A DNA stretch of 32,734 nucleotides. Source: Maribacter sp. Its GTDB lineage: Bacteria; Bacteroidota; Bacteroidia; Flavobacteriales; Flavobacteriaceae. The stretch spans positions 1-32,734 of the forward strand of contig JAAETN010000341.1 of NCBI GenBank assembly GCA_024228355.1, given 5' to 3'. Below the pieces are notes generated by a model. It did not search any database, was not told the origin of the DNA, and saw only the letters and a program-made list of their open reading frames with translations. Positions 1 through 32,734 of the stretch are shown piece after piece. Positions within the stretch are counted from its first letter, which is position 1; every line of letters starts with the position of its first letter. The translations under genes were made by a program, and so were the position numbers.

Positions 1-111
1 CAAATGAAGAAACTCATCACGCTGTAAATCGTATTCGGGACTTAATAGTATAAACTGAAGTGCAAATTTTAAAATTATAAAGCCTGCTAAGTATATATTA
101 TTTCTGGTCAT
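1..111 (-). CDS. Membrane glycosyltransferase (GT39/ArnT-like), N-terminal fragment cut by window edge
   Basis: The frame opens with ATG at 111-109 and runs without a stop to the left edge, giving 37 residues. It begins MTRNNIYLAGFIILKFALQ, a hydrophobic first segment, and ends YDLQRDEFLHL. A hydrophobic helix followed by a Y-(E/D)-L-x-R-D-E-x-L-H-L loop is typical of the first membrane helix and catalytic loop of Bacteroidota dolichyl-phosphate-mannose-type (GT39/ArnT-like) transferases, where the Asp-Glu pair sits on the periplasmic face. Such enzymes move a sugar from a polyprenyl-phosphate donor. The rest (normally about 450-550 residues) is outside the window. It is divergent from ssb and has a good -7 element upstream. 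Family assignment rests on one short motif and is tentative; I see no link to the pigment genes. Confidence 0.65.
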   Translation of the reverse strand, partial: MTRNNIYLAGFIILKFALQFILLSPEYDLQRDEFLHL

Positions 112-204
112 ATAGTTTTATTCGCAGTGAGATTTCCACAACTCATTGTCTTTAGACGCCTCTTTATTTCGGTTAAGTGTAATAAAGATAATAAAAGAAT
201 GCCA

Positions 205-237
205 CAAAGGTAATATATTAAATAGCTGATAATCAAT
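205..237 (-). promoter_or_regulatory. Candidate Bacteroidota promoter for the leftward glycosyltransferase
   Basis: On the minus strand TACCTTTG (212-205) matches the Bacteroidota -7 consensus TAnnTTTG exactly, and ATTG (237-234) lies 21 bases upstream as a possible -33 element. Transcription would start near 199, giving a leader of about 90 bases before the ATG at 111. Motif match only. Confidence 0.4.
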
Positions 238-246
238 GATAAAAAA

Positions 247-277
247 GTTTGCAAACGAAAACAAACGTTTACAAACG
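247..277. repeat. Three CAAACG repeats spaced exactly 10 bp in the divergent intergenic region
   Basis: CAAACG occurs at 252-257, 262-267 and 272-277, a strict 10-bp period (one helical turn). The middle copy is part of the palindrome AAACGTTT (263-270), and GTTTGC at 247-252 is an inverted copy of the first. The array lies between the ssb and glycosyltransferase promoters, so it could be an operator for either gene. Function unknown. Confidence 0.45.
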
Positions 278-319
278 AAAGTAAGTATTTTGTAACCGAA
301 TAGTATATCCACGCCGTTC

Positions 320-327
320 TATGTTTG
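320..327 (+). promoter_or_regulatory. Candidate -7 element of the ssb promoter
   Basis: TATGTTTG is an exact match to TAnnTTTG. The nearest TTTG upstream (289-292) is 27 bases away, longer than usual, so the -33 half is weak. A start site near 333 would give a leader of about 54 bases to the ATG at 387, containing an unused AAGGAGG at 340-346. Confidence 0.35.
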
Positions 328-386
328 CCCTGTCGAATCAAGGAGGTTCGATAGTATTAACTGTTTAACACGAAAAATTAGAAATT

Positions 387-719
387 ATGAACGCACTTAG
401 AAACAAAGTACAGTTGATTGGAAACTTGGGTAATGACCCAGAAATTGTAAACTTGGACGGCGGTACCAAACTCGCCAAATTCTCAATCGCAACAAACGAG
501 ACGTACAAGAATGCCAAAGGCGAAAAAGTTACGGATACCCAATGGCATAATGTGGTTGCCTGGGGCAAGACAGCCGAGATTGTTGAAAACTATTTGGCCA
601 AAGGCAACGAGGTTGCCGTTGAAGGGAAACTTATACATCGTTCATATGAGAACAAGGAAGGTGAAAAAAGATACATCACAGAGGTAAAATGCAATGAGCT
701 TTTGATGTTGGGCAAGTAA
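387..719 (+). CDS. ssb: Single-stranded DNA-binding protein (short, tail-less)
   Basis: A 110-residue OB-fold protein. It opens MNALRNKVQLIGNLGNDPE, the standard SSB N-terminus, followed by FSIATNE, WHNVVAWGKTAE (the conserved W-x-x-V-x-W/F-G-K-x-A-E block) and VEGKLIHRSYENKEG, and ends at the last OB strand (LLMLGK). It binds single-stranded DNA in replication, repair and recombination. The C-terminal disordered linker and acidic tail, which recruits partner proteins in most bacterial SSBs, is absent. Short tail-less SSBs also occur alongside a full-length copy, so this may be an accessory paralogue; that is inference. The ATG is preceded by an A-rich stretch and no usable Shine-Dalgarno. 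It is the only complete plus-strand gene here, with its own terminator, and is convergent with the pigment operon. Confidence 0.93.
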   Translation: MNALRNKVQLIGNLGNDPEIVNLDGGTKLAKFSIATNETYKNAKGEKVTDTQWHNVVAWGKTAEIVENYLAKGNEVAVEGKLIHRSYENKEGEKRYITEVKCNELLMLGK

Positions 720-746
720 TCAAGAATTGCTCCCTTCTTGATTTTT
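718..746 (+). terminator. Intrinsic terminator of ssb
   Basis: AATCAAGAA (718-726) pairs with TTCTTGATT (735-743) across an 8-base loop, and the stem runs into a T tract ending at 746. The stem overlaps the ssb stop codon. Confidence 0.7.
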
Positions 747-790
747 CGGTCGAATCTAAAAAATCAAAACGGGTACAAGACGTAAAATTG

Positions 791-819
791 AGCCCCTACG
801 ATATGGTAGGGGCTTTTTT
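791..819. terminator. Strong hairpin terminator between convergent units
   Basis: AGCCCCTAC (791-799) and GTAGGGGCT (806-814) form a perfect 9-bp GC-rich stem with a 6-base loop, followed by six T on the plus strand. On the minus strand the stem is followed by CAATTTTA, so it probably also ends the pigment operon, whose last stop codon is at 819-821. Confidence 0.75.
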
Positions 820-2108
820 CATCCTCTTTTGTCAATAATACTAATAGGTTTTCGGCCTAATTTGGATAACCTGAGTTGTTCTATCTCTTTACCATTACAA
901 AACTCGATTTTGGGTGATACCCGTAGTTTGGATCTACAATGGTCCATGATGTTTTGCAACAATGCCTGACTTGGTGTTTTGGATGCAATTTTTATCATTA
1001 TTTCGTCTGTTCCTATGCTATTGTGATAAATCTCGATGACAAATTTTTCCACTTCGTTAAAGTCATTCAATAAATTGTCCATGGCCGGCGGATATAAGGT
1101 AGTTCCCTTGTATTTGATCATTTGTTTTCTTCTTCCCAAAACGGGTCCTAACCGCAGTGTATTTCTACCACAATTACAGGCCGATGTATGGGCCTTAACG
1201 ATATCCCCGGTTTTAAATCTCAATAAGGGCATGGCTTCAACACCCAAGGTTGTTATGGTAAGTTCGCCTTCTTCACCGTCTTGTACGGGATCGTCATTTT
1301 GGTCAAGCACCTCTACAATGATCAGTTCGGGGTGATGGTGCCCACCTTGTTGTTCTGAACATTCGGTAAAAGCGGTACTCATTTCTGTGGAAGCATAGGT
1401 TGAATACAACTCGATATCCCAAGAAACTACTATTTTATTCGCCAAAACATTAAGCGAAAAATCTTGATTTCGAACCGATTCCCCAATACAAATGGCACCT
1501 TTAATTCCTGATTTGTCCAAGTCTATCCCATGTTCTTGGGCATACTGTATTAATTTCAACAAAAAGGATGGTACAACGATCAAATACGAGGGCTTGAATT
1601 TTAAAATCGTATCCCATTGCAGTTCAGGAATCCCTGCGCCTACACGAATTATTCCCGCACCCAATTGTCTCACCCCTAAAAAATAGGCAAGCCCTGCCAT
1701 AAAACGGCGGTCCATGGTTGTGGACAGCTGTAAAATATCATTTTCAGTAACACCGGCACAGGCAAAAGAAATGGCCTCATTGTAGCCCAATCGATCTAAA
1801 TCCTTATCAGTAAGCGCTATGGTTACAGGGTCTCCCAAGGTACCCGACGTGGAAACAAAATCTACGATCTTATTTTTGGGAACGCAAAGGAAATCGTCAT
1901 TGCATTGCTGCAATTGCTCTTTTGTGGTGGTAGGTATTTTAATTAGATCGTCAAGGTGTTCAATAGTATTGATTGAAATCTGGTTTTCCTTAAATACACG
2001 CTGATAATAGGGCGAATTTTCTTCTAAATTGAAAAGAAGTTGTTTTAGTTTCTCTTCCTGAAACAATTTTATCTGCTCTTTTGATGCTTTTTCTATTTCA
2101 GGAATCAT
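819..2108 (-). CDS. PaaK-like adenylate-forming ligase (aryl acid activation)
   Basis: A 429-residue member of the ANL superfamily close to phenylacetate-CoA ligase. Visible motifs: the phosphate-binding loop STSGTLGDPV (about 86-95), YASTEMSTAF (238-247, the A5 region), FKTGDIV (298-304), and GRRKQMIKYKGTTLYP (325-340), the hinge and C-terminal domain with candidate catalytic Lys334. HHH at 257-259 and a Cys-x-Cys pair (311/313) resemble metal-binding residues of PaaK relatives. In this cluster the likely substrate is 4-coumarate from the tyrosine ammonia-lyase, activated as adenylate and loaded onto CoA or an ACP as polyene starter. Length matches the family. It is the last gene of the operon; its ATG overlaps the stop of the C45-type gene as ATGA (2108-2105), so the two are probably translationally coupled. 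Substrate is inferred from context. Confidence 0.85.
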   Translation of the reverse strand: MIPEIEKASKEQIKLFQEEKLKQLLFNLEENSPYYQRVFKENQISINTIEHLDDLIKIPTTTKEQLQQCNDDFLCVPKNKIVDFVSTSGTLGDPVTIALTDKDLDRLGYNEAISFACAGVTENDILQLSTTMDRRFMAGLAYFLGVRQLGAGIIRVGAGIPELQWDTILKFKPSYLIVVPSFLLKLIQYAQEHGIDLDKSGIKGAICIGESVRNQDFSLNVLANKIVVSWDIELYSTYASTEMSTAFTECSEQQGGHHHPELIIVEVLDQNDDPVQDGEEGELTITTLGVEAMPLLRFKTGDIVKAHTSACNCGRNTLRLGPVLGRRKQMIKYKGTTLYPPAMDNLLNDFNEVEKFVIEIYHNSIGTDEIMIKIASKTPSQALLQNIMDHCRSKLRVSPKIEFCNGKEIEQLRLSKLGRKPISIIDKRG

Positions 2109-3784
2109 AGGTTTAATTTCCGTTTTAATTTTCGAATGTACCTTTTGTTATTCTCTTTATCAACTTGGGTGCTAATTTCTTTGGTATTTGCTTTTTTAAA
2201 CGCATTCAACGCAGCTAAATAAAACTTGTTTTCATAATAATACTTACCGACCAAATAATAGGCCTCCCAATTTTCTGGATTGCTTTTTTGCAATGCCATT
2301 AATGTATTATCGCTAACTCGTACTTTTGAAGCGAGGGCAGTTAAGACAGTCTGTTTAAGGTTTCGGTATTTTTGGTAATCCTTATAGGTTTGAGTAAACT
2401 GAAAAGGGTCTTTAGCAATATTTAAATTGGTTTTGGACAAAGAGGTCTCGGAGGATTTCCTCTTAAATCCGAAAACCTCATTTAAATCGTATGCAACAAA
2501 CTCCCCTAATTGATATGGATTGCTAGAGACCCATACCAAAAGTTCTTCGGGTTTGAAAACTATGCCATGATGTGCCATTAATTGGTTTAAGGCTTTTTCA
2601 TTACCGTAGCCTATAGCCTTGTTATCCAAACCTTCTTTGTTTCTCAGAATATTTACGGCAATGCCTGACGTTACTTTTGGATTTTCGTCCAACAGCTCTT
2701 CCATACGCAAATAACGATATTTGGAATGGCTTTCCAGGATATGTTTTTGGTTTTTTTCATCATGGGCATAGGCCGCACTCTGAAAATGATTTGAGCATAT
2801 CAATTGATTCGTATTTGGAATGTCATATACACCAAAATTTTCAGGAGAGACTTCAATTAATGCTGCTTTTTTGTCCTTCGCACTTCCTATGAAAATAGAT
2901 TCTGAAACGAATACCTTTCGTTTTTTTGCAATGGCCACGGCCTCATCAATGGTAGCGGCATATTGTAATATTTCTCTTGTGACTATAGAAATGGGGGTTT
3001 TAGCAACTAAAGGAATTTTGGATTTACCGGCGTTGATGGTAACCGTAAGCCCTTGATCGTTCATACCTGAGACCACACCTATCATACCGCCCCAAGTAAC
3101 CGACATGAATTTGAAACCCTTATCTGGACTCACAAAAGCAATTATTTTTTCCTTTGCAAATTCATCACCCACATAAAAGTCAAAATTTCTTCCAATAATC
3201 AGTTTTCCGTCTTCTGTTTTATTTCCCCAAGCTGCAAAAGAGGAACAACCTACCAAAGCAAGATCTTGTAAGGCATGGCCAATATCATGGGCACCATGAA
3301 GATAAAGAACTCTGCGATATGCTTCTGCAATATGGTTATAGTCATCTGAGGCATATTTAGAAATTCCATAGATTTCAGTTTTGAATTCGTCTTTTATATT
3401 CAGGTACATCTTTCTGTTGAACCAGGCTAAGAATTTTCGCAGAAATAATTGTTTTACCTTAGAGGGAACCATTTCACCAACCTTGGACAGTAGGGCATCT
3501 TCTTGTTTGTGGAACAGTTCTTGGGTAAGGCTACCCGTTGTCAAACCAATTTCCAATGGGTTGCCTTCAACGTACATCTCCCAGAGGCCTTGCCTGTTCT
3601 TAGCGATAAATCCGTTTTTCGAAGCGTAGGTAGAGTCGTTGATTTTAATGCGTTTCGGGGATTCGACCTCGTATTGTTCAATATTGGGAACATCTCTCAA
3701 GGACTTTGAAACACCGCAAGAAACTATTGTAAAGAACAATAGTAACACAAAGAAAAACCTATTCGAATAAACTATTTTTAACAT
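2105..3784 (-). CDS. C45/IAT-type Ntn-hydrolase acyltransferase lipoprotein with TPR-like tail
   Basis: A 559-residue lipoprotein. The signal peptide ends in the lipobox IVSCG with lipidated Cys23. The core resembles the acyl-CoA:6-aminopenicillanate acyltransferase / peptidase C45 family: GHALQDLALVGCSSFAAWGN places the candidate N-terminal nucleophile at Cys180 (family members mature by cleaving before this Cys), and GKLIIGRNFDF (193-203) is the conserved strand after it. The last ~60 residues (NPENWEAYYLVGKYYYEN and onward) look like a TPR repeat. Family members hydrolyse or transfer acyl groups. Here it may act on the pigment ester or a lipidated intermediate at the outer membrane, but the substrate is unknown. 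Start and upstream stop share one base (TAATG at 3784). The nucleophile is much deeper in the protein than in classical members, implying a long propeptide. Confidence 0.78.
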   Translation of the reverse strand: MLKIVYSNRFFFVLLLFFTIVSCGVSKSLRDVPNIEQYEVESPKRIKINDSTYASKNGFIAKNRQGLWEMYVEGNPLEIGLTTGSLTQELFHKQEDALLSKVGEMVPSKVKQLFLRKFLAWFNRKMYLNIKDEFKTEIYGISKYASDDYNHIAEAYRRVLYLHGAHDIGHALQDLALVGCSSFAAWGNKTEDGKLIIGRNFDFYVGDEFAKEKIIAFVSPDKGFKFMSVTWGGMIGVVSGMNDQGLTVTINAGKSKIPLVAKTPISIVTREILQYAATIDEAVAIAKKRKVFVSESIFIGSAKDKKAALIEVSPENFGVYDIPNTNQLICSNHFQSAAYAHDEKNQKHILESHSKYRYLRMEELLDENPKVTSGIAVNILRNKEGLDNKAIGYGNEKALNQLMAHHGIVFKPEELLVWVSSNPYQLGEFVAYDLNEVFGFKRKSSETSLSKTNLNIAKDPFQFTQTYKDYQKYRNLKQTVLTALASKVRVSDNTLMALQKSNPENWEAYYLVGKYYYENKFYLAALNAFKKANTKEISTQVDKENNKRYIRKLKRKLNL

Positions 3785-4662
3785 TAGGCTTGGAGTTGAC
3801 CAAATTTTCTGTTGGTCCTATTGATTATTTTGGTTTCCTTATAATCCACCCATTTTTGACCAAAGGTCTTCCGCATTAAATTCTCAAAATTTCGCATAAA
3901 GAAGACATTGTACAAGGTGTTCAACAACTTTTTGGGTTTGGTGGGAAGAGCCCTTAAGGTAATTGAAAAGCCTCCTTCCAAATATTTTATAAAGTGCCAG
4001 TATCCACTTGGCATGTACAGGGCATCACCGTGTTTCAGATGCACTTGGATTCCCCTTAATTTACGCAATGCTGGATATTTTTCAAAATCGGATTTGCCCA
4101 TATTTATTCGCTCCAGATTATGCACGGAAAACGGTACACGATATAAATATTTGGACTGTTCAGGGCTGAAGAGCATTATGCTCTTGGTGCCATGAAAATG
4201 TATGTGCAGCAGATCGGCCAAATCCATATCATAATGCGTAAGAACTTTTGAACCCTCTCCGCCAAAAAAGAGTACCGGGAGTTTTTTAAAGAACTTTAAC
4301 CCAATATCAGGATATTCAAAGTCCTTGATCAGTTCTGGCATACGTTCCAAAATATTATAGAAAAATACACGCAGATTTGTGGGTTTTGTCTTTATTAACT
4401 CAAGATAATCGTACAACTTCATTTCTGTGGCAGGAGCTGCGGAATTTTGCCTTCCTTTAGTGGGTTTGCTGTCATAAAGAGGCACAATTTGGTCTCCGGC
4501 ACGGTCCTGGATATAATCTAGATTCCACTTGCTATAGGCTGGCCAGTTTTTGGCCATGCCTTTGATTAATACAGGCCGTTGAGGTTTATAATAGTTCTCT
4601 ATGAACTCGGCTTTTGAAATGTACTGCACGCAGGTAATAGGTATGGCACCAAAATCTTCCAT
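3784..4662 (-). CDS. Cupin_8/JmjC-like Fe(II)/2-oxoglutarate oxygenase-type protein
   Basis: A 292-residue protein of the cupin-like (JmjC/FIH-related) family. Visible are the N-terminal substrate-shield segment (RPVLIKGMAKNWPAYSKW, 29-46), LTHYDMDLADLLHIHFHG (141-158) containing the HxD pair His143/Asp145, and GDALYMPSGYWHFIKYL (212-228) with the distal His223, so a 2-His-1-carboxylate iron site appears complete. Relatives hydroxylate proteins or small molecules with 2-oxoglutarate. In a flexirubin cluster a tailoring hydroxylation of the aryl ring or resorcinol is plausible but not shown. It is tightly packed: TAATG overlap with the FAD gene upstream (4662) and the same with the lipoprotein gene downstream (3784). 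Confidence 0.75.
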   Translation of the reverse strand: MEDFGAIPITCVQYISKAEFIENYYKPQRPVLIKGMAKNWPAYSKWNLDYIQDRAGDQIVPLYDSKPTKGRQNSAAPATEMKLYDYLELIKTKPTNLRVFFYNILERMPELIKDFEYPDIGLKFFKKLPVLFFGGEGSKVLTHYDMDLADLLHIHFHGTKSIMLFSPEQSKYLYRVPFSVHNLERINMGKSDFEKYPALRKLRGIQVHLKHGDALYMPSGYWHFIKYLEGGFSITLRALPTKPKKLLNTLYNVFFMRNFENLMRKTFGQKWVDYKETKIINRTNRKFGQLQA

Positions 4663-6212
4663 TATTCAGGTATTTTTATGGTCTCAACCTTTTTGTTGGC
4701 GTCAATAATTTTGTTCAAGAGGTACTCTTTCCCCAAAATTTCGGAACAGGTAAGCACACCACTTATGGTGACCCCTAAAATACCATGCATATTCAAACTT
4801 TGCCCTGTAAAAAAGAGATTGCTGATTTTTGTTCTAGGTGAAATAATTGATTTTAAGGGATAGTCCACGTCTTTTACATAGCCGTACATGGATCCCTTAT
4901 TGCACCCAATATAATCCCTATAAGAAAGTGGAGTCGAGGTATGGATCGAAAGGATACAATCCCTGATATTCGGGAATTTTTTTTCTAGCTCTTTAATGAA
5001 TATTTCGGTTTTTGCTTTTTTGAACTCTTCATAAGTTTCTCCACGGTCATTCTTATTTGCAGCGGTATTAAAGGTGTTTTCCCAAGGTAATACATCTTCA
5101 TATCGCATATAGGCGATTGCCGTTAGCTGATCGGCCCATCCGTCCATATTCTTTTTCACGCCCATAGATATCATATAGTTCTTGGGCCAATTTTGTTCGG
5201 TATATTCATGCCCGCTCCAAACGCAATTCTGATTTTTGAAATGGTAATGGTTATTGTTAAGATATTTAAAAGTCCCGTGCTTTAAAACTATGTGCAGGCT
5301 AAAGGCAGAAATAGTACTTTCAATCTGTTTGACCCTGTTCGTAAACGATTTCCTGAACTTATCCAAGCCGATTAATTTTAGGGTAAGTTTGGGCTCAATG
5401 TTTGAAATGAAAAGTTTACCCTTGATTTCCTTTCCGTTTTTGGTAAATACAGAGGTTATTTTTTTGTCCGCATAGCCAAACTTTATAACTTCCTGATGTT
5501 TATAGGCCACCCCCCCATTCTCTTTAAGTTTTCGCACAAGTAATTTTGAGATTTGACTTCCTCCATTAACACAGCGATAAGCACTTTCTATATATGAGTT
5601 GACCGATAAGGCATGTACATAAAAGGGAGTTTTGTCTGCTTCGCCTGCATACAACAGATTAGATCCCGCGAGTACAGCTTGCAACTTTTTGTCAGAGGTA
5701 AATGAGTTTATACATTTTCTTGCCGGTAATTGAAATAGTTCATCATCATCGTAATGGGTTTTACCGAATTTTAAATTGTATAAAGGGAACTTATTACAGA
5801 ATTCCCTGAGTTTGGCACTGTACTTTTTAATGCCTTCTTCCTCTTCTGGAAATTGTGAAATGAGCGAATCCTCAAAATTTTGATATCCTTGGGCGTGCTT
5901 ATAAGCTATAGGATCATCATCGAAAGTGATGATATCGAAACCGTCTTTATTCAACTGTTTTAAAACAAGACCGTCGTAGATTTCTAAATATTTAAAATAT
6001 TGATATAAGTTTTGGCCTTTTGAAAGTCCGCCTATATAATGAACTCCGGTATCAAAAATGGCTTTATCGCGCACAAAAGTTTGTAGATTACCGCCATACT
6101 GGTTGTTTTTTTCCAAAACACAGACGCTACGCCCCTCTTTGGCAAGGATATTTGCTGTGACCAGTCCTCCAAGGCCACTACCAATTACCACTACATCATA
6201 ATTAATGTTCAT
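4662..6212 (-). CDS. CrtI/CrtISO-like FAD-dependent oxidoreductase
   Basis: A 516-residue flavoprotein of the phytoene desaturase / carotenoid isomerase family. The N-terminus VVVIGSGLGGLVTANIL carries the GxGxxG dinucleotide motif (Gly11, 13, 16), followed by VLEKNNQYGGNLQTF (32-46) for ribose and FAD contacts. Near the end, ISNLFFTGQSLNMHGILG is the second FAD motif typical of this family. Relatives desaturate or isomerise conjugated polyenes. In this cluster it could set polyene geometry or perform an oxidative step on the aryl polyene. The ATG overlaps the MMPL-PlsC stop codon (ATGA, 6212-6209). No membrane segment is evident, but family members are usually membrane-associated. Confidence 0.83.
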   Translation of the reverse strand: MNINYDVVVIGSGLGGLVTANILAKEGRSVCVLEKNNQYGGNLQTFVRDKAIFDTGVHYIGGLSKGQNLYQYFKYLEIYDGLVLKQLNKDGFDIITFDDDPIAYKHAQGYQNFEDSLISQFPEEEEGIKKYSAKLREFCNKFPLYNLKFGKTHYDDDELFQLPARKCINSFTSDKKLQAVLAGSNLLYAGEADKTPFYVHALSVNSYIESAYRCVNGGSQISKLLVRKLKENGGVAYKHQEVIKFGYADKKITSVFTKNGKEIKGKLFISNIEPKLTLKLIGLDKFRKSFTNRVKQIESTISAFSLHIVLKHGTFKYLNNNHYHFKNQNCVWSGHEYTEQNWPKNYMISMGVKKNMDGWADQLTAIAYMRYEDVLPWENTFNTAANKNDRGETYEEFKKAKTEIFIKELEKKFPNIRDCILSIHTSTPLSYRDYIGCNKGSMYGYVKDVDYPLKSIISPRTKISNLFFTGQSLNMHGILGVTISGVLTCSEILGKEYLLNKIIDANKKVETIKIPE

Positions 6213-9200
6213 TGTGCTTGGGAGTCCATTCTGGTTAGTACGATAAATGTATCATTTTGCCGATTTATATTGAAACCCTTATCAAGTATATTTTGAATCG
6301 GTTGGTTTGTAACGACCTTTAACAATATTAAGATAGTAATTTCATCTTTTAGTTGACCCAACAGGGTTGTAAAATTGATTGAATCCAAATTGAAAATAAG
6401 AACGTTTGCCTTATATGAGACAGCTTCTTCAATACGCTGAGCCACCCTTATTTTTTTGTATTTGTGGACAATGAAACTATTTTTAAAGCTATCACGAAAG
6501 CTTTGGGATTCAATAAAGGTGATGATTTGGCGGTCAGTGGAATCTAGTGCCAATAGAAAATCCAATTGGCCAAAATCCTTGGAAAGATGTATAATGCTTT
6601 GCTTTTTACCTATAAGGTCCAATAGGTTTTTATATGTTTCTTTATTTTTGTTAAGATCCTTTTTGACGGCTTTAAAAAGGGTATCACCTTTATAACGAAA
6701 GTCTTCCAGTACAATATTATGGAAATAGGTTGTAGGTTCTATTTGATTTCTTAGCTTTTGAAATTCCGTTTTAAAATGGGAACTTATATTTCTGGTGCGT
6801 TGCCTGTATCCTTTGCCAAAAGTAGGATCATCAAAAGGTATTCTGTCTAAAACTTCAAGGGTAATACTCCCATCTTTTATAATGAAGCTACCCTTTGGGA
6901 GCACTTCGGAGTTTCCGTGAATTAAAACCGGAAGTATATCCAATCCCAGTTGTTCGGCCAAGTAAAAAGCACCCTTGTGAAAACGTCTGATTTTATTTGT
7001 GCCAGAACGTGTTCCCTCAGGAAAGGCAACTAGTGAGAAACCCTGTGCGACTTTTTCTTTCAGATATTCACCTCCATTTTCCAAGCCGCCTGAAACTGGA
7101 TATGCACCAGCAAGTTTAGCGGCGTTGCCAAAGATAGGCGAATTGTAGACCCAATCATTGACCAGATAAACTATCTTGGGGTGCAACATACCAATGGAGA
7201 TAATATCAAGGAACGACGTGTGGTTGGCAATGATCATAGCGGATTTTTCAAAATCTTCCTTTCCTTTATTGCGTATTGTCTTCCTTACAAAAGGGTTGGT
7301 GTACAACACTGATTTCATAAGCTTGGAAACCATTTTATGAAAACCAAGGTGCACTTTGCCAATGCTATTAGGCTCAAGTTTCATTACGACGGTGGCGTAA
7401 AGCGAAAACAATAATCCACCCAAACCAAAATACCCGAAAGACAACAAGGAATGAATAAGATAGCGGAGTTTTATGGGTCTTTTGGTCCTGCTCCCCACAA
7501 AAAGCCTGAATAGAAGAGGCTGAATGGTAAAAGCAACAAGCATGGCCGATAAAATACCTATCAACGATACCAAAGAAATGGTATACAGCGCCGGGTGTTT
7601 GGCAAAGATTAATACCCCAATTCCTAAAATAGTGGTAATGACCGATAGGATTATCGAGGTCTTATGTGTGCTAAGGTTCTTTTTGCCCGTGCGGTATTCA
7701 GTGAGTAGTCCATGGGTGACAAAAATGCCATAATCAATGCCCAACCCAAAGATAAATGTAGAGATTATAATATTGAATATGTTGAATTCCAAATTCAGAA
7801 GTCCCATAATACCAATAGTTAAAAACCAAGTAAGGAAAATCGGGATACTAGTAATCAATGTTAAGGATAAGCTTCTGAAGAAGAGTAGCAATAAGAGCAC
7901 GACCACTAGAATAGAATACCCAATTAGCCGATTAAAATCAATTTTAAGGTTACCTAAAAATGTTTCGTTCAGACTTTGCCGGTCAATCACAACCACGTTG
8001 TCGTTTGCTACAAAGGCATTTTTTAGTTGATCAATGTGGTCATCGTCAACTTTTAGTAGCGATGTTGCAGTTGTGAATCCGTTTTTGGTGGTGATGTAAT
8101 CATCAACAGAAAAAGTATTTATGGCATTGTAACTTGGGAGTTCGAGTGGTTTGAACTGGGTATTTAAAAAGGAATGGAATTGATCAAAACTATTGGGTTT
8201 AAATCCAAGTTCATTACCACTTTCGATTATATTATCATTAGTTTCTCGAACGGTTTTGGCAGTCCAAAATTTGTTCCACAACCCAATTTTTTCTTGTTGT
8301 GTTTTTTGGGAATGTACCAGCGCACCTATTGAACTGAATTCTATGATTTCACCATCACTTTTAAGTTGGGCCAAAACTGAATAGAGGCTCTCATTGGTTC
8401 GGAGTACTTCTTCTAAGTTACCATAGGTGGCCAAATAAATAGACTTAGAGTTGATCTGGGTCAGGGCATCCAATCGCTGTCTGGCATCAACAAGTTCCTG
8501 AGGCTCATAGTTCAATTTCGAAATATCTTTATTGAAAAGAACTTTGTTATAGGTGAAAACGCTTATAAAAAGTAACAATGCCAACAGCCCTATTCCCCAT
8601 TTACTTTTATGGAAGTCATAATCCGCTATGCGATCCAATACTGTATTATCTGCTTCTTTTTTGATTGTTTTTGTGTACACTTGTGGAATAAAAAGCAGTG
8701 CAAAGACTGAAGCTCCCATGACACTGGCCGCCGCAAAAATCCCTAAATCCTGAAGGGCCTGGGATTGCAAAAAAAGCAAGCATAAAAAGGCCGATGCAGT
8801 GGTCAAGCTACTCATCAAAATTGATGGCGCCACATCTTTGTACAGGGTTTTTATGCCGTTGCCATTTCGAATATGTGTAAGTATGTGTAGGGAATAATCC
8901 AAGGTTACACCTAATAAAACAGAACCTATTCCCAAAGAAATTGCCGATATCTTGGTTCTGATTAAGTAGAGTAGGGCGATGGAAAGGACAGCCCCGAACA
9001 AGGTCGGTAAAAACAAAATAATGGGGAGCGTCAGTTTTTTATAAAAGAAAACCAGAATGATAATCAATAGTGTTAAGGCAATACCTACCGTAAACTGTAT
9101 GTCTTTTTTAATCTGCTGGGCATTGGCCACGGCGACCATGGTGGCTCCGAAATATTCACCCTGCACTCGAGTTTCAAAGACTTGATTAAGCCCCTTTTGA

Positions 9201-9904
9201 ACTCTATATAGGGTTTCTACGAACTTTTCATTCCCTGCGGTTTCATTAGTGGCGTATTGCGGAGTAATAAAGAGTACGACGTTTTGTTCGTCCTTACTCA
9301 ATAAAAATCCATTTTTCAATTTAAAACTATCACCCACGCCTAATTGTTGGAATTTTTTCAATGCGATTATCGATAGCCCCAAGGGATCTTTTAATATTGT
9401 TTTTTTTGTAATAATCCCGGAGGGCGAGATCAGGGTTTTATAGTTTTGATAAGTAATAGCGGCAATACTGTCTTTTTGAATTTTATTTTCGATGAGTTCA
9501 TAATCAGATGCATCTAAAAAAAGAGGGAGGTTCTCATAAACAAAATTCATCGTTTTTAGAACATCATCATCGGTCACTTTTCCTTGAATATTTTTAAAAT
9601 ACTTTTTTGAAGTCGCATTTAGACTGTCTAATAATTGTGAGGCATATTGCGTTAGATCATCTGAAGAGCCGTTATTTCCGCGCTGAATGTTCACCACAAT
9701 TTTATCGGTAAAATTTACGGTTTCAAGTACTTTTTGAAAATCCTTGTTTTTGCCATGTACAGGAATAAGTTTGGTAATATCCTCTTCAAACTGAATTTTT
9801 AAAACGACAAATGCAGATCCCAAAAACACAAGCAGCAGTAGAACGGCACTTTGCCACCTCCTTTTGGAAATGAATTGATAAATAGTAAGGAAAACGCTAC
9901 CCAT
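6209..9904 (-). CDS. RND/MMPL-type exporter fused to a PlsC acyltransferase and a degenerate C-terminal domain
   Basis: A 1231-residue fusion. Residues ~15-840 form an MMPL/RND transporter with two repeats: a first helix (16-35), a large periplasmic loop, a helix bundle ending near 425, and a second bundle near 665-840. Residues ~870-1090 are a lysophosphatidate-type acyltransferase with NHTSFLD (894-900; His895/Asp900 of the HX4D motif) and FPEGTRSG (Glu963). The last ~110 residues contain FGQLDFLLALDSTDR, resembling a class I methyltransferase fold without its glycine loop. Such MMPL-acyltransferase fusions are a hallmark of Bacteroidota flexirubin clusters, and aryl polyene clusters elsewhere have separate MMPL and acyltransferase genes. 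Likely role: moving pigment or a lipid-linked precursor across the inner membrane and acylating it. It overlaps the glycosyltransferase gene by 8 bp. Confidence 0.88.
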   Translation of the reverse strand: MGSVFLTIYQFISKRRWQSAVLLLLVFLGSAFVVLKIQFEEDITKLIPVHGKNKDFQKVLETVNFTDKIVVNIQRGNNGSSDDLTQYASQLLDSLNATSKKYFKNIQGKVTDDDVLKTMNFVYENLPLFLDASDYELIENKIQKDSIAAITYQNYKTLISPSGIITKKTILKDPLGLSIIALKKFQQLGVGDSFKLKNGFLLSKDEQNVVLFITPQYATNETAGNEKFVETLYRVQKGLNQVFETRVQGEYFGATMVAVANAQQIKKDIQFTVGIALTLLIIILVFFYKKLTLPIILFLPTLFGAVLSIALLYLIRTKISAISLGIGSVLLGVTLDYSLHILTHIRNGNGIKTLYKDVAPSILMSSLTTASAFLCLLFLQSQALQDLGIFAAASVMGASVFALLFIPQVYTKTIKKEADNTVLDRIADYDFHKSKWGIGLLALLLFISVFTYNKVLFNKDISKLNYEPQELVDARQRLDALTQINSKSIYLATYGNLEEVLRTNESLYSVLAQLKSDGEIIEFSSIGALVHSQKTQQEKIGLWNKFWTAKTVRETNDNIIESGNELGFKPNSFDQFHSFLNTQFKPLELPSYNAINTFSVDDYITTKNGFTTATSLLKVDDDHIDQLKNAFVANDNVVVIDRQSLNETFLGNLKIDFNRLIGYSILVVVLLLLLFFRSLSLTLITSIPIFLTWFLTIGIMGLLNLEFNIFNIIISTFIFGLGIDYGIFVTHGLLTEYRTGKKNLSTHKTSIILSVITTILGIGVLIFAKHPALYTISLVSLIGILSAMLVAFTIQPLLFRLFVGSRTKRPIKLRYLIHSLLSFGYFGLGGLLFSLYATVVMKLEPNSIGKVHLGFHKMVSKLMKSVLYTNPFVRKTIRNKGKEDFEKSAMIIANHTSFLDIISIGMLHPKIVYLVNDWVYNSPIFGNAAKLAGAYPVSGGLENGGEYLKEKVAQGFSLVAFPEGTRSGTNKIRRFHKGAFYLAEQLGLDILPVLIHGNSEVLPKGSFIIKDGSITLEVLDRIPFDDPTFGKGYRQRTRNISSHFKTEFQKLRNQIEPTTYFHNIVLEDFRYKGDTLFKAVKKDLNKNKETYKNLLDLIGKKQSIIHLSKDFGQLDFLLALDSTDRQIITFIESQSFRDSFKNSFIVHKYKKIRVAQRIEEAVSYKANVLIFNLDSINFTTLLGQLKDEITILILLKVVTNQPIQNILDKGFNINRQNDTFIVLTRMDSQAQ

Positions 9905-11066
9905 TATCGACGGCTATTTTTTTTCTATCAAAAACTGTTAGAAATATATAGGCCAAAAACCCAAAGACCAATGCCGAAACTGTTGACAATGTCAGGCTAC
10001 CAATGATATACGTCTTAAGATGCTTTAGAACTTCGAAGTTTTCGGTCATTTCCTCCATACTATAGGAGTATTCCACTCCATGAACAAATTGCCCAACTTT
10101 GGAACTTGCGTAAAGCACGAACGGAATAAAGGGAGGTAGACTAATATTGGAAAATGCGAAAGCGATTATCTTGTTCAGTTTAAAAAGAATGGCAAGAAAA
10201 ATAACAATGACCGTGTGGAATCCCCATAGGGGACACAGCCCTATAAACACGCCCAAAGCAATGGAAAGAGCCTTTTTTTTGGGGGAATCGTCATTATGCA
10301 AAAAGTCCTCGTAGAGAAAACGTTTAAATCCTTTTTTTTTAAGTCTTCTGAATAAATCACGGGGTTTGATATAAAAAAGGGTAACCAGTACCAGCCAAGT
10401 ATTTAAGATACTTATCCTAGTAAAATCTACAAAGGGCCTAAAGTGGGAGACTCTTTCAGATTCATCATAAAGTACTTTTACCGGGATATTCTTGACATTG
10501 GTACCACTCCAAGCTGCCTTTACAATAACCTCGATCTCAAATTCGAACTTTGAGGTATAAAAGTTGAGATGATTTAGATTTTCCAAGGGATAAAGCCGAT
10601 ATCCGCATTGGGTGTCGTTCAACCATTTACCGGTTTCGAACCAGAACCAAAAATTCGAGAATTTATTGCCAAAGCTACTTTTTTTCGGAACGTCGGAATG
10701 CCCCATGTTCCTAGCGCCTATAAACAGTACATTTTTGGTTTTTTCTATTTCAAGGGCGTTAATAAAAACAGGAATATCATCGGGAAAATGCTGCCCATCA
10801 GAATCTATGGTAATGGCAAATGTGAAGCCCAGTTCCATAGCTTTTTTAAATCCATTTCTGAGGGCAATACCCTTGCCTTTGTTTTTTTCAAAGTGCAGTA
10901 CTTCAATCTGTTGATAGGATTTCAGGATTTCAGAAGTACTATCCGTAGATCCGTCATTGACAACAATTATATTTTGGGTGTAGGCCAGCACCCCATCCAA
11001 AACTCTAGGTAATGTTTTGTGATTATCGTAGGTAGGGATAATTACACAACATTTAAGTTGTGCCAT
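9897..11066 (-). CDS. Family 2 glycosyltransferase fused to DUF2062
   Basis: From the ATG at 11066 the protein is 389 residues. It begins MAQLKCCVIIPTYDN, a standard GT2 start; IIVVNDGSTDSTSEI and TIDSDGQHFPDDIP (with DxD Asp88/Asp90) are the nucleotide-sugar and metal motifs. The C-terminal part (KKALSIALGVFIGLCPLWGF and two further hydrophobic stretches) is a DUF2062 membrane domain. The fold resembles dolichol-phosphate mannose synthases, so a polyprenyl-phosphate acceptor is possible. The same fusion occurs in flexirubin clusters, although flexirubins are not known to carry sugar. A GTG at 11099 would add 11 residues; the ATG is preferred because it directly precedes the conserved strand and has an A-rich leader. 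A candidate promoter lies just upstream. Confidence 0.86.
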   Translation of the reverse strand: MAQLKCCVIIPTYDNHKTLPRVLDGVLAYTQNIIVVNDGSTDSTSEILKSYQQIEVLHFEKNKGKGIALRNGFKKAMELGFTFAITIDSDGQHFPDDIPVFINALEIEKTKNVLFIGARNMGHSDVPKKSSFGNKFSNFWFWFETGKWLNDTQCGYRLYPLENLNHLNFYTSKFEFEIEVIVKAAWSGTNVKNIPVKVLYDESERVSHFRPFVDFTRISILNTWLVLVTLFYIKPRDLFRRLKKKGFKRFLYEDFLHNDDSPKKKALSIALGVFIGLCPLWGFHTVIVIFLAILFKLNKIIAFAFSNISLPPFIPFVLYASSKVGQFVHGVEYSYSMEEMTENFEVLKHLKTYIIGSLTLSTVSALVFGFLAYIFLTVFDRKKIAVDNG

Positions 11067-11114
11067 TGATTCTTTTATTGAAGAAGGAGCGATTGACACT
11101 TGCGGTTTATATTA

Positions 11115-11141
11115 AAAGAACTTTTTTATGAAAGGAACTTT
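11115..11141. repeat. Tandem AAAG(G)AACTTT motifs upstream of the glycosyltransferase gene
   Basis: AAAGAACTTT (11115-11124) and AAAGGAACTTT (11131-11141) are near-identical, near-palindromic units with a 16-base period. They lie in the leader expected from the candidate promoter at 11151-11182. They could be a protein-binding site or an RNA element; no known regulator is recognised. Confidence 0.3.
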
Positions 11142-11150
11142 ACTATATGG

Positions 11151-11182
11151 CAAATATAAAGCAATGGGAATCCTAAAACAAT
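11151..11182 (-). promoter_or_regulatory. Candidate internal promoter driving the distal genes
   Basis: On the minus strand ATTG (11182-11179), a 20-base spacer and TATATTTG (11158-11151) match the Bacteroidota consensus (nTTG, about 19-21 bases, TAnnTTTG). It lies in one of the few real gaps in the operon, just before the glycosyltransferase-DUF2062 gene, with a predicted start near 11145. It would let the exporter and tailoring genes be transcribed apart from the polyketide genes. Motif evidence only. Confidence 0.5.
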
Positions 11183-11661
11183 TGCTTTTCGCTTCTGTCA
11201 AAAAGTGAAGATTGTAATACGTAATTCTTGACCATATTCTGAACTTCTTTCAAGGTAATTGAACTGTAATGGTCTAAAATAAATCGTTTGTCTTCTTCAA
11301 TATTTGCCCTATATTTAAGAAACTTGGGTGAATTTTCCTGAACACTTAATCTCAGACATCTTATTTCAATATTATTAGGATCTTTAATCAAAGCATATTC
11401 CAGAAATTCAACACCTACTTTGAAGAATTCTTTTTTCTCCTTTGCCTTGGTGGTATATTTTGCCATTAATGTAGAGACGGCCCCTTTGTAGGCGATAAAG
11501 ATTTCTTTTTCTTTATTCGTTACAAACAAAAGGTCATCAAACAATTTTTTGGTAATCTCCTCATTATTGGCGGCTAGAGGAAAGGTTTCCCTAATCTGTG
11601 TAAGCTCTATGGAAGACCCGATGAATAGCGTAAATACAAGTATCGAAGTTATTGCCTTCAT
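11173..11661 (-). CDS. Small exported helical protein of unknown function
   Basis: A 162-residue protein that I cannot assign to a named family. A hydrophobic N-terminus (MKAITSILVFTLFIGSSIEL) looks like a signal peptide. The remainder is charged and probably helical, and ALIKDPNNIEIRCLRLSVQEN resembles a degenerate tetratricopeptide unit. The end is RSEKQLF. Its ATG directly follows the stop of the hotdog gene (TAAATG, no gap), so it is co-translated with it, and it lies beside the beta-barrel, lipoprotein and LolA-like genes. A periplasmic accessory role in pigment placement is plausible from context alone. Confidence 0.7.
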   Translation of the reverse strand: MKAITSILVFTLFIGSSIELTQIRETFPLAANNEEITKKLFDDLLFVTNKEKEIFIAYKGAVSTLMAKYTTKAKEKKEFFKVGVEFLEYALIKDPNNIEIRCLRLSVQENSPKFLKYRANIEEDKRFILDHYSSITLKEVQNMVKNYVLQSSLFDRSEKQLF

Positions 11662-12030
11662 TTATCTGATAATTTTAAAAGTAGCATTCAATTTTAATGC
11701 CAGAGTACCATTGAACATAGTGGTATTCTTTACCTTGATTACATCTTCCATTTGGTTAATGACCAAATTAAATCGAAGGGCATCGTTTATCTCAGGATTA
11801 ATGACAGCCATGAACTTAATGTTGGATGATATGCTCAAAAACAATTCTTTCCCTACTGCTTGTTCAGTTAGTTCTTTGATTATCTGAATCATGCAAACTC
11901 CCGGCATTACAGGGTTACCAGGAAAATGACCCTTAAAAATTTCGTGCTCCTTATGTAATTTAATGTTAGCAACAAAAACATCCTCATTTTGGTCTAAATC
12001 GAGTAAAGTATATAGTCCTTTTATTAGCAT
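11662..12030 (-). CDS. FabZ-like hotdog protein, catalytic His kept, Glu replaced by Gln
   Basis: A 122-residue hotdog-fold protein related to 3-hydroxyacyl-ACP dehydratases. GHFPGNPVMPGVCMIQ (34-49) is the FabZ active-site helix: His35 corresponds to the catalytic His, but 14 residues on, where FabZ has Glu, this protein has Gln49. In FabZ these two residues come from different subunits across the dimer interface, so a homodimer here should lack the acid. Two other hotdog proteins in the cluster have the reverse pattern. Likely a dehydratase subunit in polyene extension, or a non-catalytic partner. It sits 5 bp after the beta-barrel gene. At 122 residues it is slightly shorter than FabZ, lacking part of the N-terminal helix. 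Confidence 0.82.
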   Translation of the reverse strand: MLIKGLYTLLDLDQNEDVFVANIKLHKEHEIFKGHFPGNPVMPGVCMIQIIKELTEQAVGKELFLSISSNIKFMAVINPEINDALRFNLVINQMEDVIKVKNTTMFNGTLALKLNATFKIIR

Positions 12031-12035
12031 ATCCT

Positions 12036-12629
12036 TTATAATTGAAATTTGTATGCGATACCAATTTGAAACACATTGTTCAATGTTGTACTGTCATAAT
12101 AGTCATCAGAAAAGAAAAATTCATCGAACAAATCAATATTTAATAGACCTTGTTTATATCTAACTTCAAGAATTAAACCAAAATCAAATTCAAAGCCAAT
12201 ACCCATTAAAATCGAAAGATCAAATGGGGTCACTTCAGAATCGTTGTTTTCATTTATAAGATTGATAAAGTTGTTGTCAAAATCAAAATCAAGACTTGGT
12301 CCTAGAATAAGATGAAGTCCCTGATTTGGCACAATAAAAAATTTGCTTGGTACTCCTATTGATATATAGTCTATGATAAGATCGTCCGAATTCAAGGAAG
12401 TGGATTTACCTCCTTGTCGGGAATAACTGATCTCTGGTTGTAGGGCATAAAAATCTGTAATCCGAATATCTGCAAATACAGCGGCATTAGGGCCTAATTT
12501 TCCATCAAGGCTCGTGTTGGATATGTTAGAATGATTGAATCCCAAACGCAGCCCTGGCCGAACTTTTACCTGTGCGAATAGATGGCCTGAAAACAGAATC
12601 AATGCAAGGAAAATAAATAGTCTTTTCAT
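12036..12629 (-). CDS. PorT-family outer-membrane beta-barrel protein
   Basis: A 197-residue exported protein with signal peptide MKRLFIFLALILFSGHLFAQ. The mature part opens VKVRPGLRLGFNHSNIS and continues in alternating polar/hydrophobic strands (ALQPEISYSRQGG, FGLILEVRYKQGL), ending FQIGIAYKFQL with the terminal aromatic-x-aromatic/Leu signature of outer-membrane barrels. This matches the small porin-family (PorT-like, OMP_b-brl_2) barrels common in Bacteroidota. In this cluster it may help insert or display the pigment in the outer membrane; its exact role is unknown. It is part of an envelope gene group (LolA-like, lipoprotein, barrel). Confidence 0.82.
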   Translation of the reverse strand: MKRLFIFLALILFSGHLFAQVKVRPGLRLGFNHSNISNTSLDGKLGPNAAVFADIRITDFYALQPEISYSRQGGKSTSLNSDDLIIDYISIGVPSKFFIVPNQGLHLILGPSLDFDFDNNFINLINENNDSEVTPFDLSILMGIGFEFDFGLILEVRYKQGLLNIDLFDEFFFSDDYYDSTTLNNVFQIGIAYKFQL

Positions 12630-12638
12630 CTGGTGTTC

Positions 12639-13244
12639 TTAAATAGCGGTCAAATTAATCTTAAGCGGAATCTTATTATGTAAAATCTGAATTTGCCCTA
12701 CAATGTTATCATTTATTTCTGAGAAAATAAATTCTACCTTTTCTTTTCCGCCTTTAACCTTTATAATCTTATTTAGTTGCTGATCTTTATTAAAGTAATA
12801 GTGTGTTTCTTCGTCTAGTCTTGTTTCCCAAATGGTATCCCTTTTTTTGGTATATCCCATAAAAGCAGTCGATTTCTCCCGTACCAAGACTTTCAAATCC
12901 TTTTTAAGGATTTTGATCAGTATTCTTTTGTTCATCTCTGGGATAATGCGGTTTGTCCTAAAACTTTGGCGGTTCAAAGTGAAATCAAAGATCTTGTTTC
13001 CCATTTCTGTGGTTAATACTATCCTATGATGGCCTGGGCCTAATTTTTTCACGATGAAGATGCCTCCAAACGATTTGTCAAATGCTTCGATTTTGGCCTT
13101 GTATATATAGTCCTTGGTCTTATCGGAAAAGTAGGGATTATTAACGTATTCAATTGATTTTCCCAATTCCTGAAAATCATTCTTCCTGGGATATGAACCA
13201 CATGAAACCAGTAAGAAAGTTAAACTAATGAGCAAATACCGCAT
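12639..13244 (-). CDS. Outer-membrane lipoprotein, possible LolB/DUF3261-like partner
   Basis: A 201-residue lipoprotein: the signal peptide MRYLLISLTFLLVSCG ends in a lipobox with Cys15. The mature chain is rich in beta strands (GGIFIVKKLGPGHHRIVLTT, KIFDFTLNRQSF, GQIQILHNKIPLKINLT), consistent with the half-barrel shape of LolA/LolB. It follows the LolA-like gene and overlaps it by 20 bp. Proteobacterial aryl polyene clusters carry a LolA gene with a small DUF3261 lipoprotein, and this gene occupies the equivalent place, so a LolB-like acceptor role is inferred. No catalytic motif is visible and sequence similarity to LolB is not obvious by eye. Confidence 0.72.
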   Translation of the reverse strand: MRYLLISLTFLLVSCGSYPRKNDFQELGKSIEYVNNPYFSDKTKDYIYKAKIEAFDKSFGGIFIVKKLGPGHHRIVLTTEMGNKIFDFTLNRQSFRTNRIIPEMNKRILIKILKKDLKVLVREKSTAFMGYTKKRDTIWETRLDEETHYYFNKDQQLNKIIKVKGGKEKVEFIFSEINDNIVGQIQILHNKIPLKINLTAI

Positions 13245-13851
13245 CTGAAAGGGGTTGATTCAAAGTTCTATTGCGAAAAATAATCTGAGTGTAATCCCCG
13301 GTAGGTTCGATGATTTTAACTTCTTGTACACTAGCTTTCGACCTATCAAAAAACAATTCAAACGATGCAATGTAATCAGCAATTTTTTGGTCTTTGGGTA
13401 CAAAAACCACTTTATTGAGCGACTCTGTTTTTAAATAGGTCGTAACAAAATCAACATCATTGAACATATCACCTTTTACACTGGCAATTATAAGTTCGTT
13501 GAGTTTTTTGAACAATTTGCTATTTCCTAGATCTACATTGCTTTTGGAGCCATCATCGTTGATGTAAAGCTTATCCTTATTAAAAACAACACTATAGTTA
13601 TAGGGCTTCGTATAATGCCATTTTACCATATCAGGAGCCTTGAAGGCCATATTCCCTGAAGTTTCAATAAGGTTGGATAAAAAGTCTAAATATTTATATT
13701 GGGTAAAATCACTCTGTATGGTTTTTGTTGAAAGTGAAGTAGCACTAACCTTGTTCTTAAATGCCGTAATTTCCGAAGTGGTCATTGCTTTTTCCTGCCC
13801 ATGTAGTGCAAAAAAAACGAATACTGATACTATGACAAAAAGATTACGCAT
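13225..13851 (-). CDS. LolA-like periplasmic carrier protein
   Basis: From the ATG at 13851 the protein is 208 residues, with signal peptide MRNLFVIVSVFVFFALHGQ. The mature part shows the LolA pattern: TIQSDFTQYKYLDFL, SGNMAFKAPDMVKWHYTKPY (a cognate of the LolA strand with F/L-W-x-x-x-x-P-Y), LYINDDGS, and a C-terminal strand EPTGDYTQIIFRNRTLNQPL. LolA carries lipoproteins across the periplasm. Cluster-linked copies in aryl polyene and flexirubin loci are thought to carry the hydrophobic pigment or its lipid carrier. The frame stays open further upstream, but those extra residues lie inside the deacetylase gene and would bury the signal peptide. An ATG two codons earlier (13857) is also possible. 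It overlaps the deacetylase gene by 8 bp. Confidence 0.83.
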   Translation of the reverse strand: MRNLFVIVSVFVFFALHGQEKAMTTSEITAFKNKVSATSLSTKTIQSDFTQYKYLDFLSNLIETSGNMAFKAPDMVKWHYTKPYNYSVVFNKDKLYINDDGSKSNVDLGNSKLFKKLNELIIASVKGDMFNDVDFVTTYLKTESLNKVVFVPKDQKIADYIASFELFFDRSKASVQEVKIIEPTGDYTQIIFRNRTLNQPLSDAVFAH

Positions 13852-14620
13852 AGGCATCAAACTTAAACAATTGATCAACAGTAACCGATTGTAAATTGTT
13901 TGTTTGCAAAAACAACAATAACTGTTCCAAAACAGCGATAGTTTTGACACTGGTATCATGGAGAAGAATTATATCTCCCTTGGAAATGTTTTTTGTTATT
14001 CTTTTTAAAACGGATGCTTCAGAACGCTTAGTAGTGTCCAAAGAGCGAATGCTCCACCCGATAGTTTGCATTCCTGTGACTTTTACGGCTCTTTTGATAT
14101 TTGGATTGGTTACTCCAAAAGCGGGGCGGTAGAGATTCATTTTTCTTTTGGTGATTTTATTTGCCACTGCGTTCGTTTGCTGTAATTCTTCAATTACCTG
14201 ATCTGTACTTAAAAACCCAAAATTATTGTTATGAGAGAACGTATGGTTACCTATGGTATGCCCTTGGGCGATAATTTCTTCAATCAAATTTGGATTTTTT
14301 TCAATGTTCTGGCCAATACAGAAAAAAGTGGCTTTGGCATGATACTTTGACAAAAGTCGAAGGGCTTTTGGTGTAAATTCTGGATGTGGACCATCATCAA
14401 AGGTAATAGCTACCTCATTATTTTTTATTTCTGGATTGGAATGAAGGGAATATAAATGATAATTCCACCTCATATGGAAAGAGCCAATAATGGTTAAAAC
14501 CAACCAAATCAATGGAGGCGAAAGATATAACCACCATGGTATGCTGAAAAAATAATCTATCCATAAAAAATCAAAAAGAGCAGCAATTGCTAAGATGGAT
14601 ATGGTGTTAAATCTCAACAT
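13844..14620 (-). CDS. NodB-type polysaccharide deacetylase, membrane-anchored
   Basis: A 258-residue protein. Two hydrophobic helices (about 5-28 and 30-47) anchor it, followed by a NodB domain: AITFDDGPHPEF (71-82; Asp75/Asp76), NHTFSH (125-130; metal ligands His126 and His130), RPAFGVTNP (the third motif, usually RPPxG) and DIILLHDT near the end with the last catalytic His. Family members remove N-acetyl groups from GlcNAc polymers or lipid-linked sugars. The metal site looks intact. Its presence with a GT2 gene in a pigment cluster suggests a sugar- or acyl-bearing intermediate, or hydrolysis of another amide or ester; substrate unknown. It overlaps the chain-length-factor gene by 7 bp. 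Confidence 0.86.
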   Translation of the reverse strand: MLRFNTISILAIAALFDFLWIDYFFSIPWWLYLSPPLIWLVLTIIGSFHMRWNYHLYSLHSNPEIKNNEVAITFDDGPHPEFTPKALRLLSKYHAKATFFCIGQNIEKNPNLIEEIIAQGHTIGNHTFSHNNNFGFLSTDQVIEELQQTNAVANKITKRKMNLYRPAFGVTNPNIKRAVKVTGMQTIGWSIRSLDTTKRSEASVLKRITKNISKGDIILLHDTSVKTIAVLEQLLLFLQTNNLQSVTVDQLFKFDAYA

Positions 14621-15675
14621 TTTTGAAGCAAAGTGAAGCTATGGTTCTCTCCTCTATACTGATTATACAATAAAATTTTGTTAAGTGCTGACGGTTTTAT
14701 ATCGTTTAATTTTACGATGTCGGGAATCTTTTGGGTGTTCAATATTTTGGCTCCCAGCCACATCCCAAAAGAAGATGCGGTATTAAACTCACCACAAAGG
14801 TGCTTGTAATACACTTGTTGGGTATCCTTAAAAAGGCCTTTTCTTAACGGATTGTAAAAGGTATCATATTCTATGTCACCATTGTTTCCCAATATCAAAG
14901 CATCAACGTCTGTGTTACAAAGTCCATTTTCTTTCAAAAAAGCTCTTGCGGTCTCTTGTAAGTTCTCCTTGGGCAATGTATTATAAATGCTTACCGCTAA
15001 TAATTCTGCATAACCATTATCCAGCTTTTCGTTGGAAAGGACAAAAAAGTTAGCACCTTCACCAAAAACGGCTCCAGTTGTTTTAGAGTCTAAAAGGGAG
15101 GCAGTTTTCACCTTTTCTTCTTTAATATGATTAATTAGCCGGTGAACCTTAATGGTATGCGCGCCAGATTCGTCAATACCGCCAACTAAAATGTGGGTAG
15201 CCTCTTTGTTTTCCAATTGAAGTTTTGCATCCAATAGGGCAGATTCAAAAGATACGCTTGAGTGTACGTATGTGAAATTATATCCCTTGCATTGAAGGCT
15301 AAGCGCAATTTGCCCTCCCACAGTGTTGTGTGTTGATTGTATAAATGAGGTAGGAGTTAGGTATTGCTCATCATTGTCCAAAATTGTGCTGACAAATTTC
15401 TCCGAGTCTTGTACACAACCCATTCCTGTTCCAGTAATTATAGCGTCAACATTTTCCAATCCTGCTTCGTTCAATGCTATTTTGGAGGCCGTAACACCCA
15501 TTTTTATTCCTTTCGCCATTCTCCGTGCTGCAACCGGTGGAATAAAGTCCCTGTAATTAGGGTCAATGACCGTAATTACATTGTCATTGTAGGTTGTGAT
15601 CTCATCTAAAAACTCTGAGTTGTCAAAAGTTTTTTGTGATGAAATTGAGCCAACGCTATTTATAAAAACGGCCAT
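14614..15675 (-). CDS. Chain-length-factor-like ketosynthase subunit without active-site Cys
   Basis: A 353-residue thiolase-fold protein of the beta-ketoacyl synthase family. Where FabF-type enzymes have the nucleophile in T-A-C-(A/S)-S, this protein reads YVHSSVSFESA, with Ser140 in place of Cys. The first catalytic His region reads ILGNNGDIEYD rather than NAHGT, and the second reads KHLCGEFNTASSFG, with Glu after Gly where the His is expected. It is therefore predicted to be non-condensing, like type II chain-length factors and ApeC of aryl polyene systems. It follows the active ketosynthase gene by 3 bp, so it is very probably the heterodimer partner of that protein, setting polyene length. 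The N-terminus is also shorter than in FabF. Confidence 0.83.
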   Translation of the reverse strand: MAVFINSVGSISSQKTFDNSEFLDEITTYNDNVITVIDPNYRDFIPPVAARRMAKGIKMGVTASKIALNEAGLENVDAIITGTGMGCVQDSEKFVSTILDNDEQYLTPTSFIQSTHNTVGGQIALSLQCKGYNFTYVHSSVSFESALLDAKLQLENKEATHILVGGIDESGAHTIKVHRLINHIKEEKVKTASLLDSKTTGAVFGEGANFFVLSNEKLDNGYAELLAVSIYNTLPKENLQETARAFLKENGLCNTDVDALILGNNGDIEYDTFYNPLRKGLFKDTQQVYYKHLCGEFNTASSFGMWLGAKILNTQKIPDIVKLNDIKPSALNKILLYNQYRGENHSFTLLQKC

Positions 15676-15678
15676 TAT

Positions 15679-16881
15679 CTATTGTTCTTTAGAAAAAATA
15701 AGCGTGGAACAATTTCCACCAAAACCCAAAGAATTGGAAAGAACAGTATGCAATTCTTTATCCTTTAGTTTCGTCTGTGGTTTAATTTGGAACTCTTTCA
15801 TTTGGGTTGTGAAATTCAGATTGGGGTATATTATATTGTTCTGGAGGGCAAGAATTGAATAAACGGCTTCAATACCGCCTGCAGCGGCCAAGGTATGTCC
15901 TGTATAAGCCTTAGTAGAACTAAAATCAGGAACGGCCTCTCCAAAGACGCGAATAATCGCCCTTCCTTCAGATAGGTCATTATTCCCAGTTGCGGTTCCG
16001 TGGGCATTGATATAGTCAATATCCTTGCACTCCATTCCAGCTATGTTCAAAGCTTTCTGCATAGATAGAGCGGCACCATCACCATTTTCTGATGATGCGG
16101 TCTGGTGATGCGCATCATTGGCATTCCCATAACCTTTGAGGTAGGCCAATACCATTTTGTTTTCGGCCGCTACTAGAGCATCGGATTCTAAAACAAGAAA
16201 GGCGGCCCCCTCACCTAAATTCAGTCCTTTTCTGTTTTCATCGAACGGGGTACTATAGGTATCCGATAAGATCATCAAGGTTTTGAAACCATTGATAGTG
16301 AATTTTGACAAACAGTCTGACCCACCTACAATTACCCTATCCAACTGACCGGATTTTATAAGCCTTGCCCCGAACATAATAGCATTTGCAGCTGAGGAAC
16401 AGGCGGTACTAATAGTCGTGACCAAACTTTTTTCTAGACCCAATTGTTCTGCAATCTTTTGGGCAGAATCACCAGCATGGTGTCCAGCTATATATTTTCG
16501 ATGTGATTCATTTTCGAGGTAGTCATAATAATACTTTTCCGTCCTATCCATACCTCCAACACTAGTGGAAGATATTAAACCAGTTTTATAGGCATTTATT
16601 TTCGTGATATTGGCATTTGCAACCGCTTGTTTTGCAGCATATACACCCAATAAAGCAGTTCTGGAGTAATTATTGTCCGGGGGTAATCCCAATAAAACTT
16701 CCAATTCCTTATTTGTATAAACTATTTCACCCACCATAATGGCATCTTTATGCATGGTGTCTATCTTAGAAATTCTTGAGATTCCTTTATTACCTTGAAT
16801 AAGTGAGGCATGGTTTTCTTGAACATTGTTACCAATGGAAGAAATTATACCCATACCAGTAATGGCGATGCCTTTGCTCAT
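15679..16881 (-). CDS. Beta-ketoacyl-ACP synthase (FabF/ApeO-like), polyene elongation
   Basis: A 400-residue ketosynthase with a complete triad: Cys161 in ISTACSSAANAI, His294 in NAHGTATG and His329 in KAYTGHTLAAAG, with Lys324 also present. It carries out decarboxylative condensation of malonyl-ACP with the growing aryl polyenyl-ACP. It is preceded by an ACP gene (66-bp gap) and followed at once by the chain-length-factor-like gene, giving an ACP-KS-CLF block like the ApeE/ApeO/ApeC set. The ATG at 16881 begins MSKGIAITGMGIISS, the standard KS N-terminus. A 14-bp palindrome lies in its leader. Confidence 0.92.
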   Translation of the reverse strand: MSKGIAITGMGIISSIGNNVQENHASLIQGNKGISRISKIDTMHKDAIMVGEIVYTNKELEVLLGLPPDNNYSRTALLGVYAAKQAVANANITKINAYKTGLISSTSVGGMDRTEKYYYDYLENESHRKYIAGHHAGDSAQKIAEQLGLEKSLVTTISTACSSAANAIMFGARLIKSGQLDRVIVGGSDCLSKFTINGFKTLMILSDTYSTPFDENRKGLNLGEGAAFLVLESDALVAAENKMVLAYLKGYGNANDAHHQTASSENGDGAALSMQKALNIAGMECKDIDYINAHGTATGNNDLSEGRAIIRVFGEAVPDFSSTKAYTGHTLAAAGGIEAVYSILALQNNIIYPNLNFTTQMKEFQIKPQTKLKDKELHTVLSNSLGFGGNCSTLIFSKEQ

Positions 16882-16900
16882 TTTGTACTGTTGCTTACGT

Positions 16901-16914
16901 TACTTTTAAAAGTA
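16901..16914. promoter_or_regulatory. 14-bp perfect palindrome between ACP and KS genes
   Basis: TACTTTTAAAAGTA is a perfect palindrome, 20 bases upstream of the KS start codon in a 66-bp gap. It is too AT-rich to be a strong terminator. It could be an operator or a mild RNA element tuning KS relative to ACP expression. No -7 consensus sits next to it. Confidence 0.25.
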
Positions 16915-16947
16915 CAAATAGTCTGGATAATTTAAATGGATAAAAGG

Positions 16948-17205
16948 TTATTTGGTTTTATGCTCGGCAATGTAGTTTGCCATGGTCTCAATGGATTCGA
17001 ATACTTTTTTACCCTCTTTTGGGTCTGATAGCTTAATTCCGTAATCTTTATCTAACATTACGATAAGCTCTAAAGCATCAATGGAATCCAATCCCAAGCC
17101 GTCTCCAAAAAGGGAATCGGTATCGGCAATTTCATCTATGGCGACATCCTCTAGGTTCAGTTGCTCAATGATCTTCTCTTTTAATTCTAGTTTTAAATCT
17201 CCCAT
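16948..17205 (-). CDS. Acyl carrier protein (polyene module)
   Basis: An 85-residue ACP. The 4'-phosphopantetheine site is Ser41 in GLGLDSIDALEL, with acidic helix II (ELIVMLDKDYGIKL) following. It would carry the starter and the extending aryl polyene between ligase, ketosynthase pair, reductase and dehydratases. It lies between the half-ketosynthase gene, which it overlaps by 41 bp, and the KS/CLF pair, so it probably serves that pair. A second, more acidic ACP is encoded at 27854-28096. The ATG at 17205 lies within the upstream gene, so translation is likely coupled. Confidence 0.93.
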   Translation of the reverse strand: MGDLKLELKEKIIEQLNLEDVAIDEIADTDSLFGDGLGLDSIDALELIVMLDKDYGIKLSDPKEGKKVFESIETMANYIAEHKTK

Positions 17206-17827
17206 GTGTCTTATATAATCTATTAATCTCTTTAATGCTGTGAATAGTTGCCCCTTCCTTTGCTACAAGATATAAAAAGGCTTCGTATTGGTTATTATCA
17301 AATTCCACCCAACCACAAAGCACCTTCTTTGCCTTATCGGAATGCAATAGGTTGTTGCTATAATCCAATAAATGGCTTGGGTTAAAGTCGTCAAAGATAA
17401 AAAAACTATTCTCGGAATAAAGTTTATGTCTGATACTAATTTCTCCTATACAGATATTGGGCAGGGTATACACAAATACAGCCGGACTTGGAAAGTAATT
17501 TTCTTGATTTTGTATGGATGTTTGGTGCTTTCTGTCTGTATCAAGGCTTGAGGCTCTATTAGACAATACTATGGCGATGTTTTCCTCTTTTTCAGGGAAT
17601 GTCCTTTGATGATTCAATAGCACATCCGCTGCCAAAAAGGCCAGCTTGCTCAACCTATCCATCTTAAAAAACTTAGGGTAATCGATTTCAAAGTTTTTAT
17701 AGGCGGATTTTATAAAGGTCGAAAAAGCAACATTTTTATTTTCGTAGATTTCTGTTCCATTCAAGAAAACACAATTATTTCTTATATGGGAGTAGCTTTG
17801 TATGTATAATTTTTTTTCCAATGGCAA
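17165..17827 (-). CDS. Half-size ketosynthase-like protein (no active-site Cys), TTG start
   Basis: A 220-residue protein matching only the N-terminal half of ketosynthases. KMDRLSKLAFLAADVLL (55-71), IAIVLSNRASSLDTDRK (84-100) and SPAVFVYTLPNICIGEISIR (113-132) correspond to the strand-helix elements before the KS nucleophile. The following stretch FFIFDDFNPSHLLD has no Cys, and the C-terminal half with the catalytic His residues is missing. It probably acts as a scaffold or partner for an ACP or KS. There is no in-frame ATG before residue 56, while conserved-looking sequence starts at residue 5. The likely start is therefore TTG at 17827, directly after the methyltransferase stop (TGATTG), or TTG at 17821. 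Its 3' end overlaps the ACP gene by 41 bp. Confidence 0.68.
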   Translation of the reverse strand: MPLEKKLYIQSYSHIRNNCVFLNGTEIYENKNVAFSTFIKSAYKNFEIDYPKFFKMDRLSKLAFLAADVLLNHQRTFPEKEENIAIVLSNRASSLDTDRKHQTSIQNQENYFPSPAVFVYTLPNICIGEISIRHKLYSENSFFIFDDFNPSHLLDYSNNLLHSDKAKKVLCGWVEFDNNQYEAFLYLVAKEGATIHSIKEINRLYKTHGRFKTRIKREDH

Positions 17828-18874
17828 TCAACTTTTTTTGCAGACCAACAACGTATGGTATTCTCCCACAGCAATATCTTCCTTGATTGTTAATCCGGCT
17901 TTTTCTGCCAAATTGATTATGATCTCTGCTTTATACATTTTACTATTGCCATTGGCAAGTACTGTGAAATATAGAGATGTCGCTTCTAGGATAAACTTGG
18001 CATTATCGAACTTTTGCCTGTCGGTAAAAGTTTCCATAATGAGAAGTTCGGTCTCAAGATCCATCGACTTCACGCAAGTTTTTAGAATTTTTAAGATCTC
18101 GTCTTCTGAAAAGCAATCTAAAAATTGACACATCCATATGGTATTGGCACCTTTGGGAATTTGAGTGTTTTCTGATAGCCAATTGATTTCCTGCCCAGAG
18201 ATCCTGCTTTCCAGACCCACACTTTTTACATTGGAAAGGGCTTTGTTCAATTGTCCTGGCAGATCAAATATTTTCACTTTGACACTATTGTCGTAATTGC
18301 AACAATGTATCGCGAACTTCCCAGTGTTTCCGCCAATATCAAAAAGCACTTTTGGGTTGTTGTTGAACACTATTTTCAAGGCATCGCTAAATATATCGTC
18401 GGAATAATGATGATCGAATTCGAACCACGATTTTTGAATTTCGGGGGTCAGCTGCGACAGACCCTCGTATATGGTATTCCAATTGCCAAATTCAACCAGA
18501 CCTGCTGGTTTACCTGTTTTAATGGATTCATACAAATGAAATAATCCTTTATAGCAAACATCGTTCGTAAAATTAATATTGACGCCCGTTGTCTTATTGT
18601 TGTTTAAAAAATAACCGATTTTGGTCAGCTCATACCACCCTTGGGAATTTTTGCGGACAATATCTGAACTTTCGGCTATTTCCAATAATACCCCAAGACC
18701 ATATTCGCTGATTGACAATCCTTTTGAAATATCTGAAATGGTCACTCCTCCATCAGAATGGTTGTCGAATATAAAATCGAATACACCTAGTTTTCTTAGT
18801 GAGATCGTAGTTTGAAATACAAAAGGGGCAAAAGCAATTTTTTGGGCCTCTTGTAGTGCGTCGATGGCTTTCAT
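17828..18874 (-). CDS. SAM-dependent methyltransferase (O-methyltransferase 2-like)
   Basis: A 348-residue class I methyltransferase. An N-terminal helical region with a winged-helix-like segment (ISDISKGLSISEYGLGVLL, 47-65) is typical of plant-type and antibiotic O-methyltransferases that dimerise through this part. The SAM motif VLFDIGGNTGKFA (176-188) is followed by VKIFDLPGQ, with the acidic residue expected to bind the ribose. Some flexirubins carry a ring methyl group, so methylation of the aryl ring or a phenol fits the context; C- versus O-methylation cannot be decided here. A 66-bp gap with two hairpins separates it from the upstream KS gene. Confidence 0.82.
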   Translation of the reverse strand: MKAIDALQEAQKIAFAPFVFQTTISLRKLGVFDFIFDNHSDGGVTISDISKGLSISEYGLGVLLEIAESSDIVRKNSQGWYELTKIGYFLNNNKTTGVNINFTNDVCYKGLFHLYESIKTGKPAGLVEFGNWNTIYEGLSQLTPEIQKSWFEFDHHYSDDIFSDALKIVFNNNPKVLFDIGGNTGKFAIHCCNYDNSVKVKIFDLPGQLNKALSNVKSVGLESRISGQEINWLSENTQIPKGANTIWMCQFLDCFSEDEILKILKTCVKSMDLETELLIMETFTDRQKFDNAKFILEATSLYFTVLANGNSKMYKAEIIINLAEKAGLTIKEDIAVGEYHTLLVCKKS

Positions 18875-18891
18875 TGTTTTTTTGGCATTAT

Positions 18892-18927
18892 TTCAATTGT
18901 TGAATACGAACCGTAATCTACGGTTTG
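18892..18927. promoter_or_regulatory. Two adjacent hairpins in the KS-methyltransferase gap
   Basis: AACCGTA (18909-18915) pairs with TACGGTT (18919-18925) across a 3-base loop and can be extended by a wobble and a C-G pair. Beside it TTCAA (18892-18896) pairs with TTGAA (18900-18904). Neither is followed by a U tract on the minus strand, so simple termination is unlikely. They could protect or process the mRNA between the two genes. Confidence 0.35.
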
Positions 18928-18940
18928 AACGGCTTCTATC

Positions 18941-20122
18941 TCAATAGTTTGGGACAGTGCCGGGTTTCTTTATTTTCTGTTTTGTTTTTTTTAAAACTAT
19001 CGCGGTATTGCAACCCCCGAAACCCGATGCTGTTTTTAGAAAGATATCAAGCTGTTTTTTCGTGGTTTTTTCAATGACATTGATAGGTTTTGAAACACCG
19101 AGTTCCTGAAATCCTTTTGAGGCAAATAAGGTGTTTTGGTGTAGGGAATGCATCCCAACAATGGTTTCTAACAAACCGGAGGCCCCCAAAGAATGACCTA
19201 AATACCCTTTAAGGCTATTTATTGGAATTTTGGTCATACCCAATCTATTAAAAGCAATGGCCTCCATTTCATCGTTGAACGAAGTTGCGGTACCATGTGC
19301 CGATATATAATTGATTTGGTCGGCTTTCAGGCGGGCTTGTATTAGGGCAGACCGTACGCTTCTGAATAGTCCTTCCCCTGTGCGGGAAGGTCCCGAAATA
19401 TGATTGGCGTCGTTGCAGGAAGCTTCTCCCAAAACCGTAACAGCTTCCTCTGTTAAATAATTTTCGTTTATGGTGACCAATATGCTTGCTGCGACTTCAC
19501 CAATATTAATGCCCGATCGTGTTTTACAAAAGGGTCTGCATGGTTCTTTGCTCAAAGCTTGAAAAGAATTGAATCCGGAAAGAACAAATTTCGTTAACAG
19601 ATCTCCGCTTACCACAAAAACATGATCAAATCTTCCCTGTTCGATGAACCGTTTGGCCACGGCAACCGCCAAAACCCCAGAAACACATGCATTAGACAAG
19701 ACTATAGGTTCCGTTTTAAACCCTAAAAAAACTTTTATGACGCTTCCCATTTCACTTAAATATGCTCTTTTCTTTGGAAAAGGACTATTATCTTCAAGGA
19801 CATCAATATTCCCTTTGGTCGTTGAGATGATCAGGCCGACTCTATCGGTAAGATTTATTTGGGAGGCTTTGATTACTTTTTGCAATGAGACTAACATCAT
19901 TTTTTCAAGACGGGTGTAATTGCCCTTAGGATATAGCGCTTCAAATTCATTTTGAAGTTTTTCATAATCGACCATAGAAGCATAGAAGGGTTCAGGTAAA
20001 AGCTGGTGATCATTGATTAATCGAATTCCAGAAACTTCATTTCTAATATTTTGAACGGCAATCTCACTATCAAAACCGAAAGAAGATACAATGTTATTGT
20101 ATGATAGGTAGACCTTACTCAT
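18941..20122 (-). CDS. Beta-ketoacyl-ACP synthase (FabF-like), second copy
   Basis: A 393-residue ketosynthase with an intact triad: Cys146 in LSNACVSGVLAV, His276 in ISAHGTAT and His310 in LKGYLGHSLGASG (Lys305 nearby). The N-terminus is divergent (MSKVYLSYNNIVSSFGF) and about 15-20 residues shorter than classical FabF; the tail is basic (KKTKQKIKKPGTVPNY). It may prime the chain by condensing the activated aryl starter, or elongate a different substrate from the KS/CLF pair; the role is not decidable from sequence alone. It overlaps the thioesterase gene by 8 bp (20115-20122). Confidence 0.88.
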   Translation of the reverse strand: MSKVYLSYNNIVSSFGFDSEIAVQNIRNEVSGIRLINDHQLLPEPFYASMVDYEKLQNEFEALYPKGNYTRLEKMMLVSLQKVIKASQINLTDRVGLIISTTKGNIDVLEDNSPFPKKRAYLSEMGSVIKVFLGFKTEPIVLSNACVSGVLAVAVAKRFIEQGRFDHVFVVSGDLLTKFVLSGFNSFQALSKEPCRPFCKTRSGINIGEVAASILVTINENYLTEEAVTVLGEASCNDANHISGPSRTGEGLFRSVRSALIQARLKADQINYISAHGTATSFNDEMEAIAFNRLGMTKIPINSLKGYLGHSLGASGLLETIVGMHSLHQNTLFASKGFQELGVSKPINVIEKTTKKQLDIFLKTASGFGGCNTAIVLKKTKQKIKKPGTVPNY

Positions 20123-20564
20123 TTATTAAACCTACTTTTTTTTTCCAATCCATAAAAAATTGGGGAATCGTCAAGGAAAGTTCACCACCTAGCTCAAGAA
20201 AAACCTGAACGGTTTCTCCCTTACAGACCAATTCACCTTTTGGGTTAAAGATTTCATACTCAAAAATCATTTTCGCAGCTGGAGAATCTTTATAAATGGT
20301 CTTTATAGTAGCTACATCCCCGTACCGTAAGGGAAGTTTGTGTTCACTACTTGATTTTACTATTGGGCTCGAGAAATTATGTTTTTTTTGGTCTAAATAT
20401 GACACGCCATGATGACGGCCAAAAGCCTCCCGACCATCCTCGAAATATTGGATATAATTGCCATGCCACACGATTCCAAGTGGATCTGTTTCAACAAAGC
20501 GCACACGTATCTCACTGGTATGGCTAATCTCTTTGTGGTCTTTATACCGCATTTTTCCTTTCAT
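20115..20564 (-). CDS. YbgC/4HBT-type hotdog acyl thioesterase
   Basis: About 149 residues from the ATG at 20564. RVRFVETDPLGIVWHGNYIQYFEDG is the 4-hydroxybenzoyl-CoA thioesterase signature, with the catalytic Asp in TDPLGIVWHGNY. The rest is standard single-hotdog (LPLRYGDVATIKTIY, VCKGETVQVFLE). It could release stalled or mis-primed chains from ACP, or supply free acids; proteobacterial aryl polyene clusters also carry such an enzyme. The frame can be extended to a TTG at 20573, and a second ATG at 20552 is preceded by AAAGGAAA; either ATG is preferred to TTG. It overlaps the end of the ABC permease gene. Confidence 0.85.
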   Translation of the reverse strand: MKGKMRYKDHKEISHTSEIRVRFVETDPLGIVWHGNYIQYFEDGREAFGRHHGVSYLDQKKHNFSSPIVKSSSEHKLPLRYGDVATIKTIYKDSPAAKMIFEYEIFNPKGELVCKGETVQVFLELGGELSLTIPQFFMDWKKKVGLINE

Positions 20565-21810
20565 AATATACAATTGAGATTATGGTAGTTAGGGCGAAAA
20601 ATAAAAATAAAAGGGTAATTTCCAGAACAATTTCCCTAAATCCGCCATTTCGTAAAAATACGTCATAGAAGGCATTTAGGCCCCAATTCATTGGCGAAAT
20701 GTTAGAAAGTAACTGCATAAACTTCGGCATTACAAATACAGGGACCCAAACCCCTCCCAAAGCAGCTAAAATAACCACCAAAGTGGCTCCTAAAGGAGCA
20801 GATTGTTCCTGGGTCTTAGCTATAGTGCCCAATAATAATCCTAATCCTATGGCTGCCAGGCCAGCAAAGAATGCGACAACAAAGAGCATTGGAAGTTTAT
20901 TGGAAATCTCCAGTTTTGGAAGACCAAGAATAGGTAGTAAGTACACGCCGACGAAAAGCATAAGAGCAAATTGAACAATGCAAACACATAAATAAACCAA
21001 GGTCTTGCCACCTAAAACAGTGGAGTATGAAATGGGATTTGTACGCAAACGAACGAAAGTGCCTTGATTTTTTTCCTTCACCATATTTATGGATAGCGGA
21101 ATATTGATGAAGAAGATTGCAAACAATGTCCATGCAGGAACATTGTGCTGTGTAGAGTTGGGCAAAATGTCTTCACTGGTATTATTTTGATTAACCTCTT
21201 TAAATGTGATAAAACTTTCGGTATCAAAAATAGCCTCTGATTCATCTTCGGTCAATTGCTGTTGAAACGCCTCATAAATAGATTGGATTTCAATTTGTGA
21301 AATCATTTTATCAATTCCGTTCTTTACCGAACTCTTAAAGGACATTTGAGTAGCTGGATCAAAATAAAGTCTTACTTCTTTTTGGGCAATCACATTTTTT
21401 AATACTGGATCAATTGCTTCATCTAAACCGAATTTTGATAAAATCCCCTCAACATTTTCGTTTACTTTCTTTTCCAGGTCATTCGAGAGGTTTGTGGGGA
21501 TTACAATAGCTAATTGATATTTACCTTTAAAAACCAATTCTTTTGCACCATTTTCTGTTTCTTCATTTATAATTTCGAATGAGTTTGTTTTGGTTAAACC
21601 ATTTCGTATACTTTTTGAAACCTTGCCTTTATCATTATCTACCAAAAGCACTGGGATTTTGGTTTCCGTTATGGTTTTGAAAGTATTATCCTGGATCAAT
21701 GTAATGGTGATGAGAAGTAGTAGGGGCATAATAAAGAGAATGGCGAGTCCACCAAAATCCCGTATGAGGAGCAGGAATTCTTTATATGTAGATGCCAATA
21801 GTTTATACAT
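20542..21810 (-). CDS. ABC-2 type transporter permease
   Basis: A 422-residue permease. One N-terminal membrane helix (FGGLAILFIMPLLLLITITL) is followed by an extracytoplasmic domain of about 200 residues, then five or so helices in the second half (VPAWTLFAIFFINIPLSI, LCVCIVQFALMLFVGVYLL, LFVVAFFAGLAAIGLGLLL, ATLVVILAALGGVWV, EITLLFLFFALTTIISIVYY). This is the YhgE/ABC2_membrane_3 layout of multidrug and lipid exporters. It overlaps the ATPase gene by 8 bp and forms a two-gene exporter with it. It may export the resorcinol, the pigment or a lipid carrier, in addition to the MMPL transporter. Substrate unknown. Confidence 0.88.
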   Translation of the reverse strand: MYKLLASTYKEFLLLIRDFGGLAILFIMPLLLLITITLIQDNTFKTITETKIPVLLVDNDKGKVSKSIRNGLTKTNSFEIINEETENGAKELVFKGKYQLAIVIPTNLSNDLEKKVNENVEGILSKFGLDEAIDPVLKNVIAQKEVRLYFDPATQMSFKSSVKNGIDKMISQIEIQSIYEAFQQQLTEDESEAIFDTESFITFKEVNQNNTSEDILPNSTQHNVPAWTLFAIFFINIPLSINMVKEKNQGTFVRLRTNPISYSTVLGGKTLVYLCVCIVQFALMLFVGVYLLPILGLPKLEISNKLPMLFVVAFFAGLAAIGLGLLLGTIAKTQEQSAPLGATLVVILAALGGVWVPVFVMPKFMQLLSNISPMNWGLNAFYDVFLRNGGFREIVLEITLLFLFFALTTIISIVYYERKNAV

Positions 21811-22546
21811 GGTCTCTGAGTTCTGTTCCTGTTTTGACTAAGAATACTTCCTCTAAGTTAGTGGTATTGGTATTCTGCTCAATAAGCTCTTTTGGCTTGC
21901 CCTTACAAATGAGTTGCCCTCGATCAATAATTGCGACCCTAGTGCAGAAATTTTCTGCTTCGTTCAAATGATGTGAAGTATAAATTATGGTTGTCCCAAT
22001 TTCATTGAGCTGTTTCAGTCGTTTAATAATTGCATTTTTGGATTGCACATCAACACCCACGGTTGGTTCATCTAGAAATAAAACTTTGGGCTCATGTAAA
22101 ATACTCGCAATAAGATTAATTCTTCGCTTCATACCCCCTGAAAAACTTTCTATTTTTTTATTGGCGAAATCCGACAAGCCTAAATTCTCCATGTGCTCAT
22201 CAATATTCTCTTTTAAGCGAGCTCCTTTAAGACCATAGGTGCTTCCAAAATAACGCAGATTTTCAAAAGCAGTCAAAGTATGGTATAGGGCATATTCCTG
22301 GGGTACTATTCCAATGAGTTTTTTAAGTTGGTTTTTATGTTCTTTGTAATTAAGCCCGTTAATGGTAAAAGATCCCGAAGTTGGCTTGATCAAAGAGCTT
22401 AACATAGAAATCAATGTAGTTTTTCCTGCCCCGTTGGGGCCCAATAAACCAAAAATTTCCCCATCATCAATGGCCAAATCCACTTTGGACACTGAATAGA
22501 AATCGGTACCCCTATACTTTTTGGACAATTGATGGAGTTGGATCAT
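21803..22546 (-). CDS. ABC transporter ATP-binding protein
   Basis: A 247-residue ABC ATPase with Walker A GPNGAGKTT (36-44), Q-loop VPQEYALY (81-88), signature SFSGGMKRR (134-142), Walker B VLFLDEPTVGVD (155-166) and the H-loop in IIYTSHHLNEAE. It is closest by eye to the CcmA/DrrA exporter class, which pairs with ABC-2 permeases such as its downstream neighbour. A 48-bp gap with a small hairpin (22558-22572) separates it from the BtrH-like gene, and no promoter consensus is visible there, so it is probably part of the same transcript. Confidence 0.92.
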   Translation of the reverse strand: MIQLHQLSKKYRGTDFYSVSKVDLAIDDGEIFGLLGPNGAGKTTLISMLSSLIKPTSGSFTINGLNYKEHKNQLKKLIGIVPQEYALYHTLTAFENLRYFGSTYGLKGARLKENIDEHMENLGLSDFANKKIESFSGGMKRRINLIASILHEPKVLFLDEPTVGVDVQSKNAIIKRLKQLNEIGTTIIYTSHHLNEAENFCTRVAIIDRGQLICKGKPKELIEQNTNTTNLEEVFLVKTGTELRDHV

Positions 22547-22594
22547 AAGCCCTTGTGTCTTCCATTGGAAGATTTTTTATACTAATTAATAATA

Positions 22595-23590
22595 TTAAAT
22601 AGACTTTTTGAGTGCTTTAAAGAAGGATTCTTCCTTGTTAGCAATGACCAATAATTGGTCCGCCACCTTGTTATATGCATCGGTCTGGTCACTTCTTTTT
22701 TTATAAATACGCGATGCTTCTATTGCAAAATCGCGCCATTGATCACCGATTGCCGTCATTTCTTCGGAGAGTTCGGATAACTTGTCATTCTTCAAAAGTT
22801 GCCCTGCTTCCTGTAAAAATGCAGCGTAAATATATCTAAAACCACCACCGCCTGTGCCGATTTCTTCCTGCATTCGAACAATTTGTCCCAAATAATGGTT
22901 GGCCCTTTTTGGACCCAATTTTTTAGGCCATTTTCGAATGTTTTGAGCTACCCAACGTATGGCTTTTACACCAACAATAGGTAAAGGTGCTGTCATATCC
23001 CTACAGGTTCGTTTAATACCCTTAACAATGGCTTTTTCTAAATTCAGCTTTTCGGGAAAAGCAATAGGGCAGAATATATGCCCTTTAGGAGCGAAAGCCC
23101 CTTTGGCAAAACGGACTTTTTCCAGTTCACTGTCCGATAGGGTGGTCACAGCTTCCATTACGGGATCACTGATCAGATACGTATTATTTTCCTTTCCATA
23201 AACCACCAAATTATGGGCATTGAAATGAAACCGGTATTCCTCTGGGAAATAAGGAAGGTTATAAACCCCTACTTGTAGCCCCACAGGATTGTCCTTTTCA
23301 AGATATTCATCCAATCTAGCCTTAGCTACCTTAAGGTTTTTGAATTTTTCTCTTTTTATTTTTATCCCTACCCTTTTTGCGAAACGATTGAATATAAGCC
23401 CTGGCATGACCCTATAGGTAAACACCGGAGCATGGTTTACTTTTAAAAAAGGCAAGTAACTGAACAATAGGCCAGATCCAATACCAAAGACCATTGGTTC
23501 GCTCACTTCAAAACCATTGTGCCTCATGAGGTTGGATACGACCCCGTTTTCACAATGCGCAGATTGTTTATGTGTAAATTTGATTTCCAT
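22595..23590 (-). CDS. BtrH-type papain-fold acyltransferase, candidate ester-forming enzyme
   Basis: A 331-residue protein whose N-terminal half fits the BtrH_N family. HKQSAHCENGVVSNLMRHNG places a candidate nucleophile at Cys13; FNAHNLVVYG gives His126 and YLISDPVMEAV gives Asp142, a plausible Cys-His-Asp triad. The C-terminal half (DUF4872-like, helical) contains EIGTGGGGFRYIYAAFLQEA. BtrH in butirosin biosynthesis transfers an acyl group from an acyl carrier protein to a small-molecule acceptor. By analogy this enzyme could take the aryl polyene acid from its ACP and esterify the dialkylresorcinol. That activity is inference; the family match rests on motif recognition. Gene spacing to the small upstream gene is 3 bp. 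Confidence 0.78.
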   Translation of the reverse strand: MEIKFTHKQSAHCENGVVSNLMRHNGFEVSEPMVFGIGSGLLFSYLPFLKVNHAPVFTYRVMPGLIFNRFAKRVGIKIKREKFKNLKVAKARLDEYLEKDNPVGLQVGVYNLPYFPEEYRFHFNAHNLVVYGKENNTYLISDPVMEAVTTLSDSELEKVRFAKGAFAPKGHIFCPIAFPEKLNLEKAIVKGIKRTCRDMTAPLPIVGVKAIRWVAQNIRKWPKKLGPKRANHYLGQIVRMQEEIGTGGGGFRYIYAAFLQEAGQLLKNDKLSELSEEMTAIGDQWRDFAIEASRIYKKRSDQTDAYNKVADQLLVIANKEESFFKALKKSI

Positions 23591-23593
23591 AGA

Positions 23594-23995
23594 TCATTGA
23601 TTCATATCCTGAAGTTGCTTAATGGTAATATCAAACACATCCGCATATTTTTGAAGGGTTTTTGTTTTCAATTTATTAAAGACCGATGGTTTAAAATGGC
23701 GTTTCACCCGCCATTTCCAGAAACCAACATAACTTGACAGGATCGTAAGGTCCATTTTATGAAGCTCCATGTAATATTCCACAGGGCTAGTTTCATTGTT
23801 CAACACCCGTTTTTTAGCATTCTCAACGCGTTCCTCAATTTCCTTGATCGCATTATCCAATGCAATGGTTTTAGGATTCCACCCAGTACTTAACTCGGTT
23901 ATGTAATTACCGTTATCGTCAAGGGCATAGTACATATCCTTTATGTTAGCCGATTCAAGATTGCTCTTATCCTGAGGCACATCACTTTTCTTCAT
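23594..23995 (-). CDS. Small helical protein of unknown function
   Basis: A 133-residue protein that I do not recognise. It has no signal peptide. The middle (IALDNAIKEIEERVENAKKRVLNN) is predicted to be a charged helix or short coiled coil, followed by SPVEYYMELHKMDL and the basic aromatic stretch FWKWRVKRHFKP, then a helical end (KYADVFDITIKQLQDMNQ). It lies 2 bp after the hotdog gene and 3 bp before the BtrH-like gene, so it is tightly co-translated with both. A small adaptor for the ester-forming or dehydratase step is possible, but nothing in the sequence shows it. Confidence 0.65.
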   Translation of the reverse strand: MKKSDVPQDKSNLESANIKDMYYALDDNGNYITELSTGWNPKTIALDNAIKEIEERVENAKKRVLNNETSPVEYYMELHKMDLTILSSYVGFWKWRVKRHFKPSVFNKLKTKTLQKYADVFDITIKQLQDMNQ

Positions 23996-23997
23996 AA

Positions 23998-24453
23998 TCA
24001 GACTTCATGAATTAAGAAATTCATTGTACAATCTACAATTAAATCATCATTTCTAAAAGTTGACCCTGAAATGGTGCAGACACTAAGGTCTTCAGAATCA
24101 TAGCGGGAAATGAGTTTTGCTTTGGTTATTAGAATGTCATTCACTTTGGGCAGTTGATGTATTTCAACTTTTTTTATGGCACTGATATATCCTATAACCT
24201 TATTCCCTTTGCCCTCGAGGTCATCCAGGTCAAAAAAACTCTGTCCTACTATAGCAGAACAGGCTTGAGCTGCATTTTCAATAAGTCCAGTTTCTGTTAG
24301 TACATCGTCGATTATAAAAACGCAATCAGAGGATATACTAAATTCTACAACCACAGAATCGGTATTGATGGTGAGAATCGAATCAACCATTAACATAGGC
24401 TCCCTATGGGGGAGAAATTTTTTAATAGCTATGTTTGTGCGCTCTGGTTTCAC
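23998..24453 (-). CDS. Hotdog dehydratase-like protein (ApeP-like), Glu kept, His absent
   Basis: A 151-residue hotdog protein. LPHREPMLMVDSI (14-26) is the FabZ/FabA-type N-terminal block. ETGLIENAAQACSA (54-67) corresponds to the hot-dog helix with Glu59 at the FabZ catalytic Glu position. The segment before it (SSDCVFIIDDVLT) has no His, where FabZ has GHFPG. It pairs well with its neighbour, which shows the same block plus the shared motif GYI(S/G)AIKKVEI. It probably serves in dehydration of 3-hydroxyacyl-ACP during polyene building, perhaps as a heterodimer subunit. The start is GTG, overlapping the upstream stop as GTGA (24453-24450); no earlier ATG fits, and the conserved N-terminal block begins only 14 residues in. 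Confidence 0.78.
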   Translation of the reverse strand: MKPERTNIAIKKFLPHREPMLMVDSILTINTDSVVVEFSISSDCVFIIDDVLTETGLIENAAQACSAIVGQSFFDLDDLEGKGNKVIGYISAIKKVEIHQLPKVNDILITKAKLISRYDSEDLSVCTISGSTFRNDDLIVDCTMNFLIHEV

Positions 24454-24890
24454 CTATTTGCCAATACTGTTTTCATTTCACTAAGAGCAACTATCTCAGA
24501 ATCACATTCTATTTCCGCTCTTACCAATGTTACGCCCATAATATCGTGTAAAATAATGACCGTGGTGAACAATTCTTGATTTGCACTGGGCAGTGCTTTT
24601 ATTTCGACCTTTTTAATTGCACCGATATAACCTGTAGGAGCTGGTTTATTTTGCAGATAATATTGATATCCTGTATGTAGAGCAATGGTTTGCGCCATAT
24701 TTTCAATGAGCCCCGGCGCATTAAAAATAGAGTTTTTTGTAAACAGATTGCCACTCTTAATACAAAACCCCGACATTATTCTATCTTCTGAATAGTATAT
24801 TAATTTATCGACCATTACAAATGGTGGCTTTTGCGGTATTAGATTCAAAATAAATGACTCGTTGGTTATTGGGTTCTTAAGGAGATTCAT
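24450..24890 (-). CDS. Hotdog dehydratase-like protein, paralogue of its neighbour, His absent
   Basis: A 146-residue hotdog protein. IPQKPPFVMVDKL (18-30) is a variant of the FabZ N-terminal block, with Gln-Lys where HR is usual. APGLIENMAQTIALH (58-72) carries Glu63 at the catalytic Glu position, while residues 41-62 contain no His (FTKN sits where FabZ has FTGH). It shares TGYIGAIKKVEIKALP with the adjacent paralogue, suggesting an old tandem duplication. Its ATG directly follows the DarB stop (TAGATG). Possible roles are dehydratase subunit, thioesterase-like, or scaffold. Placement after DarB suggests use in either the resorcinol or the polyene branch. Confidence 0.76.
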   Translation of the reverse strand: MNLLKNPITNESFILNLIPQKPPFVMVDKLIYYSEDRIMSGFCIKSGNLFTKNSIFNAPGLIENMAQTIALHTGYQYYLQNKPAPTGYIGAIKKVEIKALPSANQELFTTVIILHDIMGVTLVRAEIECDSEIVALSEMKTVLANR

Positions 24891-26024
24891 CTAGCATACA
24901 GTTAAATACGCATATGTATATGAAAATCGTGCACTTTCAGGAACATGTAGTAATATGTTATCCCCTTTTTTCAGTTTGCCTGAAGCTAACAATTCCAATA
25001 ACATAACATAGATTGATGCAGCCCCTATATTACCTATGTCTTCTAGATTCAGGAACCATTTTTCCCAGGGCATCTCAACGCCTTGTTTTTTCATTTCGTC
25101 ATACAATCCTTGTTTAAAATAGTATGATGAAATATGCGGTAAATAATAATCTACATTATCAGGTCCTATATTGTGCTTTGCATAAGCCTGCTTAAGACTA
25201 TCTACCCCTTTCACCAAAATATTATCTCCCAACAATCTGGTATCTTGCTTCATAGCAAATAGTGAGATTTTGCCCCATTCTTTCGATGGGAATTCGCTCC
25301 ACGGTTTAAGATGCCCGTTTACTTGTTTATCTCCGCCGGCATACATGCAGGTTTCCATTTCAAAAGCGTATGAAAAACCTTGAATCCATTCAATCTTTAA
25401 TGGCATCTCGCCTTTAGGTTCCCCCTCCAATAAAATAGCTCCAGCACCATCAGAAAGCATCCAACGTAAAAACTCTTTGTTAAAGGCCAAAATGGGATTG
25501 TCTTCCAATTCCTTGAGATGTTCCATCTCATTTTCAAAAATATCGGATTTCATCCAAGAAGAGGTGCGTTCTGAACCTGTGCAGACTGCGTTTGCCACTT
25601 GTCCTGTTTTGACAGATAGGAAACCATATTTTAATGCATTCATTCCAGAACAGCAAGCACCCGATGGGGAGTTGATTTCCATATTGCCATTTTTCAGAAA
25701 TCCATGAACCATTGATGCATGTGATGGTAAAATCTGGTCTGGACTCGAAGTGCCGCATGACAAAAGTTCTATGTCTTTTGTTGCAAATTCAGAATCGCAT
25801 AAATTCTCAATTGCCTCTGCTGTAAGTTGAGCATTATTATGGGTGACTTGACCATTGTCATCAATGGCATAATACCTGGTTTTTATTTTATTGTTACGAA
25901 GAACTACCCGCCTGGCCTTGGATGCCTTTCCGTTTATCACCCCAAGTTTCGCTTCCATCTGTTCATTGTCCACGGGCTTATTGGGCAGAAATTTAGCTAT
26001 TCTCGTTATGTAAACATCTTTCAT
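24891..26024 (-). CDS. darB: DarB-like ketosynthase III for dialkylresorcinol formation
   Basis: A 377-residue KASIII-type enzyme. The nucleophile is Cys125 in SGACCSGMNALKYG, with His296 in YYLPHISS and Asn331 in DIGNIGAASIYVM completing the Cys-His-Asn triad. The N-terminus MKDVYITRIAKFLPNKPVDN is that of DarB-type proteins. DarB condenses two fatty acyl-derived partners and cyclises them to a cyclohexanedione, which DarA then aromatises to a 2,5-dialkylresorcinol. The gene overlaps darA by one base (TAATG at 26024). Compared with FabH it is about 50 residues longer, as expected for this clade. The assignment is strengthened by adjacency to darA. Confidence 0.87.
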   Translation of the reverse strand: MKDVYITRIAKFLPNKPVDNEQMEAKLGVINGKASKARRVVLRNNKIKTRYYAIDDNGQVTHNNAQLTAEAIENLCDSEFATKDIELLSCGTSSPDQILPSHASMVHGFLKNGNMEINSPSGACCSGMNALKYGFLSVKTGQVANAVCTGSERTSSWMKSDIFENEMEHLKELEDNPILAFNKEFLRWMLSDGAGAILLEGEPKGEMPLKIEWIQGFSYAFEMETCMYAGGDKQVNGHLKPWSEFPSKEWGKISLFAMKQDTRLLGDNILVKGVDSLKQAYAKHNIGPDNVDYYLPHISSYYFKQGLYDEMKKQGVEMPWEKWFLNLEDIGNIGAASIYVMLLELLASGKLKKGDNILLHVPESARFSYTYAYLTVC

Positions 26025-26950
26025 TAATTATCCTTTAAAAATACGGATGAATAATACTCTTTCTCTTTTCTTCTTTTTTGGTATGTGGGGAAATAAGTCA
26101 GCAAAAATACGATAAATACGATTGGTGCTATGACCCATATTGCAAATAACAAATAATATTTGAATAATCCGATCCATTTTAGACGTTTTGGATTTCCAGG
26201 CCCACCTTTTTTTATAATCAAGTTGGCCCATTTGGAAAAGAGTACATTGCCTCTTTTATCCGTCAGGACCAAAAAGGGATTAATGTGTACCGCGTTCATT
26301 AGTATTAGATTTTCTTGAAGTTGAGTATAGTTGTTGGTTAGCAAGGTCTCTTTTATGGGTGAACCAAATTTTGTAGCTTCCAGAATATCCTTATCAGAAA
26401 CCCCTGGTTTGGGAAAAATTCCCAGAAATTTATCCTTTCTGCCGGAAAACATCCAATGGGATATTGTTATAACGCTTATATGATTAATATGTTTGTCAAC
26501 TAGTGCAATATGGCCCACAAGTTTTGCATTGATGTTGTCCAATAACCTTTTCATCTTTTCCTGTGCTTGTATCCACATGTTTCTACAGGCAACTACGGTT
26601 ACCACTGGAGTCTTGTCAAAAATCTTTTTTGCAAAGTCAGACTTTAAGAATGAATTTAGGGGAATAGAAGGGGTAAGGTACCATACTTGGTACCCCAAAA
26701 TAACCAAATCATATTTTTTATTCAGAATTTCTGGTCGTGGAGCATGAAGTTTGGAGGGCAATTGTAAAAATGATTCTGGAAATGTGTCATAGAATTTTTC
26801 TTGTGTCCATGGAAAATCGAAATCAGTTTCAGGAGATATTTCGTAAAATGTCAAATTGATTTCTTCATCATGAAGTTTGGATGTAATATTCTTAAGGATA
26901 TCCAATAACTGTCCCGTTTGCGAATAGTATACCACAAGTACTTCTTTCAT
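26024..26950 (-). CDS. darA: DarA-like dialkylresorcinol-forming enzyme (flavodoxin fold)
   Basis: A 308-residue protein beginning MKEVLVVYYSQTGQLLDIL; YYSQTGQ (8-14) is a flavodoxin phosphate-binding loop for FMN. Further flavodoxin-like elements are YDLVILGYQVWYLTPSIPL and VVTVVACRNMWI. The C-terminus has a long hydrophobic stretch (about 260-288: FKYYLLFAIWVIAPIVFIVF) followed by basic residues, so the protein is probably tethered to the inner membrane. DarA homologues act with DarB, and the flavin fold fits oxidation of the cyclohexanedione to the resorcinol. Start ATG overlaps the upstream stop (ATGA, 26950-26947). The annotation comes from family resemblance and gene adjacency. Confidence 0.83.
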   Translation of the reverse strand: MKEVLVVYYSQTGQLLDILKNITSKLHDEEINLTFYEISPETDFDFPWTQEKFYDTFPESFLQLPSKLHAPRPEILNKKYDLVILGYQVWYLTPSIPLNSFLKSDFAKKIFDKTPVVTVVACRNMWIQAQEKMKRLLDNINAKLVGHIALVDKHINHISVITISHWMFSGRKDKFLGIFPKPGVSDKDILEATKFGSPIKETLLTNNYTQLQENLILMNAVHINPFLVLTDKRGNVLFSKWANLIIKKGGPGNPKRLKWIGLFKYYLLFAIWVIAPIVFIVFLLTYFPTYQKRRKEKEYYSSVFLKDN

Positions 26951-27834
26951 TTCTCTACTTTTTGGTCCCAGAAATTGAAATAATTAAACCACTGTAGCGG
27001 GTATTTATCCAAAATCCAGGCTACGCTTTGGGTATAGCTTTCAAGTAATTCTTGCGCATCACGCTTTGTTAAGATGGCCTTTCTGGCATAAAGATGATAA
27101 TGCTTTTTAGATTCTTTCATGACGTAAACGAAAAGTACCGGGACTTTTGAACGTGAACCCAGTAAAAATGGACCGGCAGGAAAAATGGCCGTTTCCCCTA
27201 AAAATTGCGTACTTAGTGTTTTCTGTCCCTCAAAATAACGATCTCCTGTGAAACAAACTAATTCACCTCTCTCCAATGCCGTATTAATTTCAAATACATG
27301 GGATAGGTCTTCCCTAACAATAATGAATTTGATCTTTGATTTTGAAGTTACTCTCTCCAAATAAGACTTAATGTGTTCATGTTCGGTGTCTGTCGTTACC
27401 AAGCTAATCTGGGATTTTGTGTCTAAATCATCAAAGAAAAATTCTGCAATTTCAAAATTGCCTACGTGGGCACTTATTAGAATGCCGCCTTCATCTTTTT
27501 TTATAAGTTCCTGTATATTTTCAACACCATCAAACTCATAGGTAAATCTATTCTGAAGACCTGAGGAAATGGCCACTTTGTCTATTATAGTCTGACCAAA
27601 GACAAAATAATTCCTGTAAACGTATAAATAGCTCTTAAGCCTGGAATATTTAAGTCTTTTATGAAAGTATTGGAATATTGCTTTTGTGCTTTTACCAGAA
27701 AAGAAACAGTAGTATAAAGCAACAAACAGAAGTAGAAAGTAAGAAGCACCTGTGCCTAAATTCTTTATGAAGAAAATAAAGATCTTATATCCTAAAACGG
27801 TACCTCTGGATTTGCCTTCCCATTCCGTTGCCAT
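26947..27834 (-). CDS. LpxL/HtrB-type acyltransferase
   Basis: A 295-residue membrane-anchored acyltransferase of the lipid A biosynthesis family. An N-terminal hydrophobic helix (about 14-45) precedes the HX4E motif SAHVGNFEIAEF (His123/Glu128); ELVCFTGDRYFEG and FPAGPFLLGSRSKVPVLFVYV are the following conserved blocks (the usual D-R and F-x-G-x-x segments). The family moves acyl chains from ACP to glucosamine lipids. In aryl polyene and flexirubin loci a cluster-specific copy may acylate the pigment or its carrier lipid, or be a third candidate for the ester bond. It is 19 bp downstream of an ACP gene and overlaps darA by 4 bp. Specificity is unknown. Confidence 0.85.
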   Translation of the reverse strand: MATEWEGKSRGTVLGYKIFIFFIKNLGTGASYFLLLFVALYYCFFSGKSTKAIFQYFHKRLKYSRLKSYLYVYRNYFVFGQTIIDKVAISSGLQNRFTYEFDGVENIQELIKKDEGGILISAHVGNFEIAEFFFDDLDTKSQISLVTTDTEHEHIKSYLERVTSKSKIKFIIVREDLSHVFEINTALERGELVCFTGDRYFEGQKTLSTQFLGETAIFPAGPFLLGSRSKVPVLFVYVMKESKKHYHLYARKAILTKRDAQELLESYTQSVAWILDKYPLQWFNYFNFWDQKVEK

Positions 27835-27853
27835 TAGTATTTATTGCGAATAT

Positions 27854-28096
27854 TTAGCCCAATTTTCGTTCAATCAGGTCATAAAAATCTTGGAGTGTAA
27901 TGATGTTTATAAAATCCTGACCTACCAATTTTACACCAAAATTACTTTCAACAGCAACAACAAGGTCAACGAAATCAAGACTATCTAATTCCAATGTTTC
28001 TTTTAAGTTTGCCTCTGGTTCTATTTCTTCTTCCTCAACCTCAAATTCATCTATGAGAAAATCGTCTATTTTTTCAATGATAACCTCTTTATCCAT
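27854..28096 (-). CDS. Acyl carrier protein (second copy)
   Basis: An 80-residue, strongly acidic ACP. The phosphopantetheine Ser39 lies in LELDSLDFVDLVVAVE. The N-terminal helix is unusually acidic (DEFEVEEEEIEPE). Its ATG directly follows the KS stop codon (TAAATG at 28097-28094), and the LpxL-like acyltransferase, DarA and DarB follow it, so it may feed fatty acyl groups to the resorcinol branch, whereas the ACP at 16948-17205 sits with the KS/CLF pair. The two ACPs differ clearly in sequence, which supports separate partners. Confidence 0.93.
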   Translation of the reverse strand: MDKEVIIEKIDDFLIDEFEVEEEEIEPEANLKETLELDSLDFVDLVVAVESNFGVKLVGQDFINIITLQDFYDLIERKLG

Positions 28097-29320
28097 TTAA
28101 GCACGTATTTTTTTTACGATCAAAGCGGAATTTGTACCACCAAATCCGAATGAATTTGACAAAAATACGTCAATTTTTTCATCTATCGTTTTGTTCACCA
28201 AGTTTAATTTGGCTGCATTTTCGTCTGGATTCTCTAAATTGATATTAGGTGCAATAAAAGAATGTTGCATCATGAGCATAGAGTAAATTATTTCACTTGC
28301 ACCGGCCATCCAACATTCATGTCCGGTCATCGATTTGGTTGAACTCACATAAGGATTATGGCCCCCAAACACTTCGTAAATGGCTTTGGCCTCATTGGCA
28401 TCCCCTATAGGTGTAGACGTGGCATGGGCATTTACATAATCGATTTCAGAGACACCAATATTTGCATCCTGCAATGCTTTTTTCATGGCTTTCGATGGCC
28501 CGTCAACATTGGGAGTAGAGATATGTGCTCCGTTTGAGGAGAAACCATACCCAACAATTTCACCAAGAATTGGAGCACCCCTTTTTATAGCAGTTTCATA
28601 ACTTTCCAATATTAAAGTGGCACCACCACCGCTGGGAACCAGTCCGTTACGATTTACATCAAAGGGGCGGGATGCTTTTTCTGGGCTATCTGAGGTCATC
28701 GCAAATACTCCTAAGCCATCAAAACTGGCAATGGCAAGAGGATTGACTTCTTGGGCACCTCCACATATGATACAATCCTGTAAGCCGCTTTTTATAAAAT
28801 GATATGCCAGGCCTACGGCATGTGAACCGCTAGCACAGGCCGCACTAATGGTAAAATTTATACCTGTTAACTTGAATATTGTGGATAGATTCATTGTAAT
28901 GGTAGAATTCATGGCTCTGAATATCGCGCCTGAACCAACCAATGTAGTGTCTTTCTTCTCCCGAATGGTATCTATTGATTCAATTACCGATTTGGTAGTA
29001 CTATCGTTCCCGTAAATGATGCCTACTTCATTTGTGTCTAAAAAAGATTGCGAAATTTTTGCGTTCTCTAACGCTTCGACCGTGGCTGCATATGCATAAG
29101 CACCTTCTTCGCCTAAACTAACACGTTGTCTACGGGAAAGTGAATTTTTAAGATTTGGGGGGTCTACTTTTCCCGTTAAAGTGGAACGGAATCCAAAATC
29201 TTTCCGCTCATGGTCGAAAACAATTCCTGATCTACCATGATAAAGAGATTCTTTAACCTCGACAAGGTTGGTTCCTATACAAGATTTAATTCCCATTCCC
29301 GTTATTACCACTCTCTTCAT
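28097..29320 (-). CDS. Beta-ketoacyl-ACP synthase (FabF-like), third active copy
   Basis: From the ATG at 29320 the protein is 407 residues (MKRVVITGMGIKSCIG). The triad is complete: Cys162 in ISAACASGSHAVG, His299 in VNAHATSTPIGD and His334 in TKSMTGHECWMAGA (Lys329 nearby). This is the copy most like housekeeping FabF in length and layout, close to FabB/FabF with AACASG. It forms a mini fatty-acid set with the FabG-like gene 13 bp upstream and the ACP directly downstream. A GTG two codons earlier (29326) also keeps frame, but ATG with the canonical KRVVITG start is preferred. Confidence 0.92.
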   Translation of the reverse strand: MKRVVITGMGIKSCIGTNLVEVKESLYHGRSGIVFDHERKDFGFRSTLTGKVDPPNLKNSLSRRQRVSLGEEGAYAYAATVEALENAKISQSFLDTNEVGIIYGNDSTTKSVIESIDTIREKKDTTLVGSGAIFRAMNSTITMNLSTIFKLTGINFTISAACASGSHAVGLAYHFIKSGLQDCIICGGAQEVNPLAIASFDGLGVFAMTSDSPEKASRPFDVNRNGLVPSGGGATLILESYETAIKRGAPILGEIVGYGFSSNGAHISTPNVDGPSKAMKKALQDANIGVSEIDYVNAHATSTPIGDANEAKAIYEVFGGHNPYVSSTKSMTGHECWMAGASEIIYSMLMMQHSFIAPNINLENPDENAAKLNLVNKTIDEKIDVFLSNSFGFGGTNSALIVKKIRA

Positions 29321-29333
29321 TAGCACAAATCAA

Positions 29334-30077
29334 TTAGGAATAAATCCCGCCGTTAATGTTTATCACTTCCCCAGTAATATACGATGCTTTTTTTGAAGCC
29401 AAAAAGGAAACGAGATGAGCTACTTCCTCGGCGTCGCCGATTCTATTTGCAGGGACCATTTTTTTGAGTTCCTTTACATCTAATTCCGCCGTCATATCGG
29501 TCTTGATAAATCCTGGTGCGACCGCATTTACGGTGACATTTCTTTTTGCAATCTCTTGTGCCAACGCCTTGGTGGCAGCAATAATTGCGCCTTTGGCTGC
29601 TGAATAATTGGTTTGTCCTGGTGTTCCTTTAAGTCCGGATACTGAAACCATGTTAATTATCCTTCCGTATCTATTAACCAATAATTTTTGGATTAGGTGG
29701 TTGGTGACATTAAAAAATCCATTGATGCTGGTGTTGATGACATCTGACCAATCTTCGGTATTCATCCACATAAACAACCCATCTTTAGTAATCCCGGCAT
29801 TGTTGACAATCACTTCTATAATTGCATCCTTGTTATTATCTTGCCAAGTGTCCAATGCTGTTTTTACGGCGTTGGAATCTACTACATCAAACTGTAATAA
29901 TTCTCCTGAACCCCCTACCTCGTTTATTAGTTGCAAAGTCTCCTCGGCCGCCTTACTGTTGCTGTTAAAATTTATAATAATATGATAATCGGTATCTGCT
30001 GCCAGCTGAACGCAAATTGCACGTCCTATTCCCCTAGACCCACCGGTAACCAGGGCATATTTATTAGTATCTCCCAT
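29334..30077 (-). CDS. fabG: 3-oxoacyl-ACP reductase (SDR)
   Basis: A 247-residue short-chain dehydrogenase. The cofactor loop TGGSRGIGRA (11-20), NNAGITKDG (92-100), catalytic Ser145 in NMVSVSG, and Tyr158/Lys162 in YSAAKGA are all present, as is the C-terminal YITGEVININGG of FabG. It reduces 3-ketoacyl-ACP using NADPH, and is the only ketoreductase in the window, so it probably serves all elongation steps of both branches. It starts 17 bp after the WG-repeat gene and is followed by the KS gene. Confidence 0.93.
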   Translation of the reverse strand: MGDTNKYALVTGGSRGIGRAICVQLAADTDYHIIINFNSNSKAAEETLQLINEVGGSGELLQFDVVDSNAVKTALDTWQDNNKDAIIEVIVNNAGITKDGLFMWMNTEDWSDVINTSINGFFNVTNHLIQKLLVNRYGRIINMVSVSGLKGTPGQTNYSAAKGAIIAATKALAQEIAKRNVTVNAVAPGFIKTDMTAELDVKELKKMVPANRIGDAEEVAHLVSFLASKKASYITGEVININGGIYS

Positions 30078-30094
30078 TTAATCCAAATTGTAAT

Positions 30095-31225
30095 CTACTC
30101 CTGTGTATTCACGAAAACCTCCGCATTTTTATACCATTTGCCACCTAAAACCTCACCTTTTTCATCTAGGAAACCCCAGCCTTTTTTAGATTTTACCCTT
30201 GCCAAACCATTGATAAAACCTTTTTTGAAACCAGACATTACAAAAGAGAGTCCGGCAGTAATATCATACTCCATTGGAATTATCAAGGTACCGGAAGTAT
30301 CGACAAATCCCCATTTCTTGTCCTTTACAGGTGCCATCCCATTCTCAGCAAAAACCTCAGCATCTCTATAGTCAAAAGGTATACTCTCAACACCTTTTTC
30401 GTTGATATATCCCCAACTCTTTCCTTTGGATACTGGTGCCAAACCTTGGGAAAATGTCCTTACCTTATCATAGGTAGGTTCAATTACCCATTCACCTTTA
30501 TTATTGACAAATCCCCATTTTTTATCTCTTCTTGCATAGGTCATGGCAGAGTTATCATGAAAATTCCAGATTTTATCCGCTCCTTTAACGACATTTAGTT
30601 TTCCATTGACAACTATACCAAAATCATCTCCTTTTCTGCCCCAGATACCATTAGCATTGTATGTGCCTAATTCATTGTATTCTGTAGGAATGATCAGCTC
30701 GCCTTTTTGATTGATTAGCCCCCAAAGTTCACCACTTTTTACTTTTGCATGTCCGTCCCAAAATTTTTTAATAACATCATATTTAGGTTCTAGGATCAAT
30801 TTGCCATTGGTTCCTAGTAGGCCAATTTTATTTTCCTTACGAAATAACGCTACCCCATCATTAAAATCAAAATATTTGTCAGGCACCGGAACATCCAATA
30901 CTTCGCCAGAAGGATTAATATAGTTCCACTGGCCATCTTTAAGTGCCAAGACATATCCTGAGTTAAAATCCTTTACCTTGTCGAATTCTGGTTGAATAAC
31001 CCACTTGCCCTCTGTATTTATAACTCCCCATTTACCATCTTTTTCCGCTGCTGCGTATTTACCGGAAAAGCTGGAAGCCTTATTGAATTGAGGTTCAATT
31101 ACATAATCACCGGATTTGTTTATATATCCTATCAAATTACTTTCTTTTACCAAAGCCAATTCTTGTGATCGTAAGGCAAAAGAATTTAAGAAAAGCGCAA
31201 AAATCAAAATGTGTAACGTTTTCAT
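30095..31225 (-). CDS. WG-repeat exported protein
   Basis: A 376-residue protein from the ATG at 31225, which starts a clean signal peptide (MKTLHILIFALFLNSFALRSQ); upstream codons in the same frame would spoil it. The mature protein consists of about ten WG-type repeats of ~35-45 residues, e.g. KWGVINTEGKWVIQPEFDKV, KWGFVNNKGEWVIEPTYDKV, SWGYINEKGVESIPFDY and KWGFVDTSGTLIIPMEY; some are degenerate (IWGRKGDDFGIVVNG). WG repeats form beta structures for binding, with no known enzyme activity. It is unusual inside a pigment cluster and has its own candidate -7 element. Function unknown; perhaps an envelope scaffold. Confidence 0.85.
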   Translation of the reverse strand: MKTLHILIFALFLNSFALRSQELALVKESNLIGYINKSGDYVIEPQFNKASSFSGKYAAAEKDGKWGVINTEGKWVIQPEFDKVKDFNSGYVLALKDGQWNYINPSGEVLDVPVPDKYFDFNDGVALFRKENKIGLLGTNGKLILEPKYDVIKKFWDGHAKVKSGELWGLINQKGELIIPTEYNELGTYNANGIWGRKGDDFGIVVNGKLNVVKGADKIWNFHDNSAMTYARRDKKWGFVNNKGEWVIEPTYDKVRTFSQGLAPVSKGKSWGYINEKGVESIPFDYRDAEVFAENGMAPVKDKKWGFVDTSGTLIIPMEYDITAGLSFVMSGFKKGFINGLARVKSKKGWGFLDEKGEVLGGKWYKNAEVFVNTQE

Positions 31226-31253
31226 TTGTATAAATTTATTGAACATAATTGGT

Positions 31254-31261
31254 CAAATGTA
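31254..31261 (-). promoter_or_regulatory. Candidate -7 element upstream of the WG-repeat gene
   Basis: On the minus strand TACATTTG matches TAnnTTTG exactly. A start near 31248 would leave a short leader to the ATG at 31225. No good TTG is found at 17-23 bases upstream, so the -33 half is missing or atypical. The gap (31226-31318) shows no clear terminator after the lyase gene, so read-through is also likely. Confidence 0.4.
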
Positions 31262-31318
31262 ATTCACCTTTCAGCATTTGTATTGGTTTCAACAAATACG
31301 ATGGTTCACTTCATGACA

Positions 31319-32734
31319 TTAATTATTTTCATGGTTAATAATAAAGTTCTTTACATCGTTGACATAAGGATACATAACTATATCCTCATCGAATGGGGGA
31401 ACTATTATTCTAATGGCATCATACATTTTCTTGGTTTTTGAAGACACTTTGCCCTGAACATTAAGATACTCAATAGCTTGGACAATAGTGATTATCTCAA
31501 TAGCCATGACTTCAAAAGCATTTTCGATTACTTTCTTGGTCATTAAAGCAGCATTGGTTCCCATGCTAACTATATCTTGATTGTCATTATTATTTGGAAT
31601 ACTATGAACGTACATTGGGTTTGACAGTGTTTGGTTTTCAGCCGTTGTTGATGTGGCAGTGAACTGTACCCCCTGCATTCCAAAATTCAATCCTAACTTA
31701 CCTAGATTTACAAATGGGGGTAGAATATCATTAAGCTTGGAGTTCATCAGATAGTTCAGCTGTCTTTCGGCCAACATACTCATTTTGGTCACAACGATCT
31801 TTAACTTGTCCATTTCCAAGGACACATAATCACCATGAAAGTTGCCTCCATGGTATACATGTTTTTTCTCAACATTAACTATAGGATTATCATTGGCAGA
31901 GTTTACTTCTTCTATGAGTATACGCTCCACATTGTTCAAAGTATCCAAAATTGGCCCTAGAATTTGGGGTACGCAACGAATTGAATAGTATTCCTGTACT
32001 TTTTCCTCAAAAACTGAAACACCATTATTATTGGTGTAAAGGTGATGTTCTCTTTTCCGGGTTAATGAGCTGTCCTTTAAATGACTTCTCATAGATCGGG
32101 CAATTTCCCGTTGCCCTTTATGCTTTTTAGTTTGATTAAGGTCATAAGATAAATGATCATCATAAGCCTCTACTATCTCATTGATTGCGGAAGAACAGGC
32201 AACCATCCATTCCAGAAGCCTTCTAGTATAAATGGTATTTACGACTCCTATGCCTGTCATAACAGAAGTGCCGTTTATCAATGCCAACCCCTCCCTTATC
32301 TTAACGGCAATAGGTTTTAGCCCCTCAATTTCAAAAACCTCTTTGGTCTGCTTTCTTTCGCCTTTATAAAACACTTCCCCTTCACCGATCAATACAAGTG
32401 CTAAATGGGCTAATTGCACTAAATCGCCGCTCGCACCTACGCCACCATGTTCGTATATTAATGGAATAATATTTTTATTGATGAGGGAACCCATTAAATC
32501 TATAACCGAAATATGAACACCCGAATTACCCAAACTTAGTGTATTTAAACGCGCCAGCATTGCAGCTTTCACATATTTAGGAGCTATTGGATTCCCTGTT
32601 CCCGAAGCGTGGCTTCGTATAAGATTGTATTGAAGTTGAATACGCTCATAATCCTTTATTTTGTATTGGGCCATTGGACCAAATCCAGTATTGACACCAT
32701 AAATGATCTTGTTTTCCGAAAATTCCCGGAGAAA
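31319..32734 (-). CDS. tal: Tyrosine ammonia-lyase (HAL/TAL family), 5' end cut by window edge
   Basis: The frame is open to the right edge: 471 residues are visible, starting FLREFSENK then IIYGVNTGFGPMAQY, the conserved N-terminal loop with its catalytic Tyr. ASG in HGGVGASGDLVQLAH (visible residues 101-103) cyclises to the MIO cofactor; NGTSVMTGIGVV and NSANDNPIV are further family blocks. The sequence strongly resembles the tyrosine ammonia-lyase of the Flavobacterium johnsoniae flexirubin cluster (about 506 residues) as I remember it, so roughly 35-40 N-terminal residues are missing. It converts L-tyrosine to 4-coumarate and ammonia, giving the polyene starter. The first ATG inside the window (32674) is internal, not the start. 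Histidine ammonia-lyase activity is the main alternative. Confidence 0.9.
   Translation of the reverse strand, partial: FLREFSENKIIYGVNTGFGPMAQYKIKDYERIQLQYNLIRSHASGTGNPIAPKYVKAAMLARLNTLSLGNSGVHISVIDLMGSLINKNIIPLIYEHGGVGASGDLVQLAHLALVLIGEGEVFYKGERKQTKEVFEIEGLKPIAVKIREGLALINGTSVMTGIGVVNTIYTRRLLEWMVACSSAINEIVEAYDDHLSYDLNQTKKHKGQREIARSMRSHLKDSSLTRKREHHLYTNNNGVSVFEEKVQEYYSIRCVPQILGPILDTLNNVERILIEEVNSANDNPIVNVEKKHVYHGGNFHGDYVSLEMDKLKIVVTKMSMLAERQLNYLMNSKLNDILPPFVNLGKLGLNFGMQGVQFTATSTTAENQTLSNPMYVHSIPNNNDNQDIVSMGTNAALMTKKVIENAFEVMAIEIITIVQAIEYLNVQGKVSSKTKKMYDAIRIIVPPFDEDIVMYPYVNDVKNFIINHENN

Follow-up and report, generated by a model that had tools for sequence, protein, structure and literature searches.

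In the dehydratases FabZ and FabA, both catalytic residues are present in every chain of the homodimer. The idea of a split dehydratase is already known from aryl-polyene clusters, in which ApeI and ApeP are described as a heterodimeric dehydratase with a single active site (PMC8041823). The ApeI:P heterocomplex of X. doucetiae is represented by PDB entry 6QSR, and in A. baumannii an ApeH-ApeI fusion occurs with ApeP. A single active site is also found in Mycobacterium HadAB; two partners, which are believed to act on different chain lengths, have the HadB subunit in common (PMC4491049). For flexirubins, the available part of the report on Chitinophaga pinensis, which makes such a pigment, describes the dehydration step just as "a dehydratase (FlxF, FlxS)" and thus names two dehydratases (PMC3992019). 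Among the titles and abstract openings covered by the literature search, which left most subscription papers outside, none treated the flexirubin dehydratase as split or named a second Glu-bearing subunit.

The window, i.e., the whole analyzed stretch of 32,734 bp from Maribacter sp. (contig JAAETN010000341.1), contains a flexirubin/dialkylresorcinol (DAR) cluster for an orange pigment, and all of its genes whose positions are given here are located on the minus strand. Six proteins scored above the cut-offs of their NCBIfam models, namely tyrosine ammonia-lyase FlxA (gene position 31319–32674; NF053541, 812.3 bits, cut-off 700), ketoreductase FlxB (29334–30077; NF053542, 414.4 bits, cut-off 340), acyl-CoA ligase FlxY (819–2108; NF053551, 714.2 bits, cut-off 520), dialkylresorcinol ketosynthase DarB (24891–26024; NF053539, 647.3 bits, cut-off 550), flexirubin biosynthesis protein DarG (23594–23995; NF053545, 206.9 bits, cut-off 170) and DarH, the BtrH-related acyltransferase of the DAR block (22595–23590; NF053550, 513.1 bits, cut-off 300). 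FlxB would supply the 3-hydroxyacyl substrate of the dehydratase. The gene at 26024–26950 probably encodes DarA, judging by its position beside DarB; its product had no NCBIfam match at 1e-10 and no Pfam match at 1e-5. Three further proteins are putative dehydratase subunits: the His-bearing, FabA/FabZ-like (ApeI-type) P1 (11662–12030, 122 aa; PF07977, 32.8 bits, cut-off 23) and the Glu-bearing (ApeP-type) P2 (23998–24453, 151 aa, GTG start) and P3 (24450–24890, 146 aa).

The initial annotation had described these three reading frames, without naming their strand, and their key residues, and both were found as described, the frames at exactly the given coordinates. P1 carries His35 in the GHFPG motif and Gln49 at position His+14, which is the column of the FabZ catalytic Glu. 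P2 and P3 carry Glu59 and Glu63, respectively, in the LIEN motif and have no catalytic-type His. The three proteins were aligned with the FabZ domain of the same genome, which belongs to a 475 aa ORF with LpxC/FabZ as its best model and has both His and Glu in those columns; in this alignment the GHFPG loop is shorter by about five residues in P2 and P3. The catalytic His was found in all 114 P1 homologues and an acid in none of them (0/114), the acid position being occupied by Gln in 111, His in two and Met in one. Seven additional P1 proteins all contained His and Gln, bringing the totals to 121/121 for His and 0/121 for an acid. The Glu of the central helix, without a catalytic His, was conserved in 99/99 P2 and 126/126 P3 proteins, as in the ApeP proteins (8/8). 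This pattern is far beyond chance, although the counts represent 112 (P1), 99 (P2) and 125 (P3) distinct sequences from related loci and not independent events. None of the three proteins combines His and Glu in one chain as FabZ does, and P1 was rejected as an ordinary FabZ because it has no acid and the genome possesses its own FabZ with both residues.

A P1 homodimer that is active by means of Gln49, His29 or Glu56, with P2 and P3 not being dehydratase subunits, is improbable. Its appeal lies in the near-invariant His29 (110/114), replaced by Leu in 7/7 aligned ApeI proteins, and in Glu56, which is kept in 107/114 homologues. However, P1 is homologous to ApeI, whose ApeP partner is known, it co-occurs with P3, and the Glu of P3 and P2 is invariant at the FabZ acid position.

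The absence of His from the matching segment of P2 and P3, also claimed initially, held for the window; elsewhere, three of 35 aligned P3 proteins (L052, L057 and L063) have a His in the catalytic column beside the gap. A catalytic His in another part of P2 or P3 was considered and rejected: the sole conserved His was P2 His16 (99/99), which belongs to an LPHR motif that the genome's own FabZ carries besides its catalytic His, and the commonest His of P3, His72, was found in 92/126 proteins. In the AF2 monomer models (pLDDT 91.1 for P2 and 94.8 for P3), both Glu59 of P2 and Glu63 of P3 are located in the central hotdog helix. P2 and P3 are indeed tandem paralogues. A recent duplication of P3 within this lineage was rejected as the origin of P2, since P2 proteins form one clade of 22 rows (support 100/95). 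This clade stands beside the P3 rows, except for the long-branched L109, in a tree whose depth is unsure owing to few columns and long branches.

A comparison with aryl-polyene clusters revealed profile homology. P1 matched ApeI (6qsr_A, 8.2e-7), and ApeP was the best PDB match of P2 (6qsr_B, 3.5e-6). P3 also matched 6qsr_B (E 5.7e-6). Its top PDB matches by sequence and by fold were FabZ, and ApeP came in at ranks 11 and 50. In the fold search with P2, all 50 matches listed were FabZ and 6QSR was not among them. The score of P1 against the ApeI model PF22818 was below the cut-off (19.2 versus 28.5 bits), and 24 of 31 P1 homologues matched this model at E 0.01 or better. The ApeP model PF22817 gave 17.5 bits with P2, below its cut-off of 27, and no match with P3; at 0.01 it was matched by 3/26 P2 and 2/35 P3 homologues. 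Both systems have a small His subunit, whose catalytic His lies in the GHF loop (114/114 and 7/7 for P1), and a Glu subunit without a catalytic His, and both belong to type II polyene synthesis. The sequences point to two differences. Firstly, Asp occupies the acid position of ApeI in 8/8 proteins read, as well as in chain A of 6QSR, whereas this position (His+14) contains Gln, His or Met and never Asp in P1 (0/121); since ApeI keeps an Asp that P1 has not, complementation appears to be strict in the flexirubin cluster. Secondly, each of eight ape stretches read had one ApeP, whereas the flexirubin/DAR cluster has two Glu-bearing proteins, so that P1 may have a second acid-bearing partner.

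P1, P2 and P3 also resemble HadAB/HadBC as hotdog heterodimers, which for the flexirubin proteins are proposed from their sequences. HadB has both catalytic residues and a hydratase-2 motif, whereas in P1, P2 and P3 the residues are on different chains and the motif was present in 0/121 P1-type, 0/99 P2 and 0/134 P3-type rows (ApeI and ApeP rows included). With FabZ and FabA they have in common the fold and the positions of the His and the acid.

The loci were chosen because they held P3, DarB or P3 (20 stretches from 14 genomes), or the ketosynthase (KS) 18941; the KS 18941 set comprised the best 80 of at least 591, the proportions hold for such clusters, and at least one genome is present twice (L043 and L157). 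P3 occurs in flexirubin-type clusters both with and without DAR genes. P2 was found in 98/101 loci with DarB versus 0/24 loci without it, where P1 and P3 were present and P2 never was. In total, 22 of the 126 P3 loci had P1 and no P2 in view, and two Aquimarina loci with DarB contained P1 and P3 and, at the locus level, no P2. In six genomes of the same class and other orders that carry DarB, P2 was absent genome-wide; their flx and dar operons are separate, like the layout reported for C. pinensis. Gene order in relatives puts P3 at the place of FlxF and P1 at that of FlxS, so P1 is likely to be FlxS and P3 to be FlxF. The FlxF/FlxS type differs in that no P2 counterpart was found in the six genomes, and in that the available part of the C. 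pinensis report names its proteins merely as dehydratases (PMC3992019). Based on the six genomes and the two Aquimarina loci, P2 was rejected as a general DAR enzyme.

The association of P1 with P3 was close. Among 149 genomes of the family, a clear P3 was found in 35, of which 34 had a clear P1 and the remaining one a fragment of P1 where its contig ends; none of the 149 had a clear P1 while lacking P3. In the genome G031, P1 adjoins P3 within a broken cluster (L040). In the fetched stretches, P3 occurred without P1 in 14 loci and P1 without P3 in two. Eight of the 14 were traced further, which gave a full P1 elsewhere in seven and a P1 piece in one.

These distributions bear on the possibility, tentative in our estimate, that P1:P3 is the sole catalytic heterodimer and P2 has an accessory structural or regulatory role, for instance as the third member of a mixed hexamer, with its Glu unused. 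P1 and P3 alone in the clusters without DarB, in the same-class genomes of other orders and in the two DarB-bearing Aquimarina loci would agree with this, as would the two named dehydratases of C. pinensis. On the other hand, the catalytic Glu as well as Ala62 and Gln63 of P2 are each kept in 99/99 proteins, which is beyond the needs of a bystander, and P2 distances correlate with those of P1 at least as well as P3 distances do.

The latter was estimated by partial distance correlation for 20 cluster proteins (190 pairs) in 86 loci and in 46 dereplicated loci. The pairs P2-P3, P1-P2 and P1-P3 ranked 2, 4 and 9 in the 86 loci and 3, 5 and 8 in the 46 loci; no significance test fits these ranks because all loci are linked by a common phylogeny. 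Nearby ranks were obtained for the putative KS:CLF-like pair 15679/17165 (8 and 2, respectively), and pairs without a known link were also high, such as the neighbors 12639/LolA 13225 (rank 1) and ABC permease/KS 14614 (rank 3). A control mean that excluded P1, P2 and P3 made them each other's top two, and with an even-handed control they ranked high without being the top pair. The correlations group P1, P2 and P3, though not exclusively, and are indirect with regard to pairing. The adjacent genes of P2 and P3 and the highest of the three correlations could be read as a working P2:P3 pair, with P1 serving something else. This is very improbable, as neither protein has a catalytic-type His and neither site could therefore be of the FabZ type, and 22/126 P3 loci have P1 and no P2 in view.

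The initial annotation had proposed a split heterodimer. The His-only and Glu-only pattern, for which it had suggested a comparison with other clusters and with ApeI/ApeP, turned out to be conserved in the Bacteroidota clusters that were compared. Complementary, conserved subunits homologous to ApeI:ApeP are best interpreted as forming a mixed dimer with a single complete site, a kind of enzyme that is not new. All these characteristics allow us to assume with good confidence that P1 functions in mixed dimers with P2, with P3 or with both. It would be the His subunit of a heterodimeric hotdog dehydratase of the ApeI:ApeP type, whose Glu subunits would be P2 and P3. In P1:P3, a single intact FabZ-type site would arise at the interface from His35 of P1 and Glu63 of P3. 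The other site, combining Gln49 of P1 with the partner whose loop is shortened, would be dead, and homodimers are expected to be inactive. This heterodimer would dehydrate every 3-hydroxy intermediate of the aryl-polyene chain. A second heterodimer, P1:P2, would be tied to the fused DAR block; the chances for this part are about even. Most likely, P1:P3 would form the polyene double bonds and P1:P2 would act in the DAR branch or on a certain range of chain lengths. The restriction of P2, among the loci read, to those with DarB lends some support to the suggestion of one partner per branch. This suggestion is limited by the DarB-bearing genomes without P2, so that P2 is not required in every genome for either branch and a DAR role is not general. 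DarB uses a 2-enoyl partner. It is conceivable, although rather doubtful, that P1 is common to an exchangeable P3 for the polyene and a P2 that was recruited with the DAR block and provides the 2-enoyl thioester for DarB.

Flexirubins are a chemotaxonomic marker of Bacteroidota. Judging by the sequences, their dehydration step would depend on a split enzyme in which complementation is stricter than in ApeI:ApeP, and one lineage appears to have gained a second acid subunit along with the DAR block. If P1 does serve two partners, one catalytic half would be naturally retargeted by exchanging the other, and replacing the subunit that bears the acid would redirect a single split active site from one half of the pigment to the other. 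This would be useful for polyene engineering and for the question of how obligate heterodimers evolve.

The genes of the three proteins, P1 (11662–12030), P2 (23998–24453) and P3 (24450–24890), were found, all on the reverse strand, at the positions that the initial annotation gave for hotdog dehydratase-like proteins. FlxA, FlxB, FlxY, DarB, DarG and DarH were all above the NCBIfam cut-offs; judging by sequence, the window holds a flexirubin cluster that includes a dialkylresorcinol (DAR) block. In Pfam, P1 matched the FabA-like domain PF07977 (32.8 bits; cut-off 23), P2 gave ApeP-like and FabA matches that were all sub-threshold, and P3 gave no matches. Single-chain AF2 modeling predicted hotdog folds for P2 (pLDDT 91.1; Glu59 within helix 54–73) and P3 (pLDDT 94.8; Glu63 within helix 58–79). 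The Foldseek search placed FabZ on top and 6qsr_B at rank 50 for the P3 model; for the P2 model, only FabZ was found among the best 50 matches listed.

The FabZ encoded by this genome, which carries both the catalytic His and the acid (His+14), served as the alignment reference for assigning residue columns. In P1 the His is retained and the acid column is occupied by Gln. P2 and P3 carry Glu in that column, and their GHFPG loop is about five residues shorter. The residue assignments made by eye were thus correct. The proposed His-only/Glu-only pattern is conserved across the Bacteroidota clusters examined. Among all loci in view, His is present in 114/114 P1 proteins and an acid in 0/114, with Gln (111), His (2; L038, L040) or Met (1; L036) in its place, and Glu occupies the acid column in 99/99 P2 and 126/126 P3 proteins (112, 99 and 125 distinct sequences for P1, P2 and P3, respectively). 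Seven additional P1 proteins, four from same-class genomes of other orders, each carry His and Gln. The sole invariant His of P2, His16, is part of the LPHR motif that is present in FabZ too, and the most frequent His of P3, His72, occurs in 92/126. P1 also has a near-invariant His29 (110/114) six residues N-terminal of the catalytic His, where seven aligned ApeI proteins have Leu.

The suggestion that a P1 heterodimer restores a split active site is sound as regards the residue pattern, but this kind of enzyme, the heterodimeric split dehydratase, is already known from ApeI:ApeP. PDB entry 6QSR is, by its title, the ApeI:ApeP heterocomplex, and PMC8041823 describes ApeI/ApeP as a heterodimer that has one active site. 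The P1 profile matched its chain A (8.2e-7) and also 3esi, a relative of ApeI; chain B was the top match of P2 (3.5e-6) and was found with P3 (5.7e-6) behind ten FabZ sequences. In eight proteobacterial stretches, Glu was found in 8/8 ApeP, and ApeI has His and Asp at His+14 in 7/7 aligned proteins and in an eighth (Cedecea), missed by the profile scan and read by hand. The Asp of FabA has the same spacing. ApeI thus retains the acid that P1 has lost, so complementation looks stricter in flexirubin clusters; in ApeI:ApeP, the Asp of ApeI would face the dead site. In HadAB/HadBC, one hotdog subunit can pair with two partners, thought to be active at different chain lengths (PMC4491049), but both catalytic residues are on the shared subunit, unlike in P1/P2/P3, where they are split.

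A clear P3 was present in 35 of 149 family genomes, a set that includes the window's own, and 34 of those also had a clear P1; in the remaining one, G015, a P1 piece stops at the last base of its contig. Within the stretches fetched, P1 was not visible in 14 P3 loci (L039, L042, L048, L061, L101–L104, L150, L159, L163, L183, L196 and L199) and P3 was not visible in two P1 loci (L162 and L205). Follow-up in the genomes of eight of the 14 located a complete P1 outside the stretch for seven (L039, L042, L048, L101–L104) and only the P1 piece for L061 (G015). Note that L040 (G031) is a broken cluster, in which the glycosyltransferase, P1 and P3 adjoin one another, with no further window-cluster protein in the fetched stretch of 20 kb, of which 2 kb precedes P3 on its upstream side.

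A DarB-like match was found in 33 of 345 phylum genomes. Of these, 24 belong to the same order, and they coincide fully with the 24 genomes that have two neighboring P3/P2 matches; six from other orders of the class have one P3-type match each; in the three more distant genomes the DarB-like match is weaker and a P3-type match is absent at 1e-8. Among fetched P3 loci, the window excluded, P2 is present in 98/101 holding DarB (exceptions: L098 and two Aquimarina loci, L193 and L194) and in 0/24 others. DarB was scored within the locus; five of the 24 come from genomes with DarB elsewhere, and whole-genome searches for DarB covered a minority of the rest. Loci lacking DAR are arranged AT-P3-TE, and those containing it AT-DarA-DarB-P3-P2-DarG-DarH-ABC-ABC-TE. 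In a 75-row tree, P2 forms a single clade (100/95) next to the P3 rows, and ApeP branches outside these; the long-branched P3 row L109 lies outside both groups.

The 162-aa protein adjoining P1 (11173–11661, reverse strand) has no family above cut-off. Among loci with P1 and the glycosyltransferase, it was found in 88/88 with DarB versus 2/21 without (L162 and L205, whose P3 region is outside view), and it is next to DarA in L098, L100 and L106 (same-class genomes, other orders); it is likely a DAR-branch gene. Two ketosynthase-like proteins look degenerate, namely 14614–15675, apparently without the active-site Cys (by eye), and 17165–17827 (220 aa; only weak FabF matches). Both are candidate chain-length-factor (CLF) partners, comparable to the short CLF found in ape clusters. 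Separate dar loci, L100 and L108 (G395 and G442; same class), have their own 14614-, 15679- and 16948-type proteins (KS-like, KS, ACP) and no P1, P2 or P3 matches within the fetched stretch. In addition, 6209–9904 encodes an MMPL transporter (PF03176) with a fused C-terminal PlsC-type acyltransferase domain (PF01553).

Distance matrices of 20 cluster proteins (190 pairs) were compared over 86 loci, which share a tree, after subtraction of the common trend. P2–P3, P1–P2 and P1–P3 ranked 2, 4 and 9 (3, 5 and 8 in 46 dereplicated loci), and a putative KS:CLF-like pair, the ketosynthase 15679 and the short KS-like protein 17165, ranked 8 (2 when dereplicated). The top pair, 12639 and LolA 13225, are neighboring genes, and equally high ranks were reached by pairs with no known link, such as ABC permease/KS 14614. 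The correlation of P1 with P2/P3 cannot be put down to adjacency, since about 12 kb separates them in the window; a thioesterase hotdog of similar length, 20115, does not figure among the top six partners of any of the three. These sequence correlations support, short of proof, a common complex of P1, P2 and P3.

FlxB would reduce every 3-oxoacyl-ACP, and P1:P3 would then most likely dehydrate its product. In FabZ, the His takes the alpha proton and the acid from across the interface handles the hydroxyl; by analogy, His35 of P1 would abstract the alpha proton and Glu63 of P3 would handle the hydroxyl, with one active site per dimer and the other site dead. P2 would supply P1 with an alternative acid. 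A DAR role for P2 fits its DarB link. Its absence from DarB genomes of other orders counts against this role, as does the DAR yielded by darA and darB of C. pinensis in a heterologous host (PMC3992019), whose own enzymes may have supplied substrates. A chain-length role for P2 fits as well. As far as the surveyed literature shows, two features are new: the acid is completely lost in P1, and there is a second Glu subunit, which is linked to DarB.
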